Virus record (IMG/VR): IMGVR_UViG_3300035107_000641
Location: 1-59,488 of that record
DNA length: 59,488 bases
Reading direction: 5' to 3' (one strand)
From: a virus
The notes under the pieces were generated by a model. The model did not search any database, had not been told where the DNA came from, and saw only the letters and a program-made list of their open reading frames with translations. Shown here one piece after another: positions 1 through 59,488 of this stretch. Position numbers and translations under genes: made by a program. The number at the start of each line of letters is the position of its first letter. Position 1 is the first letter of the stretch.

Positions 1-78
1 CTCAGGTCCCCCGTCTTTTTCCCGGTGAGCGGACCCACCGGGATGCTACCGCCTGCGCGCGCCTTCTTCCTGCGCTCC
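1..78. repeat. Terminal direct repeat, left copy (circular overlap)
   Basis: These 78 bases are identical to bases 59411-59488. The reading frame of the head gene crossing the ends stays open when the two copies are overlapped, so the repeat reads as the overlap of a circular or circularly permuted assembly. The unit length is then 59,410 bp. A genuine short terminal repeat is possible, but it would lie inside a coding sequence. Confidence 0.9.
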
Positions 79-278
79 CTGAGCGTGAGGTCATGCGCGG
101 CGAGCAAGACGATCACGACGTCATACAGGTCGCCCCACGGCTGCTCGGCCTCTTCCTTCTCGGCGTAGCCAAAGAAGCGCAAGACGCGCGCGGTGTCCGC
201 GGCGTCGAGGTCGGTGATGTCCACCGGCGCGAGCTCGGGCGCGAGGTCCTCGAACATTTGAAGGCGCAGGGTCGACAT
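1..278 (-). CDS. DUF4054-type head-tail connector protein, N-terminal part (gene crosses the ends)
   Basis: The gene starts with ATG at 278, overlapping the stop of the upstream gene in an ATGA junction, and continues through the repeat to a stop at 59287. The joined protein has 133 residues. It has an acidic N-terminus, a helical middle with a W-G motif, a 'VGPLTGKKTGDLS' segment and a C-terminal 'YGAKYLELQKK' motif. This pattern matches small DUF4054 head-completion proteins that sit between portal and neck, and the position between capsid and neck genes agrees. The family call is from motif memory; a head-completion role is inferred. Confidence 0.72.
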   Translation of the reverse strand, partial: MSTLRLQMFEDLAPELAPVDITDLDAADTARVLRFFGYAEKEEAEQPWGDLYDVVIVLLAAHDLTLRERRKKARAGGSIPVGPLTGKKTGDL

Positions 279-829
279 CAGCTCTCCTTGACGACCCCAG
301 CAGGCAACCCTTCAGGCACGTCCGCGCTCGGCTCACGCAGCGCGCGCAGTTCGGCAAGCTCTTGCTCCATGCGATCGAGTTGCGCGCGAAGCGCCGTGTT
401 CGCGTCGAAGTGAAGCGCCTGCGCCGCGAAGATCTCGTCGTCGTCGTTGTTGAGGTCGAAGATCTGACCGTCCTTGATCCGGCGAGACTTCGAGCTCAGT
501 TGGCGGATCCACGCGCGGTCCATCGGGCCGATGAGCTTGTCGTACATGTCGAGCCGCGCGAGCTGCGAGATCTTGCCTTCGACGAGCCAGCGGCGCTCGA
601 CGCGAGCCGAGAGGCGCACATCGTCCTTCAGCGCTTTCTTCCAGTCTTCCTTCTTGACCATGTTCTCGCCCAGCTTGAGCGTGAAGTCATACTCGAGAGG
701 CATCGGCTCCCCCGGCTCGCCGGGGTTCTTCGCGTGTCGCGTCATCCTCTTGCTGACCCGAAGCGGGTGGGGGAGGTAGTTGTTGACCTGGATGAGATCT
801 GCTCCGTGCGGCTTTTCTACTGCGGGCAT
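278..829 (-). CDS. Hypothetical head-region protein, 183 aa
   Basis: Encodes a hydrophilic, charged protein with no membrane segment. The C-terminal 50 residues are predicted helical and Glu/Leu rich ('DRMEQELAELRALREP'). It lies directly between the major capsid gene and the DUF4054 connector gene and overlaps the latter by ATGA, so it is translated with head-completion proteins. An AAGGAG sequence lies about 11 bases before the ATG. I do not recognise a family. A minor virion or assembly role is inferred from position only. Confidence 0.7.
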   Translation of the reverse strand: MPAVEKPHGADLIQVNNYLPHPLRVSKRMTRHAKNPGEPGEPMPLEYDFTLKLGENMVKKEDWKKALKDDVRLSARVERRWLVEGKISQLARLDMYDKLIGPMDRAWIRQLSSKSRRIKDGQIFDLNNDDDEIFAAQALHFDANTALRAQLDRMEQELAELRALREPSADVPEGLPAGVVKES

Positions 830-878
830 TGTCTTTCAAGCTCCTTGAAGCGGTTACACGTCGGGCAGGGGTTTAAAG

Positions 879-907
879 CCCGCGCGAGCAATCACGACTC
901 GCGCGGG
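879..907 (-). terminator. Hairpin after the capsid gene
   Basis: A perfect 10-bp inverted repeat (CCCGCGCGAG and its complement) with a 9-base loop lies 10 bases beyond the capsid stop codon. In the minus direction it is followed by CTTTAAA, a short and imperfect U-tract. It probably acts as a partial terminator or RNA-stabilising hairpin that sets capsid expression apart from downstream genes. It is too weak for a confident full terminator call. Confidence 0.55.
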
Positions 908-917
908 AGGCTCAGGT

Positions 918-1835
918 TCAGCTCGCGAGCGGGAGCTCGGCGATCTCCATCTCGATGTACTTGTCGATCGCGGCGCCGCCGGTCTTCCCGGTGCAGTTGA
1001 CCTTGTACGCGAGGTTGTCAGGCTGCGGCGCGTGCTGCTTATAGATCTCGCTCGTCTTCGAGCTGCCCACCTTCATATCGAGCGGGTAGATGAGGATGAG
1101 GTCCTCGCCCATGGGACCAGCACCATCGAGCTCGGGCACGCAGCTGACCTCCTCGATCATGTTGTTGCTCTCGGTCCAGAACTTGAGCAGCGTGGTCGTC
1201 GTGTCACCGAGACGGCGCGAGTTCATGTGCCCGTAGGCCAACGTGGGCAAACGGACGACAAACTTTCGCGCGAGCTTCTTCGTCCGAGAGAAGATGTAGG
1301 TGATGGTGTCGTTGAGCATCGTCAGGATGTCATCCGGGTCCACCCCCGCCTCGATGCGGTGAGGGAGCAGCGTGCGCGGCACGTTCGGGTAGTTCGCCCA
1401 ACCGAAGAGCTGTTCGGTGGGATCACCAAAGAACTGCACGGCGTTGTGCTTCTCCTCGGTGACCTGCCTCGAGGTCTCGGCGCGGGTGCGATCAAGCCGC
1501 ATCCCGGTGGCCACCGACGCATCGATCTCTTCCTCGGTGTAGCGATAGGCGCACCCGAAGCGACGGAGGTTGAACGTCTCCTTGCGCGCGACGACGTCGA
1601 CGAGTGGGAGGTCATCGGCGTGATCGCTCAGGAAGTCCGCGATCCCGACCATCTCGTACATCTTGTGCGAGTAGGTCTCTTTCCAAGAGGGGAGCGAGGT
1701 GTCTTGTGGAAAGATCAACTGCGCCGAGCATTCAGGCACCGAGTCTGCGACGACTTCTTTCCTGATGTGCTCGAGCTCCGTGTCAAAGAACTTCGCGGCC
1801 TGCGGCGAGAGGCTATCAAAACGCCAGTTTGGCAT
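918..1835 (-). CDS. Major capsid protein (DUF2184-like)
   Basis: A 305-residue protein preceded by AAGGAGA and ATG. The centre carries 'FGCAYRYTEEEIDAS', followed by a helix-rich stretch and 'LFGWANYPNVPR'. This order (a regularity motif with an acidic helix, then a G-x-x-N-Y/H-P turn) is typical of the DUF2184 HK97-fold major capsid family. Its place after the decoration and protease-scaffold genes, and before head-completion genes, is canonical. A post-gene hairpin suggests separately controlled high expression. The family is from motif pattern; shell formation follows from that. Confidence 0.82.
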   Translation of the reverse strand: MPNWRFDSLSPQAAKFFDTELEHIRKEVVADSVPECSAQLIFPQDTSLPSWKETYSHKMYEMVGIADFLSDHADDLPLVDVVARKETFNLRRFGCAYRYTEEEIDASVATGMRLDRTRAETSRQVTEEKHNAVQFFGDPTEQLFGWANYPNVPRTLLPHRIEAGVDPDDILTMLNDTITYIFSRTKKLARKFVVRLPTLAYGHMNSRRLGDTTTTLLKFWTESNNMIEEVSCVPELDGAGPMGEDLILIYPLDMKVGSSKTSEIYKQHAPQPDNLAYKVNCTGKTGGAAIDKYIEMEIAELPLAS

Positions 1836-1923
1836 GGTCTCTTCTCCTTACTTTTACCGAGGCTTTGATGGGCCTCATGCGCTCTCTTTTGGGTGACGGG
1901 CAGGGCTTAAACGATGTTGTTAT

Positions 1924-3021
1924 TCAGGGCACTTCGATGACGGCGAAGTTCGCGTCGATGCGGCGAACAAACTTTGCGTTCTCGAGCTTCACGCAGCCCG
2001 TGTTCGCCGTGGCGCGCACGCCCCCGAGCTTGTCCAGGGAGCCGTTGGCGGCGAGGCGGACGTAGACGTCCATGTTCGAGGCGATGTCGGCCTCGACCTC
2101 GACGCGCAGGCGCGCCTTGTCGTACTTGACGCTCATCGGGTAGTTCGCGGGGAACAGCGCGCGCGTGGACCCGGCGGGCACGACTTTGCGCGCGCTCTCG
2201 ACCGTCATCCCGGCGTATGCCTTGTTCAGGTCGGTGTCCTTGCTCGCGTTGCTCGCGTGGGTCCAGACGCCGGTATCGCGCCCGGTCCCAAAGCCTGTCG
2301 AGACCTTGAACGGCTTCCCCGCGAGCTCGGAGGTGAGCACCAGGGCATCGCCGTCCGTATCTGCAAGGACGGTCTCGGCCGGGAGCCTCGCGTTGATCTG
2401 GGTGGCGAGTGCGCCCACCGAGGTCGCCGCGTCTGTCGCCTGGGTGTGCTCGAACTTGTACGCCTGGCCATCGACCTCGATCTCGACGAGCGCATCGACG
2501 CCCGCGTCATAGACGAGCGTGAGGGTGTCTTCCTGCGCCAGAAGGTTCGCAGCCTTGGCGAGCTTGCCGGTCTTCTTCTGGATGTCGTCGTGGATGACGA
2601 TGCGCCCGAACTCGACCGGGTCAGCGACAGCATTCGCTTGCTCCTGCGCGATCGAGAGGTCGCCGGAGTAGACCGAGATGGTAAACGGCTTGCCCCCCTC
2701 GCGCGCCGTGACGAGCAGCTCGTCGGCGTCCTTGGCCTCGGCGATGGCGCCATTGTAGATGGTGTTGCTGCCGTTGATCTTGGCGATGAGCTGATCGCGG
2801 ATCGTCGTCTTCGTCGCGCCAGTTCCCGAGGTGATCTCGGCGGGCACGGAGTTGATCTCCACCCCGTACTTGGTCGCGTCCGTGGCGGTGACGATCGTGA
2901 CGGCCTCGATCTGCTTGGCGCGCGGGTTGTCGTTGATGAGCGTCTGCTCGCGCCCCGACGCGTCGTGGTCCATGCCATCGTACGCCGGGCGGCGATTGAT
3001 ACCGTAGTAGTTTTGACCCAT
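1924..3021 (-). CDS. Capsid decoration/cement protein with two internal beta modules
   Basis: A 365-residue protein. The N-terminus ('RRPAYDGMDHDASGREQ') and C-terminus look like Gp24-type structural cement proteins. Between them are two related modules of about 80 residues (roughly 40-120 and 165-240). Each has a V-x-I strand, a Thr/Ala-rich helix and an 'LVLT...GKPF' close. Related modules occur in the tail sheath and two tail proteins of this genome. The position just before the capsid gene supports a shell-bound role. The family call is tentative; the internal repeat is visible directly. Confidence 0.68.
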   Translation of the reverse strand: MGQNYYGINRRPAYDGMDHDASGREQTLINDNPRAKQIEAVTIVTATDATKYGVEINSVPAEITSGTGATKTTIRDQLIAKINGSNTIYNGAIAEAKDADELLVTAREGGKPFTISVYSGDLSIAQEQANAVADPVEFGRIVIHDDIQKKTGKLAKAANLLAQEDTLTLVYDAGVDALVEIEVDGQAYKFEHTQATDAATSVGALATQINARLPAETVLADTDGDALVLTSELAGKPFKVSTGFGTGRDTGVWTHASNASKDTDLNKAYAGMTVESARKVVPAGSTRALFPANYPMSVKYDKARLRVEVEADIASNMDVYVRLAANGSLDKLGGVRATANTGCVKLENAKFVRRIDANFAVIEVP

Positions 3022-3114
3022 TCTCTATGCCTCTCTTTTCTCGCTCGGGTTTTGGCGTACGGTCGCGAGCGCATGGTCGCCGCGACTTATCTCAGGTGCT
3101 CGCGTCTGCTCGCA

Positions 3115-4503
3115 TCAAGCGCTTTTGTTCTTCTTCCAGGCGTTGGAGAAGTTGTTCTGGTAGTCACCCGCATCGTCCTGGCGCTGGCGACGCGAGGGAG
3201 AAGGCGTGGGCGGGGCTTGCCCGTCGTCTTCGAACTCGTAGCTGTCGTCACGCTGCTCGATGCGGTGGAACGCGGCCTCACAGAGCCCCTCGATGTAGAG
3301 GTCCTCGTCGGCGGCGTCCTGGCGAAGTTTCCCACCGATAGAGGCTTGCGCGATCGCGCGCTTGAGCTCCTTGGAGGAGAGCTTCTCGGCCCCATCGATC
3401 TTGTAGTACTTCGCCGCGCGCATGAGCTCGGCCTTTTGCTTTTGGCGCTGCTCCCACTCTTCCTCGGTGAACATGCCGTCTTGACGCTGAGGCTCCTTGT
3501 TCTTGAGCTCTTCGTGCTCGGCGACGAGCGCGTCATAGTCGGCCTGGAGCTTGGACATGTTGGCCTTGAGCTTCTCGTTCTCACCCTCCATGTCCTTCTT
3601 GACCGTCTCCATGTCGGCCACCTGCTCGATGGCCTTGGCCTTCTCGCCCTCGGCGGTTTCGAGCTGGCCCTCCATGTCCTTGCGCCAGGTGTTGATGGCC
3701 TGGGCGGTCGCTGCGTCCTGGACGTCGAGCGCGACGCCGTCGAGATTGACTTGAGGCATGATGATGATCTCCTGCTTGCTGGCCTCGAGCTCTTCTGGCT
3801 TGAGAGGCTCGTTGAGCGCGTCGTGGTAAAACCAAAACTTCTGCTGCGTGGTTTGTGGCTCGTCCCCCTCGCCATCGAGCACCCAGGAGGGGAGCGCATC
3901 GCCCCCGTCCGCGCGCAACGCCACGGACGCGCCGGCGCGTCCGCAAGGCACGATGGCCAGGTGGTTGGGGTCTCGAAAGACCTGGATGGCGTCGTAGTGA
4001 CCGAAGATGCGGTGGCGACCTTTCTCTTCGATGACCTCGGCCTGGTAGCCCGCGGACATCTCGCGCCAGTTGTCTTCCTTGATCCGCTTGATGCCGCGCT
4101 CGTCGTCGACCATGCACTCGACTTCGATGTAGCCATTGGCAAAGCGCGCGCGTTGCAAGGAGGTGCCCACGCCATCGCGGCGGCGGGTTTGGGGCGTGAC
4201 GGGTTGCTTGGGGTGCGGCGCGGTGATCGGGATCAACGCGTAAGAAGCGACGGCCTCAGGGGTGTTGAGGGTCTCGGGCAGGACAAGCTCTCGACGGATT
4301 TTTCCGTTATCGAGCCTGTAGGGGAGCACACCGACCCGGCTAACTCGCGCTGTAAAGATCAGCGAGCCGTTCCGGTGTTCGAAGGAAGGTGGCAACTCGA
4401 ACGTATCGAATCGCCATTGAAGATTTTGGGAGCCCTTTGGCACGTGGCTTGGGCGTCGCCTCCTGGCAACGCTTGAGGTGGACGATCTCGAAAAGAGAAC
4501 CAA
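3115..4503 (-). CDS. Prohead protease (DUF2213-like) fused to a scaffold-like coiled coil
   Basis: A 462-residue protein. Residues 30-200 match the DUF2213 pattern: 'FTARVSRVGVLPYR', 'TAPHPKQPVT' (His97), 'EMSAGYQAE' (Ser150) and 'NHLAIVPCGRAG' (His181). Residues 265-355 form a Lys/Glu-rich coiled coil typical of internal scaffold, and the C-terminus is charged and disordered. The likely job is cleaving and guiding the growing prohead, with the protease and scaffold in one chain. The start is uncertain: only TTG at 4503 or an in-frame GTG at codon 21 (AGGAGG 15 bases before it) fit. Confidence 0.78.
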   Translation of the reverse strand: MVLFSRSSTSSVARRRRPSHVPKGSQNLQWRFDTFELPPSFEHRNGSLIFTARVSRVGVLPYRLDNGKIRRELVLPETLNTPEAVASYALIPITAPHPKQPVTPQTRRRDGVGTSLQRARFANGYIEVECMVDDERGIKRIKEDNWREMSAGYQAEVIEEKGRHRIFGHYDAIQVFRDPNHLAIVPCGRAGASVALRADGGDALPSWVLDGEGDEPQTTQQKFWFYHDALNEPLKPEELEASKQEIIIMPQVNLDGVALDVQDAATAQAINTWRKDMEGQLETAEGEKAKAIEQVADMETVKKDMEGENEKLKANMSKLQADYDALVAEHEELKNKEPQRQDGMFTEEEWEQRQKQKAELMRAAKYYKIDGAEKLSSKELKRAIAQASIGGKLRQDAADEDLYIEGLCEAAFHRIEQRDDSYEFEDDGQAPPTPSPSRRQRQDDAGDYQNNFSNAWKKNKSA

Positions 4504-4518
4504 AGCACTGAACTTATG

Positions 4519-4728
4519 TCAAGAAGAATCCTGGCGGAGCTGCTCGCGCAAGGTCGCGACCTTGGCGCGCGCTTCTTCATAGGAGAGCTTGCTTTCGATC
4601 TCGATGGGGACTTGCTTGGGCGCCTCGATCCGCATGCGCGTGCGACCCTTGGAGAGCCTGACGAGCGTGATGCGTGCATCGCCAACCCAGACAGAGTCGC
4701 CGTCGTTGAAGTCATGTTCGAATGGCAC
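4519..4728 (-). CDS. Divergent CsrA-like protein in the head operon
   Basis: A 69-residue protein whose middle, 'VGDARITLVRLSKGRTRMRI' followed by 'EAPKQVPI', follows the CsrA/RsmA strand order (GD..ITV, KG..VRIGI, AP..VPV). It lacks the N-terminal M-L-x-L-x-R-K strand, and the R-x-E segment that carries CsrA's key RNA-binding Arg is replaced by 'EIESK'. It lies 3 bases after the portal gene stop and before the protease gene, a normal spot for a small head gene. It may be a CsrA decoy, a dimer-poisoning form or a beta-fold protein reused structurally. The fold match is seen; the role is unknown. Confidence 0.6.
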   Translation of the reverse strand: MPFEHDFNDGDSVWVGDARITLVRLSKGRTRMRIEAPKQVPIEIESKLSYEEARAKVATLREQLRQDSS

Positions 4729-4731
4729 GGT

Positions 4732-7056
4732 CTACTCCTCTTCGGTGGTTTGAGATGCGGCGAGGTGCCCCATCGGGAACGTGAACTTTTGGCCTCCGCG
4801 CACGATGGCGAGGTGGCCAGCCTTGAACGTCGGCCATGTGACCTCCATGGGCTTTACGAGGAGGTCCGGGTCGATACCTTCCTTTGGCGCGCGGTAGCCG
4901 AGCGTGAGGTGAGGGATAAAGTCGTGGTTCTGTCGTGTGAGTTGCCCTCGCTGCTCGAGCGCCGCCACGACCTGCGCCCTGAGCCTGGCGAGCCCCAACC
5001 CCGAAAGGAGCAGCACGCGCGCTATCGAGGCGTCGTTAAAGAACGCGCTCGGCCCTGTGACCCCGAGCGTGAGCACTTCGAGCGTTGGCGCCAGGCTCGC
5101 CATCGTCGCGAGGATGTTCTCGGCCAACCGGTCATCGACGTCGGGGAGGTAGACGAGCGTCAGGTGGAGCTCGTCGAGCGGGATGTCGGTGTAGGGCGCG
5201 CAGCGCTCGGCCCACTCGCTCGGTGGGAAGAGCGCGATCATCATCGACGTGTTCGAGTAATCCTCGCGCCAGTCGAGCGCGTCTGACCGCAGCTGCTCCA
5301 CGTCGGGCGCGGTGGGTTGTGGGGGAGGCGGAGGCGAAGAGGTTTGGTTTCCTGCTGCTTCCTGTACTCGATCGAGCCAAGCGACGGCGACCGGATCGTC
5401 GAGGCCGAGGATCTTCTGGGCCTCTTGCTCTGGGACAGCGAGGAAGAAGCCCGTCATCCCAACGCTCGAGGCTCGCGGAAGTTTTCCCAGAAACATCGAC
5501 TCGGCGATGTCCTTGATGGCCGACATCTGCGCGCCGTTGGGCATCTGCTCCTGCCTGCGCACGCCGCCACCGTCGCTCCCATCACCACCGCCATCATCGC
5601 CTTTGGGCTCGCGGCGCTCGAGCGCGATGTCTGTCGAGAACTCTCCTTGCTCGTAGCGCCGCCGCGCCTCGTCGGGGTCCATGACGCCAAGATCCACCAC
5701 GATCTTGTCAGCTTCGGTGTGGAGCTTTCGGATCTCGGCCTCCTCCTTCGGGCTCGGACGCTCGTGGTCTCCAAAGATCACCTCCCACTCTTCGAGCGCC
5801 TCGCCGCGGGTGGGACCTTCGCTCGCGCGCGAGAGGACATGGACGACCTTGTCGATGGCAGGCTTCCAGAGTTCTTCCTGCTGGCTCGAGATGCCGTCGT
5901 AGTAGTTGCGCTCGCCGGTCTTGTCTGCGGAGTTAAAGCCGGCTGGAGACTGCCCGAGCGCCTTGGTAAGCGGCAGATCTGTCGACAGTGAGTACTGTTG
6001 GCTAAAGACCTCGAAGAGCTCTCGGATCCCCTTGAAGTCGATCGAGCGCGTCTCCCAGTCCTCGTTCTCGGCGTCGACGAGGATCACCCGGTAAATAGAC
6101 TTGAGGAGCTTGACGATGCGGACCCTGTCCTCGAGCGCGGTCTTGCCGGGCGTGTGCCGACTTTGCCCGAACATCAAATCGGCCAGGCCGTGCACCTTGT
6201 GGACGTCATAGACGAGCTCCTGAGTCTTCGAGGCCGCGGTGCTAAACAGCACCCCGAGGTTTTCGATCGTCGCGTAGCTCGCCTCGAGGTGGGGTTGTCC
6301 CCATCCGTCGTAGTAGCTGCGCATCTCCTCGCCGACTTCGCGCCCGAAGAAGGGAATGACGCGTGACTCGTGGATGAGCATGCGCCCGGTGAACGTGACG
6401 CCCTGGAGCGCGAACGGGGTCTCGGGGCGCAGTTCGAAGAGCTCGGTCTCGCCCCACTTTGGCCCGAGCCTGCTCGTGTCGTAGGCGCGCCATGGCTTGA
6501 TCTCGAAGCGATGGAAGACCTTGAGCGCGTCGATGTTTCGCAAGCTGTCGTAATCGATCGGCTCGTCGATCGGCGCGAGGTCATCGCACAGCATGACGAT
6601 GGCGGCGCCTCCATACTTGCGGACGTGGGTGTGCGCCTTCTTGCACCGGCGCTCGAGCTCCAGCGCGCCAAGCGCTTGCTTGAACGGCTCGGTCTTCTTC
6701 CTGGCGGCGTCGTCGTCGTTAACGAGCACGCGGAACCCCGTGCGCGCGGCGTCTCCAACCGGGACGTCGACGACCTTCCTGGCGGACTCCTCGTGCAGGT
6801 AAAGCGCGTCGAGTTCCTCCTTGTGGAGGAACTTCCCGTAGACGGGGCGCGTCCACTGACGCGCGTCGTAGTCGGGGTTGCCCATCCCGCTTATGGAGTT
6901 GGAGAAGGCATCCTCGCGACGCTCGATCCTGGACTTGATCGAGTGAAGTTGGTTCGCGAGCTCGTTGATTTTTGCGACGTCCGAGGCCGCGTCCATGCGT
7001 TGCCCGAGGCCGAGCGCGTTGCGCGCGCCTGCCTTGAGGCGATCGGTGAATCCCAT
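4732..7056 (-). CDS. Portal protein (DUF1073) with C-terminal 2H phosphoesterase domain
   Basis: I chose ATG at 7056 because GGGAGG lies 5 bases upstream; an upstream GTG in frame has no such site. The 774-residue product has a DUF1073/gp6-like portal body over about residues 1-480 ('DAARTGFRVLVNDDD', 'SPAGFNSADKTGERNYYDG'). A Gly/Asp/Pro-rich linker follows. Residues about 600-765 form a 2H phosphoesterase (LigT / 2'-5' RNA ligase-like) domain with paired motifs H631-L-T633 and H716-L-T718. Acb1-type anti-CBASS enzymes share this fold and are known fused to DUF1073 portals. Cyclic-nucleotide cleavage on entry is a reasonable inference, not shown. Confidence 0.85.
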   Translation of the reverse strand: MGFTDRLKAGARNALGLGQRMDAASDVAKINELANQLHSIKSRIERREDAFSNSISGMGNPDYDARQWTRPVYGKFLHKEELDALYLHEESARKVVDVPVGDAARTGFRVLVNDDDAARKKTEPFKQALGALELERRCKKAHTHVRKYGGAAIVMLCDDLAPIDEPIDYDSLRNIDALKVFHRFEIKPWRAYDTSRLGPKWGETELFELRPETPFALQGVTFTGRMLIHESRVIPFFGREVGEEMRSYYDGWGQPHLEASYATIENLGVLFSTAASKTQELVYDVHKVHGLADLMFGQSRHTPGKTALEDRVRIVKLLKSIYRVILVDAENEDWETRSIDFKGIRELFEVFSQQYSLSTDLPLTKALGQSPAGFNSADKTGERNYYDGISSQQEELWKPAIDKVVHVLSRASEGPTRGEALEEWEVIFGDHERPSPKEEAEIRKLHTEADKIVVDLGVMDPDEARRRYEQGEFSTDIALERREPKGDDGGGDGSDGGGVRRQEQMPNGAQMSAIKDIAESMFLGKLPRASSVGMTGFFLAVPEQEAQKILGLDDPVAVAWLDRVQEAAGNQTSSPPPPPQPTAPDVEQLRSDALDWREDYSNTSMMIALFPPSEWAERCAPYTDIPLDELHLTLVYLPDVDDRLAENILATMASLAPTLEVLTLGVTGPSAFFNDASIARVLLLSGLGLARLRAQVVAALEQRGQLTRQNHDFIPHLTLGYRAPKEGIDPDLLVKPMEVTWPTFKAGHLAIVRGGQKFTFPMGHLAASQTTEEE

Positions 7057-7067
7057 CAGGTCCTCCC

Positions 7068-8660
7068 TTATCTCTTCTTCTTGAGCCACCGGCGCTTCCA
7101 GGCCTCATGCCTGGCAACCTCCTGAGCTTCCTTGAATGATTTCGTCTCGAGCAGCAGGCGCCGGATCGCGATGCGCGCGGCATCTGCCCTGTCGTCCCAC
7201 TTCCCTCCAGGCACCGAACACACCTCATCCACCCAGTCCTCGATCCAGGGGTGGACCGACTTCGAGGGGAGGATGATCTGACCGTTGGTGAAGAAGTGGC
7301 TGATCGATTCGAGCGCGACGGTCTTGCCACCATCCGCCGTGGGGACAGCCACGATGCCCGGGAACTCGTTGATCAGGACCTCGAGCGCCTGGCGACCATC
7401 GGCGGCGTTCTCAATAAAGATCTGCTCCGCGAGCGCCCATAGCGGCGCGTGCTGCGCGGCGCGGAGCTTGGCGAGCGTGAGGTTCCAGCCCCACTGCCCG
7501 CGCCACTCATCGACGAGGTAGACAAGCCCTGGCGTGGCGTCGGGTCGAAACCAGAGCTGCCCCACGGCGAACGAGCTCTTCTTGCTCTTGCCGTTGTTTC
7601 GAAGGTCCCAGGATTGAACCCAGGTGCCCTCCAGGTCGGGGAGCTGCAACCACCTGAGCTCACACCACACCTTCTTGATGACCCCGCCCTCTTTGGCGAC
7701 GGGGATCTGCTGGTACTGCGTCGCGCGCACATGCGGACGCAACTTCGCCATCTTGTCTTCGGGGTAGCGCTCGGGGAAGAAGTTCTCATCCTCTTCGGTG
7801 CGCGGGTCGTCGGGGTGGTTGTATTCAAACTCCGGGTCGAAGTGGAGCTGGATGACAATGTGCTCGTGCTTCGGGTTCTCCCAGTCCGTCGTCTCGAGGA
7901 GGTAACCCGCGAGGTCGGAGCCGTGTACGCGCTGCATGATGAGCACGCGCGGATCCTCGGCGTTGTTGAGGCGCGAGACGAGGACCTCTTCCCAGATGTC
8001 GATGACGGCGAGCATGCGCTCTTCGACGCGCTCCACTGGCCCCTGTGTCGCCTCCTTGACGTCATAAGGGTCATCGAGGACTTGCTTGTCCGCGCGATCG
8101 CCGGTCACCTTCCCGCCAACGGTCGCGCTCAGGCGGTAGCCCGCCTCGGAATTTGCGAAGTTGAGCTTCTCGTTCTGGTCATGCGCGAAGCTCCAGAACT
8201 CACCCTCCCCGCACGCCGCCAGGTATTCGAGCGTGCGCTGATACCAGTTCGAGCGGATGACATCGCGGCATCGGCGCGAGTCGCGCTTACGCACGGAGTC
8301 CGAGCCCGACAGAAAGAGCGAGCGTTCGACCGGCGCCGAGAGCCACTCCCAGGCAGGCCAGAAGACCGAGACGAGGAGCGACTTCATCGAGCCGGGTGGC
8401 ACACATATGACGAGCAGCTCGAGCTCGCTGGCGGTCACGCGCTCGAGCGCCGAGCAGATCAAATCAACATGCCAGTTCCAGAGCAGCTCGGTCCCCGGCT
8501 CGACGACGTGCCACGCCTGACGCACGAACTCCGCGAGCGAACCACGCGCGGCGATCGCCTCCTCGAGCTCGAGCTGTTCGAGCTCGCGCTGATCGAGTTC
8601 GGCGACCTCGGCCTCGAGGCGCTCGATCTCCCAGTCGAGTTGTACGGCGGCGTGGGTCAT
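7068..8660 (-). CDS. terL: Terminase large subunit
   Basis: A 530-residue packaging motor. The ATPase domain has Walker A 'VPPGSMKS' (87-94) and a Walker B region around 'QVLDDPYD'. The C-terminal RNase H-like nuclease has 'VQSWDLRN' as the first acidic strand and 'GGKWDDRADA' as the last. It drives DNA into the prohead and makes the packaging cuts together with the small subunit upstream. The gene overlaps its upstream neighbour by ATGA and is followed 11 bases later by the portal gene. Length and motif spacing are normal. Confidence 0.95.
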   Translation of the reverse strand: MTHAAVQLDWEIERLEAEVAELDQRELEQLELEEAIAARGSLAEFVRQAWHVVEPGTELLWNWHVDLICSALERVTASELELLVICVPPGSMKSLLVSVFWPAWEWLSAPVERSLFLSGSDSVRKRDSRRCRDVIRSNWYQRTLEYLAACGEGEFWSFAHDQNEKLNFANSEAGYRLSATVGGKVTGDRADKQVLDDPYDVKEATQGPVERVEERMLAVIDIWEEVLVSRLNNAEDPRVLIMQRVHGSDLAGYLLETTDWENPKHEHIVIQLHFDPEFEYNHPDDPRTEEDENFFPERYPEDKMAKLRPHVRATQYQQIPVAKEGGVIKKVWCELRWLQLPDLEGTWVQSWDLRNNGKSKKSSFAVGQLWFRPDATPGLVYLVDEWRGQWGWNLTLAKLRAAQHAPLWALAEQIFIENAADGRQALEVLINEFPGIVAVPTADGGKTVALESISHFFTNGQIILPSKSVHPWIEDWVDEVCSVPGGKWDDRADAARIAIRRLLLETKSFKEAQEVARHEAWKRRWLKKKR

Positions 8661-9031
8661 GGCGCGGGCGCTTCCTCCTCATCGAAGACGCGCAAGGCGG
8701 CGCGCGCGAGCTCGAGGGCCTGGTGCGCAGGGTGGTCTTCTCCCTGCTCGAGCAGGTCCAGGAAGTAGAAGCGGATCGCCTCGGCGCTCGTGATGGCGCT
8801 CGAATACCACGCGTCAAACGGGTAGTGCCTCGAGCCCGAGAAGTGCCCCGTGGGAAGCGCGAGCGTCACGCGCCAGCGGCGATAGACGTCGAGCCGAACG
8901 AGCAGGTGGGCATCGCCCACGCGCGCCTCGACGCGTCCACGCCTCATCGTCCACGTTAGGGTGGGGAAGTAGGTGATGAGCGCGGCGAGCGTCTCGCATG
9001 TCCTGTCCTCGAGCCATCCGGTACGGATCAT
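8657..9031 (-). CDS. Hypothetical protein, 124 aa, between the terminase genes
   Basis: A basic-to-neutral protein rich in Trp and Tyr ('RHYPFDAWYSS') with an acidic C-terminus. The predicted fold is mixed beta then helical. Start and stop both overlap their neighbours by ATGA, so translation is coupled to the gene at 9028-9252 and to terL. I do not recognise a family. Confidence 0.7.
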   Translation of the reverse strand: MIRTGWLEDRTCETLAALITYFPTLTWTMRRGRVEARVGDAHLLVRLDVYRRWRVTLALPTGHFSGSRHYPFDAWYSSAITSAEAIRFYFLDLLEQGEDHPAHQALELARAALRVFDEEEAPAP

Positions 9032-9252
9032 GTCCCGCCTTCTTTATCATAGGCATCCATAAGGCGATGCGCCTCGCGCCTCACCGTTTGATGCGATTTG
9101 ATTTCTGATAAAAGCGAGGTGCACTGCGCGACGAAATCTTCGAACTCGCGCTCGGTCATCGCATCGCAATACAACATGCCGGCATCCTCGAGCGTCAAAA
9201 CAACCTCGCCAAACCGCTCGCTGTATTCGACTGTTGGCTTCTCCTTGCTCAT
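9028..9252 (-). CDS. Hypothetical protein, 74 aa
   Basis: A small acidic helical protein starting at ATG 9252, which overlaps the stop of the small terminase gene. It contains 'MTEREFEDFVAQCTSLLSEI', likely one long amphipathic helix. Coupled translation on both sides places it in the packaging operon. No family recognised. Confidence 0.7.
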   Translation of the reverse strand: MSKEKPTVEYSERFGEVVLTLEDAGMLYCDAMTEREFEDFVAQCTSLLSEIKSHQTVRREAHRLMDAYDKEGGT

Positions 9253-10067
9253 TCCTCTTCCTCGTCGCGCAACGCCTTGAGCTCCTCGAGGCGGGCGACG
9301 CGCGCCTGTCGCTCGGCGCGCAGGTCCTCGAGGCGTGCGCGCCTTGCTTCGACGTCCCGGTAGCGCGTGAGCTCCTCGACGTTGTTGAGTTGGGCCGTGG
9401 TGGTGATTTGCCAGCCGTTGATCTTGGCGATCTGCTCGGCGGCCTTGAGGCGCTCGGTCATGCTCGCTCCCGCCATGTAGGGCACGCCGAACATCGTCAC
9501 CCTGGGGATGAGGACCTCGCCGAGCACGACGCCCGTGAGCCACCCGAGCATCTCGGTGCGCGTGAGCTTGGCGCGCGTGACGAGGTCCTCGCGGGTCATC
9601 TCGGGCAACCGAAACCGCTCCTCCTGCTCGTCGTCCTCGTCTTGCCCCCCCTTAACAGCACGCTTGCCCGCATGCTTGCTTGACGATTGGCCAGAGTTAA
9701 CAGCAGCAGAGTTAAGGTTAACCGCGTTGTTAACTCTGTGGCCTCTCTGCTCGATGCTGTCGGGCTTTCCGGCCGATTTGACCTTTCGTGGGGCAGGGTG
9801 GTCCTCGGGGTGTGGCTGTGGGGGTGGGGGGGGATCTGTGGAGAGACCTTTCTCTTCTGCTTCCGCCAGCGCGCGCAGCTCGAGGGCGCGCTGCACGTCC
9901 GAGCGCTTGAGCAGGCGCGAGGCTTGTTGGGCGGCAGACTTTGGCGAATAGCCAGCGATGCGCGCGGCCTCGGCGCCATCACCCGAGTAGGCTTCGACGA
10001 AGCGGCCGAGCTTCTCGTTCGGCAACAAGTCGAGCGCGCGTTTGTACCTTGCTAGAGGCGAGGTCAT
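9249..10067 (-). CDS. terS: Terminase small subunit
   Basis: The start is ATG 10067 with GGAG 5 bases upstream; an earlier in-frame start would run into the preceding gene. The 272-residue protein opens with a helix-turn-helix typical of terminase_2 small subunits ('LGRFVEAYSGDGAEAARIAG', 'YSPKSAAQQASRLLKR'). A Pro-rich, Asn/Ser-rich linker follows, then a second helical region and a long charged C-terminal coiled coil. It should bind the packaging start site and hand DNA to TerL. It is longer than usual because of the central linker and the coiled coil. Confidence 0.85.
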   Translation of the reverse strand: MTSPLARYKRALDLLPNEKLGRFVEAYSGDGAEAARIAGYSPKSAAQQASRLLKRSDVQRALELRALAEAEEKGLSTDPPPPPQPHPEDHPAPRKVKSAGKPDSIEQRGHRVNNAVNLNSAAVNSGQSSSKHAGKRAVKGGQDEDDEQEERFRLPEMTREDLVTRAKLTRTEMLGWLTGVVLGEVLIPRVTMFGVPYMAGASMTERLKAAEQIAKINGWQITTTAQLNNVEELTRYRDVEARRARLEDLRAERQARVARLEELKALRDEEEE

Positions 10068-10372
10068 TGGCGCTCCGGGGTATGATGGGCAAAGGGAAAA
10101 GCGAGCACCTCGCGAGGACGCCTCGCAAAAAACACGCTCTTCAAAAGCGAGGAGTGCTCTTGTTTGTACCTCATCACACCAACCCACCCTCCCCGTTTCA
10201 ACTCACCCAAGATGGAACACGCACAAAGCATGGTGACCCCAGTCTGGCATGCCACTTCATGCAACGAAGCGTTGTGGTGTTGGAGAAGTGTCAAGACAGC
10301 TTTGTGTGTGGGGGTCGGTGGTAAATACGATGGAACCTCGATGTCCTCTTCTTCGATGTAGTCAATGTGCAT
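10064..10372 (-). CDS. Small winged-helix-like protein, 102 aa
   Basis: The start at ATG 10372 has GAGGAG 7 bases upstream. Residues 22-75 ('THKAVLTLLQHHNASLHEVA', then 'ILGELKRGGWVG') look like a winged helix: helix, helix-turn-helix and a wing with a Gly-Gly turn. It overlaps terS by ATGA and could regulate late genes or aid packaging recognition. DNA binding is inferred from the fold pattern only. Confidence 0.65.
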   Translation of the reverse strand: MHIDYIEEEDIEVPSYLPPTPTHKAVLTLLQHHNASLHEVACQTGVTMLCACSILGELKRGGWVGVMRYKQEHSSLLKSVFFARRPREVLAFPFAHHTPERQ

Positions 10373-10403
10373 CTGAACGCTCCTCTGTTTTGGGGAAGGT
10401 TTG

Positions 10404-10637
10404 TCACTCTTGCTGCATCGCTTCGAGCGTGGCGAGGATGCACGCGGCGCGCAGTTGCACACCCCAGTACCAATGCTCGGTGAACGAGCACCCGACCATG
10501 CTGTGTGTGATGTGCCAGCCGCATAGCGTCCTGACCGCGCAGTGCATGTGTTGCATCCTTGCCTCCAAATAGTGCGCCAGCCCTCCGTGGGCTCCCTGGC
10601 TCCTGCTCCATGCAAAGCGCCGAGCGCGTGGTTTCAT
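10404..10637 (-). CDS. Hypothetical protein, 77 aa
   Basis: Starts at ATG 10637, overlapping the stop of the preceding gene. It has a basic N-terminus, then a Cys/His/Trp-rich centre ('CGWHITHSMVGCSFTEHWYW') that might bind metal, and a helical end. No family recognised. The ATGA coupling and lack of overlap with other genes support it. Confidence 0.6.
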   Translation of the reverse strand: MKPRARRFAWSRSQGAHGGLAHYLEARMQHMHCAVRTLCGWHITHSMVGCSFTEHWYWGVQLRAACILATLEAMQQE

Positions 10638-10858
10638 GTTCTGGGCGGCGACAATTGCGCCCGCACCGCGCAATCCTTCGCCTCGAGCAGTTTACGCAAG
10701 CACACGGTCAACTCGGGACTCTCAGGCGTGTCCTCGACGAGCTGGTGCGCGAGCTCGCCAAATGGCTTGCTGACCTTTTGCAAATGCTCGGGCAAGTGCT
10801 CCCAGACAAAGAATGAAAGGAGCTGCTCGATCCCTGGGTGTCTCTTCTTCTTGCTCAT
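10634..10858 (-). CDS. Hypothetical protein, 74 aa
   Basis: Starts at ATG 10858, inside the stop of a 29-codon gene upstream. The sequence begins 'MSKKKRHPGIEQLLSFFVWE' and is otherwise helical and mildly acidic. It belongs to a chain of overlapping small genes between ssb and terS. Function unknown. Confidence 0.62.
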   Translation of the reverse strand: MSKKKRHPGIEQLLSFFVWEHLPEHLQKVSKPFGELAHQLVEDTPESPELTVCLRKLLEAKDCAVRAQLSPPRT

Positions 10859-10944
10859 GTTGTCTTCCTCCAGAGCCACTCGGCTCTCATGATTGCTCGC
10901 GCTGCTGATTTGAACGCGAGGTATGCCAACCAGAACCAGCTCAT
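10855..10944 (-). CDS. Very small protein, 29 aa, amphipathic and Trp-rich
   Basis: This gene is too short for ordinary gene callers. GAGG lies 5 bases before ATG 10944. It encodes 29 residues beginning 'MSWFWLAYLAFKSAARAIM' and ends in a TGA that overlaps the next ATG. The first 20 residues could insert in or lie along a membrane, and the C-terminus is basic. Support comes from the ribosome binding site and the overlap geometry, which match its neighbours; there is no homology evidence. Confidence 0.5.
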   Translation of the reverse strand: MSWFWLAYLAFKSAARAIMRAEWLWRKTT

Positions 10945-10964
10945 GGTGCCCTCTTCGCTTGATC

Positions 10965-11162
10965 CTATCCCTTGCGCCTCGCGCTGATCCTCGAACAGTG
11001 CAACGCCACAGCCATCGCCATGGGCAAGTACAGGTCGAGGTGCAGCGACTGGCCTGCATCATTCGGCACATCACGCCGATTCGCCTGAGCGCGTCGGCTC
11101 GCCTTGCGTGTCGTGCGATGGCCTCGGCGTTCCTTCTTCGACCGCTTCTTGATCCTCTTCAT
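10965..11162 (-). CDS. Small, strongly basic protein, 65 aa
   Basis: GGAGG lies 7 bases before ATG 11162. The first 30 residues are almost all Lys/Arg ('MKRIKKRSKKERRGHRTTRK'), and the C-terminal half is hydrophobic then basic. Nucleic-acid binding is likely from charge alone. It sits between the DUF3307 gene and the 29-codon gene. No family recognised. Confidence 0.55.
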   Translation of the reverse strand: MKRIKKRSKKERRGHRTTRKASRRAQANRRDVPNDAGQSLHLDLYLPMAMAVALHCSRISARRKG

Positions 11163-11178
11163 GGGTTGCCCTCCCGAC

Positions 11179-11580
11179 TCACCGAAGATGAGCGACGGCG
11201 AGCGCCACAATCCACGCGGTGAGCAAATGGATGGAGTTGTCGACGATGATCACGGACCACGGCGACAGGTGATCCTTGAAGCCCCGCTGACCGACCACAT
11301 CCATCCACCTCGCGGCGAGCCGATAGCGATCCATGAACCAGTGCGTCACCGCGATGACCGCCCAGGCCCAAGCTGGCCACATCTCGGCGCCCGTGGCGAA
11401 GTTCGCGAGCTCCACCGCAGCGAACGACGCCAGCGTGTAGAGCGTGACGTGGATCAGGCACGGCAACGGCGAGTGGGTAAGCTGGTTCTCGGCATCGAAG
11501 ACCTTCCGGGTCGCCATCCAGTCGTTCTGCAACAGGTAGTCGCCCACCAAGTGCCCTACCAAGGTCGAGAATCCCGTCAT
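11179..11580 (-). CDS. DUF3307-like membrane protein
   Basis: A 133-residue protein with about four hydrophobic segments. Its N-terminus 'LVGHLVGDYLLQNDWMATRK' and a following 'HSPLPCLIHVTLY' segment give the DUF3307 signature (a His-x-x-x-D/Q-x-L-L-Q-x-D-W helix, then a His-centred helix). The family is common in phages and its role is not established. It lies just after ssb, beyond a hairpin. Confidence 0.75.
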   Translation of the reverse strand: MTGFSTLVGHLVGDYLLQNDWMATRKVFDAENQLTHSPLPCLIHVTLYTLASFAAVELANFATGAEMWPAWAWAVIAVTHWFMDRYRLAARWMDVVGQRGFKDHLSPWSVIIVDNSIHLLTAWIVALAVAHLR

Positions 11581-11604
11581 CTTTTGGCTCCTTCAAAACG
11601 CAAC

Positions 11605-11637
11605 GAGGCCAGCACATCGAGTGGACATGCTGGCCTC
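11605..11637 (-). terminator. Hairpin downstream of ssb
   Basis: A perfect 10-bp stem (GAGGCCAGCA and its complement) with a 13-base loop, 14 bases past the ssb stop. In the minus direction it is followed by CGTTGCGTTTTG, an interrupted U-tract. This fits an attenuating terminator that reduces transcription into the DUF3307 and packaging genes. Confidence 0.55.
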
Positions 11638-11650
11638 AGTGATTGGATTG

Positions 11651-12049
11651 TTAGAACGGGATCGAGTCATCGTCCCACTCGGGTGCTTCGTCGCGCTGGC
11701 GAGAGCCGCCTCCTCCCCCCTTCGAGCCCATAAACTGGACTGTCATGGCCACGATCTCGGTCGTGTAGCGCTTGTTCCCATCGCGGTCCTCCCACTCGCG
11801 CGTCTGGAGGCGACCCTCCACGTAGACCTTGCGACCCTTCTCGAGGTACTTCGCGCAGTTCTCAGCCTGCTTGCCGAACACCACGATGCTGTGCCACTCG
11901 GTGCGCTCACCGGGCTCGCCATCCTTGCTCGTCCAACGCTCGTTGGTCGCCACGCGCATGTTGCACACGGCGGCGCCCGATTGGGTGTGTCGGAGTTCGG
12001 GATCATCGCCGAGGTTTCCGATGATGATCGCCTTGTTCACACTCGCCAT
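11651..12049 (-). CDS. ssb: Single-stranded DNA-binding protein
   Basis: A 132-residue OB-fold protein. It opens '[20 protein letters not shown]', continues with '[20 protein letters not shown]' and '[20 protein letters not shown]', and ends in a Gly-rich linker and the acidic tip 'DDDSIPF' that recruits partner proteins. It coats single-stranded DNA during replication and recombination. It overlaps a small basic gene and lies downstream of the initiator and loader genes in the same operon. Confidence 0.96.
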
Positions 12050-12234
12050 ATCTCGTCCTCATAAGCTGTGATGGGTGGCGTGGGCCTCTTGCCCGCTGCC
12101 TTCATCCGTTTCCACTTTCGTGCTCTTCTCCTCGCCTCCTTGCGCTCCTCGGCAGGTGGAGGCAGCGAGCGCTTCGAGGGGCGCAAGCTGAGCTCCTGGA
12201 TCGCCTCGGCGATCATCTGTTCCTGCCAGAGCAT
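12037..12234 (-). CDS. Small basic protein, 65 aa
   Basis: Starts at ATG 12234, overlapping the stop of the loader-like gene (TGATG), and runs 13 bases into ssb. The N-terminal helix ('[18 protein letters not shown]') precedes a long Lys/Arg-rich stretch. Possibly a nucleic-acid-binding accessory of replication, inferred from charge and neighbours. No family recognised. Confidence 0.58.
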
Positions 12235-13058
12235 CACGCGGCGACTCCTCGCAATTCGATGACACAAGCGTCCTCGACCATCGTCTCGAGCACATCGCTC
12301 GCCAGGCGCGACCAGGCCGCCGCGTGTTCGCTGCGAAGCCCTCTCGGGGGCAGACCGCTCGAGAGCAACGTGGGCAGACCGCTCGCGGCGCGAAGGTCGA
12401 TGAGGTCGCTCACTTCGCGCGCCTCCCAACCCGAGCGCGAGAGCCGGTCCATCTCGCCCAGGCCATGCCAGATGAGAAAGTCCGCGCTCGCGAGCTCCTG
12501 CACGCTCGGGGCCTTGAACGAGGGGTCGTCCCAGCTCGCCTTCAGGTCTGAGAGCCACCACCTCTCCGAGATGATGTAAGCCGTGGGTTTGCGACCTTGC
12601 GCGAGCACGTGAAGCTCGAGGTAGGTCTGGAGAGTCCTGACGCACTGGAGCTGACGCATCGAACGAGAGCCCCCGAACAGGTAGCGCACGCCACCCTTGG
12701 CGATCAGGACCTCGAGGCTCGGGTCGAGCACGATGCGATCCGTCTTCGAGAGCAGCACGCGGTAGCGTTCGGGAGACAGGCCAGCGGCAAGGCACGCGGT
12801 CTCGAAGGCGCGCTGGCGCGACCCTTCGCGGATGGCGGGTTTGGTCATCACCTGCCAGTCATGCTCGGTCTGACACCTGGCGTGCATGCCTGGCTCGAGC
12901 CACTTGTTGTGAATCGCGGACCAGATCCAGTCGACGGGGCGCTTGCACCACTCGCACTCGACGGGTTCAGGCTTCGGGGTGTCTGGAGCGAGCTGGCGAG
13001 GTTTCTCGTCTGCCTGGAGCTCGAGCACGTTGAAGATTTCGAGAAAGATGTTCGTCAT
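12234..13058 (-). CDS. DnaC/IstB-like helicase loader with degenerate nucleotide site
   Basis: The start is ATG 13058 with GGAGG 7 bases upstream. Of 274 residues, 35-62 hold a zinc-finger-like Cys cluster (C35-x2-C38 and a later H/C pair). Residues 120-270 follow the DnaC/IstB order: a P-loop position, a 'TAYIISERWWLSDLK' strand-helix, a Walker B position, and 'GLPTLLSSGLPPRGL' followed by an Arg-finger-like 'SRLASDV'. The P-loop reads 'GGSRSMRQ' without the Gly-Lys-Thr core, and Walker B reads 'DFLIWHGLG' without the paired Asp. It lies next to an O-like initiator, as loaders do, but may not hydrolyse ATP. Confidence 0.6.
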   Translation of the reverse strand: MTNIFLEIFNVLELQADEKPRQLAPDTPKPEPVECEWCKRPVDWIWSAIHNKWLEPGMHARCQTEHDWQVMTKPAIREGSRQRAFETACLAAGLSPERYRVLLSKTDRIVLDPSLEVLIAKGGVRYLFGGSRSMRQLQCVRTLQTYLELHVLAQGRKPTAYIISERWWLSDLKASWDDPSFKAPSVQELASADFLIWHGLGEMDRLSRSGWEAREVSDLIDLRAASGLPTLLSSGLPPRGLRSEHAAAWSRLASDVLETMVEDACVIELRGVAA

Positions 13059-14164
13059 CCCCGCACCTCCACGCCTCGATCCACACACCACTCCTGAAGC
13101 GTCATGCTGTGCTCACCGTCAAAGAGCCCTCGCCTCCACTCGTTGCGAAGCTCGGCCTCTTCCGGGGTCAGCATGTACTGCTCCATGACCTCATCGCGTT
13201 GCGCCGAGGTCAGGTTCTCGCCAGGCGGTTCTGCGTATTGCGAGTCAGGCGAAGGCGCCTCGGTGTGCTCCATGCGCTCGATGTGCGCCCTGGCCGCAGC
13301 GCGCGCAGCCGCGCGCTTGTCGCGCCACTCCTCGAAGTCTTCCATCAGCGCGTTGAGCGCCACGGACCCACGTCGCCGCTCGAGCGAGAGGCGGGCGAGC
13401 TTCTCGAGCGCGAACTCGTGGAGCTCGCCCTCGTCAGCGCCTTGGCGCGCGAGCGTCGCAGCGCACCCCGCAGCCGCACCCGTCGGGGGCTTTTGCCAGC
13501 CGTACCACTGGAAAATCTGCTCGATGTAGGCCGGGAGCGTGGCGTGCTCGTTGGCCAGGCGCTCGATGCGCGCGAGGTCCTCGAGGTCGCCGACGATGAC
13601 CTCGGGAGGCTTGGGACCTGCGCGCCGCTCGTCCTCGGGGGACGGAGAAAGAGACGAACTGTCTCCGACTTCCTGGGTGGGGGTGGGGGGCAACCCTCGC
13701 GCGGGCGCACACGCGTGAGAGTCTACTCCTACGTTACCTCCACCTCCTCCCTTCCCTATACCCTTTAGGGTATAGGTTCTTGAGGAAGCCCGCGCACACG
13801 TAGCACGAGACGTGCCATCGTCGTTTTGGCCGGGGTTTGGCCGTTCTGTGTCCGGGGTTTGGCCGGGGTTTGGCCGGGGTTTGGCCGGGGGTCGATGCAG
13901 GTTAATGAGATACACATACCCGCGTTGCCCTGACTCGAGCTTGAACCATTCGAGATCGAGCGCCTCGAGCGCCTTGATACGTCGGCGAGCGGTGCGCGAT
14001 GAGCAGCCCAGGACGCACGCCAGCGCGGTCGCTGTCATCTCCTCGCCGAGCGCATCGCCGAGCACGCGACCATGCTCGGCGAGGCACAGAAGCGTCTCGC
14101 GCTCCAAGCCGAAGTGCATCCCTGCGTCATCGAGCTGCTGCTTGATGTGGTCGAGGTGGTTCAT
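13055..14164 (-). CDS. O-like replication initiator with N-terminal winged helix
   Basis: The start is ATG 14164 with AGGAGG 7 bases upstream. Of 369 residues, about 15-85 form a winged helix ('EEMTATALACVLGCSSRTAR', then 'KALEALDLEWFKLESGQRG'). A Pro/Gly/Asn linker encoded by 11-bp tandem DNA repeats follows, and the C-terminal half is helical and charged. This layout matches lambda O-type proteins, which bind iterons within their own gene and recruit the helicase-loader complex. The next gene is DnaC-like and ssb follows. Initiator identity is inferred from architecture and context. Confidence 0.65.
   Translation of the reverse strand: MNHLDHIKQQLDDAGMHFGLERETLLCLAEHGRVLGDALGEEMTATALACVLGCSSRTARRRIKALEALDLEWFKLESGQRGYVYLINLHRPPAKPRPNPGQTPDTERPNPGQNDDGTSRATCARASSRTYTLKGIGKGGGGGNVGVDSHACAPARGLPPTPTQEVGDSSSLSPSPEDERRAGPKPPEVIVGDLEDLARIERLANEHATLPAYIEQIFQWYGWQKPPTGAAAGCAATLARQGADEGELHEFALEKLARLSLERRRGSVALNALMEDFEEWRDKRAAARAAARAHIERMEHTEAPSPDSQYAEPPGENLTSAQRDEVMEQYMLTPEEAELRNEWRRGLFDGEHSMTLQEWCVDRGVEVRG
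13755..13776. repeat. 22-bp hyphenated palindrome in the initiator gene
   Basis: Two perfect 9-base arms (CCTATACCC and its complement) flank TTTA. It lies about 50 bp from the tandem 11-mers, in a locally AT-richer part of an otherwise GC-rich gene. It may be part of the replication origin or a regulatory site. Confidence 0.6.
13825..13890. repeat. Six tandem 11-bp iteron-like repeats (candidate origin)
   Basis: Six consecutive 11-mers of the unit TTTGGCCGGGG fill this stretch. Units 1, 4, 5 and 6 are exact, unit 2 matches 8 of 11 and unit 3 matches 9 of 11. The 11-bp period is about one helical turn. They sit inside the initiator gene and encode its Pro-Asn-Pro-Gly linker. Intragenic iterons in an initiator gene are the arrangement known from lambda O, so this is the best origin candidate in the window. 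Confidence 0.65.
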
Positions 14165-14268
14165 CGAAGCACCTCCTTCATGGTGGGTCCGAGCCACCCC
14201 GCTTGTGGTCTGCCAAGATGCAGGCTACTCTTCATGCATCTAAATCCATATGCAGCGAGGCGATTTGA

Positions 14269-14964
14269 ATGTTGAGATGCGTGTTTGTGGCGCTCGTTTG
14301 TGTGTTCGGTTTTGGGTGTTCGACGGCCGCGACCGTGGCGCTTTCTTACGCTCCGGCTGCTGCTTCGGCTGCGGCGGATCAGAAGCGGCAACGCGACGCT
14401 GAAAAAGCGCGAGAGGATGCTCTTCAAGAAGCAGAACGCCGAAACGCCGATGTCCGAGCGAAGCAAGAAGCCGTGATGCTTCACGCGAACACATACATTG
14501 TCATCGACGACTCGAAGCTCCTTATCTCTCGAGCAACGGTGCTGGCTGCATTCGAGGCAGAGACTGCATGGCGAGATGAACGGGACAGGATGCTCGCGGA
14601 GGAAGACGCGAGACTCGAACGCATCGCAAACGAAGAGAACGTTGCAGCCTTCGCGTCTGAGCTGCTGATCGAGGCGGCTGAAAGTGCTTGGTTCGACACC
14701 GATCCTGAAACTCAGGCACTGCTCGCTCTCGAAGCCAAGAAGGCACGTGAAGCCGAAGAAAAACGGAAAGCTGCCGAAAAGAGAGCGAGAATCCTCGAGA
14801 AAAGAAGGCAGGCAGCCCTTGAGAAGAAGGAACGGGAGAGGGCTGCAGCTCGACGTGCGGCGCGCGAGGCTGAAGGCTGGGATGGCGCCACCACCAAGAG
14901 TTGCAGCAAGGGTTGCCCTTGCGGGAACACTTGCATTTCTTGCAACAAGACCTGTCGCAAATAA
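14269..14964 (+). CDS. Lipoprotein with Ala/Glu/Arg coiled coil and Cys-rich tail (cargo gene)
   Basis: A 231-residue protein on the strand opposite its neighbours. It opens with a short signal and lipobox ('VALVCVFGFGCS'), so it is probably lipid-anchored. A long charged helical region follows. The C-terminus has a C-x3-C-x-C-x3-C-x2-C-x3-C cluster that may bind metal or form disulfides. GAGG precedes the ATG by 8 bases and a good terminator lies downstream. Codon choice is less GC3-rich than its neighbours, suggesting transfer. An 852-base antisense reading frame with a strong ribosome site covers it, but its Ser/Leu/Phe/Cys composition looks non-coding. Confidence 0.72.
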   Translation: MLRCVFVALVCVFGFGCSTAATVALSYAPAAASAAADQKRQRDAEKAREDALQEAERRNADVRAKQEAVMLHANTYIVIDDSKLLISRATVLAAFEAETAWRDERDRMLAEEDARLERIANEENVAAFASELLIEAAESAWFDTDPETQALLALEAKKAREAEEKRKAAEKRARILEKRRQAALEKKERERAAARRAAREAEGWDGATTKSCSKGCPCGNTCISCNKTCRK

Positions 14965-15039
14965 GAGGGGGCGTTGACCCCCAGGTTTCGTCAGAATACA
15001 ATTCATAGACATGTGACCTCCTTATCAGGTCATGGTTAG

Positions 15040-15078
15040 AGGCCCCGCTTGAGTTCCAGTCAGGCGGGGCCTTTTGTT
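15040..15078 (+). terminator. Intrinsic terminator after the plus-strand lipoprotein gene
   Basis: An AGGCCCCGC / GCGGGGCCT stem is followed on the plus strand by TTTTGTTT. The orientation serves the lipoprotein gene ending at 14964, and there is no U-tract on the minus strand. It lies right at the stop codon of the opposing gene at 15078. Confidence 0.85.
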
Positions 15079-15377
15079 TAGGGCTCAGCGAGGATCAGCT
15101 CGAAGCTGAGGGTTTCCTGCTGCTCGTCCCATCTCACACTCCCCACAAAACCATCGCGCACTGCTGAGTTGATGACGTGCCAGACACGGCCCTGCTCCCA
15201 ATCTCGAGAGCGCTCGACCTCTTTGGGAGAGAGATTGGCACAAGAGCAAGGCTGGTCAGTTTCACGCTGGGCATGGACGATGATGGCGGTCAGGTCACGA
15301 GCATAGTCCACGCCACTGTTTGCTAACGACTGCCGCCAAGCCTTCCTGGGTCGATTGTTTTTATCTTCATGCGGCAT
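15078..15377 (-). CDS. Hypothetical early protein, 99 aa, operator-controlled
   Basis: First gene of the leftward operon. It is a soluble, mixed-charge protein with a possible winged-helix-like middle ('WHVINSAVRDGFVGSVRWDE'). GAGG 6 bases before ATG 15377 overlaps an operator-like motif at 15381-15397. A TTGCTT-N17-TAAGCT promoter candidate lies further upstream in the minus direction. Position next to the repressor gene, and the same operator, suggest a lysis-lysogeny or replication control role. No family recognised. Confidence 0.65.
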   Translation of the reverse strand: MPHEDKNNRPRKAWRQSLANSGVDYARDLTAIIVHAQRETDQPCSCANLSPKEVERSRDWEQGRVWHVINSAVRDGFVGSVRWDEQQETLSFELILAEP

Positions 15378-15380
15378 TTT

Positions 15381-15397
15381 CTACCTCATCGGGGTGG
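15381..15397 (-). promoter_or_regulatory. Operator-like site 1 (CTACC-N7-GGTGG)
   Basis: A 17-bp site with arms CTACC and GGTGG, 3 bases upstream of the start codon at 15377. It overlaps that gene's ribosome binding site. The same two arms with a 7-base spacer recur at 15862, 15957 and 26346. The likely ligand is the XRE protein encoded next door. Confidence 0.55.
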
Positions 15398-15506
15398 ATT
15401 TTTTTAGCTTACAACTAACCCTTCTTGCAAGCAAAGCCAGTTTGGTTGAGGGGCTGCCTATGTCTGAAAGAGGTAGCTACAAACTTATCTTGGCCGCAGC
15501 GAGTTT

Positions 15507-15845
15507 TTACTCGTCTGAGTCACCGTAGATTTCGCGCCGCTTGATGAGCCTGTCGACCTCGTACTGAGCGCTCTCAACGAGATCTGCAAAGTCCGCCTCC
15601 AGATAGCGTGCGTAGATGAGGTGATAGTCTACCGCCATCCTGATGCCACGCTCGAGTTTGGCGACTTGAACGCTGTTCCAACCCAGCTTCTCGCTCATTT
15701 CTTTTTGGTTGAGCTCCGTGCGTTCTTGCCTGAGGGCCTTGAACTCACCACCGAGCGCCTCTCGCCACATCTGGGCGTACTCTTCGTCTGTCACAACTGG
15801 CTCCAAGTATGGTGCGATTGTGTCTCTCGTCGCTGCCGCGATCAT
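15507..15845 (-). CDS. XRE-family transcriptional repressor
   Basis: The start is ATG 15845 with AGGAGG 7 bases upstream; an earlier in-frame start lies inside the operator. The 112-residue protein has an XRE helix-turn-helix in its middle ('KALRQERTELNQKEMSEKLG', then 'NSVQVAKLERG') between a short N-terminal arm and a C-terminal helical oligomerisation region. It lies divergent from the rightward early operon, with operator-like motifs on both sides. It is therefore the best candidate for the prophage repressor or an early Cro-like regulator. No peptidase domain is present, so SOS self-cleavage is not expected. Confidence 0.8.
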   Translation of the reverse strand: MIAAATRDTIAPYLEPVVTDEEYAQMWREALGGEFKALRQERTELNQKEMSEKLGWNSVQVAKLERGIRMAVDYHLIYARYLEADFADLVESAQYEVDRLIKRREIYGDSDE

Positions 15846-15861
15846 GTCTTGACCTCCTTTT

Positions 15862-15878
15862 CTACCTCTATGCGGTGT
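15862..15878 (-). promoter_or_regulatory. Operator-like site 2 (CTACC-N7-GGTGT)
   Basis: A 17-bp copy of the operator motif, 17 bases upstream of the repressor start codon. It is suited to autoregulation of the XRE gene. Confidence 0.5.
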
Positions 15879-15956
15879 TTCCCTCAAGCTCACGGCGGTT
15901 TCGATCTCCAGCCGAATGCGATCAAGCTAAAACAATACACCCAAAAAAGAAAATAG

Positions 15957-15973
15957 CCACCTCTATTCGGTGG
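15957..15973. promoter_or_regulatory. Operator-like site 3 (CCACC-N7-GGTGG)
   Basis: The most symmetrical copy: its arms are exact complements of each other. It ends 8 bases before the -35 box of the rightward promoter and lies between the divergent repressor and early operons. Occupancy here could repress or assist the rightward promoter. Confidence 0.55.
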
Positions 15974-15981
15974 ATTTGTTC

Positions 15982-16009
15982 TTGACGGGATGGATTCAGC
16001 CCCTAACAT
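15982..16009 (+). promoter_or_regulatory. Rightward early promoter
   Basis: TTGACG and TAACAT with a 16-base spacer, close to the sigma70 consensus. It lies just upstream of the first gene of the long plus-strand operon and next to operator-like site 3. An ATG at 15990 would lie within the promoter, which argues for the later start of that first gene. Confidence 0.6.
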
Positions 16010-16049
16010 CCACCTGTATGAGGTTGAATCATCTTCTCGGAGGTTGGTT

Positions 16050-16301
16050 TTGGACATCAAAAGACAGAACAAGCTCGAACATGAACTCGAACAAGAACTC
16101 GCTCGGATCCGCACGAGGCGACAAATCGCCGAGGCAACGGTCGACGAGTACGAACGCCGCGCAATCCGCGGGTGTCGACCAGGGCAGGCGATGCACATCG
16201 AAAGGCGCGTGGCGGAGCTCGAGCAGGAGACGGTCGAGCCGCTGCGAAGGCGCGAGATGGAGCTCGAGCGGGCCCTGACCGAACTGCTGGAGGCTGCATG
16301 A
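16050..16301 (+). CDS. Small coiled-coil protein, 83 aa, first gene of early operon
   Basis: I prefer TTG at 16050, which has GGAGG 6 bases upstream and lies after the predicted transcription start. An in-frame ATG at 15990 would fall between the promoter boxes. The product is almost wholly helical and charged ('QNKLEHELEQELARIRTRRQ'), a probable coiled coil. The stop overlaps the next ATG. Function unknown. Confidence 0.6.
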   Translation: MDIKRQNKLEHELEQELARIRTRRQIAEATVDEYERRAIRGCRPGQAMHIERRVAELEQETVEPLRRREMELERALTELLEAA

Positions 16302-16561
16302 GAGCGCATGCCCCTGAATACCCCGAGACCACCAAGAGGATCGAGCCGGTCAAGGAGGTTGGCCGATTGCGCCAAAGCATATGCGCCAAGATCCGCCTGC
16401 TCGACCTGTGGACAAAGCGAGAGGCCGACGCGGGTCACCTCGACGACCTCGAGGTGAGGCGACGCGAGATCGCGAACGACCTCGGGCTCTACGAACTTAT
16501 CGACAAACTCGAAGCGCTCGAAGGCGAGCTGCTTACCGACATGGAGGAGACACCATGGTGA
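16298..16561 (+). CDS. Small helical protein, 87 aa
   Basis: ATG 16298 lies in an ATGA overlap with GGAGG 4 bases upstream. The sequence is helical and charged, with a Cys-containing start ('LRQSICAKIRLLDLWTKREA') and an acidic end. It overlaps the next gene by 7 bases. It may work with the annealing protein that follows, by position only. Confidence 0.62.
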   Translation: MRAHAPEYPETTKRIEPVKEVGRLRQSICAKIRLLDLWTKREADAGHLDDLEVRRREIANDLGLYELIDKLEALEGELLTDMEETPW

Positions 16562-17631
16562 ACATCATCAAGAGCATGGACGACTTCAGCACGTTGGCGA
16601 CCATCAGCGAACGCCTCAGCAGAAGCACCTTCTGTGGCGTCAAGAAAGCGGAGGACGCGCTGTGGATCGTCGCGACAGGCGCCGCGCTCGGGCTCGACCC
16701 CCTGGCGTCCTTGCGTGGCATCCACGTCATCAAGGGGAAGCCGACGCTGTCCGCAGACATGATGATGGCGGTCGTGCTGCGTCACGCTGCGTGCAAGCGC
16801 TTCGTCGTCACGATGGGCGAGGTGGAGGCGAGCGTGGAAGTTCTTCGTGATGGCTGGCAGGAGCCAAAGCACTACACCTTCACGCGAGCTGACGCACAGC
16901 GCGCGGGGCTTTGGGGCAAGGGCACGTGGGCACAGTACCCCCAGGACATGCTCAAGGCTCGCGCCATCTCGCGCGCCGCTCGGGCAGCATTCCCGGACGC
17001 CTTGCTTGGCGTGTACGTGCACGGCGAGCTGGACGGCGACCAGGAGGAGCCCACCTACTCCGCTCCCGAGCAGGTCATCGAGGCGGAGTTCCACGAAACA
17101 AAGCAGCTCGAGAGCAAGGCCGTCGCGCTGGCGACCGACGAGCAGGTCTATCGGTTCGGCGAGTTGATCGAAGAGACAGGCGTGAGCGTCGAGCAGGGAG
17201 AAGCCTTCGCGTCTCACTGCGCAGGAGGCGGCGACATCGGCGAACTGGAGGCCGAGACCCTCTCCAAATACATCGCCACGCTCGAGAAGGATGGGGTGGA
17301 GGCCAGGCGCTCGCGCATCCTCAAGGCCCTCGGTCTCGAGGACAAGGACGCCTCGGAGTCGGACTGGAACGCGGCGAGTCGAAAGCTCTGGGCCGTGATC
17401 GGCCAGGGGCTCAAGGCTGCGGGCTTCGGCTCTCGCGAGGTCGCCCGGCTTCAGGATGGCTACAAGCACTTCCTCTACCAGCGCGACAACATCGAATCCA
17501 TGCACAACCTCAAGGTCGGCGAGCTCCGCGCCGAGGCCGAGCGTCTTGAGCGCATGGCCCCCGAAGGTCGCGGCGCCTACATCAAGGACCAGGCGCTCCC
17601 CTTCCTCGAGCAGGATGAGGAGGCGGCGTGA
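16555..17631 (+). CDS. RecT-like single-strand annealing protein (putative)
   Basis: ATG 16555 has GGAGG 7 bases upstream. Of 358 residues, about 1-175 contain 'GLDPLASLRGIHVIKGKPTL', 'SADMMMAVVLRHA' and 'MLKARAISRAARAAFPDALL'. This pattern is typical of phage RecT-type annealing proteins, notably the Ala/Arg-rich helix with A-x-x-P-D/E-x-L. The C-terminal half is helical and acidic, probably an interaction region. It should pair single strands during recombination. A UvrD-like helicase follows two genes later; no dedicated exonuclease is recognisable nearby. Confidence 0.7.
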   Translation: MVNIIKSMDDFSTLATISERLSRSTFCGVKKAEDALWIVATGAALGLDPLASLRGIHVIKGKPTLSADMMMAVVLRHAACKRFVVTMGEVEASVEVLRDGWQEPKHYTFTRADAQRAGLWGKGTWAQYPQDMLKARAISRAARAAFPDALLGVYVHGELDGDQEEPTYSAPEQVIEAEFHETKQLESKAVALATDEQVYRFGELIEETGVSVEQGEAFASHCAGGGDIGELEAETLSKYIATLEKDGVEARRSRILKALGLEDKDASESDWNAASRKLWAVIGQGLKAAGFGSREVARLQDGYKHFLYQRDNIESMHNLKVGELRAEAERLERMAPEGRGAYIKDQALPFLEQDEEAA

Positions 17632-17930
17632 TCACGCGGGAAGACTGCAAAGCCGCTGACCTCTACCTCGAGGCGATTCACGAGGCGAACCACGAGTGGT
17701 GGTACTCGCCGCGTCACGGCACGCGCCTGGCGATCGATCGCCACCTTGGCCGCGTCATCTGGCTGCGCCGCACGGTGCTCGAATACGAGGATGGCAGCGA
17801 AGAGGTCTTCTGGGACACCGACGGCGAGGTCATGCTCGCCAACAACCTCGATGAACTCCGACAGATCCTCCACCCCACTGAACAACGACCAGAAGAAGGA
17901 CCGAGGTGCAAGCGATGGGTATTGATCTGA
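17628..17930 (+). CDS. Hypothetical protein, 100 aa
   Basis: GTG 17628 overlaps the previous stop and has GGAGG 4 bases upstream. It has an aromatic-rich first half ('EANHEWWYSPRHGTRLAIDR') with a beta-rich centre and a basic end. It overlaps the helicase gene by 16 bases. No family recognised. Confidence 0.62.
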   Translation: MITREDCKAADLYLEAIHEANHEWWYSPRHGTRLAIDRHLGRVIWLRRTVLEYEDGSEEVFWDTDGEVMLANNLDELRQILHPTEQRPEEGPRCKRWVLI

Positions 17931-19786
17931 AACTCGCGTCGTCACTCGACGCCGCACAACTTCGCGTGGTCACACACCCGCTCGATGGCCCTCACGCGTT
18001 CGTGGTTGCGGGCGCGGGGAGCGGAAAGACAAGGTGCGTGGCCTACCGCTGTGGGTGGCTTATCGAGCAAGGCGTCGAGCCTTCCCGCATCACCGCCGTG
18101 AGCTTCACCAAGAAGAGCGGTGACGAGCTCGGCGAGCGCATCATCAAGGTGCATCCTGAGCGCGGCGGCGAGGTCACGGCGTCGACCTATCACTCGCTCG
18201 GCTATTCCTGGCTGCGCGAGTGGGAACTGTGCACGGGCTCGAACGTGTGGATGGACTACCACGCGCTCAGGGTTTTGCGAGACCTGCTCAAGAAGCAACG
18301 TCGCTGGCCCAAGAAGGTCGGCGCCGAGGAGCTGCTCGCGCTGTTCACCCAGGCCAAGGAGAAGGCGCTCCTTCCCTCGCAGATCGAGACCGCCCTGTAC
18401 GAGTGGGGGCGCAGCCATAACTGCCCCGCCATCGTCGGCGTGTGGCGCCAGTTCAACCAGGCCAAGGCCGAGGACGGCGCCGTCGAGATGATCGATATGA
18501 TCTGGCGCTGGTGGGTCGAGATGACCACCAAGCCCGAGCGCGCAGGTCAGTGCCAGCGCGCGCAGGACTACTTCTTCGTCGATGAGGTCCAGGACCTCGA
18601 CGCGCTCCAGACACGCATCATGGAGCTCCTCGCGCGCGACGCCCAAGTCATGGCCATCGGCGACCCTCGCCAATCGATCTACGCGTTCCGCGGCGCTGAT
18701 CTCTCGAGGCTGCGCTACTACGTCGAGGAGAAGCTCGGCTGCGAGGTCCTCACGCTCGACACCAACTACCGCTCGCGCGAGCGCATCGTGCGATGCGGCT
18801 CGATCATCATGCGCGGCGCGAGCGAGGCCGAGTGGTCTGGCGAAGCGATCGCACACCGGGAGGAGCATGGTCACGTCGAGATCTGGGAGCCACAGAACTC
18901 GACCGAGGAGGCCGAAGAGGTCTGCGTCGACATCCGCCGCCGTTTGCTCGATGGCGCGAGCGCGGATGACATCGCCATCATCTACCGACAGAACGCGCAG
19001 GCCGCTGCCTTCGAACGCGCGCTCGGCGTCGCAGGTGTCCCCTATCTGGTCCATGGCGCGACGAGCTTCTTCGAACGCGCCGAGATCAAGGATGCGCTCG
19101 CCTACCTCAAGCTCGTGGTGGACCCGAGCGACTTCGAGGCAGCCAAGCGCGTGCGCTCCAAGCCTTGCCGTTACCTCGGCGATCGCTCCTGGCGTTCCGT
19201 TGAAGACCAGCGCGCCGCGACCGTCATCGAGGCGCTCGGGCTCGCGGCAGACCTCGCATCCTCCAGGGAGGCCGATCGCTTCGAGCACTTCCAACGCCAA
19301 CTCGAGGAGCTCGAGGCGCTTGCGCTCGAAGGTCCCGCCGTCGTGCTCGAGCGCGTGCTCGAGCTCCGGGGGCTCGACAACCTGACCTTCCAGTCTCGGT
19401 ACGAGGGGGAGGAGGAGGAGGACAACGATCGCGTCCAGAACCTCGCCGCGCTCATGGCCATCGCGCGCGGCTGCGACTCCATCGAGAAGCTCCTCACCGT
19501 GGCAAGGCCACCTCGCAAGAGAGGTGAAGCAGCGGTGCACCTGATGACCGTGCACAAGAGCAAAGGCTTGGAGTTCCCCTACGTCTATCAGGTCGGCGTC
19601 ATCGGCACGATCTACCGCGACAACGACGAGGAGTCGCGCCGGATTCTCTATGTCGGCGCCACGCGCGCTGAGGACGAGCTCGTGATCACGATGCCCAAGG
19701 AAGTCCTCGGGAGGCCCGGTTCCCCGAGCGTGTACCTGAACCCGCTGCTCGACCACATGACATCGACCGAGGCCGCAGCGGAGTGA
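17915..19786 (+). CDS. UvrD/Rep-type superfamily 1 DNA helicase
   Basis: The start is ATG 17915 with GAGG 8 bases upstream. The 623-residue protein has the SF1A motifs in order: Walker A 'GAGSGKT' (33-39), 'AVSFTKKSGDELGER' (Ia), 'FVDEVQDLD' (II), 'GDPRQSIYAFRGAD' (III), 'LDTNYRS' (IV), 'MTVHKSKGLEF' (V) and 'YVGATRAEDEL' (VI). It unwinds DNA 3' to 5' using ATP and would act in phage replication or recombination with the annealing protein upstream. It lacks a nuclease domain. Confidence 0.9.
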   Translation: MGIDLKLASSLDAAQLRVVTHPLDGPHAFVVAGAGSGKTRCVAYRCGWLIEQGVEPSRITAVSFTKKSGDELGERIIKVHPERGGEVTASTYHSLGYSWLREWELCTGSNVWMDYHALRVLRDLLKKQRRWPKKVGAEELLALFTQAKEKALLPSQIETALYEWGRSHNCPAIVGVWRQFNQAKAEDGAVEMIDMIWRWWVEMTTKPERAGQCQRAQDYFFVDEVQDLDALQTRIMELLARDAQVMAIGDPRQSIYAFRGADLSRLRYYVEEKLGCEVLTLDTNYRSRERIVRCGSIIMRGASEAEWSGEAIAHREEHGHVEIWEPQNSTEEAEEVCVDIRRRLLDGASADDIAIIYRQNAQAAAFERALGVAGVPYLVHGATSFFERAEIKDALAYLKLVVDPSDFEAAKRVRSKPCRYLGDRSWRSVEDQRAATVIEALGLAADLASSREADRFEHFQRQLEELEALALEGPAVVLERVLELRGLDNLTFQSRYEGEEEEDNDRVQNLAALMAIARGCDSIEKLLTVARPPRKRGEAAVHLMTVHKSKGLEFPYVYQVGVIGTIYRDNDEESRRILYVGATRAEDELVITMPKEVLGRPGSPSVYLNPLLDHMTSTEAAAE

Positions 19787-19877
19787 CGGCGCTGTGGGGC
19801 GGCATACGCGCGCCCCGCTTCGGGTCACACCGAGGCGTCGTTTCGAGCCAATGAAGGCTCACCATAAGGAGGCAAGG

Positions 19878-20081
19878 ATGCTGACACTGACACGAAAGGT
19901 CGACGAGAAGATCGCCATCTATGACGCGCACGACGGAACCTTGATCGCCGAAATCCTCGTGAAAGAGGTGAGCAAAAAGCAGGTTCGCATCGGCGTCGAG
20001 GCCGAGCGCGAGTTGGGGATCGACCGTTGGGAAGTCTACGCCAAACGCATGCGCCTGGAGGAAACCGATGACCAGCCCTGA
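19878..20081 (+). CDS. csrA: CsrA-family RNA-binding regulator
   Basis: ATG 19878 has AAGGAGG 5 bases upstream. The 67-residue protein opens 'MLTLTRKVDEKIAIYD', the classic CsrA first strand, continues 'VSKKQVRIGVEAERELGIDR' and keeps the 'R-W-E-V-Y' segment that holds the conserved RNA-binding Arg. The usual Ala-Pro turn is Ala-Glu here. CsrA dimers bind GGA motifs in 5' leaders, so this may redirect host or phage translation early in infection. It lies in the middle of the early operon, overlapping the next gene by 14 bases. Confidence 0.85.
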   Translation: MLTLTRKVDEKIAIYDAHDGTLIAEILVKEVSKKQVRIGVEAERELGIDRWEVYAKRMRLEETDDQP

Positions 20082-20382
20082 AGACAAGGTGCTCGAGCTC
20101 ACCAAGCTCGAGCGACGCGCGAAGATCCCTGAGTTGGCCATCGGCCAGTGGCACGCGCAGCTCCTCGAGGAGCACAGCGCGGGTGATTTGCTCGGCATCG
20201 GGAACGAGGGATTAGGCCGAATACTGAGGATTGTGCGCCCCATGTCGCCCGAGCAGTTCCGCAACTGGCTTGAGGCGCAGCTCGGTGACGAGGAGCTCGA
20301 GTACTTCGAGCCGCAAGACGAACCAGGGCAGCCGATCGGTCTTCTGATGGCGAGACCATGGCGCGAGGGAGGGCTGTTGTGA
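20068..20382 (+). CDS. Hypothetical acidic protein, 104 aa
   Basis: ATG 20068 has GGAGG 6 bases upstream, inside the 3' end of csrA. The protein is acidic and mostly helical with an aromatic-acidic stretch ('GDEELEYFEPQDEPG'). It is coupled to the methyltransferase gene by a GTGA overlap. Family not recognised. Confidence 0.62.
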   Translation: MTSPEDKVLELTKLERRAKIPELAIGQWHAQLLEEHSAGDLLGIGNEGLGRILRIVRPMSPEQFRNWLEAQLGDEELEYFEPQDEPGQPIGLLMARPWREGGLL

Positions 20383-21026
20383 ACCAGCTCGAACTCATCG
20401 AGGGGCAAGGCTCCTACCAGGCCGGCGCACGCGATGACCTCGACTATTACCCCACGCCGCCCGAACTCCTCGGGCCGTTGCTCACGCGCTGGGGGATACT
20501 TCGAAGCAAGCAGCGCATCCTCGAGCCGTGCGCAGGCCGCGCGCTTTCGCTGGCGCGCGTGCTCCAGTCGGAGGGGCACGAGGTCCTGACCGCGGATATC
20601 GATCTGCTGGCGCCCGTGGACATGCACGTCGATGTGCTCGAGCACGACTGGAGTCAGCACAAGGCGGACGTGGTCTTGACCAACCCGCCCTATCTGGTGG
20701 GCGACATGCACGCCGCTGACGTGATCCGCGCGCTGCTCCCTCATGTGAAGTGGGGCGTCTTCCTGCTTCGCACGACCTTCAAGGAACCCTGCGCGAACCG
20801 ACTTGACCTGGTGACTGGTGAGGGCGCGCCCGTGCGCGTGATCACCAACCCTCGGGTCTCCTTTCGCGGCAAGGGCACCGACACGACCACGACGAGCTGG
20901 TTCATCTGGCGCGGCGCCAAGACCCGATACCTCCGCATGCCGAGGCAAGGCTGGTACGGCGAGACCGTGCACCCCAACGAACTCGAGCGATGGCGCATCC
21001 GCTTCGCCGAGAGAGGGTTGCTGTGA
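20379..21026 (+). CDS. DNA adenine-N6 methyltransferase-like protein
   Basis: GTG 20379 has GGGAGG 6 bases upstream. The 215-residue protein has 'YYPTPPELL' at the front, AdoMet-binding motif I 'ILEPCAGRALSLARVL' and catalytic motif IV 'TNPPY'. These place it with amino-methyltransferases acting on adenine. It is small and has no clear target-recognition domain, so specificity cannot be read. A role in protecting phage DNA from restriction or in marking replicated DNA is inferred. Confidence 0.75.
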   Translation: MNQLELIEGQGSYQAGARDDLDYYPTPPELLGPLLTRWGILRSKQRILEPCAGRALSLARVLQSEGHEVLTADIDLLAPVDMHVDVLEHDWSQHKADVVLTNPPYLVGDMHAADVIRALLPHVKWGVFLLRTTFKEPCANRLDLVTGEGAPVRVITNPRVSFRGKGTDTTTTSWFIWRGAKTRYLRMPRQGWYGETVHPNELERWRIRFAERGLL

Positions 21027-21235
21027 GCCAGTTCAGCCACCTCACAAGAGACCAGCTCGAGAGGCTTTATGTGCTCGCGCTCGAACGTGCGGCGATTGCC
21101 GAGGGTCGCATCGCCGCGGCTGAGCTTCGCGCCGCCAGAGCCGAGTCTGATTTGAACCGATTACAACGCGCGCAGAAGGCCGCGGCCAGGCGCCGTGCAC
21201 TGCGCGAGCAAGGACAGGAGGAACTCGCGATATGA
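21023..21235 (+). CDS. Small helical protein, 70 aa
   Basis: GTG 21023 overlaps the methyltransferase stop. Nearly all of the protein is one Ala/Arg/Glu-rich helix ('RAARAESDLNRLQRAQKAAA'), a likely coiled coil. It is coupled to the next gene by an ATGA overlap. Function unknown. Confidence 0.58.
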   Translation: MSQFSHLTRDQLERLYVLALERAAIAEGRIAAAELRAARAESDLNRLQRAQKAAARRRALREQGQEELAI

Positions 21236-21657
21236 AAGCAGAACAAGCATACGAAGCGCTTCGCCACGCAGCCGAGAAGGTCGCCGACACTCGACACGAA
21301 CCGCACTCGGGCCGCACCGAAGCCTATGAGGCGCTCGTCAAGGTCATCGACGAGGAGCTCGCGCCGAAGCTCGACGACGTTTACGAGGCGCACCAAGAAG
21401 AGCTCGCCGCGCCCGAGGACTACCGAGGAGGGATCCTCGAGGAGCTGCGGCGCGAGCGCGAGAAGCAAGAGAAGGAGTGGGACATCGCGCACGACGACGC
21501 ACACTCCCTCGAGGAGTGGGTTGCTATCCTCGTGTGCGAGATGGGGCCTATCCCGTGGGGTGGCGAGGTCGACTCGCGCACCGCGCTGGTGAAGGTCGCC
21601 GCCGTGGCAGTCGCAGCGATCGAGGCCATCGATCGTCGCGGCCCTGGGATCGATTGA
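21232..21657 (+). CDS. Phage protein with HDDxH motif, 141 aa
   Basis: A 141-residue acidic helical protein. Its C-terminal half has 'EKEWDIAHDDAHSLEEWVAI' and 'ALVKVAAVAVAAIEAIDRRG'. This recalls a widespread small phage family in which an E-x-x-W/G...HDD-x-H helix is followed by an Ala-rich helix. The family has no settled biochemical role. It may bind metal through the His/Asp cluster. Confidence 0.65.
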   Translation: MKAEQAYEALRHAAEKVADTRHEPHSGRTEAYEALVKVIDEELAPKLDDVYEAHQEELAAPEDYRGGILEELRREREKQEKEWDIAHDDAHSLEEWVAILVCEMGPIPWGGEVDSRTALVKVAAVAVAAIEAIDRRGPGID

Positions 21658-21669
21658 GGGAGGGTTGAG

Positions 21670-21873
21670 ATGACCAGCAGACTGATCACGAGAGTCGAGT
21701 GCGACCACCAAGACTGCGCCGTCCACCGTGATGTCCGAGAGGTCGCGCCAGGCAGCGCGCGCGAAGCGCTCCGACGCTACGGCTGGAGCTGCGAGGACAT
21801 CGGCGGGAGCTACCACGACTACTGCGGCGCCTGCACCGAGAAGAGGCGCCAGGCCGAGGAGGAAGAGGAGTGA
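21670..21873 (+). CDS. Small Cys-rich protein, 67 aa
   Basis: Contains a 'CDHQDCAVH' cluster near the N-terminus and a 'YHDYCGACTEKRR' cluster near the C-terminus, together a likely zinc ribbon. The end is a run of Glu. GGGAGG lies close before ATG 21670. It overlaps the next gene by GTGA. Function unknown. Confidence 0.62.
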   Translation: MTSRLITRVECDHQDCAVHRDVREVAPGSAREALRRYGWSCEDIGGSYHDYCGACTEKRRQAEEEEE

Positions 21874-22073
21874 GCACGCAACCAATTCAGATCGACACCG
21901 CGCGCGCCATCATGCGCGGCCAGGCTAAGGACCTTCGCCACAACCGCAAGCTCGACGATGCCGCCATCGCCGAGGCGAACCGAGTCACGCTCGAGCTCCG
22001 CCAGCGGATTCCCTGGATGTGGCGCATGCGCGGCGCGTTGCGCGACTGGTGGGCAGGGAGAGCAAACCGATGA
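21870..22073 (+). CDS. Small basic protein, 67 aa
   Basis: GTG 21870 overlaps the previous stop, and GAGGA repeats lie just upstream. The N-terminal part is helical; the C-terminus is Trp/Arg rich ('WMWRMRGALRDWWAGRANR') and could touch membrane or nucleic acid. It is coupled to the next gene by ATGA. No family recognised. Confidence 0.57.
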   Translation: MSTQPIQIDTARAIMRGQAKDLRHNRKLDDAAIAEANRVTLELRQRIPWMWRMRGALRDWWAGRANR

Positions 22074-22432
22074 CGTATTTCCACAGACCACAACCGCTCG
22101 AACAGCTCGCCGAGCATCTTGGCTTCACCACGACGCGAGGGTTGAAGAGGTCGCCGAAGTTTCGGCACATCGAGCAGTTCGGCGCCCTCTTCCGGGTCAA
22201 ACCAAGCGTCGAAGTCCTCGTGTTCGATCAGGGCCTCGATGGACCTTGTTCGCTCGCTTTCATCGCCGAGCAGCTCGGGCGCGAGGTCGAAACCATGAAG
22301 GCGCACGCAAGCCGAGACATCTACACATGGCTCTCGAAGCGCCTCCCCAACGACAACGAACTCGTGGTGGGCCGATCTGAGTACATCTACACCTTCGACC
22401 AGGACGCATTCGACGGGAGGGCAGCGGCATGA
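22070..22432 (+). CDS. Helix-turn-helix-like protein, 120 aa
   Basis: ATG 22070 lies in an ATGA overlap. The segment 'LEQLAEHLGFTTTRGLKRSP' reads as a helix-turn-helix, and a second one may lie at 'SLAFIAEQLGREVETMKAHA'. Two DNA-binding helices in a small soluble protein suggest a regulator or architectural protein of the early operon. It is not assigned to a named family. Confidence 0.6.
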   Translation: MTYFHRPQPLEQLAEHLGFTTTRGLKRSPKFRHIEQFGALFRVKPSVEVLVFDQGLDGPCSLAFIAEQLGREVETMKAHASRDIYTWLSKRLPNDNELVVGRSEYIYTFDQDAFDGRAAA

Positions 22433-23925
22433 GGTGGACAGGCGCCGACATCCTCGCGCAGCTCGACGAGGGCTGGGAGATCGACGAGATCGCCGCGGCG
22501 ACCGGGATGGGCATCGCCGAGGTCAAGCGGCTGATCCGCGAGCAACGATACAAGAACACAACGCAAGCCAAGGTGGAGACCATGACCAAGACCAAACAAG
22601 AGGAGACCACGCAGGCCGAGCATCCCGAGTGGGAGTGGAGCTCCATCCGCGCGCTCTCCATGCTGCCAGGCGCGCCACCCTACGGAACGCTCCAGTACCG
22701 ATTTAGCAGCGGCACAGCGCAGTGGGCACACTACGAAACCGCGAAGCCAGAAGACCTCGAAGGGGTGGAGGCGGATCCGCGCGCCAGGTCGCTCGGGCGG
22801 CTCGCCCCTGGGACCACCTGGGAGCCTCTCAAGCCTGACCAAGACGAGCAGCCCACCGGCCCGGATAAGGCGCCAAAACGAGAGACCGCAAAGGAGAACG
22901 CGCAAATCGCCACGCTCGAGACCGCGTTGATCGCCGCGCGTGAAGAGGCAGCCAAGCACAAGGCCACAATCGCGCAGATCGCGAAGGAGAGAGACGCGCT
23001 CGAAAAGATCGGCGAGGTCCTAGCGCGTCACACTGCGTTCGGTGGCGACGAGCTCAGCGTCAGCGAGATGTGCGAGTTGATCGAGGCGGCCTTCGAAGAC
23101 GCAGGCGAACTTCCAGTCATCAAGCGCGAGCTCGAGCTTGTGAGCGAGAAGATCGTCGAGCTCGAAACCTGCTACAACGTTGCGCGCGAGACTCGCTTGA
23201 CATGGGCGCAACGTGCTGCGGCGGCCGAAGCCACCCTTGCAAGCATTCAGGAAGCGCTCGAACCCATCGGCGATTTCGCAGGCAAGGACACGCCGATCGA
23301 TCAACGCATCGCACAACTCGTCGAGCGGTCGTTCCGTGAACACGCGAATCTCTACGCGATGCAGCAGGCCGCGCTCGAGTTCATGGAGAAATACGACGTT
23401 TCCGATGATGGCTGGTGGGATTCTGATCTGGTCGATTATGTGAACGCTGCGTGCCAGGGCATCGAGAACCACTATGACAAGCAATTTGCTGGCGTCGAAG
23501 ACATGCGCGAGGCCCTCCTCGCCGTGCACCGTGAGTGCGAGCGACAGGGTTATGGCGCTGATGATAAGCGCGCTGCGGTCGAGAAGGTGCACGACATCAT
23601 CGACTATGCCGAAGAGCTCGTGCGCCTCGTCGCGCGGCAAGACCAGCGAATCAAAGAACTCGAGTCCAAGCGCGAGCTCACGATCGAGGAAACCGACACG
23701 CCGGAGCACCATGAGCGCGGCGAAGATGAAGCCGGTGGGACAATCGCGCGTCGTTTGGATCGACTGGCTGACCTCGAAAACGAGCTCGCCAACTTCTACG
23801 CCCTTCGCGCGACCGAGGACTTTGCGGATCCAGATGACCGCTGCTGGGACCTCGAGCACGCCACGAAGCACGTCCGCCGATGGCAAGAGGTTGTCGAGGA
23901 GCAAGACAGGGAGGCAGGCCGATGA
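22429..23925 (+). CDS. Large coiled-coil protein, 498 aa, with N-terminal helix-turn-helix
   Basis: The first 40 residues ('LDEGWEIDEIAAATGMGIAE') form a helix-turn-helix-like element. A Trp/Pro-containing middle follows, then residues 150-480 are long acidic coiled coils with 'EKRELTIEE'-type heptads. It is the largest unassigned gene of the early operon. The form resembles a filament or scaffolding protein that could organise phage DNA or a host target. No enzymatic motif is visible. Confidence 0.6.
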   Translation: MRWTGADILAQLDEGWEIDEIAAATGMGIAEVKRLIREQRYKNTTQAKVETMTKTKQEETTQAEHPEWEWSSIRALSMLPGAPPYGTLQYRFSSGTAQWAHYETAKPEDLEGVEADPRARSLGRLAPGTTWEPLKPDQDEQPTGPDKAPKRETAKENAQIATLETALIAAREEAAKHKATIAQIAKERDALEKIGEVLARHTAFGGDELSVSEMCELIEAAFEDAGELPVIKRELELVSEKIVELETCYNVARETRLTWAQRAAAAEATLASIQEALEPIGDFAGKDTPIDQRIAQLVERSFREHANLYAMQQAALEFMEKYDVSDDGWWDSDLVDYVNAACQGIENHYDKQFAGVEDMREALLAVHRECERQGYGADDKRAAVEKVHDIIDYAEELVRLVARQDQRIKELESKRELTIEETDTPEHHERGEDEAGGTIARRLDRLADLENELANFYALRATEDFADPDDRCWDLEHATKHVRRWQEVVEEQDREAGR

Positions 23926-24218
23926 GCGAATACGAAGAGCATTCGGGCGATGAGATCAGGTGTCCTTATTGCGGCATCGTCAACACCGATTCGTGGGAGC
24001 ACGACCGCGAGCGCACATACGAGTGCGAGAGCTGCTGGATACCGTCGAAGCTGGAGGTGGACACCGCCATCACCTACACCACGACGCCATCTGCCAAGCT
24101 TATCCAGGACGAGATCGAAGATCTGGAGAGGCGCCTTCAGGGAGGCGCGGTTTGGCCCTCCGAACGCATCGCCAGGCTGAAAGCAGTGATTGCCAAGCTG
24201 GAGGAGGCCGAACGATGA
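23922..24218 (+). CDS. Zinc-ribbon protein, 98 aa
   Basis: ATG 23922 has GGGAGG 7 bases upstream. A four-Cys ribbon is visible: 'CPYCG' and 'CESCW' about 20 residues apart. A helical C-terminus ('LIQDEIEDLERRLQGG') follows. It is coupled to the Xis-like gene by an ATGA overlap. A DNA- or protein-contact role is likely, but the target is unknown. Confidence 0.65.
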   Translation: MSEYEEHSGDEIRCPYCGIVNTDSWEHDRERTYECESCWIPSKLEVDTAITYTTTPSAKLIQDEIEDLERRLQGGAVWPSERIARLKAVIAKLEEAER

Positions 24219-24490
24219 ATAGCGAGGCACCTTATCTGGCGTCCATCGTCGAGAAGCAGGCCGAGCAGATCGTGGAGCTCGCGCGCGAGAACGAACGCCT
24301 GCGCGCGCAGCTCGGCAACGCCTCCAATGTCGATGAGGAATTGATCGACTGTCGAACCGCGGCCGCACTCCTCAACATGAGCGAGCAAGGTCTGCGTCAG
24401 CTCTCCCGCGAGGGTGAGGTGCCGAGCGCGCGCAAGGTCGGCGGTGTCTGGAGATACTCGAAGGTCGCATTGATCACCTGGTCGCGCTAA
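24215..24490 (+). CDS. Excisionase-like HTH_17 protein
   Basis: A 91-residue protein. The N-terminal half is a short coiled coil; the C-terminal half is a winged helix of the HTH_17/Xis type ('DCRTAAALLNMSEQGLRQLS', then 'GVWRYSKVALITWSR'). It ends 46 bases before the integrase gene, the usual place for an excisionase or recombination directionality factor. The fold is clear; the Xis function is inferred from the neighbour. Confidence 0.72.
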   Translation: MNSEAPYLASIVEKQAEQIVELARENERLRAQLGNASNVDEELIDCRTAAALLNMSEQGLRQLSREGEVPSARKVGGVWRYSKVALITWSR

Positions 24491-24536
24491 CCTCCAAGGC
24501 TCACAGGATGAGCCGCCTCAACACACGAGGTAACTC

Positions 24537-25670
24537 ATGGAAGCAAGACGACACCCACAACGCGGGTATTGGGAGGTGTACTTTCGCTATCCCGACCCGG
24601 ACAACCCGCGCAACAACCGGACCTTCCGCAAGAAGAGTCCGGTTCAAACGCGGCGTGGGGCCGAGAAGTGGGGCCGAGAGATGCTGGCCATCTACAGCGA
24701 CCCGATACGCTTGAGAGAGGAGACCCGAGCGCTCCCCACCCTCCAGACCTTCGCTCGCGAGGTGGAGCGTGTGGTCTGGAAAGTGGAGCTCAGCGACCGC
24801 TCCGTCGCCAAGTACCGCTCTGTGCTCGACAACCAAATTCTACCAACCCTGGGAGACCTGATCATCGATCAAATCGACGTTCAGAAGCTCACGCACTGGC
24901 GGGCCGACATGGTCGAAGCCGATCTGAGCGTCGAGTATATCAACGCCGCGACACGCATCGCCAGCCAGATCCTCGGCGTCGCGAAGTCGTGGGGAATGAT
25001 CACGCTCGTCCCCACCCTCAAGAGGCTCCCACCGGAGGAAGAGGAGCCCTGGGATTACCTGACCGAAGACGAACAGGATCGCCTCGAGGCTCAGCTCGAT
25101 GACACCCTTGATCGAGACTGCATGATCATCATCGCGCTCGACACGGGCATGCGCGACGGAGAAATCCGCGCTATGACATGGGGGAACATCGACCTGAAGG
25201 CGAAGCAGATCTGGGTCAAGCACTCGCTCACGAGCAAGGGAAAGCTCGGCCCGACGAAGAACCGCAAGCACCGCATGATCCCCATGACCGAGCGCGTGGC
25301 GAAGATCCTCACCAGGCAACGCGCCAAGACCTTGCTCGCAGGGGATTGGGTGTGGACAGAAGAAGGCAAGCCGTACAAGACCAACAAGATCTTGCGTCGG
25401 CTGCGGAGCCGTCTTCGGCTGGCAGGGATGAGGGAGATCCGGGTGCACGACCTGAGACACACGTTCGCCTCGAGGCTCGTCCAACGAGGTGTATCGCTCC
25501 AGGTCGTCAAGGAGCTGCTCGGCCACTCTCGCATCAAAGAAACCGAGCGCTATGCGCACCTCGCGCCGGAGCAACACGCGGAAGCGGTCGCGGCGTTGGA
25601 GCGCACAAAGTTGTACTCTGATTGTACCGAAAATGCCGAGGGCCTTGATCCCGAGTGTTCATCGGCATAA
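24537..25670 (+). CDS. int: Tyrosine integrase
   Basis: ATG 24537 has GAGG 6 bases upstream. The 377-residue protein has an arm-binding N-terminus, a core-binding SAM-like domain (about 70-160) and a catalytic domain with Arg206 ('TGMR'), 'HDLRHTFAS' (His304, Arg307), His330 ('GHSRIKE') and the nucleophile Tyr339 ('ERYAHL'). It integrates and excises the phage at attP/attB. Paired TTGTACC-type repeats at its 3' end and about 200 bp further on look like its own arm sites. Confidence 0.95.
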   Translation: MEARRHPQRGYWEVYFRYPDPDNPRNNRTFRKKSPVQTRRGAEKWGREMLAIYSDPIRLREETRALPTLQTFAREVERVVWKVELSDRSVAKYRSVLDNQILPTLGDLIIDQIDVQKLTHWRADMVEADLSVEYINAATRIASQILGVAKSWGMITLVPTLKRLPPEEEEPWDYLTEDEQDRLEAQLDDTLDRDCMIIIALDTGMRDGEIRAMTWGNIDLKAKQIWVKHSLTSKGKLGPTKNRKHRMIPMTERVAKILTRQRAKTLLAGDWVWTEEGKPYKTNKILRRLRSRLRLAGMREIRVHDLRHTFASRLVQRGVSLQVVKELLGHSRIKETERYAHLAPEQHAEAVAALERTKLYSDCTENAEGLDPECSSA

Positions 25671-25843
25671 AACGCGCACTGTAAAGACGCACTGCGTCAT
25701 ATCCGCGAACTCGCTCAAACCCTGATATGGTGGGCTCATCCTGTGTTCACGCGGATATGACGCGGTTTTCTTTTGTTGCTCGTTGTTGTTGGTTATCGCC
25801 GGATGCCGCTATGTATTTTGTACCGTCGTTGTACCGTACAAAA
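25611..25843. other. attP: attP-like region with paired arm-type repeats
   Basis: TTGTACT at 25611 and TTGTACC at 25622 lie 11 bp apart. TTGTACC at 25818 and 25829 are again 11 bp apart in the same orientation. They flank a centre holding a 14-bp inverted repeat (25694-25707 and 25750-25763). Two sets of phased repeats flanking a core beside int is the standard attP layout. The left pair lies inside the int 3' end. The crossover core cannot be fixed without the host junctions. Confidence 0.55.
25694..25763 (+). repeat. 14-bp inverted repeat downstream of int
   Basis: GCGTCATATCCGCG at 25694-25707 and its exact complement at 25750-25763 are separated by 42 bases. The right arm is followed by GGTTTTCTTTTG on the plus strand, so it could also end the early transcript. 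Alternatively it is the core or an Xis site of attP. Confidence 0.6.
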
Positions 25844-25935
25844 TCGACGTGCTCTTCAACACCCTCCCCTCCCTGTTCGCGGTACATATCGTGCCGGGGG
25901 TGCTCGATCTGCTTGGTCGGGCGCCAAAGACAACC

Positions 25936-26343
25936 TCAGCAAATCTCGATCGTATCAGCTTCGACATCGACCTCGTACTCGGTGGTGGATGCCTCCGAAC
26001 GACATCGTTCAGCGAGCGTATACTCGATGTGCTCGAGCAAGGTGCACACGTCCTCCATCGCTTCGATCATCTCCGCGGCGCGGTGTTCTTCGAAGAGGCT
26101 GCCGCTTTTCAGCTGAGATGTGACCCACGTCGCGTTGCTCTGGATCGCGCCCAGATACGATGCGAACACGTGAGCGTCCGGGCTTCGGGCGGGTACTGAT
26201 TGCAATGCTTGGTTGCCCCTGCCCACGAGCGACAATAGCAACTCCCCACCGGAGGTGCTCTCGAGAAGCTCGCGCGCAAACTGATGTGGCTTGGTCTTGT
26301 GGGCCTGTGAACTCGGCACGCGCCAATGATTCTTCCTATCCAT
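25936..26343 (-). CDS. Hypothetical protein, 135 aa, under operator-like site 4
   Basis: A soluble helical protein with an acidic C-terminus ('TTEYEVDVEADTIEIC'). The start codon at 26343 lies 2 bases from a copy of the operator motif found at the repressor locus, so it is probably co-regulated with the lysogeny switch. The gene lies just beyond attP and transcribes back towards it. A role in prophage maintenance or exclusion is possible; no family recognised. Confidence 0.65.
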   Translation of the reverse strand: MDRKNHWRVPSSQAHKTKPHQFARELLESTSGGELLLSLVGRGNQALQSVPARSPDAHVFASYLGAIQSNATWVTSQLKSGSLFEEHRAAEMIEAMEDVCTLLEHIEYTLAERCRSEASTTEYEVDVEADTIEIC

Positions 26344-26345
26344 TT

Positions 26346-26362
26346 CTACCCCCTCTTGGTGT
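26346..26362 (-). promoter_or_regulatory. Operator-like site 4 (CTACC-N7-GGTGT)
   Basis: The same arms and spacing as the three sites around the repressor gene, 10 kb away and placed at the start codon of the gene at 26343 exactly as site 1 is at 15377. The position match makes a chance occurrence less likely. Confidence 0.5.
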
Positions 26363-26537
26363 CCTCTCCCCTAAACGGACCGTCAACGCCGAGTGTTTAG
26401 CATCTAATAACAACACCACGCTTAGAAATAGGAACGTTGGAATCTCATTTTTCTCAGTATCAAGCCGTGATCTCATGCTCGGATTGCGCTATTCTCAGGT
26501 TACAAAAACTTGGCAAGCACAACTAAAGGGGGTCGGG

Positions 26538-26858
26538 ATGCTCGAAGCAAGCTATGGCTGCAACTCGATTGTGTCATTGCAGCTCAAGACAGATGGCATC
26601 TGTCGTGAGATGCGGCGCACTGTGACACGTGACGAAGTGTTCGTGCTTTGTCGTGTGGTTTCGTGGAAACTCGTCTTGCTCATGTGCCGAACAAAACAAA
26701 CGGGGGAGTCGGGGCTGTACATACTCGTCCCCTCAGACGAGGATGCCTACCTGGTGCTCTACAACTATGCCATTAAAGGGAAGTTTCGCCATAGTCGTCA
26801 CCCCCTCGATGATAACTCACGAAAGTGGTGGAAGGACGCAGGCAAGCTCATTTGGTGA
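26538..26858 (+). CDS. Small protein A of a convergent paralogous pair, 106 aa
   Basis: ATG 26538 has AGGGGG 5 bases upstream. It shares with the opposing gene at 26861-27190 an M-L start, a 'K-x-D-G' turn, a central V-x-x-W-x-x-V-L strand and 'ILVPSDEDAYLVLYNY'. A small beta-barrel-like fold is plausible. The stops of the two genes are 2 bases apart. No family recognised; the pair suggests duplication with inversion. Confidence 0.62.
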   Translation: MLEASYGCNSIVSLQLKTDGICREMRRTVTRDEVFVLCRVVSWKLVLLMCRTKQTGESGLYILVPSDEDAYLVLYNYAIKGKFRHSRHPLDDNSRKWWKDAGKLIW

Positions 26859-26860
26859 CT

Positions 26861-27190
26861 TCATCGAAGCAGAACGTGTTCGCTCGAGTCGAATGCCTCG
26901 CGCGCCTTCTGTGCGTTGTTGATCTTCTCTTCAACGCCGAACGCACCAACCACCTTGAACGTACCGAGCGCGAGCTCGTTGTCCTCATCTGAAGGGACGA
27001 GGATGAACACCCTCCGCTTACCGCTCGAGCGCGCTGTAGTGGATACGAGCACACGACTCCAACCCGTGACATAGCCACTGACTAGGAGGTGTCTTGGCTC
27101 TGGGGTTGATCTGCTCGAGCGATGCCAGTCGCCGTCGGCCTTGACCTCGACGACCTGGTCGGCTGTAAATCCAAAGAAGAGAGATAGCAT
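26861..27190 (-). CDS. Small protein B of a convergent paralogous pair, 109 aa
   Basis: ATG 27190 has GGAGG 7 bases upstream. It carries 'FILVPSDEDNELALGTFKV', clearly related to the plus-strand gene ending at 26858. The front halves are less alike, with shared Gly, Val-x-Val-Lys-x-Asp-Gly and Trp positions. Function unknown. The C-terminus is helical and unlike that of its partner. Confidence 0.65.
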   Translation of the reverse strand: MLSLFFGFTADQVVEVKADGDWHRSSRSTPEPRHLLVSGYVTGWSRVLVSTTARSSGKRRVFILVPSDEDNELALGTFKVVGAFGVEEKINNAQKAREAFDSSEHVLLR

Positions 27191-27243
27191 GGTAGTGCCT
27201 CCATCGGTGGAACCCCGAGAATCCTCTCTGGAGGCACGCTCGG

Positions 27244-27834
27244 TCAAGCAGCTTGCTTGCGATTCGACTCACGAGCCTTGCGGAAAGCGAGCTTTGCAGA
27301 CTCGCGGTAGTCGGGAGAGGTCATCCATCCCCAGGCGAGCCGAGCGAGCTCCCAGTCGCGATCGGCCAGGGCCGACCTGAACTCGCCGAACAACTCGCCG
27401 TCATCCATGGACTTGAAGAGGAGCTTCTGTTGGTGCAAGCCGAGGTGCTTGATGCATACAGGGCCGATGCCGCTCCTGATGCTGTCCGGGTCGGTGAGTT
27501 CGCGCCCGCACTCGCGGCATGTGCACTCGACCTGGTAGCCAAACCCGTGCTTGCTGATCCAGCCTTCAGGGTTGGCCACGATCGATGCGTGAGCGCGGTG
27601 GGTCTTGTCGTCGAACTTGCGGAAGGGCTTGACCTGCCCCTCCTGGTCGACAATGGCGAAGCTCTCGAAGTCGCGCCCGACCTTCTTGGCCACCACGCGC
27701 ACCTTCTTCTTGTTGCGCTTGGGTCCCCACTTCTCGGTGCGGATGCGGTAGATCTGCACCCCGCCAGTGGCGGGGTTGGTGACGGTGAGGTGCCCGTTGA
27801 AGAGCTCGACGCTGTACTCGGTATCCGTGTTCAT
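27244..27834 (-). CDS. DUF6011-like zinc-ribbon protein, 196 aa
   Basis: Residues 105-130 carry 'CRECGRELTDPDSIRSGIGP' followed by Val-Cys, the DUF6011 signature (two Cys pairs around a Ser-x-x-x-G-I-G-P turn). The N-terminal half is beta-rich ('SVELFNGHLTVTNPATGGVQ') and basic; the C-terminal half is helical with a 'DRDWELARLAWGWM' segment. The family is common in phage and actinobacterial genomes without a proven role. Confidence 0.7.
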   Translation of the reverse strand: MNTDTEYSVELFNGHLTVTNPATGGVQIYRIRTEKWGPKRNKKKVRVVAKKVGRDFESFAIVDQEGQVKPFRKFDDKTHRAHASIVANPEGWISKHGFGYQVECTCRECGRELTDPDSIRSGIGPVCIKHLGLHQQKLLFKSMDDGELFGEFRSALADRDWELARLAWGWMTSPDYRESAKLAFRKARESNRKQAA

Positions 27835-28057
27835 GATGTTCTCCGGTAAGGAGCTATCAGGTTCCGCCTGACTCGGCCGGGGTCATGTCCCCCGCTGACA
27901 ATATTTAATCTAGGGTGGTATCAAATTTTGTGTAACTTTATTTTTATCGTATTGCGAGCAAAAAACAGTTTTCAGTCAGGGTTCCATCTTGATGTTGCCT
28001 GAACATCGATGCTATCTCTGAATCAATACACTTCATGAAAACCGCTCGGAGATCCAT
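27835..28057. other. AT-rich intergenic region before the kinase operon
   Basis: This 223-bp gap is markedly richer in A and T than the flanking phage DNA and marks the left edge of an imported island. It separates two divergent genes. TTGTGT-N16-TATTGC around 27931 and TTGATG-N18-TATCTC around 27993 are possible rightward promoters, neither convincing. GGAG lies 6 bases before ATG 28058. No gene is visible. Confidence 0.5.
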
Positions 28058-28888
28058 ATGCCGCCAGCCTTCACACCGCCTTTGTCATTGGCAGAAGTTC
28101 AAGCCGTTTTTGCTTCCGAAGGCATTCAGGTTGACGAGGTGTTGGGTTCAGGAGGGCAGGGAGCAGCGTTCAAAGCAACTGACAGTAAAACAAACAAGGT
28201 GGCTTTAAAGATTTACGGCCCGCAGACAACCCTCCCGAGAATTGAGGGGGAAATTGCCAAACTCCAAGAGCTCGATTCGCCCCATGTGGTCAAACTGTTT
28301 CAATCCGGCGACTGCCAACTCCGAAACTATCCGTTTCGTTGCCCGTATATAACACTCGAGTTTATCGATGGGCAGCCCTGCAATGAGTTGGTTGGCAGCA
28401 TAGCGAAAGAAACGGGGCAAAACCTTGACGCTGAAATATCAAAGCTCTTGTTAGATGTTGGTGATGGCCTTGATGTCATATGGTCAAAGAGGATTGTCCA
28501 CAGAGACATCAAACCCGCAAACATAATGAGATGCACTGATGGTTCGTATACCATTCTGGATTTCGGACTCGCCAAAGCTCCTGATGACGATTCAATCACG
28601 GCCACAGGGTTCGTAGTTGGTACTCCAGGATACATGTCCCCAGAACAAGCGCGAGGCGCGAGACGCCTCACGATTCGCTCAGACTTGTTTGCGCTTGGGA
28701 TCACCGCTTACTACATTGCATCAGGAGAACACCCATTCCACGGGTTCCAACACTTCATAGGAAGTGCTCGCCCCAAGCCACTCTGCGATGTTTGTGATGT
28801 AAGCCAGCGAACAGGAAGCGCCGTCGACTCCTTGCTAGAACTAGACAGAATGAACAGACCAACTTCAATCTCAAGCCTGTTAGGATAA
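28058..28888 (+). CDS. Hanks-type serine/threonine protein kinase, soluble
   Basis: A 276-residue kinase domain with every key element: Gly loop 'LGSGGQGAAF', Lys51 ('VALKIYG'), Glu65, 'HRDIKPANI' (Asp150, Lys152, Asn155), 'DFGLAKA' (168-170) and 'GTPGYMSPEQARG'. There is no membrane segment or sensor domain, unlike PknB-type host kinases. It is followed 4 bases later by a 422-residue gene of unknown family, so the two form an operon in low-GC DNA. Phage-borne kinases of this kind can act in abortive infection or superinfection exclusion; that role is inferred here. Confidence 0.85.
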   Translation: MPPAFTPPLSLAEVQAVFASEGIQVDEVLGSGGQGAAFKATDSKTNKVALKIYGPQTTLPRIEGEIAKLQELDSPHVVKLFQSGDCQLRNYPFRCPYITLEFIDGQPCNELVGSIAKETGQNLDAEISKLLLDVGDGLDVIWSKRIVHRDIKPANIMRCTDGSYTILDFGLAKAPDDDSITATGFVVGTPGYMSPEQARGARRLTIRSDLFALGITAYYIASGEHPFHGFQHFIGSARPKPLCDVCDVSQRTGSAVDSLLELDRMNRPTSISSLLG

Positions 28889-28892
28889 AAAC

Positions 28893-30161
28893 ATGTTCTA
28901 CCTGAATGTAGGTTACCACTGGGACGTATTAAGAGAAGTCAAGGACGCCATAAGAGGCGCAATCTTTTGCGCCTCTACAATCGATATGGTTGCAGCACTA
29001 AGGAGAGAGTGCGCGTTGCCAAACAAAGTTTTATTTGATCCTCAGATGTATCTGCTGGACTACGAACTCGAGCCAGAGACTCACCTCTCACTCGTGAGAC
29101 GGCTTTGCACCTACAACTTCTTCGGAATAACAAGGCCTGAGTTCAATAGCAGTGAGCAGAACCAGTCGGAATACAAACAAGGTTTGTCCGAAAACCTAAA
29201 CGAGATCTGGAAGAATAAATCACCTCACGATCGCATATGGGGTGATTTGGTAGAAGCCGCAATCGCATTCCAAAAACTATTCGGCGTATCAAGTTATATT
29301 TTGCCATCAATCTTGATACGAGACCCAGAAGATAACTTGGATAGGTTCTTTAATCGGTTGGATGAGGCATCACAACACATACCAGATGACAAGCCTACGT
29401 ACATCTCGGTAGCGCTCAGTGAAGCCGCCATGGCTCATAAACCGGCCTCTGAAAACGAGCTGTTAGCATCCCTTGCAGATGAACTAACTGCGCGACCTGA
29501 GATCAAACATGTCTATATAGTTTTAGCATCAGAGTCTTCGAATAGCATTCGACACCTTAACCCAAATGCAATTGGTGGCTTTCTTGCTCTCACTAAGTTG
29601 CTTTCGGAAAACAAGATAGATGTTCTGGTGAACTTTGCTGAATCGCTCGGGATAGCTGCGTTAGGCTTTGGAGCTGGGGGTTACGGTGCAAGCTACTACA
29701 ATAAAGGAAGGGCGCTGAGGTTGTCTGACTTTGTAGAAACAAAAGGTCGCGGCGCTTACCCTAATTTCCATTCAACCCATTTGGCAGTCGATTTCGAAGC
29801 CGAAAACGATTTGGTGAAAGTTAGAGATTGCCATTTGTTGAAGTGCCTGAAAGACAGTTGGACTCCTGCTTCAAAAAATCTAAAAAAAGCTCTTGAAGCA
29901 GGGCAATCACCAGCAGTCATACCAGGTTGGGCCAGAACAAAGAACAACACTAAACTTGCTAGGATGCAATTTGCTCACGGACACAGCAAAATGGGGGACC
30001 GCAAATGGACTCCTTCAGATGTATTAGACTGGTTACAAAACGCTGAAATGATCACAGATTATATTGACAAAAAAACAAGCAACAATCCGATGTCATATAA
30101 GTTCAAAACAGCACATCTCAAGGTGTGGAGAAAGTCTGTTGAAGATCTGGTTAACTTGTAA
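28893..30161 (+). CDS. Unknown 422-aa partner of the kinase
   Basis: Translated 4 bases after the kinase stop. The middle and C-terminal halves alternate hydrophobic strands and helices, with a Gly-rich segment 'LGFGAGGYGASYYNKGRALR', which recalls a TIM-barrel-like enzyme. No catalytic signature is certain. It may be the effector that the kinase controls or its substrate. The C-terminus runs 11 bases into the opposing nuclease-like gene. Base composition matches the kinase gene and not the phage backbone. Confidence 0.72.
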   Translation: MFYLNVGYHWDVLREVKDAIRGAIFCASTIDMVAALRRECALPNKVLFDPQMYLLDYELEPETHLSLVRRLCTYNFFGITRPEFNSSEQNQSEYKQGLSENLNEIWKNKSPHDRIWGDLVEAAIAFQKLFGVSSYILPSILIRDPEDNLDRFFNRLDEASQHIPDDKPTYISVALSEAAMAHKPASENELLASLADELTARPEIKHVYIVLASESSNSIRHLNPNAIGGFLALTKLLSENKIDVLVNFAESLGIAALGFGAGGYGASYYNKGRALRLSDFVETKGRGAYPNFHSTHLAVDFEAENDLVKVRDCHLLKCLKDSWTPASKNLKKALEAGQSPAVIPGWARTKNNTKLARMQFAHGHSKMGDRKWTPSDVLDWLQNAEMITDYIDKKTSNNPMSYKFKTAHLKVWRKSVEDLVNL

Positions 30162-30927
30162 ACCACTCGTCTTTTTGGTGGCGAGCCATGTCCCAAAGCA
30201 ATCTCAGCCTCATATTATTAATTTGGTCCCGCGCATTTTTGGTAGCGCGGGGTCGTACGAGTTTGAATATTCGACCTGACTGATCAAGTACCGCAAGTCC
30301 CAATCCTCTCTCTTTGCATTCCTTTCTCAGTTCGGAGTTTTCACGCTGCTCATCTGGCATTATAACCCAGGATCGATCTGACTTTTGTGCGTAAACAGCA
30401 GCTTGTATGATCGCTTGTCGCCAGTCATACAACTTGGCCTCAAACGCCACCACCTCAGATGGTAAGATGCAATGCCAATCACCAGCTGCCAACGCCATAC
30501 CTGATTCTGTTCTTGTAATCAGGTGATGGCGTTCCATCTTTCTGGTGATTTCTTTCACCTTATTTAGGTCGCTCCACGTTCTCGATGCCAAAGTCTCGGC
30601 CTTGAGAGGTCTGGGCACCAACTGCGCCATATAAAACAAGTCCGATTGTTTGACTTGTCTAAATGGCTTCAACCTTTTTTCACTGGGTGGAGGATTTTGA
30701 AATCTGGCCAAAACTATGTCAGCTATCCGACCACCGAAGTCGACTTCAAACCTATATTGAAAAGTGCCGGGTTGAAGCAGAAAGCTACCCAAATGAGGAA
30801 TGAAAGCTGTCACCAATTCTTTTTCGCTCAAAAAAGTCACGATTGAATCCAATGAGGGGCGGCAGAAGCTTTCAGATATGCTGTTTGGTTGTTCAGTGTA
30901 GGTCTTGCCTGCGCAAAACACAATCAT
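30151..30927 (-). CDS. PD-(D/E)XK nuclease-like protein, 258 aa
   Basis: A convergent gene overlapping the end of the kinase operon. 'FEVDFGGRIADIVLARF' (Asp70) followed about 90 residues later by 'VVAFEAKLYDWRQAI' (Glu163, Lys165) fits the D...E-x-K core of restriction-type nucleases, with a helix carrying Gln after it. A winged-helix-like segment lies between them ('VKEITRKMERHHLITRTESG'). It may be the DNA- or RNA-cutting arm of the same island or an independent defence gene. The assignment is by pattern. Confidence 0.62.
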   Translation of the reverse strand: MIVFCAGKTYTEQPNSISESFCRPSLDSIVTFLSEKELVTAFIPHLGSFLLQPGTFQYRFEVDFGGRIADIVLARFQNPPPSEKRLKPFRQVKQSDLFYMAQLVPRPLKAETLASRTWSDLNKVKEITRKMERHHLITRTESGMALAAGDWHCILPSEVVAFEAKLYDWRQAIIQAAVYAQKSDRSWVIMPDEQRENSELRKECKERGLGLAVLDQSGRIFKLVRPRATKNARDQINNMRLRLLWDMARHQKDEWFTS

Positions 30928-31096
30928 ATGACGATCGATTAACGATCGCTTGAGCTATTGCATTTTTGACAATATGTGTTAGTGGCCAAACAGGTCAAGC
31001 ATCAGCCTGGTGCAAATCTCACACGACCACGCAACATCTCCATCGACACGCCCGATAACCTCCATGAGCGCAATCCCGCGCACCACGGAGGTTCCC

Positions 31097-31318
31097 ATGC
31101 ACCCCAACGATCAAGACGGCCTGAAGCAAATCACCGAGGAGCTGCTCGCGTGTGGCGTCCACCTGGACGAACCACGCGAGCCACTGGAGGTGGGCATCCT
31201 CGAACCCACCGAGGACATGGCGCCGCGTGAGCCTCGCGCTCGACGGCCAAGCCGGTGGTGCGACAAAAAATCTGGTAGACAGTTGATCTCTTATGCTTGG
31301 TGCGGCAGGCTTGACTGA
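31097..31318 (+). CDS. Small protein, 73 aa
   Basis: GGAGG lies 5 bases before ATG 31097. The first 50 residues are acidic and the last 20 basic with Cys and Trp ('RWCDKKSGRQLISYAWCGRL'). It stands alone in a short gap between island genes. Function unknown. Confidence 0.48.
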   Translation: MHPNDQDGLKQITEELLACGVHLDEPREPLEVGILEPTEDMAPREPRARRPSRWCDKKSGRQLISYAWCGRLD

Positions 31319-31352
31319 ACGAACGAGCAGCTAACAACACAGGAGGTTAGCC

Positions 31353-31622
31353 ATGGAAGAGGATTACACGGTCATTTATGAAGATGCGGATTTCCAACCA
31401 ATGGAGGCATACGACCGCGAGCAAACGAAATACATACGGGTTGCCGTACCAGGAGAGCTCATCTTGATGACCCATCTGAGCGGTGGACTCCCTGGATTCA
31501 ATGCCATTTACACTGGAAGTACAGACCATCCTGCAGGGCCATTTGAAACGGTCTTGGGTTGCACTGATCCCGAAGTGGCGATCCAACGTGCAGTCGACTG
31601 GTACGCTACCATCGCCAGATGA
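31353..31622 (+). CDS. Hypothetical acidic protein, 89 aa
   Basis: GGAGG lies 6 bases before ATG 31353. The protein is acidic and probably mixed alpha/beta ('TKYIRVAVPGELILMTHLSG'). It overlaps the tail of a minus-strand relict gene by 17 bases. Family not recognised. Confidence 0.6.
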   Translation: MEEDYTVIYEDADFQPMEAYDREQTKYIRVAVPGELILMTHLSGGLPGFNAIYTGSTDHPAGPFETVLGCTDPEVAIQRAVDWYATIAR

Positions 31623-31842
31623 CCACGCTACCACCAGCCACGCACGCGCCAGCGCCACCCACGAGCTTCCAATCCCGCTGACTCGCGCCGTACCCTGCGA
31701 CTGCTGAGCAGATCACCACAGCGGTCCACCCCACCACCGCCCCCCGCGACATCCTGCTCTTCTCCTCGTGTAGCTCGAGCTGCAAGCGGAGCACTTCATC
31801 CTGGGCGGCCTTCTTTTCGCGCGTGAGGGCCAGCGAGCAGGT
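31606..31842 (-). pseudogene. Probable 5'-truncated relict of a membrane lysis-type gene
   Basis: The minus-strand frame is open from a TAA at 31843-31845 to its stop at 31606. It reads as a coiled coil ('KKAAQDEVLRLQLELHEEKS') followed by two hydrophobic segments and a basic tail. No good start codon with a ribosome site exists at its head; only a GTG at 31794 is available. The coil-then-membrane-segment design resembles the gene at 33669-34103. I read it as the 3' remnant of a lysis-region gene cut off by the island. Confidence 0.42.
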
Positions 31843-32091
31843 TTATCTCGTACATCATTGGAGCCAAGATAGGTTCTCCCTTCCTGCCGTTGGCACCCAT
31901 CCTGACAAGGCTCGCGCTTCTTTATCTTCTTGATGCAGTCGGAAATTTACGTAAACTCGAATGAGTCAAATTAATTTATTGCGTCTGGAGTTCTCGTTAG
32001 TGCCACTGGCTGGCACTTTTGATTTCAAGTTCCTTGGTCAATTGTTTGTAAAGTTGGACTTATCTAACCCATATCCGAGCAAGGATTATGT

Positions 32092-32676
32092 ATGAGCGAT
32101 GAAAAGTCGTATCCCGATACTGAGAATGCGACGCCAACCAATAAAACCCCGAAAAGAGCGATGGTAAATGGCAAGCCTGTGCGTGTTGGGGAAGACTTGG
32201 ACGATGCCCATAGGGAACTGACTGAGTACTTCATGCAGATCAATGATGAAGCAGGAGTGTACGAAGCAAATCCGTTGATGAGCCAAATCCACGACAAATT
32301 AGAGCGATTGGCACACGAGGGCACTCCCAAGCGTATCGTACTCAGCCATCGTGGGTTGCTTGTTATGGGTTCTTGGTACCCAGAGCATCGTGCAGATGAA
32401 CTGTCCGAAGCAATGACCTCGGGTCGGTTTACGGAGACCTTTTCGACTGCTGACCAAGTCAACATTCTTATGCAAGGTTTTCATTCACTGGCAACCCAAG
32501 TTTTGCAAAACACGAATCATGCTCTCCGAACCGAGGATAGTGAAGATCGGCAAGATGCATGTGACACCGCCATTCGTCTTTTGCGAGTGATTGGCGATCA
32601 GGTTGATGCGCTTGTTCGTCAGGTTGATTTTGTTAAACAGGGACTCCACTTGGAGGACGAAGAGGGGGCAAAATGA
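32092..32676 (+). CDS. Hypothetical cytosolic protein, 194 aa, of a two-gene module
   Basis: AAGGA lies 6 bases before ATG 32092. The protein is acidic and helical throughout, with a His-rich spot ('RIVLSHRGLLVMGSWYPEHR') and no membrane segment. Its stop overlaps the start of the lipoprotein gene, so the two are made together. Low GC and opposite orientation to the lysis genes mark it as cargo. Function unknown; superinfection exclusion is a fair guess. Confidence 0.65.
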   Translation: MSDEKSYPDTENATPTNKTPKRAMVNGKPVRVGEDLDDAHRELTEYFMQINDEAGVYEANPLMSQIHDKLERLAHEGTPKRIVLSHRGLLVMGSWYPEHRADELSEAMTSGRFTETFSTADQVNILMQGFHSLATQVLQNTNHALRTEDSEDRQDACDTAIRLLRVIGDQVDALVRQVDFVKQGLHLEDEEGAK

Positions 32677-33608
32677 AGGTTTTGAAAATTGCCATGTTCC
32701 TCATGTTCTGCATGGCGTTCTGCGGATGCGAAGGCGATAAACCTACAACTTGGATGGAAATCATCAGTCTCGGAGTAAGCATCTGCGCCGCTCTTGCGAG
32801 CGCGGTATCACTGTATTTCGCCGGCAGATCGGCGACTGCGGCGGAGACGTCTGCCAACGCCGCCAAAGAAACTGCACAGATTGAAAAGGATTGGTTGGAG
32901 AGGAATGTTAACATCTCACAAAATTATGTGGAACCAAGCGGACATGAAGTGCCAATTGGAGGTTTGGGTTTCAAGATATCAAACCCGCATCGTTCACTTG
33001 TTTGGGTTGAGGAACTTCGCGTGTGTTTCGGTGATGTGGTTTACGCCAAAAGTGACCAGGCAGATGGTTGTCTTACAATTTTGAGAGGTGGAGGCAGCGC
33101 GCGTGGTGCTCTCGGTCGGAGAATCGAAATGAGGAGCCTCGCCTTCCATAATCCCCCGTTTCTCTTACAACCAGAGGATCAGATCGAGGGCTTGTTTCAC
33201 CTCGATGCTATTCTTCCTCTGTTTTTAGAAAGTCTCGGCGAGATCAGTGAGTTTGCTCCGGTGATTGAGGCAAGAATAAGACACCGCGAAGGGTGGGTCA
33301 AAGGGGCTGCTCAAACTCTAAACCTTCGAGAATTGGCCAAGGCTTTAGAGGAATACGAAGCGACTCGAGAAGAACTCCAGCGGTCTGACTTGGCCAAGGA
33401 GTTGGCCAAAGAATTGAAGGGGGCCAAAAGCGGGTCGGCAATCAGCGAAAGACTTGAGCAGGTAATGGAGGAGCACGGTGCAGACGTTGGAGCTCTGGTT
33501 GTCAGGGCACTGAATGCTGCGAAGGCGGAGCCGGAAGAGGCCGCTATGACCGGGAGTGAATCAATAGCCGAGTATCTGGGTTCAAGAAATAGATCAAGCA
33601 ATGAGTAG
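32673..33608 (+). CDS. Lipoprotein/membrane-anchored protein, 311 aa, of a two-gene module
   Basis: The N-terminus 'MKVLKIAMFLMFCMAFCGCE' is a lipoprotein signal with a lipobox ending at Cys. A second hydrophobic segment ('ISLGVSICAALASAVSLYFA') and a helix follow. A beta-rich middle and a long Leu/Glu coiled coil (about 215-290) complete the protein. Together with the upstream cytosolic protein it could sit at the envelope. No family recognised. Confidence 0.66.
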   Translation: MKVLKIAMFLMFCMAFCGCEGDKPTTWMEIISLGVSICAALASAVSLYFAGRSATAAETSANAAKETAQIEKDWLERNVNISQNYVEPSGHEVPIGGLGFKISNPHRSLVWVEELRVCFGDVVYAKSDQADGCLTILRGGGSARGALGRRIEMRSLAFHNPPFLLQPEDQIEGLFHLDAILPLFLESLGEISEFAPVIEARIRHREGWVKGAAQTLNLRELAKALEEYEATREELQRSDLAKELAKELKGAKSGSAISERLEQVMEEHGADVGALVVRALNAAKAEPEEAAMTGSESIAEYLGSRNRSSNE

Positions 33609-33668
33609 CGAACAGCCAGTTTTCAGCCAGAACAAGAGCAGCGTTACGCGTCGAAGCCAACCCATCTT

Positions 33669-34103
33669 TCACTCCTTCTCGCGCTCGCGCTTCCACTGGT
33701 GCGCTCTCCCGCCCGCGTACCCGAGCACAAACACGCCGACGAGGATCACGAGCACCTTCTTCCAGGTCGGCCTACGCGCGAGCTCCTCGAGTTGTTTTCG
33801 CTGCTGCTCCTTCTGCGCGCCGCAGCTCATCGCCTCCCTGTGACAGGAGCGCTCCTTGAGCTCGAGCGCGCCCTCGAGCGCGCTGATCTCGCCCGCGCGA
33901 AACTCGGCGCACATGCTCGCGCGACGCATCGCACGCGCCGCGCACTCGCGCTCGGTCTCGCTCTCCTTGCAGCGGGTGGGCTCGCAGTTCTCAGTCGTTG
34001 GACGTGTCCCACCACTGGCTACCGGGGGGGACGCCCTTGTGGTCGCCGGGTGTGTCAGAAAGGTGGCCATCAGTGCGAATGTCATCAGGTGGCGGCGCGT
34101 CAT
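33669..34103 (-). CDS. Spanin-like protein with signal peptide and C-terminal membrane segment
   Basis: A 144-residue protein. Residues 1-24 form a Sec signal ('HLMTFALMATFLTHPATTRA'), residues 30-105 are a Cys-containing coiled coil, and 'KKVLVILVGVFVLGYAGG' near the end is a membrane segment followed by a basic tail. This is the topology of single-protein (unimolecular) spanins that link outer and inner membranes, though no lipobox is visible. It overlaps the preceding gene in another frame, which is common in spanin loci. The position at the end of the lysis cassette supports the call. Confidence 0.55.
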   Translation of the reverse strand: MTRRHLMTFALMATFLTHPATTRASPPVASGGTRPTTENCEPTRCKESETERECAARAMRRASMCAEFRAGEISALEGALELKERSCHREAMSCGAQKEQQRKQLEELARRPTWKKVLVILVGVFVLGYAGGRAHQWKREREKE

Positions 34104-34419
34104 CGATTACCTCCGAGAGGTCTTTTGTGGGGGTGGGGGCGGGACGAAGAGGAGGCTTGACCTTGACCTCCGTGACAAGCCCCGGACCTGTCTCCTCCTC
34201 GAGCCCTTGCGGTTCACTCTTCTCATCTTCTTCTTTGCTTCCCCCCCTCTCCCACAGCTTCCCCCCGAGCAGGGCAGACAGCAGCGCGGCGAGCACGCCG
34301 AGGGCCTTGGCGAGCAGGGTCTTCCCCTGGATAAGCATCACGACCATCAAGGTCAGCGACACCAGGACGAGCCCGACGAGCGCCAGGTCACTCCAGGCCA
34401 GCAAGATCAACTCGTTCAT
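33991..34419 (-). CDS. Holin-like membrane protein with long Pro/Asp tail, 142 aa
   Basis: ATG 34419 has GGAG 8 bases upstream and overlaps the receiver gene stop. Two hydrophobic segments ('LVGLVLVSLTLMVVMLIQG' and 'ALGVLAALLSALLGG') are followed by a charged, Pro-rich soluble tail of about 90 residues. Size and position fit a small holin or antiholin, though the tail is unusual. The last 113 bases overlap the spanin-like gene in a different frame. Confidence 0.58.
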   Translation of the reverse strand: MNELILLAWSDLALVGLVLVSLTLMVVMLIQGKTLLAKALGVLAALLSALLGGKLWERGGSKEEDEKSEPQGLEEETGPGLVTEVKVKPPLRPAPTPTKDLSEVIDDAPPPDDIRTDGHLSDTPGDHKGVPPGSQWWDTSND

Positions 34420-35330
34420 GGCGCGCTCTCCTTTTTCAAAAGCCTCGCCCACTCACAGCGCAGCGTGTCCACCAGGGGAGCCGAGGCGTCTTCGGTGATC
34501 TCGCCCTTGACCAAATAGCCCTTCGCGCCGAGCTCCAGCGCGCGCGCCCTCGTCTCCTCATCGCCCAGGCCCGACAGCACCCAGATCGTGAGGTCGGCCA
34601 GTTTCTTCTCCGCGCGCACTTGCTCGAGCACCTCGAGCCCGCTCATGTCCGGGAGTTCGAGATCGAGCAGCGTGATGTAAGGGCGCTCGAGCGCGCCCGA
34701 GCGCATCAGCGTCAAGGCTCCCACCCCTGTCTCGGCCACGGCGATCTTGTGCGCGACGTGGTGCCGCCGGAGGCTGCGCAGCAAGTGCTTGCGGTCGGCG
34801 CTGTTGTCCTCGACGAGCAGCACGTTTAGGGACGCGAGGTTTGTCACGAGGTCCTCCTCGCTCTGCGCGACGTCACTCGTGATCTCCTCGAGCGTGAGCG
34901 GCACGGGAATCCCCGGCATCGACTTCGAGCGCTTGCGCCCCGCGTCCGCCTTCTCCTCTTTCGTGTGCTTCTCGCGGTGCACCCGATCGAGGATGGCGCT
35001 GATCTGTTCGGGGTGCTCCTCGGCGAAGTAGAACCCGTCCAGCACGCGGTCATGCTCGCGCAAGATCTCATTGCGTTCGTCCTTGACCTCCTCGAGCTCC
35101 TGGCGAAGTTGCTCGATCTCAGCCTTGTGCTTGTCGCGATCCGTCTCGCACTTCTCCTTGTACGCGTCGCGCTCCTTGCGCAGCTCGGCGTTCTGCGTCG
35201 TCTCGCTCTCCTCGAGCTCCTTGACGCGTCCTCCGAGCAAGGCAAACAGCTTGTAGAAGAAGCCGGTGACCGCGAACATCACGCCGGCGATTCCCCCGAT
35301 CTTGGCCCCGTTAACGATCCAGTCGTCCAT
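34416..35330 (-). CDS. Membrane-anchored response-regulator receiver protein in the lysis cassette
   Basis: A 304-residue protein. One N-terminal membrane segment (about 11-33) leads into a coiled coil (35-95), a charged linker, and a complete CheY-like receiver domain (168-285). The receiver has Glu174-Asp175 in 'LLVEDNSADR', phosphoacceptor Asp223 in 'LLDLELPDMSG', Ser253 in 'WVLSGLGD' and Lys275 in 'GYLVKGE'. All residues for phosphorylation and switching are present. It lies between genes for four-helix and two-helix membrane proteins, downstream of the endolysin gene. I infer that a host phosphorelay could time or gate lysis. Confidence 0.85.
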   Translation of the reverse strand: MDDWIVNGAKIGGIAGVMFAVTGFFYKLFALLGGRVKELEESETTQNAELRKERDAYKEKCETDRDKHKAEIEQLRQELEEVKDERNEILREHDRVLDGFYFAEEHPEQISAILDRVHREKHTKEEKADAGRKRSKSMPGIPVPLTLEEITSDVAQSEEDLVTNLASLNVLLVEDNSADRKHLLRSLRRHHVAHKIAVAETGVGALTLMRSGALERPYITLLDLELPDMSGLEVLEQVRAEKKLADLTIWVLSGLGDEETRARALELGAKGYLVKGEITEDASAPLVDTLRCEWARLLKKESAP

Positions 35331-35754
35331 GGCGACCTCCGGTCTCTAGAGCATGCTCGAAGCAGGCAAACAACGCCGTCAGCATCGCGGTGCCGTACAT
35401 CGGCGTGGAGGTCAGTGACCAGGAGAGCGACCCGAAGGCCCACGCCACACAGGCCCACCAGGTCACGATGAGAAACAATGCTGGGATCTTGACCGGGTGG
35501 AGCTTGCGAAACAGGGAGACGAGCAAGAGCAACACCCCGAGCGCGAGCGCCAACCCGCCCGTCACGCGCGACCCGCCCACGAACAGGGTCCACGCATACA
35601 GCCTTGGAAACTGCACATCGAGCGGCGGGTGCGCCATGATCATCACTATCCCCCAGCCGACGAGCTGGATGATCAGGATCACATCCAGCGCGCGTAGGCG
35701 ATCCGGGGATCGGCGCATCCAAAAGAAGAGAAGTTTGGCGGCATACGCGCGCAT
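35311..35754 (-). CDS. Four-helix membrane protein, 147 aa (holin candidate)
   Basis: GGGAG lies 6 bases before ATG 35754. The protein is mostly hydrophobic with about four membrane segments ('VILIIQLVGWGIVMIMA', 'GGLALALGVLLLLVSLF', 'FLIVTWWACVAWAFG') and a basic N-terminus. It overlaps the receiver gene by 20 bases. It could be the holin or a receiver partner in the membrane; the family is not recognised. Confidence 0.58.
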   Translation of the reverse strand: MRAYAAKLLFFWMRRSPDRLRALDVILIIQLVGWGIVMIMAHPPLDVQFPRLYAWTLFVGGSRVTGGLALALGVLLLLVSLFRKLHPVKIPALFLIVTWWACVAWAFGSLSWSLTSTPMYGTAMLTALFACFEHALETGGRHGRLDR

Positions 35755-35769
35755 CTTTGACTCCCTCGT

Positions 35770-36051
35770 CTAGGGTTCGATTTTGGCCTCGGCATTCCCC
35801 GCCTTCACCGAGAGCCCCGCGTAGTGCTTGACCCCGAGCAGCGTGATCGTCCCGAAGCCCGCGAGCGCCGCGCCGATGGCGGCGACGTACACGAGCGGCT
35901 TCACGTCCGCGTCGAGCTGCGCTCCGAGGGCCGCGGCGAGCACCGCGCCAGCGGCCAGCAAGGCGATCAGTCCCCCGATGAGGATCAGGAAATAGCCAGC
36001 GCGCTCGTGCGCCTGGTCAAACGGCTTCTTGTCGTCTTCTTTTCGCGTCAT
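35770..36051 (-). CDS. Two-helix membrane protein, 93 aa (holin candidate)
   Basis: Starts at ATG 36051, overlapping the endolysin stop. It has a charged N-terminus, then 'FLILIGGLIALLAAGAVLAA' and 'LVYVAAIGAALAGFGTITLL' as membrane segments and a short charged tail. Small size, two segments and position right after the endolysin gene make it the best classical holin candidate. Confidence 0.65.
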   Translation of the reverse strand: MTRKEDDKKPFDQAHERAGYFLILIGGLIALLAAGAVLAAALGAQLDADVKPLVYVAAIGAALAGFGTITLLGVKHYAGLSVKAGNAEAKIEP

Positions 36052-36686
36052 GCCTTCCACCTCGCTCCAAACAGGAAGGGGGAGTCAGGGCTACCCGGAT
36101 CCTTGCGCGCGCGCCGAAACACACGCACTGGCGCCGGGAAAGCGCCCACGTTCCCTTCGATCGTGTAAATCCATGCGTCGTCCACGGCTGCGATGACGCA
36201 GATGTGTCCTGACCAGTCGTTGTTCGGGTCTTTGTCTGCGTCCGGCCCGTCACGGTTGTTGACGAGCAGGTCATCCGGCGCGAGCTCGAAGGGATCCTCG
36301 ATCGCCGGATTCCCGCTCTCCTTGACGACCGCGAGGCCGAGGCGGCGCGCGCCGATCTTGTAGGGCGTGCCAGGGCCATACGCGCGCTCGAGCCAGGTGG
36401 ACGAGCTCCCCGCACACCACAGCCCCGGTCCTCCTCGCATGTAGCCTCGCACCCATGGTCCGTCATTGCGGGACCCTTCTTCCTGGGCGCCAGCGAGCAG
36501 GTCTTTAAGAGCTTCCTTCGCGATCGGCGTGGTGATCACGTCCGGGTCCAGGTAGCGCCCGCCTTTTGTCAGCTTGCCCGCGATGCCGTCCTCAGCGAGC
36601 GGGCGCCCGCGATGGTCAAAGCCCATGCGCTGCAAGATGGCGGTGTCCGTGATCCTCTTCGAGATCTCGGTGTAATCGATCAGCAT
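36048..36686 (-). CDS. Endolysin with CHAP-like peptidase domain
   Basis: ATG 36686 has AAGGAGG 5 bases upstream. The 212-residue protein has a CHAP-type layout: Cys91 in 'LWCAGSSSTWLE' opening a helix, His161 in 'DWSGHICVIAAV', and the Glu/Asn pair in 'IYTIEGN' (Glu177, Asn179). CHAP enzymes cut peptide bonds in peptidoglycan. There is no signal peptide, so export needs a holin, and three membrane proteins follow in the same operon. The N-terminal 60 residues are extra and may aid wall binding. Confidence 0.75.
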   Translation of the reverse strand: MLIDYTEISKRITDTAILQRMGFDHRGRPLAEDGIAGKLTKGGRYLDPDVITTPIAKEALKDLLAGAQEEGSRNDGPWVRGYMRGGPGLWCAGSSSTWLERAYGPGTPYKIGARRLGLAVVKESGNPAIEDPFELAPDDLLVNNRDGPDADKDPNNDWSGHICVIAAVDDAWIYTIEGNVGAFPAPVRVFRRARKDPGSPDSPFLFGARWKA

Positions 36687-36708
36687 GATGCCCTCCTTGG
36701 AGCAGGCG

Positions 36709-37356
36709 TTATTCGATAAGTGCGCGCGCAGCTGCTCGCCCGGTCCCGAGCGCGGACAGAATCGCGGAACGATCTGCGCCAGTCGCATCGAGGTGTGCGT
36801 CGATCGCTGCGAAAATCTCGTCCTCGAAAGCAGCGTCGATCGCTGCGGTGCCGGTTTGCCCACCCGCTGTCGGCTGTGCCTCAGCCCAGGTGGTGAGCGC
36901 TTGTGTTGCCACGAGTTCGGTGGCCTCTGCCGCGTCCTGCTCGTCGAAGTCTTCGACAGGCACGAGGCCAAACTCACTGAGCGCCCACGCCTGCATCGCG
37001 CCCTCGAGCGCTGGCGACCACTCGCCCGCAACGATCCGGGTGATGACGCCCCAGGCCGCGACCATGTCACCCGCGCGCGTGATGGTCTGGTGGGTGCCAA
37101 ACTCGGAGAGGTCCTCGGTGTCTGTGAGGTCGGAGTACTCCGCTGCCACTCGGACGGAGCCAGGGAGCAGCGGCGCGATCACGGGCCTGGCGCTCGTCGA
37201 GAGCGCCCAGTGCGTGACCGGGCCAGCGGCGCTTTGCCCGTATGGCGCGAGGAAGCGACCAGCGGTCGCGTACACCCCGAGCCGGATCCCTGCGTTGGCG
37301 CGCTCGCGCCTGCCAAGCTCGATGAGCCCGCCGAGTCTGTACGTCCAGTCTGTCAT
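36709..37356 (-). CDS. Hypothetical virion-region protein, 215 aa
   Basis: ATG 37356 overlaps the previous stop. It has a beta-rich first part ('YRLGGLIELGRRERANAGIR') with later helical, acidic segments and a Gly/Ala-rich end. It lies between tail-fibre-like genes and the endolysin. Possibly a fibre tip or chaperone by position. Family not recognised. Confidence 0.6.
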   Translation of the reverse strand: MTDWTYRLGGLIELGRRERANAGIRLGVYATAGRFLAPYGQSAAGPVTHWALSTSARPVIAPLLPGSVRVAAEYSDLTDTEDLSEFGTHQTITRAGDMVAAWGVITRIVAGEWSPALEGAMQAWALSEFGLVPVEDFDEQDAAEATELVATQALTTWAEAQPTAGGQTGTAAIDAAFEDEIFAAIDAHLDATGADRSAILSALGTGRAAARALIE

Positions 37357-38168
37357 TCCACCACCGCCGTGAGGCCGGTCTGTGCTTCCAGCCATTCTTC
37401 GAGTTGTGTGATTTCTTCAGGGGTGATCGTGTCATCGGCCACGATCTGACCGACGAGGTAGCCGGAGGACCTGTTTGACCCGGACCACGATCGGCCCATC
37501 GTGTCGAAGGGGCCTTCGTGGCTTCCCGCCGCGAGCGCGTGCGGCTCGATGTCGAGCTCGACGCCTGCGCCATACTGACGAGCCTCACCTGAGACGAAGT
37601 CGCCGCGACCCACGGCGCCGCTCACGTCGGTGTACCCGGCGCCCGAGCCGAGCAGTGACCTGACCTCGACCCCGCCGCGCGTGATGCGATGGCTATGCGA
37701 GCCTCCCTCGATGCGGTACCAGTAGCCCTTGTTGTTGACGTCGTTGCCGCCGTTGTGGTCGTAGAGCATGCCTCCGTTTTGCCCGAGCGTGACGCACCAA
37801 AGGTGGTAGTAGCCAAGCGTCAGCGCAGCGCTGTACACGTCATCGCCGTCGAAATATGCCGCGGGCAAATCGCCGAGGATCTCCTCACGATAGAGCGCGC
37901 GCTCGGACGTGATGATCTGGCGCACCTCCTGACCCGCCTTCCACTCGGTCAGGTACTCGAGCGGCTCGTTGTCGAGGATGCCCTCGTTCTGCGCGTACGC
38001 GCGCGCGCTCGATGGCGCGCTGGCTGGTGTGGCCTCCCAGGGGAGCCAGTACATCAGCAGCACGCTCTCGAGAGAGAGCGGCGTCCACGCCTCCTCGACG
38101 GAGCCACGGTGATCGCGAAACCCTCCCCGCAGGCCGCGCTTGAACTCTGGGCGGCGAAACGACCTCAT
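37353..38168 (-). CDS. Tail-associated protein with LamG/lectin-like fold, 271 aa
   Basis: The centre is beta-rich and Gly/Tyr-rich ('YYHLWCVTLGQNGGMLYDHN', 'YWYRIEGGSHSHRITRGG'). The C-terminus 'SGYLVGQIVADDTITPEEIT' followed by 'LEEWLEAQTGL' has the typical close of bacterial LamG/concanavalin-like domains. Such domains bind sugars, so surface recognition is likely. Coupled by ATGA overlaps to both neighbours. Confidence 0.6.
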   Translation of the reverse strand: MRSFRRPEFKRGLRGGFRDHRGSVEEAWTPLSLESVLLMYWLPWEATPASAPSSARAYAQNEGILDNEPLEYLTEWKAGQEVRQIITSERALYREEILGDLPAAYFDGDDVYSAALTLGYYHLWCVTLGQNGGMLYDHNGGNDVNNKGYWYRIEGGSHSHRITRGGVEVRSLLGSGAGYTDVSGAVGRGDFVSGEARQYGAGVELDIEPHALAAGSHEGPFDTMGRSWSGSNRSSGYLVGQIVADDTITPEEITQLEEWLEAQTGLTAVVE

Positions 38169-38494
38169 CCGTTGCCAACCCTCGTGAGTAACACGATCAC
38201 GGTGACGGACGCGCCAGTTGCGGCGCGGCGAAGGTAGAGCGGGAGCGTGCGCACGTACGTGCCCGCCGTGTAGAGGTCGGGGTCGCCCGCAGACGCTGGG
38301 ATCGTGCGGTAGTTTGTATCCGAGGCGCTATCGGTGCTTTGCAGGAGCACGTCAGCGCTTCGGCCTGGCTCGAGCTCGACGAGCCATTTACTGCGCTTGT
38401 GCGTGGTCTCGGGCACCTCGATGCGCTTGACGGGGTCGCCATCGGTCATCGTGATGCTAAGACGCACGGGCGCCTGTCCGCTGGATGTCGTCAT
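38165..38494 (-). CDS. Small beta-rich tail-region protein, 109 aa
   Basis: AAGGAG precedes ATG 38494 by 8 bases. Alternating hydrophobic residues ('RLSITMTDGDPVKRIEVPET', 'GASVTVIVLLTRVG') indicate a beta-sandwich. The gene is coupled to the lectin-like gene. Probably a minor fibre or assembly protein by context; family not recognised. Confidence 0.58.
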   Translation of the reverse strand: MTTSSGQAPVRLSITMTDGDPVKRIEVPETTHKRSKWLVELEPGRSADVLLQSTDSASDTNYRTIPASAGDPDLYTAGTYVRTLPLYLRRAATGASVTVIVLLTRVGNG

Positions 38495-38506
38495 CGTCTT
38501 CTCTCC

Positions 38507-39373
38507 TTAAGGGGTCGTGCCCTTGTTCCAGAGCGCGACCATCCTGGTGTTGCTGCTCGCGTCGTTGAGCCTGAGCCAGCCCTGATTGCTGGCCGTCGAT
38601 GGGGGTACACCGAGCGGCGCGGCGTCAGCGCCTCCGTCCACGCGGATGTAGTTGAGCTCGCCGACCGAGGGGTCACTGGTGGAAGAGGGTGACCCCGAAT
38701 CTCCAGCGAGGATGTCGATCGCAGCGAATCGCCGGTTGCCTGACGTGTCCGAGACGTTGGCGGGGCTTGTAAACGTGAAAGGAAGCCAGACGTCCTCACC
38801 CATGCGAATCACGCAGTGGCTGTTCGCAGAGTTTACGCATCCCCAATCGCCCACGCCGCTCCCTGGCGCCTCGTTCGGGAGGTAGGCAAGGATCCCCCAG
38901 CCATCGATGAAGACCTCCTCATCGCTCGCCAGGTCCATCACGCCGATGCGTCCTACGTGCGAGCAGTAGCGCTGGAACGCATCGCCGGTGTCCTTGACGT
39001 AGAACAGGACGGCGTCACCGTATTGCGCGAACCCGCACGCGGTCGAAATCCCTGTGGGGGAGGCGGGGATGAAGACGAGCTCGGGGGAGGCGTTTGTCGG
39101 CGAGCCTGGCGCCGACGAGTCCGCGATGGTGCCGTCCGGGTCGATCATGACGAGGATCGCGCCGCCGCTGATGCGAAAGTTCACCTGGCGCCCGGAAGAG
39201 TGCGTGGCGGTGAAAGACGTCACCGCGGAGGGGCCTCCCACCACGCTGGAGAGCGTGAAGCCGCCGACTTGCGTGGAGAAGAAGTCGTAGAGGCGCTGCA
39301 TCAAGTCGTTGATGGTCGTGCCCGCTGCTGCCCCGGACAGCGCGTTTGGGATCGTTGGGTTGGATACCGCCAT
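38507..39373 (-). CDS. Tail-fibre-like protein, 288 aa
   Basis: GAGAGG precedes ATG 39373. It opens with a helical base ('GAAAGTTINDLMQRLYDFFS'), then a Ser/Thr/Gly-rich beta region with Cys and Trp. The composition resembles fibre or collar proteins exposed on virions. It lies within the run of distal tail genes. No known fold is certain. Confidence 0.58.
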   Translation of the reverse strand: MAVSNPTIPNALSGAAAGTTINDLMQRLYDFFSTQVGGFTLSSVVGGPSAVTSFTATHSSGRQVNFRISGGAILVMIDPDGTIADSSAPGSPTNASPELVFIPASPTGISTACGFAQYGDAVLFYVKDTGDAFQRYCSHVGRIGVMDLASDEEVFIDGWGILAYLPNEAPGSGVGDWGCVNSANSHCVIRMGEDVWLPFTFTSPANVSDTSGNRRFAAIDILAGDSGSPSSTSDPSVGELNYIRVDGGADAAPLGVPPSTASNQGWLRLNDASSNTRMVALWNKGTTP

Positions 39374-39386
39374 GGGTCATGCCTCT

Positions 39387-39578
39387 CTAGTAGTCGTCCG
39401 CGATCGAGATCGCGTTGTCAGGTGCACCGTCCCAGACCCGGATCTCGTACTCCGGTGAGAATGGTGGCTCGAGCTCCATGGTGGTGTAGTCGTCCGCGAT
39501 CACGATGCGCTGATCGGGGACGACCTCTTCAACCTTTGGCGCGCGCCTTGGCGCGATGCGTCGCGAGGAGAGCTTCAT
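39387..39578 (-). CDS. Small protein with repeated IADDY motif, 63 aa
   Basis: GGTGGAG precedes ATG 39578, which overlaps the upstream stop. The basic start is followed by two matching tags, 'IVIADDYTT' mid-chain and 'ISIADDY' at the very end. The repeat suggests two equivalent binding peptides, perhaps docking the fibre to a partner. Function unknown. Confidence 0.55.
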   Translation of the reverse strand: MKLSSRRIAPRRAPKVEEVVPDQRIVIADDYTTMELEPPFSPEYEIRVWDGAPDNAISIADDY

Positions 39579-40306
39579 GTCTCCACCTCCAGCACACCCA
39601 CGCCATAGACCTCATAGACGCGCCCGTCTGTCGCGGTGAGTTCCAGGTAGCCTCGCTTCGCGCCCGAGACCACGTAGCGATCGAACTGGCTGAGCGTAAG
39701 GTCCTCGAACGCTTCTCCTGGCACGATCCCCCACCCCCACGACCACTCGACCCACAGCCTGTAGGACACCGTCGTCGCGTCCCGTTCGTAGGTCACAGCC
39801 CCCGAGCCACCACCTGTCACCGTGCCCGCGCCCGTCCAGGCCGAGTCGATCCCCCCGAGCAGGTCGAGGCGCACCGCCGAGATGTCGTTGTTCTCGTCGT
39901 ACTCGTAGACTTTCTGAGGCTCGACCTTGGTCGATGGAGTGCCCGCCTCATTGCTCCCGATGGCAGCAACAAGGGCGTCGATTACGTCCTCGATGGTGTC
40001 GCCAGGATCAGGCGTGACGTCGTAGTTGCTCCCGTTGAGCGTGACGCGGTAGGTCGTCGCCTCGTCGAGCGTGGTGATATAAAACGACCCGTCCGAGTGG
40101 CGCGGCTTCTTCGAGAGCCGCACGCCAGCGATCATGAGGATCGGCTTGCTATCGAGGCCATCCTCGAGGCTCACCCCCTCGCCATCGTCGCCCGTCTGGT
40201 AGGGCGCACCGTTGACGGCGAGGCGCTTGACCAGAAACGCTTCGAGCTCGCGCCCGAGCGAGAGCATTTGCCCCTCGCGGATTTTGGAGATGCTCGGCGT
40301 GGTCAT
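39575..40306 (-). CDS. Tail protein with beta module, 243 aa
   Basis: ATG 40306 overlaps the stop of the propeller-like gene. It contains 'ATTYRVTLNGSNYDVTPDPG' and 'TIEDVIDALVAAIGSNEAG', a partial copy of the module seen in the sheath and decoration proteins. A beta-rich C-terminus follows ('YLELTATDGRVYEVYGVGVL'). Likely a distal tail adaptor. The role is inferred from place and composition. Confidence 0.6.
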   Translation of the reverse strand: MTTPSISKIREGQMLSLGRELEAFLVKRLAVNGAPYQTGDDGEGVSLEDGLDSKPILMIAGVRLSKKPRHSDGSFYITTLDEATTYRVTLNGSNYDVTPDPGDTIEDVIDALVAAIGSNEAGTPSTKVEPQKVYEYDENNDISAVRLDLLGGIDSAWTGAGTVTGGGSGAVTYERDATTVSYRLWVEWSWGWGIVPGEAFEDLTLSQFDRYVVSGAKRGYLELTATDGRVYEVYGVGVLEVET

Positions 40307-41631
40307 CGATCCCTCGTCATCAAGAGGCCAAACTTCTGCCCGCGCGCGCTGGCGGGAATCTTCGTCAGCAGCTGCACGCGGTGCGTGGTGTAGAGCCGTC
40401 GGATCTGCGGGTTGCCCGCAGAGGTCGTGTCCGACCACAGGTGTAAGCCGTCGCTAAACAGCTCGCCAAAGGCCGTGTTCGTCGAGGGGTAGTTGCCCGT
40501 GCGCTGCCAGGCGAGCGAGAGATCATCCACCCGGTAGGCGTAGAGCTCGATCGTCGCGGCTGCGCCGCCGCCATCTCCGACGAGCACATAGACGTACTCA
40601 TCATCGACGGCGAACATGTAGTCGGTCTTTGTGCCATCGACCGTGATGGAGGCGAACTCGGCGCCACCCCGATTGTAAAAGCCCGCGAGCACCAAGCCCG
40701 AAGAGGGGGAGGGGTTGTAGACGACGAAGATCTTCCCGTTCGAGACAAGCAGGTTGCGTACGTTGTAGGTGGCGGTCGAATGCGCGCACGTCGCGAGCAG
40801 CGTGGTCCCTGTCTCGTCATAGACAAAGACCTCCTCGTTCAGACCATCACCCACATAGACGTGCTGCTCGTCGATATCGAACCCGGTGGGGCTGTCGGTC
40901 GTCCCATAGGAGAGCAGTTCGAGATCTGTGGAGGTGCCATCAGCGAGTGCGATGCGCGTGACGTCGTGCGTGTCGGTCGCGTTCGCCGTGCGCGCGACCC
41001 AGGCGTAGGTGTGCCCCACGCGCACGCGTCGAATCAAGGCGCTGGCCGCCGTCGAAGAGATGGTGACGGTCGAGACCTCCGACCCGTCCGAGAGGTCGAT
41101 CAGCGTGACCTTCCCCTCGTCCGCCCCCGAGTCCGTGCCCGCGATGACGAGGTAGCCGCCGTTGGTGCCGAGGCGCTCGATCGTGCCCGCGCCCCAGCCA
41201 GGGTCATAGGTGATGCCCGTGTCGCTGCCATCGAGCAGGTCCCACTTCTTCACCTCGAACCCGTTGATCGCGTAGTAGTAGCGCCCGTCTGTGCACGCGC
41301 CCGAGACCTGCGAGCTCACGCCGAGGTTGATCGAGTTTGGGGAGGCTGCGACCTGGAGCCCGGCGCGAGCGCCGCTCGTTTTCTCCACCACGCGCACCGT
41401 CTGCCAGTCCTGCGCGCCAGCGATCGCGTTCGCCACCGAGGTGTGTTCTACCATCAGCGTTTCGTAAAACGCGCGCACCCAAAGACCAAGGAGGTTAAAC
41501 AGGTAGTTCAACCATCCATTGGGGACTTTTTCTCGATCTCGCAGGCCAAGTTCCTTCTTGGCTTGTGCTGGCTCTACAAGATCAGCAGCGCCATCGGTTC
41601 CCCAGTCCGCAAAGTCGTCGGGATAAGACAT
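40303..41631 (-). CDS. Tail fibre protein with beta-propeller-like body, 442 aa
   Basis: The N-terminus 'DFADWGTDGAADLVEPAQAK' followed by 'KVPNGWLNYLFNLLGLWVRA' has the form of tail-fibre attachment ends (W..., P...K..G, then an N-x-L helix). Residues 110-430 consist of repeating four-strand units with Tyr-Tyr/Val-x-V-G-D patterns ('EQHVYVGDGLNEEVFVYDE', 'DEYVYVLVGDGGG'), as in a WD/Kelch-like propeller. It is the strongest candidate for the receptor-binding protein. It sits directly after the DUF2612-like baseplate gene. Confidence 0.68.
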   Translation of the reverse strand: MSYPDDFADWGTDGAADLVEPAQAKKELGLRDREKVPNGWLNYLFNLLGLWVRAFYETLMVEHTSVANAIAGAQDWQTVRVVEKTSGARAGLQVAASPNSINLGVSSQVSGACTDGRYYYAINGFEVKKWDLLDGSDTGITYDPGWGAGTIERLGTNGGYLVIAGTDSGADEGKVTLIDLSDGSEVSTVTISSTAASALIRRVRVGHTYAWVARTANATDTHDVTRIALADGTSTDLELLSYGTTDSPTGFDIDEQHVYVGDGLNEEVFVYDETGTTLLATCAHSTATYNVRNLLVSNGKIFVVYNPSPSSGLVLAGFYNRGGAEFASITVDGTKTDYMFAVDDEYVYVLVGDGGGAAATIELYAYRVDDLSLAWQRTGNYPSTNTAFGELFSDGLHLWSDTTSAGNPQIRRLYTTHRVQLLTKIPASARGQKFGLLMTRDR

Positions 41632-41640
41632 CTGAGCCTC

Positions 41641-42213
41641 TCAATAAACAGTAGACAGCGCGCCATCGTCGAACCCTTCAGCGTCCGGGTCTTCGATAAA
41701 GCCGAGGTAGTTTGGCGGTGCTTCGATCAGTTGAATGTTTGTGCCTGGTGGCGTGCTCGCTTTGACAATGGCTTTGAGTTGAGTTCGAAGCGCCAGCGGC
41801 CTCGCCTCTCCCTCGACGACATAGGTGATGATCACGGCTCGTCTCAGGCTTTCGAACTCGAGGTATCCTATTGGTACTCGGGTCCCTGCTGAGACGATTT
41901 CGAGGAGCCGATCGATGTGGCCACTCCCAGACATCGAAAGCGCGGCGGCCTTGAGCAAAGCTCGATAATCGAGATCACCAAGCCCCTGGCGCTCAGGCCC
42001 GAGCGTGCGTCCAGCGCTATCGAGCTGCGCACCGCTCGCGCCGTCCAGCGCGCGCGAGACCCAGACATCGAAGAGAGCGTCCTCGAGCTCTTGTACCTCG
42101 TTGTTCAGCACACGCGTGAGCGCGAGCAGATTGGGCTCCTCACGTTGCCATCCAGGCAAGCTCTCGATGGCTTGCTCGGAGTGGTCCGGGATATGTCCGT
42201 AATCGGGGCTCAT
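41641..42213 (-). CDS. Baseplate protein, DUF2612/gpI-like
   Basis: A 190-residue protein with 'QELEDALFDVWVSRALDGAS', 'GAQLDSAGRTLGPERQGLGD' and 'DYRALLKAAALSMSGSGHID', the pattern of DUF2612-type proteins that join baseplate J protein to fibres. It overlaps the J gene by ATGA, in the usual order J then I then fibre. Confidence 0.78.
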   Translation of the reverse strand: MSPDYGHIPDHSEQAIESLPGWQREEPNLLALTRVLNNEVQELEDALFDVWVSRALDGASGAQLDSAGRTLGPERQGLGDLDYRALLKAAALSMSGSGHIDRLLEIVSAGTRVPIGYLEFESLRRAVIITYVVEGEARPLALRTQLKAIVKASTPPGTNIQLIEAPPNYLGFIEDPDAEGFDDGALSTVY

Positions 42214-43409
42214 GATGTCACCACGCTTTTCGTGACGCGCGAGAGATCAAAGCGTGCGATCTGATTGGCCGTGATCGCAAAGTCCGACGCGGAGGGCGTG
42301 GGGGTGGGGGTAGTCGAGAAGAAAGCTGCGACATTGTTCACCCCACGCACCTCGTCTCCAACCGCCTCGAGGCGAAAGCCCACGACGTCTTGCGAGACTT
42401 CGAGCAGGTTGCCCCGCGACACGACGAGCTCGGCGATCTGGTCTCCGGCGTTCGTGGGTGCGTCTGGTCCCACGAGGATGATCAGGTGGACATACAACTC
42501 CACCGCCTCGACCCATGACCACTTCACCGAGTGTTCGCGTCCGTTGGCAGCGATGACGAGTTTCTCGACGTCGCCAGCGTAGGGACTTCCTCCTGGCTCT
42601 TCGCGGTAGAGGATTTCGGCGATCGCGGCGAGCTCATCCGGGTCAGTGAGTTCGGGATAGATCTGGACGGCGAGTTCACCAGGTTGGAGCAACGCGCCCG
42701 TTGTCGGGTTCGTCCAAACGTCGCTCTCTCGGTTGCCTCTGTTGTTCACAGCTGCCGCGTATTGGATCAACGGGTTGGCGAGCAAAGACGCTTCGATCGA
42801 GTCCTCGAGACGATGCCCGAGCGCACGCCTTGTTGCTTCGAAGCGTTGGCGGTATGCCGCGTCGTCTTCGACGTCGGTGCCAGGCGTGGCGGCGCTTGCG
42901 TTGGTGACGCTGATGTGCCCTGGGACAAAGCCAGCGAGCGCATCGATCTTCCCTGCGCCGACCTGGATGGGGCCTGTATCGAGAGTGATCAGCGGGATGC
43001 TCGCCGTCCCCGAGACGCCGACGGTGACGGACTCGGTGGAGATCAAGTCCACGCCGAGCTCGCTCGCGCGAAAGCTCGAGCCCTGGGGATAGGTCGTCCC
43101 GTCTTCTGCCGTGACCGTGACTGTCGATGGCGTGGCGACGAGGCGACCCCCGATGTAGGGGTAGAAGAGGTTCTCGAGAGACTTCCCGACCGCTGCTTGT
43201 GCGTCGTTTGATTTGGAGACGCCCTCGGCGGCTTGCCACGCGAGGTCGAGCTGCGCGGCGAAGGGGTCGATCAGCTTGCTGAACGCGCTCCGTGGTTCGA
43301 GGTCGAGGTCCTCGCCAAAGGCCGCGCGCATCCCACCACGGAGATCCTCTCGGATGTCCTCGAGACGCTTACGGCGAAAACCATTGAGGGTGAGACCGTA
43401 GGCTGGCAT
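42210..43409 (-). CDS. Baseplate J-like protein
   Basis: A 399-residue protein of normal family length. The N-terminal part has 'LDLAWQAAEGVSKSNDAQAA', the middle 'GTDVEDDAAYRQRFEATRRA' and 'YAAAVNNRGNRESDVWTNPT', and the C-terminal part the beta region 'GREHSVKWSWVEAVELYVHL', all typical of J/gp47 wedge proteins. It builds the wedge connecting hub and fibres. Start and stop overlap neighbours. Confidence 0.88.
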   Translation of the reverse strand: MPAYGLTLNGFRRKRLEDIREDLRGGMRAAFGEDLDLEPRSAFSKLIDPFAAQLDLAWQAAEGVSKSNDAQAAVGKSLENLFYPYIGGRLVATPSTVTVTAEDGTTYPQGSSFRASELGVDLISTESVTVGVSGTASIPLITLDTGPIQVGAGKIDALAGFVPGHISVTNASAATPGTDVEDDAAYRQRFEATRRALGHRLEDSIEASLLANPLIQYAAAVNNRGNRESDVWTNPTTGALLQPGELAVQIYPELTDPDELAAIAEILYREEPGGSPYAGDVEKLVIAANGREHSVKWSWVEAVELYVHLIILVGPDAPTNAGDQIAELVVSRGNLLEVSQDVVGFRLEAVGDEVRGVNNVAAFFSTTPTPTPSASDFAITANQIARFDLSRVTKSVVTS

Positions 43410-43825
43410 CAGACACCTCCGAGCGGATCGAGCAGAAGCATGAACTCTCCGTCGTCGAGCCCGAGCGTCGCGCCGATCGCGGACTCCTCGGTCTCACCCG
43501 TGGCTGGGTCAGTGAAGACAAAGGCGTGCGCGATCGACAGCGTGCGCTCCACGAGCTCGCCGCGCACCGCGCGCACGTTGCTCACGCCAGGCAAGCCCGC
43601 GAGCTTCGAGCCGAAGAGGACGGTGAGCGCTGAGATGTCGGGGGACTTGATGAGGACCTGGCCAAACCAGTCGATGCCATGCGTGACATCGAACTTCCAC
43701 TCCCCGAGCACGGCCATCACCTCCTCGCGGTACTGCTGACGCACGAGGTCAAGGCCAGTGACCAATACAAGATCACCAGCCTCGATTTTAATGTCGCCTG
43801 TCTCGGTGAGCGCGAGGTCTCGCAA
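43409..43825 (-). CDS. Baseplate wedge protein, gp25/DUF2634-like
   Basis: A 138-residue protein starting at TTG 43825. That start agrees with the family's 'M-R-D-L' opening; an out-of-frame ATG nearby is better placed after AGGAGG but gives only a short peptide. 'VMAVLGEWKFDVTHGIDWFG' is the hallmark GEW...GIDW motif of gp25/W-type proteins. It should anchor the sheath to the wedge. A promoter candidate lies upstream. Confidence 0.8.
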   Translation of the reverse strand: MRDLALTETGDIKIEAGDLVLVTGLDLVRQQYREEVMAVLGEWKFDVTHGIDWFGQVLIKSPDISALTVLFGSKLAGLPGVSNVRAVRGELVERTLSIAHAFVFTDPATGETEESAIGATLGLDDGEFMLLLDPLGGV

Positions 43826-43877
43826 GGTGCATGCTGCGCGCCTCCTGGCGCGCGCTGGGGGTCCAGGTTCGTCCTAG

Positions 43878-43906
43878 ATAGTGCCCCCACGCTGAACAAA
43901 CGTCAA
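43878..43906 (-). promoter_or_regulatory. Possible minus-strand promoter for baseplate genes
   Basis: In the minus direction TTGACG and CACTAT are spaced by 17 bases, about 50 bases upstream of the gp25-like gene. The -35 is strong and the -10 weak. It would restart late transcription after the plus-strand lipoprotein gene. Confidence 0.38.
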
Positions 43907-43965
43907 GTTCCGCACGTCGAAGGCTTTTGGTAGGGTGTCGCAGATAGTAAGCGGAAGGAGGAGTC

Positions 43966-44556
43966 ATGCGCGCGTGGTGGAAAAGGTGGGTGCTCGTAGG
44001 GATATTGCTGGTGGGTTGTGGGGATCCTGAGCCTGCGACGAATTCGAACGAGGGCGACATGGGGTCGGAGGAGTCATGCACCATCGGCACCAAACGAACA
44101 GGGTGCACCTGTGACCAGGGAACCATCGGTTACAACACATGTACTGACCAAGGGTGGGGATCTGCCTGCTTTTGCCACGCGTGCAGTCCTGGCGAGAAGA
44201 AGGAAGAGTGCACGTGTGAAACGACGTCAGGGCACCCGGCTGGGTATCAGGTGTGCACCGATGATTATGAATGGGGTGAGGAGTGCCTGTGCGTTGGTGA
44301 TCAGCCTGTCGGTACACCTTGCGATGACAAGCTCGAATGCACGTCGAACTCCACCGTTCAACCTGACGGAAGTTGCCGTGATGACAACACCTCGTCTGCA
44401 TGTGATGACCAGGTGAATTTGGACTGTGCGACCACTTCTTGCTCGGAAGATGATGGCTGCACATTCCACCCCAAAAGGGAGGGGCTCAGTTGCAATGAAA
44501 GCGACCCTTCGACCATCGGTTGGACATGTTCAGCTGGTGAATGCGTCGCGCCTTAG
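43966..44556 (+). CDS. Secreted Cys-rich lipoprotein (cargo gene)
   Basis: GGAGG lies 4 bases before ATG 43966. The signal and lipobox ('WVLVGILLVGCGDPEP') are clear, followed by an Asn/Glu/Ser-rich spacer. About 24 Cys fall in repeated short C-x-C units ('GTKRTGCTCDQGT', 'KEECTCETTSGHPAG'), probably disulfide-bonded knots. Such lipoproteins are typical of Myxococcota-like hosts. It is coded against the late genes and may be expressed in the prophage to alter the cell surface. Function unknown. Confidence 0.8.
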   Translation: MRAWWKRWVLVGILLVGCGDPEPATNSNEGDMGSEESCTIGTKRTGCTCDQGTIGYNTCTDQGWGSACFCHACSPGEKKEECTCETTSGHPAGYQVCTDDYEWGEECLCVGDQPVGTPCDDKLECTSNSTVQPDGSCRDDNTSSACDDQVNLDCATTSCSEDDGCTFHPKREGLSCNESDPSTIGWTCSAGECVAP

Positions 44557-45155
44557 AACGGGTGGGTGACGCTGAACCTTACCCATTTGTCTGTGTCGAC
44601 ACACATGTACAAGAGATCGTTGGGTTCATCGAAGAACATTTGCCCCTTTTGTCCTGTATCGCTCGAGTCTGAAGGAGCTGCTCCGACGAACTTCGCGGCG
44701 AGCACATGATCGACGATGGCGCCAGCGATGGCCTGGTGGATCTCCTCGGTCTCGGTGGCGCTCGCGGTGTCTTCCACATCAGGCTCGTGAGTCGTCGACA
44801 ACCCCGCCCCCACCACCACAGCAAAGTTGACGGAGATGGAGACGCCGGTCAGCGTGAGTTCGCCGCTTCCATCGTGGGAGAGCTCGAGCAACCCGGCTGT
44901 GGTCTCGTTTGCCTCGAGCGCCGCGAGGAGGACCTCGCCCACCTCGGCTGAGGTGTCATCGTCCTCTCCAGAGACAGCCTCGAGGTCCACGCTCCACAGA
45001 TCCCCTGGATCCTTGACGGTGATCTCATAGGTCGTTGTGGGGGAGGGGGAGGTGACCTGGATGCTCCAGGAGGTCTTCTTTGTCGAGATCTTGCCAGCGG
45101 CCTCGAGCGCCGCGACGATCTCGGTGCCGAGCGCGTCACCATCGAGCGTGGACAT
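44553..45155 (-). CDS. Tail protein with beta module, 200 aa
   Basis: GAGG precedes ATG 45155 by 6 bases. Residues 25-120 carry 'SWSIQVTSPSPTTTYEITVK' and later 'GELTLTGVSISVNFAVVVGA', a further copy of the module shared with sheath, decoration and the 39.6-kb tail protein. The C-terminus 'LLYMCVDTDKWVRFSVTHPF' resembles the ends of fibre-tip or needle proteins. It lies between the spike and gp25 genes, and its stop overlaps the opposing lipoprotein gene end. Confidence 0.62.
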   Translation of the reverse strand: MSTLDGDALGTEIVAALEAAGKISTKKTSWSIQVTSPSPTTTYEITVKDPGDLWSVDLEAVSGEDDDTSAEVGEVLLAALEANETTAGLLELSHDGSGELTLTGVSISVNFAVVVGAGLSTTHEPDVEDTASATETEEIHQAIAGAIVDHVLAAKFVGAAPSDSSDTGQKGQMFFDEPNDLLYMCVDTDKWVRFSVTHPF

Positions 45156-45163
45156 GCCTTACC

Positions 45164-45940
45164 TCACTTCTTGAGCAGCGCGACCTTTGCCTTGATCGCG
45201 AGCAGTTGTGTTTGAATCGTGGCGAGCTGCGCCGCGATGGAGAGCGGTTGGGAACCGATGGCCGTGGGAGTCGTCGCGGTGGAGAGCTGGAGCGCGAGCG
45301 AGGCGGCCTGGCCAATGTCACTGCTCACCTGGTCAAGAAGCTCGATGGCGCCGTTGCCGATCGCGAGCTTGCTCCCCTCGAACTCGATGCGCGCTCCCTT
45401 GACCCCGAGTCCGAGGAACGCACCAAACTCCACGCTCCCTGCGCCATAGAACGAGATGTCTCCGTCCGGTGTGAAGGCCGCGGCGAGCTTCCCGTCGACG
45501 GTGCCAAAGGTGAAGTCGTCCCCGCTGCGCGTATCGTCCGGGGCGAGCGACCCCGTCAGCGCCACAGGCCCCAGTATCACCCCGTCGTTGACGTCGAACG
45601 CGCGCTTCTTGGCGGGCGTCTTCGTCTCGCCCGAGTCAAACCACCCGCTCGTGTCCCGGTCCATGAAGCCCACGATCACGGCGTCGCCGACCTTGAACGG
45701 CGCGTGCGCGTAGAAGGGGCCGATCATCCAGCGCCAGGCGGGGACGTTCGTGCACACGCCAGGCTCGATCAACTCGTCATTCCCCTTGCGCCGGCGCACC
45801 TGGAGTTGCACCGAGGCCCTCACGGTCTGCGGGTCGTATGAGGTGACCTTCCCGACCTCGATCGTGTAGAGCGCGGCGAGGCGCGAGTCGACCATGCGGA
45901 GCAGGATCTGGAGGTCTTCTTGTGTCAGGGATGTGGGCAT
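45164..45940 (-). CDS. Baseplate central spike protein, Gp138/gpV-like
   Basis: I take ATG 45940 over an upstream TTG. The N-terminal OB-like domain ('IEVGKVTSYDPQTVRASVQL', 'VGDAVIVGFMDRDTSGWFDS') is that of Gp138-type spikes. A beta-helix-like middle ('DGDISFYGAGSVEFGAFLGL') and a helical C-terminus with Ala/Gln repeats follow. It would sit at the tip of the tail tube. It is the last minus gene before the stacked plus-strand cassettes. Confidence 0.75.
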   Translation of the reverse strand: MPTSLTQEDLQILLRMVDSRLAALYTIEVGKVTSYDPQTVRASVQLQVRRRKGNDELIEPGVCTNVPAWRWMIGPFYAHAPFKVGDAVIVGFMDRDTSGWFDSGETKTPAKKRAFDVNDGVILGPVALTGSLAPDDTRSGDDFTFGTVDGKLAAAFTPDGDISFYGAGSVEFGAFLGLGVKGARIEFEGSKLAIGNGAIELLDQVSSDIGQAASLALQLSTATTPTAIGSQPLSIAAQLATIQTQLLAIKAKVALLKK

Positions 45941-46019
45941 TTTTCTCACAACGATGGAGTTGTTTAAACCTACCAACCCATGGGCACGCCAGCAACAAAC
46001 ACTAAACGCAAGATCAGTT

Positions 46020-46040
46020 TTGGCACCATTTAGGTGCCAA
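46020..46040. promoter_or_regulatory. Palindromic operator of cassette 1
   Basis: TTGGCACC and its complement flank ATTTA, ending 8 bases before the cassette 1 -35 box. A four-T run follows, so a terminator is possible, but no plus-strand gene lies upstream. A binding site for the cassette's own ribbon-helix-helix protein is more likely. Confidence 0.5.
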
Positions 46041-46048
46041 TTTTGGCA

Positions 46049-46077
46049 TTGACGGCGTTATTGTTCGTGCGTAGAGT
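46049..46077 (+). promoter_or_regulatory. Promoter of cassette 1
   Basis: TTGACG and TAGAGT with a 17-base spacer. The predicted RNA start near 46084 leaves a leader of about 350 bases before the first gene at 46433. Confidence 0.6.
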
Positions 46078-46083
46078 TGTAAG

Positions 46084-46432
46084 TGGAAGGCAGACGAACA
46101 TCAATGACGTGACCGAGCCTTCCCACCAAACGATCCCTGTTCTCCATCCACATAAATTCTCACCCGGCAAGATGTCGGTGAGGTGGAGCCCACTCCGCGG
46201 ATCGAACGGTGTCACGCCAGAAATGGCGGCAACTGAAAAAGAAGACGTTTTAGCTTCTGAACCAATTATCGCAAGCCCTTGGAGTACAGAGGGGCAACTG
46301 CTTGGCGGATGTTGGCGACAGGAGCGGAGAGAAACCAGATGGAAGATACCCATTTGGACTGTCCGCTTGTCGTGAACTTCCGTGGGATGAATCCCGCGAC
46401 ACGCGCGGACGCATCCCACGAGGAGTTGAACG
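46084..46432 (+). ncRNA. Long structured leader of cassette 1
   Basis: About 350 bases without a convincing gene. A short reading frame inside has no ribosome site. Its 3' part (46307-46405) matches the leader of cassette 2: shared 'GACAGGAGC' and 'TCGTGAAC' blocks and a hairpin at 46381-46398 (CGTGGGA, loop TGAA, TCCCGCG). The stem differs in sequence from its partner at 48535-48550 but stays paired. Possibly a regulatory RNA or translational control element. Confidence 0.5.
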
Positions 46433-46741
46433 ATGAGCGAGCAGGACAACACACAGCTTGAGCCCTACAACCCATCAGACGCTTGCCCTGTCTACAGCGG
46501 GGTCATCGACGCGCAAACATCACACGAACTCGCCAAAGGCGGCGGCGTGGTCAAGGTCTTGCACCTGATCTCGCGTAGTCCTGGTGCACCCATTCTTTGG
46601 GTGTGTGTGGTGATTGTTGTGATGGTGTTCGCCAAGGTTCTCACGACTTACTACTTCACGTGGTTGGTCGTAATCGGGGCGTGGGGCGCCTGGTGCCAGA
46701 GGGCCAACAGGAAGGTTGGCACACATGGCAACGAACAATGA
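46433..46741 (+). CDS. Cassette 1 membrane protein, 102 aa
   Basis: GAGG lies 8 bases before ATG 46433. A polar N-terminal half is followed by 'ILWVCVVIVVMVFAKVLTTY' and 'YFTWLVVIGAWGAWC', probably two adjoining membrane segments. It overlaps the RHH gene by 17 bases. Its counterpart in cassette 2 has the same order and topology but little sequence identity. Function unknown. Confidence 0.65.
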   Translation: MSEQDNTQLEPYNPSDACPVYSGVIDAQTSHELAKGGGVVKVLHLISRSPGAPILWVCVVIVVMVFAKVLTTYYFTWLVVIGAWGAWCQRANRKVGTHGNEQ

Positions 46742-46949
46742 AACGGTCAGACTGAACCTTCGCATCACGCCAGATGTGAAGACGCGGCTCGAGGAGCTCA
46801 AGGACGAAACCAACTCGGCCAATCTGGCCGAGGTGGTTCGTCGCGCCTTGACGCTTTACGACGCGATGTACAGTGAAAGCAAAGACGGGAGCAAAGTCAT
46901 CCTGCGAGATTCCGAAGGGAAGGACAGGGAGGTGATGCTCATTTTTTAA
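46725..46949 (+). CDS. Cassette 1 ribbon-helix-helix protein, 74 aa
   Basis: ATG 46725. 'NETVRLNLRITPDVKTRLEE' and 'SANLAEVVRRALTLYD' form a classic ribbon-helix-helix fold (strand, helix, turn, helix). A short beta C-terminus reads 'SKVILRDSEGKDREVMLIF'. RHH proteins bind palindromes as dimers; the palindrome upstream of the cassette promoter is the obvious target. Paralogous to the protein at 48936. Confidence 0.82.
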   Translation: MATNNETVRLNLRITPDVKTRLEELKDETNSANLAEVVRRALTLYDAMYSESKDGSKVILRDSEGKDREVMLIF

Positions 46950-46960
46950 ACGGAGATACC

Positions 46961-47962
46961 ATGGCCAAAGGCCGGAAACGAAAGACGCCAAAGAATATTC
47001 GGAACACCCTTCTCGGGGACCGAAAAAAATTCGATCAAAGCAAATTCAGCAACGCAAACCCCGAACTCACAGCGGCCTTGCTCGAGCGCATCGAAGAATG
47101 GGAGCAGCTCGAGCGCGATACGGGTGAGATCAAGAGCGAAGAGATTTTCGATGAACAGTCGCTGACCCCTCTGCGCGATTGGGGCCAAAACTTTCCGCCA
47201 CTCAGAGAGTGGCCAGAGGACATACTTGATCGAGACAACGTTTTCTTCGACGTTTGGTCTGCGGCTATCGCAGCCCAAGCATGTTTTGGGCAATCGAGAT
47301 CGCGCGCTGCCATCTTGCAGAAGATGGAGGATATTACGCAGCCAGATCATTGGACCGTAAAATCCTTCCGCGAGGAAGATTTCGTCTTGGTCCTTCCACT
47401 GCTCGAAACCTTCCTCGACGCCTACTTGGAGGACGAGATTCTTTGGCTTGCTGGTTTGAAATCTGCTCTTTACACATTCCTCTTGGTGTTTGGTCCAGAA
47501 TTTGACCTTAACAAATATGCAGCTGCTTGGTTGGGGGGAAGATCTACCGAACGAGAAAATGATTACGCGCATGGATCTTTCCAAGATATGTCCTCGCGAA
47601 CATTGGACACGCTCCGCTTACCCTTGGTTACTGGCGGTGGAAATCTCTCTAGTGCCCGGCAATTTGCTATCAATCAAGGAAAGCATCAGCTGGGGCAGTT
47701 CCGTGAATTGCAAGAGTCCCTCGAAAAAACAAAACGCTTGGCTGGGGCTAGAGATTTGGAATCTTTTAGATCTGTTGTCGAAACCAATAGATCACTGGGG
47801 CAAGTTCAAGAAGCCACCCGAACATTGGACAGGTTGAAGCGCAGTACCCCTTTGGGTGCTTCTTTAAACTTCCGCGATCGGCATGCTTTAGAAGAGTTGA
47901 ACGAATACAATCGACTCATGCAGCAACTGGACCCTACGGGTAGGCTACGAAAATTGAAGTGA
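46961..47962 (+). CDS. Cassette 1 large protein, 333 aa
   Basis: GGAG lies 5 bases before ATG 46961. It has a basic N-terminus ('MAKGRKRKTPKNIR'), then a helical body with Trp/Glu-rich segments and no membrane span. The C-terminus 'EYNRLMQQLDPTGRLRKLK' is nearly the same as in the cassette 2 counterpart, while the rest has diverged. Probable effector of the cassette; no family recognised. Confidence 0.68.
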   Translation: MAKGRKRKTPKNIRNTLLGDRKKFDQSKFSNANPELTAALLERIEEWEQLERDTGEIKSEEIFDEQSLTPLRDWGQNFPPLREWPEDILDRDNVFFDVWSAAIAAQACFGQSRSRAAILQKMEDITQPDHWTVKSFREEDFVLVLPLLETFLDAYLEDEILWLAGLKSALYTFLLVFGPEFDLNKYAAAWLGGRSTERENDYAHGSFQDMSSRTLDTLRLPLVTGGGNLSSARQFAINQGKHQLGQFRELQESLEKTKRLAGARDLESFRSVVETNRSLGQVQEATRTLDRLKRSTPLGASLNFRDRHALEELNEYNRLMQQLDPTGRLRKLK

Positions 47963-47964
47963 TT

Positions 47965-48140
47965 TCACTCCAAGAGTTTCTTGAGCGCATACCCCGCGCG
48001 CTCGAGCCCCTTCGCCGTGAGCTCGTCGACGGCCACGAACTTCTTATCAAACCGCCTCTCGAACACGTGCACCGCGCCTTGCGCCCCTGCCTGCGCGCGC
48101 TGCAACCCCACTTCGGCGATCGTCTGAAACACAGGCAACA
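47965..48140 (-). pseudogene. Duplicated 3' end of the baseplate hub gene
   Basis: This 176-base stretch matches the last 58 codons of the hub gene at 50154, in frame and with the stop. I count about 14 base differences, of which about 11 are silent; residue changes are Ala/Val, Val/Ala and Leu/Phe. There is no start codon and the rest of the gene is missing. The silent bias says the fragment evolved in a working hub gene before it arrived here. Confidence 0.88.
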
Positions 48141-48158
48141 CAAATGTTCAGTTTTTAT

Positions 48159-48187
48159 TTGACCCGTGCGGCAAACGTGAGTACATT
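48159..48187 (+). promoter_or_regulatory. Promoter of cassette 2
   Basis: TTGACC and TACATT with a 17-base spacer. The -10 overlaps the first of three GTGAGTACA repeats, so binding there would block transcription. The RNA start near 48194 leaves a leader of about 400 bases. Confidence 0.62.
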
Positions 48188-48228
48188 TGTGAGTACAGGA
48201 CGTGAGTACAAATGTACTCACGTCCTGT
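48177..48228. promoter_or_regulatory. Operator array and 34-bp palindrome of cassette 2
   Basis: GTGAGTACA occurs at 48177, 48189 and 48202, and its complement at 48213. Bases 48195-48228 form a perfect palindrome with 16-base arms around AA. Repeats on a 12-13-bp spacing over the -10 and start point are typical of RHH repressor sites. The sequence is unlike the cassette 1 palindrome, implying different specificities. Confidence 0.65.
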
Positions 48229-48595
48229 GCAGGGCTCATGAGTCTGTCCCCCAAAGGGGGGCAGGTTTACTCCAAAGGAGACAGCGAGCCCACTGCCTTT
48301 GTTCGTGTTAGTTCTATCCCCCGTCGTGGCAAGAGGCCCGTTGGGAGATGCTTCTCCTGCGCGGATAACAGAAGGCAATTTGACGACCGAAGAAGCCCGA
48401 AATTTTCCTGAACGCCGCATCCGGGATTGAAGAGCTGAAGAGGGAGAAGCTCGCCCGACAGATGTTGACGACAGGAGCAGAAAGGAAACCAAGTGGGTAA
48501 TTACCACCTGGCCTGCCTGCTCGTCGTGAACATCCGTGGTGTTGACCACGCGACACGAGAGATCGCCGCAGGTCAGCACCACAGGATGAACAACG
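48200..48595 (+). ncRNA. Long structured leader of cassette 2
   Basis: About 400 bases without a gene. It holds a hairpin at 48244-48264 (CTG-CCCCC, loop AAA, GGGGG-CAG) and the part shared with cassette 1 (48462-48557). That part includes the hairpin at 48535-48550 (CGTGGT, loop GTTG, ACCACG). The conserved blocks and paired changes suggest selection on RNA structure. Confidence 0.5.
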
Positions 48596-48997
48596 ATGAA
48601 CCAAAAGCAGCAGACCAGTAAACAAAAAGAGACCAATCAAACCAAGCCGCTGACCATGGATTCGGTCGATGCCATCTACAAGGATGGATTCGACGCCGAC
48701 GTTCAGGTCGAGCAAGACCTCGTGAATCGAGGTGGCCCTTTGACGCGAGCGGGAGTTCTCGCCTCGCGAACATTCAGGTTCGTGATGCTGATGTTGATGA
48801 ACGGGGTTGTACCCTGGATTTGCCTCAGCTTCATCACACTGGGCTGTCTCGACAAACTGGAGTGGTGGCACGTGCTCGCGCTGACGTGCATCGCGCTTGC
48901 GCAGCTTGCCTTGGTGGGGTCTGGAGAAACAAGCCATGGGCAAAAAAGACATCCGAGTCAACCTGCGCCTCTCCAAGGAGGTGAAGGATCGACTTGA
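48596..48997 (+). CDS. Cassette 2 membrane protein, 133 aa
   Basis: ATG 48596 lacks a strong ribosome site. A Gln/Lys-rich N-terminus leads to 'RFVMLMLMNGVVPWICLSFI' and 'WWHVLALTCIALAQLALVG', two membrane segments. The C-terminus is polar and overlaps the RHH gene by 62 bases. It occupies the same slot as the 46433 gene. Confidence 0.62.
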   Translation: MNQKQQTSKQKETNQTKPLTMDSVDAIYKDGFDADVQVEQDLVNRGGPLTRAGVLASRTFRFVMLMLMNGVVPWICLSFITLGCLDKLEWWHVLALTCIALAQLALVGSGETSHGQKRHPSQPAPLQGGEGST

Positions 48998-49157
48998 AAA
49001 AGCATGTGAGCGCTCAGGCGCGGGCACCTTGAGCGATACGATTCGCCAAGCACTCGTCGTCTATGATGTGCTCTTGGAAGCGACGAGTTCTGGGAAGGAG
49101 TTGGTCCTCAAAGGAGAAGACGGTTCAGAGCAGCCTGTTTACCTTGCATTCAAGTAA
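48936..49157 (+). CDS. Cassette 2 ribbon-helix-helix protein, 73 aa
   Basis: ATG 48936 has GGAG 9 bases upstream. 'DIRVNLRLSKEVKDRLEKAC' and 'TLSDTIRQALVVYDVLLEA' give the RHH fold, and the C-terminus 'KELVLKGEDGSEQPVYLAF' matches cassette 1 in form. It probably binds the GTGAGTACA array and represses its own cassette. Confidence 0.82.
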   Translation: MGKKDIRVNLRLSKEVKDRLEKACERSGAGTLSDTIRQALVVYDVLLEATSSGKELVLKGEDGSEQPVYLAFK

Positions 49158-49167
49158 GAGGAGTAGC

Positions 49168-50151
49168 GTGAGCGATCGAGGCAAGAAGAAGAAGCGAAGA
49201 AGCCGTAAAGCAAAGGTCCCGCAGTTGCGAGGAACAGAACTCGTCAAGGATCCAAAGTTACGGCGATTCAATTTCAATCGGTGTTCCGATGAGCAACTCC
49301 ATGTGCTTATCGGAACCTTCGATGCTTGGCGTAACCAAGATTCTACGACTCACGTTGAAGCCTCCTTGAGTGATTACTGGCGCACATTCAGCACAATAGC
49401 AGTCACAAGGATGGCAGAAACTCAAGCAAATCCGCCTGTTGTGGAAGACATGACGTTGGAGGAACTTGAGGGTTTTGGATTCCTTCTCGCCAGCCACAAA
49501 AACGTTGTTGATTTGACGGAAGGCAAGAGTTTCTCAGCATCTATTGATAACCAATACAGGCTCTTGTTCTACAACAAAGTTGGTTGGAAATCTGTTGCGT
49601 CTTCGACAGGAGAAGAGTTTTTCTCCTCTTTGGTGAAATGCTACCAGCACGGAAAACGATATGTCTTCGAACTCATCATTGAGGATGATTACCTTGATCC
49701 AAAACCTGAGGGCGATACAAGCAGGTCTGGTCGAGACATAAGTACGTGGGGAGAGCTTCTCGCGCGTATAGACGTACTTTCCAAGCAATTGATGCTGCCG
49801 AACTCTGATAACCTGATGAGTACCACAGAGCTTGCCTCTTCACTGACTGCAAAAGCTGCATCGACAATGTTGCGGCCTGCCTCAAAAACCCTTCTGGAAC
49901 AAGCAAAACATGCAGAAGGCACGGGGTTGCTCAATACGATGAAGCACTTACGTAACGCAGAGGCGCACCTGATGGTGTCGAATACCAAGGAGTTGGAGCC
50001 TGTGAACTCTTCACTTCGCATGGCTTTGGCAGGCATGCATTCCCCTAGACGGCTGGGCCTTGTAGATACAATGGCGCGGGAGCATCTCGAGCAATACAAC
50101 CGGCTCATGCATCGGCTAGACCCTACGGGCGTGTTGCGAAATTTGAAGTGA
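49168..50151 (+). CDS. Cassette 2 large protein, 327 aa
   Basis: GTG 49168 has GAGG 6 bases upstream. It has a strongly basic N-terminus ('RGKKKKRRSRKAKVPQLRG'), then a helical and beta-containing body with Ser/Thr-rich helices. The end 'QYNRLMHRLDPTGVLRNLK' is shared with cassette 1. The gene stops 2 bases before the convergent hub gene stop. Probable effector; no family recognised. Confidence 0.68.
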   Translation: MSDRGKKKKRRSRKAKVPQLRGTELVKDPKLRRFNFNRCSDEQLHVLIGTFDAWRNQDSTTHVEASLSDYWRTFSTIAVTRMAETQANPPVVEDMTLEELEGFGFLLASHKNVVDLTEGKSFSASIDNQYRLLFYNKVGWKSVASSTGEEFFSSLVKCYQHGKRYVFELIIEDDYLDPKPEGDTSRSGRDISTWGELLARIDVLSKQLMLPNSDNLMSTTELASSLTAKAASTMLRPASKTLLEQAKHAEGTGLLNTMKHLRNAEAHLMVSNTKELEPVNSSLRMALAGMHSPRRLGLVDTMAREHLEQYNRLMHRLDPTGVLRNLK

Positions 50152-50153
50152 CC

Positions 50154-51215
50154 TCACTCCAGGAGTTTTTTGAGCGCATACCCCGCGCGCTCGAGCCCTT
50201 TCGCAGTGAGCTCGTCCACGGCCACAAACTTCTTATCCAACCGCCTCTCAAACACATGCACCGCGCCCTGCACCCCTGCCTGCGCGCGCTGCAACCCTAC
50301 CTCGGCGATCGTCTGAAACGCAGGCAACAGCTCCATCCCAGGGAAGTCACGTAGCGTCGCGCCGGGCGGCTTTGGCTCGACCTTCGTGACCTCGAGATCC
50401 ATCATCATCAGCTTCCCCTCGTGCCCGTTGTCCCCGCTCGCCTTGATCTTTCGCACGATGTAGAAGCCATCGACATCCCCCTCCCCCTCCACCTTGATGA
50501 AGCGCCGCACCCGGTGCCTGGCGTCGAGGATCACCTTCAGCCTGAGCCCACGCACGCCCTTGTTGTTGACGACCTTGGGGTAGCCATAGAGCCCGGTCTC
50601 GCGCGAGACGACCACGGCCGGGAGCTTTCTGGCCTCACCGGGCTTCAGGATCACGATCTGATCGCCGTCCATGATCCAGTCAAAACGGTTCGCCGCAGAC
50701 AGCTTGACCATCACCTCCCTGGCGGGCGCGTGATAGGCGAGGTCCTTGAACACCTCCTGTTGCCCGAGGTCTCCTCGGATTGCCTCGTAGGCTGCGACAG
50801 GATCCTTCACCGCGCCCTCGAGCACGTAGAAGAGCCCGCTCCCGATGGTGGCCTTGCCTGGCACCTGCGCCTTGACGACGTTCTTCTGCAGGTTCTTCCC
50901 ATCCCCGCTCTTGATGATCGTCTTCGAGTCCGGCCCGTCATTGTCATGGCTTATCTTGTAGGGCGCCCCGACGAACAGCACGCCAGGATCCTCCTCGTCG
51001 CTCGCGTGTCCAGCGAACAGGGTCACGACGTTGTCCTTCTTCTCGATGAAGCGTTTCTCCTCATCGGTGAGGTTCCAGATCGTGAGCGTCGCGCGGTTTG
51101 GCTTGGGGTCGTCGTCCTTCTGCACGTCGAAGCCAATGGCGTGCTCCCGAAACTCCAACCCCTCGCCACCCGAGGGGCCAAAGATCGCGCGCACGACGCG
51201 GTCATACTTTGCCAT
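50154..51215 (-). CDS. Baseplate hub protein (gp27/late-control-like)
   Basis: The start is ATG 51215 ('MAKYDRVVRAIFGPSGG'). The 353-residue protein has beta-rich parts ('HAIGFDVQKDDDPKPNRATL', 'LFVGAPYKISHDNDG') and 'VSRETGLYGYPKVVNNKGVR', as in hub proteins that cap the tail tube. The C-terminal 58 residues are duplicated at 47965-48140. It lies between the plug gene and the cassettes. Confidence 0.75.
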   Translation of the reverse strand: MAKYDRVVRAIFGPSGGEGLEFREHAIGFDVQKDDDPKPNRATLTIWNLTDEEKRFIEKKDNVVTLFAGHASDEEDPGVLFVGAPYKISHDNDGPDSKTIIKSGDGKNLQKNVVKAQVPGKATIGSGLFYVLEGAVKDPVAAYEAIRGDLGQQEVFKDLAYHAPAREVMVKLSAANRFDWIMDGDQIVILKPGEARKLPAVVVSRETGLYGYPKVVNNKGVRGLRLKVILDARHRVRRFIKVEGEGDVDGFYIVRKIKASGDNGHEGKLMMMDLEVTKVEPKPPGATLRDFPGMELLPAFQTIAEVGLQRAQAGVQGAVHVFERRLDKKFVAVDELTAKGLERAGYALKKLLE

Positions 51216-51226
51216 CTCATCCCCCT

Positions 51227-51619
51227 CTAAGGGTCGATCACGGTGAGCCCGCTGTCCTGCTCGGCGAGCGGCAAGAGGTCTGCCTCGATCTCGTCCGCGC
51301 TGTACCAGGCGAGCTTGACCGCGGCGCCGAGCTCCTCGCGCCCCACGGTCCCCACGCCCTCTCCCTCGCGAAACCCCACGAGCAGCCCAGGCGGCCACCT
51401 GGTCCCGGTGTAGCCCTCGTTGAGCAATACGCCCACCTCGAGCGTCTTGCCGGCGATGACAGGATCCCCGGCCTCGTCGAGCAGGTTGATGGTCCAACGC
51501 TCGAGGCGCTGGTTCCACGTCAGCTCGATCTGAACATCGAAATCCGACAGCGTCACCTCGCGCACGATCGCGCCAGGTGGTGTGGGGGAGGGGATAGGGA
51601 GCGGGATGATCTGTGGCAT
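51227..51619 (-). CDS. Baseplate plug protein, Pam3 gp18-like
   Basis: A 130-residue beta-rich protein opening 'MPQIIPLPIPSPTPP'. The core 'ELTWNQRLERWTINLLDEAG' and 'DPVIAGKTLEVGVLLNEGY' match the small plug proteins of simple myovirus baseplates (W-N-x-R...W-x-x-x-L-x-D-x-x-G). The position between Dit-like and hub genes agrees. Confidence 0.72.
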   Translation of the reverse strand: MPQIIPLPIPSPTPPGAIVREVTLSDFDVQIELTWNQRLERWTINLLDEAGDPVIAGKTLEVGVLLNEGYTGTRWPPGLLVGFREGEGVGTVGREELGAAVKLAWYSADEIEADLLPLAEQDSGLTVIDP

Positions 51620-52242
51620 TACCTTGTCCCAAAACTTCCGAGTGATTTGAGCGCCTGCGCCGCGCCATCAAAGCCGCCAGCGAACACGCTCTTTTGCGCG
51701 CTCGCCGTCTGCTCGGCGCTCGCGGGCGTGGGCGTCACCCTCGCCACGGCGGGAGTGCGCGCCTGGTCCCTGACGAGCGCGGCGAGGATCGAGGCTGGCA
51801 CCTTCGCCGTGAGCGTCTCGGCGATGAGCGCGCGCGAGAAGCTGATCTTGACCTGCACGCTCCTCCCCTGCCTAGCGCGCTTGACGACCTCGTAGGATTC
51901 GATCTGCACGGGCGAGTAGATCCTCAGCTCTCCGGTCACCGTGTAGCGCCCGCCCTGCTCGAGCAAACTGTCGAGGATCTCCAACCCCGTGCGCGTGCGG
52001 TTTAGCCCGAGGTTCTGTTGCGGGTTGTAAGGCGTCTCGGTGAGCCACCCCGAGAGCTCGAAGGAGCCCGCCTCGACCTCGGCGTTATCCGTGCGCTCCC
52101 TTGGCCCTGGGTACTTCGAGACCTTGGCGCGGCGCGCGTGCCGCTCGCTCTCGTTGCCGTCAAGCCAGAGCAGCACCTCGCCCGTGAGCGAGTAGATCGC
52201 GGAGCCAAAGAGCTCGCCTGGTTCGAGAAGTGTTGGCGCCAT
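51619..52242 (-). CDS. Dit-like baseplate/tail protein, 207 aa
   Basis: A beta-rich N-terminal domain ('VSKYPGPRERTDNAEVEAGS', 'FELSGWLTETPYNPQQNLGL') leads to a helical, Ala/Thr-rich C-terminus. This looks like the distal tail ring proteins that join tube to hub. The stop shares a base with the plug gene start. Confidence 0.62.
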   Translation of the reverse strand: MAPTLLEPGELFGSAIYSLTGEVLLWLDGNESERHARRAKVSKYPGPRERTDNAEVEAGSFELSGWLTETPYNPQQNLGLNRTRTGLEILDSLLEQGGRYTVTGELRIYSPVQIESYEVVKRARQGRSVQVKISFSRALIAETLTAKVPASILAALVRDQARTPAVARVTPTPASAEQTASAQKSVFAGGFDGAAQALKSLGSFGTR

Positions 52243-52245
52243 GGT

Positions 52246-54303
52246 TTAAAGCCCCTGCTCGTCATCGAAGAAGTTGTCCAGGAAGTCCTTGTCGATGTCG
52301 AAGAAGCCCTCGTTGTACTCCTCCTTGACCTCCTCGATATCCCGCCCCCTGGCGTCGATGGTGATGTACTTGTCCCCGTTGCCAGCCACCATCGTCTTCG
52401 AGGACGCGCCAGGCAAGAGCCCGGCGGTCGCCACACCTGGCGCGATCGAGCCGAGCAGGCTCGCCGAGAGGTCACCTCCAAAGTCAAACCCGCCAGGCAA
52501 CTCGCGAAAGAACCCCGTGACCCTGTCCATCAGCGCGCCGATCTTCTCGGCGCCGAGCTCGAACATCCGCACGATCGCGTTGACGTAGAACTGAAACAAC
52601 TCGATTGCCCCGTCCTTCATCCTCACCAGCGCGCCCCAGATCCCGGTCAGGATGTCAGGGATGTAGCTCAAGCCTACAGCGAACGCCGAGACGAGCCCGA
52701 TGATGGCGAGTATCCCCACGACGAGCACCCCGAGCACGACCTTGATCGCGATGAGCAGCGCGCCATCGAAGAGGTCATAGACAAACATGATCCAGTCAAA
52801 GAGCGCGCGAAACGCCTTGCCCGCCGCGTCCTGCGCGCTGGCGATGAGGTCCATCACGTCCACCACGCCAAACCCGAACTCCTTGCCAAGCCACTCGAGC
52901 AACCCGTTGACCGAGTCCACGAAGAAGGCGATGAGATCGAGCACGAAGGTCTTGATCTCCTCCCAGTTGTTCGCGATGGCGATCGGCATCATGAGCAGCG
53001 GGTTGAAGATGCGCAGCAAGGTCAGCGCGATCTTCTTCCCCTTCTCGATGTCCGCGGCGACCTTGGGGTCGAGCCCGAAGAGCCTGGCGAAGAGGGACTG
53101 GCTCGCATCCTGTGAGTTGAAGAAGGTGTAGACGTCCTGCACGGCGCCGAGGAAGAACCCGATACCAGCCGCGATGGCGAGCAGTGGTCCGAGCCCCACG
53201 GCGAGCAGCGGCGCCAGGAACGCCACAAACTTTCCGATCGCGGCCGCTGCTGCGGGCGCCTTCAACACGGCGAACGCGCCCCCGAGCGAGAGCACCACGC
53301 CGAGCAGCAGGCGCCCTGCGTTGGTCCACCCTCCAAACTGGTCGAGGATCTCCCCCATCTCCTCGGGCATCCCGTCGATCGTCTCGCGCAGCCACCGGAT
53401 CATCTCGGTGGCGTATTCGACGCCCGTCGCAAACAGATCCGCCGGAGCTCCGAGGACCTCGTCGACAAAGGGCCTGGCGACCTTGTAGAGCTCGGTGAAC
53501 TCCACGAGCATCTCATCGAGCGCGGGCAGATACCGGAGCACGAAGGTCGAGGCGGACGCGTCGGTGATCTGCTGGAGGTTCGCGAGCGTGTCCTGGAACT
53601 TGCTGGCCTGCTCGAGCGCGGCGTTGGGGATGATCCCGAGGTCTGCGGCCTCCTTCTTCAAAGCCTCGATCTCAGACGCCGAGGCATTCAGAAGCCTGGT
53701 CATTTTGCGCAGTGCGTCTTCGCCAAAGAGCTTCGCGCCGAGCTGGAGACGTTTGGTGTCATCAGGGATCGCGCGCAAGGCAGCCGTCACGGCTTCGAGC
53801 CTCGCGGCGGGGTCCATGGCGAGCAGCTCTTTCACCGAGAGCCCGAGGTCGTCAAAGAGCTTCTTCTTCTCCTTGCTGCCCGCGGCCGCGTTGCCAAGCT
53901 CGAGCCCGATCTTGTTGAAGCTGTTGCGGAGCTCGTCGATGTCGGTGCCGGTGCGGCGCGCGATGAACTGCCAGGTTTGCCACGCCTCACCGTTTAAGCC
54001 GATGTCACGTGAGGTCTTGTTGATCTCGTCGGCGACCTGGCTCCATTCGTCGGCGCGCGCGAGCATCGCCGAGGGGGAGAGCTCGGAGATAAGCCCGACG
54101 GCCAGGTCACGGATCCCCTCGTAGAGGTCGGAGAAGAAGTTGATCTTGAAGACGTCGCCGAGCATGGAGGAGGTGTCGTCTGCCCACTTTTCGAGCTCGT
54201 CCTCGGTCTTCTTCTTCTCGTCGTCGAGAACCTCCTTGGACTTTTTATCCATCTTGTAGCCAAGAAGGATGTAGACGTCATCGATTTGCAAGCCCTCGGA
54301 CAC
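52246..54303 (-). CDS. Tail tape measure protein
   Basis: GTG 54303 has GGAGG 7 bases upstream. The 685-residue protein has a helical N-terminal half with 'DEINKTSRDIGLNGEAWQTW' and 'LQLGAKLFGEDALRKMTRLL', typical of tape measures. The centre and C-terminal half carry several long hydrophobic helices ('LLLGVVLSLGGAFAVLKAPA', 'LLAVGLGPLLAIAAGIGFFL'). It sets tail length and probably forms a channel on DNA entry. It follows the chaperone genes as usual. Confidence 0.9.
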   Translation of the reverse strand: MSEGLQIDDVYILLGYKMDKKSKEVLDDEKKKTEDELEKWADDTSSMLGDVFKINFFSDLYEGIRDLAVGLISELSPSAMLARADEWSQVADEINKTSRDIGLNGEAWQTWQFIARRTGTDIDELRNSFNKIGLELGNAAAGSKEKKKLFDDLGLSVKELLAMDPAARLEAVTAALRAIPDDTKRLQLGAKLFGEDALRKMTRLLNASASEIEALKKEAADLGIIPNAALEQASKFQDTLANLQQITDASASTFVLRYLPALDEMLVEFTELYKVARPFVDEVLGAPADLFATGVEYATEMIRWLRETIDGMPEEMGEILDQFGGWTNAGRLLLGVVLSLGGAFAVLKAPAAAAAIGKFVAFLAPLLAVGLGPLLAIAAGIGFFLGAVQDVYTFFNSQDASQSLFARLFGLDPKVAADIEKGKKIALTLLRIFNPLLMMPIAIANNWEEIKTFVLDLIAFFVDSVNGLLEWLGKEFGFGVVDVMDLIASAQDAAGKAFRALFDWIMFVYDLFDGALLIAIKVVLGVLVVGILAIIGLVSAFAVGLSYIPDILTGIWGALVRMKDGAIELFQFYVNAIVRMFELGAEKIGALMDRVTGFFRELPGGFDFGGDLSASLLGSIAPGVATAGLLPGASSKTMVAGNGDKYITIDARGRDIEEVKEEYNEGFFDIDKDFLDNFFDDEQGL

Positions 54304-54304
54304 C

Positions 54305-54499
54305 CTAGCGCCTCCACTGCTGCTCGGTCTTCTCTTTCTGGTGGGCGTTCACCTCGCGCTTGACCTGCGCCTCGAGGTCGAGTTGGCAGAGCGCCGTGAT
54401 GAACTCGCCCCAGTCCATACGGTGCTTGACGTACTCGAGCGTCCCGTACCCCTCGCGGACTAGGGCGCGGTAGATCTGGTCGCGTTCGGAGATGCCGCT
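54305..54499 (-). CDS. -1 frameshift extension of the tail assembly chaperone (GT-type product)
   Basis: The chaperone frame has TCG-AAA-AAA-GCG at 54496-54507, with a run of six A in the mRNA (54499-54504). After a -1 slip there, the new frame stays open for 64 codons to a TAG at 54305-54307, two bases from the tape measure start. The peptide ('SERDQIYRALVREGYGTLEY', 'MDWGEFITALCQLDLEAQVK') is acidic and helical like other G-T tails. It has no ribosome site of its own. The fused protein would have about 317 residues. Confidence 0.72.
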   Translation of the reverse strand, partial: SGISERDQIYRALVREGYGTLEYVKHRMDWGEFITALCQLDLEAQVKREVNAHQKEKTEQQWRR

Positions 54500-55257
54500 T
54501 TTTTCGATGTAGGCTTCGAGGCGACTTTGGATTTCTCTCTCCTCTTTTGAAGGCCGGCCCAGACGTCCAGGACCGACCCCATCTCGAAAGGGAGCCAGAA
54601 TGCCCCCATTGCCATGAGCACCACGAGGTAGTGCTGCATGAACGCTTTGCCAGCGAACACCTCCTTGAAGTGCTCGCCGCCGCAGTTTCGCCAGGCTTCC
54701 ACGCCCCCGAAGTCTTCCCGCACCCAGACGTGCTCGAGCAATTCGCGCACGTACTTGGGCTTGAGGCTGTTGAACGCGCGCGCCAGGTCCTTGCCTGCGT
54801 CCTCGAGCACGCCCATCTCGAGCGTCATGCCCTTGAAGCCACGCTCCTTGATGATCTTCTCACCCCGGTCCATGACAGCCTCGAGGCGCTCGGGGATATG
54901 GACCTGAACGTCTTGCGTGAGTTTTCGCCAGCCTGGCTTCTCGGGGTCATCTTCCCAGGAGCTTTGCTCGGACCACGCGCTCGCCTCCCCTGCCTCGCCT
55001 GGCGAGGTGGGCGTCTGGACCATGTCCGAAGCGATGGCGGCGATCAGCGGCGAGAGCATGCGCCCGAGGTTCGCCGCAGACGACCCGAGCAACGGGAACA
55101 TGATCTGCGCGGCCTCGGCGAAGAAATACTGCGAACGGTCTGCGCTCGGGTAATAGAAGGCAAAGAGCCGGCCGCCGATCTCGAGATCGGCGGCCGGGGT
55201 CTTGTTGCGGATCGGGTCGGGGCGTCCGCTGTAGTCGGTGGTCTTGTGCTCGCTCAC
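54460..55257 (-). CDS. Tail assembly chaperone
   Basis: GTG 55257. A 265-residue helical protein located between tube and tape measure genes, the standard chaperone slot. The C-terminal 30 residues are Lys/Ser-rich and carry the slippery A run. Most ribosomes would finish this product; a minority would make the extended form. It should hold the tape measure during tail assembly. Confidence 0.75.
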   Translation of the reverse strand: MSEHKTTDYSGRPDPIRNKTPAADLEIGGRLFAFYYPSADRSQYFFAEAAQIMFPLLGSSAANLGRMLSPLIAAIASDMVQTPTSPGEAGEASAWSEQSSWEDDPEKPGWRKLTQDVQVHIPERLEAVMDRGEKIIKERGFKGMTLEMGVLEDAGKDLARAFNSLKPKYVRELLEHVWVREDFGGVEAWRNCGGEHFKEVFAGKAFMQHYLVVLMAMGAFWLPFEMGSVLDVWAGLQKRREKSKVASKPTSKKAASPNATRSTAP

Positions 55258-55303
55258 GACGAATGGCTCTTCTTGTGGGGGAGGGGGAAGAAAAGGATCA
55301 GGC

Positions 55304-55732
55304 TCAGATCACGAACCTGTGCTTGAGGTTCGGGGTGCGCCCCTTGACCTTGAGCTCGCCGCCTTCCTTGCCCCAGACAAGCTCGGGTCGGTCGGCGATG
55401 GTGCACTGGCTCGCGTTGGCGACCACGGCCTTGAGCTTGTCGACGATGGTTAACCGGAACTCGTCCAGGGGCGGCGGGCGATCGAAGCGATCCTGAAGCA
55501 GCTTGTGCAAGCGCCGGTCGCTCTTCATGAACGTGATCTCGAAGTCGTACGCGTCCGAGTCATGGCGGTTGCGCTGCGTGCCGCCGTTGGCCGTCTGGTT
55601 GTAGGTGTTGCGCGGCTCCACAGGCGTGAGCTTGATGAAGTCGTTCTCCCCGCCGGTCGTGATCACCTCGTTGTCGAGGATGATCGTACACCCGTTGAGG
55701 TAGTGCGTGGTCTGCCGGTTTGTCTCAGGCAT
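55304..55732 (-). CDS. Tail tube protein (DUF3277-like)
   Basis: AAGGAG lies 7 bases before ATG 55732. The 142-residue beta-rich protein has 'CTIILDNEVITTGGENDFIK', 'DAYDFEITFMKSDRRLHKLL' and a conserved acidic turn, matching the small tube proteins that follow sheath genes in myophages. The position right after the sheath gene makes the call firm. Confidence 0.78.
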   Translation of the reverse strand: MPETNRQTTHYLNGCTIILDNEVITTGGENDFIKLTPVEPRNTYNQTANGGTQRNRHDSDAYDFEITFMKSDRRLHKLLQDRFDRPPPLDEFRLTIVDKLKAVVANASQCTIADRPELVWGKEGGELKVKGRTPNLKHRFVI

Positions 55733-55781
55733 GTGCGGGCTCCTTTAGAAGAGGTCACGGTGGTGCCACACTTTGGTGGCG

Positions 55782-57170
55782 TCAGACGATGGCGTCAGGC
55801 TCCCCGAAGACATCGATCAGCGCCGTCAGGGAGTTGAACCCGTAGGCATCGAGCTTGAAGGTCTCGACGCCATCGAGGTTGACGATGGCCGCCTTGATCG
55901 GCACGCGCTTGTTGTCGAAGTCCGAGCTGCCTTCGAGCTCGGCGAGCGTTGGCACGATCACGCGCACGCTCCCGTTCACGAAGTGCTTGTTGTCGACGCC
56001 CTGCTGGAGGCGCCGGCGCGGGATGTCCGCCACGAGCTCGAACCCGCTCTGGTCGTATGGGATCTTTCGCTGCGTCTCGGCGTAGCTGGTCGCCAGCGTT
56101 GCCCAGTCCTCGAGCGTGCGTTTCAGCGCCCAGAGCATCCCCACGAGGTTGTCCGGGCGAAGGTCGGCTCCGAGCGCCTTGACGCGCGTCGTGGTCGACC
56201 AACTCAAGAGCCTGTTGTAGAAGCCGACGCCCTTGGCGAGCAGGTTCGCCGCCTGCGTCGGCGTGGGCTTTGTCTGCGTGAAGCCAATCAACGGCACGCT
56301 CGCCCACCCCACGCTCTTTTGATCAGCGTCAGCCGTGAGGCGCTCGCACATCAGGGCGAACGCAAACTGCTCGGCGGTCGTCGCATGATACCAGCCAAAG
56401 CCACCGAAGATGCCAAGTTCCTGCATCCTGTCGGTGAGATCGTCGGAGGCGTCGAGCAAGGTCACGTCGCTGAGTTGCTGGCAGTAGAGGCGATCGTTGT
56501 TCTGTGCCCAGAGCGAGGCGAGCTCCACGTCGCGCGCGTCAGGGCTCGTGTCGACGAGCGAGAAGCCAAACCATGCCTCGTTCTCGCTCAGGACCTCGTC
56601 GAGCTCATCCGAGATGGAGAGCGCGGCGGTGGTCGTGGTGGGCGCGCCGAGGTTGCTGTTTGGAGAAGTCACGGTGACCGTGTAGTCGTCTCCTTTGAGC
56701 CCGGTGATGGTGAGGATGTCGGTGCCCGAGTCAAACGCCGCGGTGAAGTCATCGCTGCCGTTGACCTCTCCCTGGAGCCCTGCGCCAATCGCGTCGGTGG
56801 TGCTGCTCGAAGCAGTGAAGGTGTAAGGTGTTCCGTTCAAGGTCACGACCCAGGCGCCGTCATCAGAGCCGGTGAGCTGGATGGTGACGACCTTGGCGAC
56901 CGAGTACGCGACGCGCCCGACGTACACGCGCGTGGGCTTGTTCTTCTGGTTGAACGCGTTGGTGACGGCGCGATACTGCTCGGCGCTGATCTCTCCTGCA
57001 TCGTAGTCGACCTTGGCGCTCTTGGCGCTGGTGTAGACCCGGACGCGCTCGGCCATGGAGCAAGGACCGGCGGCGAGGCCGTAGCTAAACGCCTGGCGCT
57101 CGGAGGCACCTGCGACCGCGCTGAAGGATCCCTGGAGGACTTCATCTCCCCAACTGTATTCGAGGCTCAT
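55782..57170 (-). CDS. Contractile tail sheath protein (DUF3383-like) with inserted beta module
   Basis: GGAG lies before ATG 57170. Of 462 residues, the front 90 include 'RVYTSAKSAKVDYDAGEISA', and the back half 'FGWYHATTAEQFAFALMCER', 'GFTQTKPTPTQAANLLAKGV' and 'GVDNKHFVNGSVRVIVPTLA', as in DUF3383 sheaths. Residues about 93-175 are an inserted module ('WVVTLNGTPYTFTASSSTT', 'ILTITGLKGDDYTVTVTSPN') found also in decoration and tail proteins here. The module probably faces outward on the sheath. Confidence 0.85.
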   Translation of the reverse strand: MSLEYSWGDEVLQGSFSAVAGASERQAFSYGLAAGPCSMAERVRVYTSAKSAKVDYDAGEISAEQYRAVTNAFNQKNKPTRVYVGRVAYSVAKVVTIQLTGSDDGAWVVTLNGTPYTFTASSSTTDAIGAGLQGEVNGSDDFTAAFDSGTDILTITGLKGDDYTVTVTSPNSNLGAPTTTTAALSISDELDEVLSENEAWFGFSLVDTSPDARDVELASLWAQNNDRLYCQQLSDVTLLDASDDLTDRMQELGIFGGFGWYHATTAEQFAFALMCERLTADADQKSVGWASVPLIGFTQTKPTPTQAANLLAKGVGFYNRLLSWSTTTRVKALGADLRPDNLVGMLWALKRTLEDWATLATSYAETQRKIPYDQSGFELVADIPRRRLQQGVDNKHFVNGSVRVIVPTLAELEGSSDFDNKRVPIKAAIVNLDGVETFKLDAYGFNSLTALIDVFGEPDAIV

Positions 57171-57180
57171 GGCACTCTCC

Positions 57181-57744
57181 TCACGTAAATGTCTGTTGAA
57201 CGGTCGAGAGGGTCACGCCCTCCCCATCTATCTCGGGCTCCTCGAGCGTGAGCGCGCTCTCCCTCACCCACGCGTCCGTGACCCACCTGGTCACCTCGAG
57301 TACTTCAAATCGCAGGCCCGCCCTCACGCGATCACGCACCCCCTTTTGCAAGGGCAGCGGCAAGCGCTGGGGCGGCTCGACCTCGGTCCAGCCGATCCTT
57401 TTTTTCAGGCACGCCGAGCGCACGCTCGAGCGCGCGCGAGAGAGCCGAAACGTCGCGGCCGCCTGGTAGGCGCCATCTCCTCGAAACTCCACGTACCCGG
57501 TCACCGTGCTCGTCTGCTCGAGGACCTCTTCCACCTCGTCCGTGTCCGCGTTGACCTGCACGTACTGGTCAGGCTCCATGCTGACGCCCTCGGGCGGGTC
57601 GAAGTAGACGACAGCGTACGTGCTCGCGCGCTCGGGGTCGTGCTGCTCGGCCCAGTCCAACTCCACCCCTGAAGGGATGGCGAGCAAGACGAGTTCGTAG
57701 AGCGCGACCTCGAGCGGGCTCGGTGTGAAGCCTCGGGATCCCAT
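57181..57744 (-). CDS. Neck/tail terminator-like protein, 187 aa
   Basis: ATG 57744 has GGAGG 7 bases upstream. 'LYELVLLAIPSGVELDWAEQ' at the front and 'TSTVTGYVEFRGDGAYQAAA' in the middle fit neck-terminator proteins of the gp12/LIC_12616 type that lie just before sheath genes. It should cap the tail for joining to the head. Confidence 0.65.
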   Translation of the reverse strand: MGSRGFTPSPLEVALYELVLLAIPSGVELDWAEQHDPERASTYAVVYFDPPEGVSMEPDQYVQVNADTDEVEEVLEQTSTVTGYVEFRGDGAYQAAATFRLSRARSSVRSACLKKRIGWTEVEPPQRLPLPLQKGVRDRVRAGLRFEVLEVTRWVTDAWVRESALTLEEPEIDGEGVTLSTVQQTFT

Positions 57745-58106
57745 CAAGGCACCTCCTCGTCCCCTTCACCCACCTCGGCACGCGCGAGGATGATCTTGGT
57801 GTGGGGGAGGGGGGAAGAAGGGAGATAAGGCCCAAGGCCGTGCACCTCGTACCAGACGCCGTCGACCTCGACCTCGTCCCCCCGCCTGCCAGGCCCGTAG
57901 CCATAGAGCGTGAAGTCCTGATCGAGGTAGAACTTGAGCTCGGCGCGATCACGCAGCGAGCCCGCGAGGTTTTCGAGCTCGGAGGGCTTGAGCGGCTGGG
58001 GCGAGCCAAAGACGTCGAACTCCGTGGCGGTCCAGGTGCGCTGGTAGTTCGCGTCCTTTGCCCCCTCGGTCCAACGCCGCGCTGTGTAGAACTCGCCTCC
58101 GATCAC
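57744..58106 (-). CDS. Head-tail joining protein, 120 aa
   Basis: GTG 58106. It is beta-rich with Tyr/Gly turns ('LKFYLDQDFTLYGYGPGRRG', 'EVDGVWYEVHGLGPYLPSSP'), the feature of small head-closure or stopper proteins. The gene lies between HK97 gp10-like and terminator-like genes. Confidence 0.6.
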   Translation of the reverse strand: MIGGEFYTARRWTEGAKDANYQRTWTATEFDVFGSPQPLKPSELENLAGSLRDRAELKFYLDQDFTLYGYGPGRRGDEVEVDGVWYEVHGLGPYLPSSPLPHTKIILARAEVGEGDEEVP

Positions 58107-58113
58107 TGCTCTC

Positions 58114-58551
58114 TCACTCCATCCAGGACGTGATGGCCTCGACCATCGCGCCCGTGTCCTCGAGGGGATCGTCCTTCCCCTTCTCCTTGACGGTGTCCGG
58201 GTCGTTGGGCTTGGCTCGGTAGGTCTTTATCGCCTTCTTGAGCTTGCCCGCGGTGACCTCTCCCATCGTCTCCTGCGCTTTCCTGTCGATCCCTTCCTTG
58301 GTCAGCCCGACCTCGAGCACGCGCCGCAAGCCCCGCTTGATGCCTCGCTTCTTGTGGCGCCGGACAAAGCGTCGAACAGCGTCGCGCTCTGGGACTCCGA
58401 GGCCGTACTCGTTGCGGATCAGGCGCTCGGCGAGCTCGGGGTTGTCCTTGATGCCGACTCGGATACGGGGCTTGATGGACTCGAGCAGCTTCTTGTGGAA
58501 CGCCTCGAAGCCATCCTTTCCCTTGACCAGCTTGCCGACGCCGTCGCTCAT
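58114..58551 (-). CDS. HK97 gp10-like neck protein, 145 aa
   Basis: A basic helical protein with 'IRVGIKDNPELAERLIRNEY' followed by 'GLGVPERDAVRRFVRRHKK', typical of gp10-type proteins (N-E-Y-G-x-x-x-x-P-x-R-x-F). It should take part in head-tail joining. Its start overlaps the preceding stop by ATGA. Confidence 0.75.
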   Translation of the reverse strand: MSDGVGKLVKGKDGFEAFHKKLLESIKPRIRVGIKDNPELAERLIRNEYGLGVPERDAVRRFVRRHKKRGIKRGLRRVLEVGLTKEGIDRKAQETMGEVTAGKLKKAIKTYRAKPNDPDTVKEKGKDDPLEDTGAMVEAITSWME

Positions 58552-58853
58552 CGCGCCTCAGGCTCCTCGAGCGTCTCGATGTACGTGGTCAGGCGCGCCG
58601 TGCGCTCGCCCTTGTTCCCGGTCGCGTCGAGCCCGAGTTCCTCGAGCTTTGCCGCGAGCTCCTCGCTCTTTGGCTCGGCCTCGAGGAAGAACTGGAGCGA
58701 CTCCTTGCGGGTCGCCTCCCTCGCCTGCCTGCGCGCGAACAAGCTGCCCCTGGCGATCTCGGGGCACATGAACGCCTCGCCAGGCTGGATCATCTCGTTG
58801 GCCCACGGGATCGCGACGAGCGCGACGAGCAGGGTAAAGCCTTGCTTGCTCAT
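58548..58853 (-). CDS. Hypothetical helical protein, 101 aa, with SAP-like end
   Basis: A hydrophobic N-terminal stretch ('MSKQGFTLLVALVAIPWANE') is followed by a charged region. The C-terminus 'LAAKLEELGLDATGNKGERT' with 'ARLTTYIETL' looks like a SAP motif (helix, Gly/Asn turn, helix) that binds DNA. A similar SAP-like end occurs in the next gene upstream. Role in the neck unknown. Confidence 0.6.
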   Translation of the reverse strand: MSKQGFTLLVALVAIPWANEMIQPGEAFMCPEIARGSLFARRQAREATRKESLQFFLEAEPKSEELAAKLEELGLDATGNKGERTARLTTYIETLEEPEAR

Positions 58854-59260
58854 GATGGTTCTTCCGCAAGTTCGAGCGCGAGCGCGAGGCGCTCGGGCTT
58901 GGTTCGGGGGATGCTCACCTCTTCCTCGTGCTTCTCGAGCCAGGCCGCGAGCTCCTTCGAGGTCATGGCCTTGAGCTTCGCGATCTCATCTTCGAGCGCC
59001 GCGCCCTCGCCTGGCTCATCAGGGAGCGAGGGCACTTCGATGGATCCGAGCGCGAGCGCTTCCTTTCGGATCTCGGCTTCGATGACATCTTCAAAGAGGT
59101 GAGGGGCGCGTTGTCGGGCCTCTTCTTCGGAGATCTCCTTGACCTTCCCGGTCGCCACGAGCGAGAGCGCAGCGTACGAAGGGTACTTCGTGACGTAGTT
59201 CTTGCTTCGCTTCTTGCCGTCGAGGACGACCCCGTGCCGAATAGCCATGATCCAACGCAT
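58850..59260 (-). CDS. Hypothetical head-region protein, 136 aa, with SAP-like end
   Basis: GGAG lies 6 bases before ATG 59260. It has a basic N-terminal part ('HGVVLDGKKRSKNYVTKYPS'), an acidic middle and the C-terminus 'LKAMTSKELAAWLEKHEEEV' with a further helix, a SAP-like helix pair. The pair of SAP-like neighbours may reflect duplication of this motif. Probably a minor head or neck component. Confidence 0.62.
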   Translation of the reverse strand: MRWIMAIRHGVVLDGKKRSKNYVTKYPSYAALSLVATGKVKEISEEEARQRAPHLFEDVIEAEIRKEALALGSIEVPSLPDEPGEGAALEDEIAKLKAMTSKELAAWLEKHEEEVSIPRTKPERLALALELAEEPS

Positions 59261-59286
59261 CTTCTTCTCCTTGTCCTGCCAGGGCT

Positions 59287-59488
59287 TTACGTGATCAGCG
59301 GCCCGGTGATCTGCTTCTTCTGAAGCTCGAGGTACTTCGCGCCGTACGAGGTCGACCTGAGCGAGTCCTCGCGAGCAGACGAGCTGCCCGACCCTGCGCC
59401 ATAGGACTCGCTCAGGTCCCCCGTCTTTTTCCCGGTGAGCGGACCCACCGGGATGCTACCGCCTGCGCGCGCCTTCTTCCTGCGCTCC
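59287..59488 (-). CDS. DUF4054-type head-tail connector protein, C-terminal part
   Basis: This is the 3' part of the gene that begins at base 278. It contains the conserved tail 'YGAKYLELQKK', followed by a short Gln/Ile-rich end and a TAA stop. The next gene in transcription order starts 27 bases further on at 59260, so the late operon continues without a gap. Confidence 0.72.
   Translation of the reverse strand, partial: ERRKKARAGGSIPVGPLTGKKTGDLSESYGAGSGSSSAREDSLRSTSYGAKYLELQKKQITGPLIT
59411..59488. repeat. Terminal direct repeat, right copy
   Basis: Exact copy of the first 78 bases of the window. Both copies lie inside the same minus-strand head gene, whose start is at base 278 and whose stop is at 59287. 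Counting one copy only gives an intact 133-residue protein. Confidence 0.9.

Follow-up and report, generated by a model that had tools for sequence, protein, structure and literature searches.

What is a complete response-regulator receiver domain, tethered to the membrane, doing among the lysis genes of a bacteriophage? It has long been asked how phages fit the timing of lysis to the state of the host, the known inputs being the holin clock, the membrane energy state and superinfection. The window, by which we mean the whole 59,488-base IMG/VR virus record analyzed here, reads as a temperate myovirus according to PHROG matches to terminase, portal, sheath, tape measure, baseplate and integrase genes; its late genes lie on the minus strand and terminate in a cassette at 36686-33669. 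The first-pass annotation had found in this cassette a protein combining a membrane helix, a coiled coil and a receiver, and proposed that the host's phosphorelay state gates lysis through it. If this proposal is true, a cassette receiver would constitute a direct molecular wire from host signaling to lysis.

The open reading frame at 34416-35330 was confirmed, with its strand corrected to minus; it has a GGAGG ribosome-binding site and encodes 304 amino acids. The C-terminal receiver domain (residues 166-304; 34419-34835) matches Pfam PF00072 far beyond chance (E 1.7e-16; score 60.8 bits, cut-off 30.2), and the full set of phosphorylation residues, namely the acid pair Glu174 and Asp175, the phosphoacceptor Asp223, Ser253 and Lys275, is present at exactly the positions first assigned, with Lys275 lacking the usual following Pro. 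The AlphaFold (AF2) model of the whole protein, built from an alignment of 20 sequences, has an overall pLDDT of 84; in the C-terminal domain the pLDDT is mostly above 90, strands alternate with helices, and the fold matches CheY (5chy, TM 0.84), Rcp1 and the Deinococcus phytochrome response regulator, which bears out the expected CheY-like structure. The N-terminal part agrees with the earlier prediction as well: hydropathy, which is the only basis for the membrane assignment, indicates a single hydrophobic helix at about residues 11-33 (35232-35300), also helical in the model, and a long charged helix at about residues 34-129 (34944-35231; mostly pLDDT >90; D/E/K/R 57% over residues 34-98) is the predicted coiled coil. 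Each of the three parts of the protein has a third-codon-position GC content of 0.86-0.90, with phage-like codon use throughout, and this uniformity makes 34416-35330 read as one gene.

Two more familiar identities were considered for this protein. Pfam finds no output domain, DNA-binding or otherwise, in the window protein, in which the receiver itself is C-terminal, and a PhoB/OmpR-type transcription factor was dropped for want of a DNA-binding domain. The helix and coil recall an Rz-type i-spanin, but the best PHROG spanin match has an E-value of 0.58, and this reading is disfavored because no lipoprotein was seen in the window cassette and the charges weakly favor a cytoplasmic C-terminus, in a pattern weaker than that of the split proteins described below. 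No close homologue of the full-length protein was found in viral contigs; the fused form is a single known example from one uncultured phage.

The cassette is real, although its members are divergent and several matches are weak, and the lysis setting first assigned to the gene is upheld with that qualification. All six genes lie on the minus strand in a tight operon, in which adjacent genes overlap, in several cases through an ATGA and once by 20 bases, and ribosome-binding sites are good. The first encodes a CHAP-like endolysin (36048-36686) with a sub-threshold Pfam CHAP match (E 0.047), Cys91, His161 and Asn179 kept in relatives, and an 81% homologue in L082; its structural model is weak, and the best fold matches, mostly CHAP endolysins, are on their own not significant. 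A two-helix holin-like protein follows (35770-36051; called from hydropathy, 86% in L082, weak match with E 6e-4 to the endolysin-holin fusion of G003), so that both the endolysin and holin calls combine weak matches with relatives. Next come a multi-helix membrane protein with no assigned function (35311-35754, from hydropathy), the receiver protein, a helix plus Pro-rich protein (33991-34452) and a signal-peptide plus C-terminal-helix protein (33669-34103). Translation of the Pro-rich gene probably begins at the ATG at 34419, where this start and the receiver gene stop overlap as ATGA; the layout in G003 is identical. The label "spanin-like", as applied to cassette genes, denotes architecture alone.

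The window contains other features of note. A low-GC island (25671-33668; 0.51 against 0.63) lies between the integrase and the lysis cassette and includes a Ser/Thr kinase gene (28058-28888) matching PADLOC PD-T4-6 (E 6.8e-45); the island is possibly defense cargo. A short open reading frame at 31606-31794 matches the spanin-like protein encoded by the G119 prophage in its C-terminal helices, at 43% identity, and may have been left behind by another lysis cassette. A second low-GC island (45977-50151), unannotated, lies within the tail genes and carries small plus-strand genes in what appear to be two copies of one set (46433-47962 and 48596-50151).

Searches with terminase, portal and sheath found no close kin of this phage. 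G001 has most early genes in common with the window, mostly at 83-100% identity; a CsrA-like gene, recognized by eye at 19878-20081, is only 48% identical to its G001 counterpart, against 83-100% for most neighbors. The G001 cassette runs from an endolysin (81%) and a holin-like gene (86%) to a 97-amino-acid helix-coil protein. In G003, a single protein joins a homologue of the window endolysin to a holin-like part (PHROG endolysin E 1.4e-4; C-terminal part PHROG holin E 1.1e-3), and then come a receiver-less helix-coil protein and Pro-rich and signal-peptide genes that overlap as they do in the window. The prophage contig of the bacterial genome G119 has an endolysin with 43% identity and, further downstream, a receiver-less helix-coil protein. 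None of the 48 related viral records has a receiver, with the G001 contig stopping right after the helix-coil gene. The readable relatives place a helix-coil protein after the endolysin, the receiver having been added only in the window; the helix and coil of the window protein resemble the helix-coil proteins in architecture alone, with no sequence match. G119 turned up in a search of the phylum to which a deltaproteobacterial MAG belongs, so the host of the window phage may be of the same group.

Although the receiver searches brought up no second fusion, they did yield adjacent split pairs, in five groups of Alteromonas phages. Viral matches in Foldseek led to Alteromonas phage V22, and later searches used receiver similarity alone, so that gene neighborhoods were not selected for; receiver matches in unannotated metagenomic or host-like records, the majority in the phage collection, were excluded from the count. 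The five groups (V22, A5, PB15/XX1924, H4/4-R8W and R9Y2) span different morphotypes, and each has a stand-alone receiver in a lysis cassette, with holin, endolysin or spanin genes beside it and, immediately upstream, the gene for a small protein of single-helix, coiled-coil type. Cassette identity was established by PHROG or Pfam lysis genes and, in A5, by an annotated endolysin. In V22, a papain-like amidase is followed by helix-coil ORF29, receiver ORF30, Rz-like spanin ORF31 (PHROG spanin E 7e-6), a nested lipoprotein and two-helix ORF32; its IMG/VR relatives L208 and L210 keep this order, as do L211 and the schitovirus A5 without the amidase. PB15 and XX1924 have a four-helix protein (in the window, too, a multi-helix gene lies near the receiver), a coil-then-helix protein, the receiver, an M15 peptidase (PB15) or PHROG 1501 protein (XX1924), and a holin; the coil-then-helix protein of PB15 matches the PHROG "hemolysin" (E 1.8e-16). 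The order is class II holin, single-helix protein and receiver in H4/4 and R8W, and single-helix protein, receiver and endolysin in R9Y2. The helix-protein stop and receiver start are a few bases apart or overlap by 4 bases, the annotated receiver start of PB15 being set late.

The pair of small helix protein and receiver represents the window protein in split form and in an equal gene order, save that in PB15 and XX1924 the small protein has its helix at the C-terminal end. Most split helix proteins have positive charges after the helix, which favors a cytoplasmic C-terminus. Each phage has one receiver, and no histidine kinase ATPase domain was found above the Pfam cut-off in any phage of the set. 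The receivers of My-WqHQDG and Bhz63, however, are counter-examples, being sited away from lysis genes. As further observations on these cassettes, in V22 (L204:14168-15039) and A5 (L212:6410-7305), V22 gp31 and A5 gp12, both listed as unknown in the literature, look like Rz-type spanins with nested lipoprotein genes, a PHROG match backing this only for V22 gp31, and V22 gp32 and A5 gp13 are two-helix and holin-like.

The phosphorylation site has been retained across considerable divergence. All ten phage receivers, like that of the window, have Asp175, Asp223, Ser253 and Lys275, with Asp or Glu at position 174; Ser253 is common to all of these, whereas most aligned bacterial relatives have Thr. 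The dN/dS ratio is about 0.06-0.2 where measurable. One receiver alignment and one helix-coil alignment proved too divergent for scanning. In two trees, the window receiver falls inside the clade of Rcp1-type single-domain regulators (support 97/94 and 100/97), a placement to be read with caution given its long branch of about 1.2 changes per site, along which the active site is intact. The Alteromonas phage receivers cluster together (98/97), apart from the window receiver, which suggests two recruitments, although long branches may distort the tree.

We lean toward the view that the window protein is a lysis regulator that reads host phosphorylation, a membrane-anchored coiled coil carrying a receiver that is probably cytoplasmic. 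In the phage without a kinase of its own, a host histidine kinase or acetyl phosphate would be the donor to Asp223; the phosphorylated receiver would then alter the dimerization or exposure of the membrane-proximal coiled coil, which in turn would promote or restrain the neighboring holin or spanin in the manner of an antiholin or lysis regulator. Lysis would thereby come earlier or later according to the physiological state of the host, in a direction that cannot be told from sequence. The proposal that the host phosphorelay gates lysis is strengthened by the receivers of intact chemistry in the lysis cassettes of five Alteromonas groups and by the lack of any phage kinase above cut-off, the functional effect itself being what we infer. 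One rival is that the gene is a late-expressed decoy or auxiliary gene, whose receiver acts on a membrane-located host kinase, by drawing off its phosphate or by binding it, and alters host behavior, its place among lysis genes being a by-product of the late operon. Intact receiver chemistry with no output domain would suit such a role, which is also close to the published reading of the Alteromonas relatives as auxiliary metabolic genes. We nevertheless consider it unlikely, since a host-takeover gene would be expected early, whereas the receiver gene lies at the end of the late operon, and since all five Alteromonas groups, with their varied morphotypes, have the receiver in the lysis cassette beside a membrane-helix gene.

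Receivers can also serve as dimerization modules, and this one, linked as it is to a coiled coil and missing the Pro after Lys275, might simply dimerize, or bind the holin, the endolysin or a spanin of the cassette, with phosphorylation irrelevant. Every active-site position has nonetheless been kept across large divergence in two separate lineages, which is more than a pure scaffold would need, and we regard this explanation as quite improbable. Poorer still are the prospects of a mere passenger, in which a host receiver would have become joined to a cassette gene recently and by chance, without selection for any function. The Rcp1 type to which the receiver belongs is common in bacteria, and G003 and the G119 prophage do without one, but the long branch with its active site intact, the phage-like codon use of the whole gene and the overlap of both gene ends with neighbors all argue against it. 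With the same parts recurring in other lysis cassettes, we consider the genomic case for a lysis-timing regulator good, and these findings suggest that some phages may couple lysis timing to host signaling. More tentatively, there might exist a so far unrecognized class of lysis control, arisen at least two times from different bacterial receivers, in which the host phosphorelay or acetyl-phosphate state sets holin firing through a receiver that is either separate from a membrane coiled-coil protein or fused to it. Culturable phages with this pattern are available in Alteromonas V22, A5, R8W and R9Y2, where the gene is filed as metabolic.

The first-pass annotation knew of no established lysis protein of this design, and among searchable papers this holds for the fused form; the parts, in split form, were already present in sequenced phages. 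The CheY-like genes of V22 (gp30), A5 (gp11), R8W (g48, called PhoB) and PB15 resemble the window gene in encoding a single receiver with a full active site in a lysis cassette, but they stand alone and belong to another receiver lineage, whereas the window receiver is fused and Rcp1-type. In the portions of PMC7289586, PMC10579305 and PMC8228385 available to us, within a literature scope of open PMC papers, the Alteromonas receivers are presented as auxiliary metabolic genes, as PhoB or as part of a host-recognition module, with no link to lysis, and V22 gp31 and gp32 are left as unknown in PMC10579305. R8W g48 (L217:3992-4453) is 153 amino acids long, and the receiver fills most of this length, which leaves no room for a PhoB-type DNA-binding domain. 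The Rcp1-type regulators, cyanobacterial Rcp1 and the Deinococcus phytochrome response regulator, have a receiver that is alike by sequence, fold and tree, but they are soluble bacterial signaling proteins without the membrane helix and coiled coil to which the window receiver is fused.

Three further systems invite comparison. RoeA, a PhoB-family regulator, is tied to a phage-like lysis cassette of Yersinia entomophaga (PMC10101115), but it acts transcriptionally from a bacterial locus outside the cassette and is not a membrane protein, unlike the membrane-tethered window protein within its cassette. For T4 holin T and its antiholin RI, PMC12642591 describes a single-helix holin whose soluble domain receives a signal that sets lysis time; there, a periplasmic domain takes its signal from a protein antiholin, whereas a phosphate signal is proposed here. 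The nearest mechanism is that of the N4 pinholin gp63, a single-helix lysis protein whose cytoplasmic regulatory region, termed "Receiver", has been proposed to take a timing signal (PMC12642591). The shared name is a coincidence and was set aside as a precedent for receiver-controlled lysis: the N4 region is close to the helix, is not described as a CheY domain and has no known phosphorylation site, whereas the window protein carries a receiver of CheY fold.
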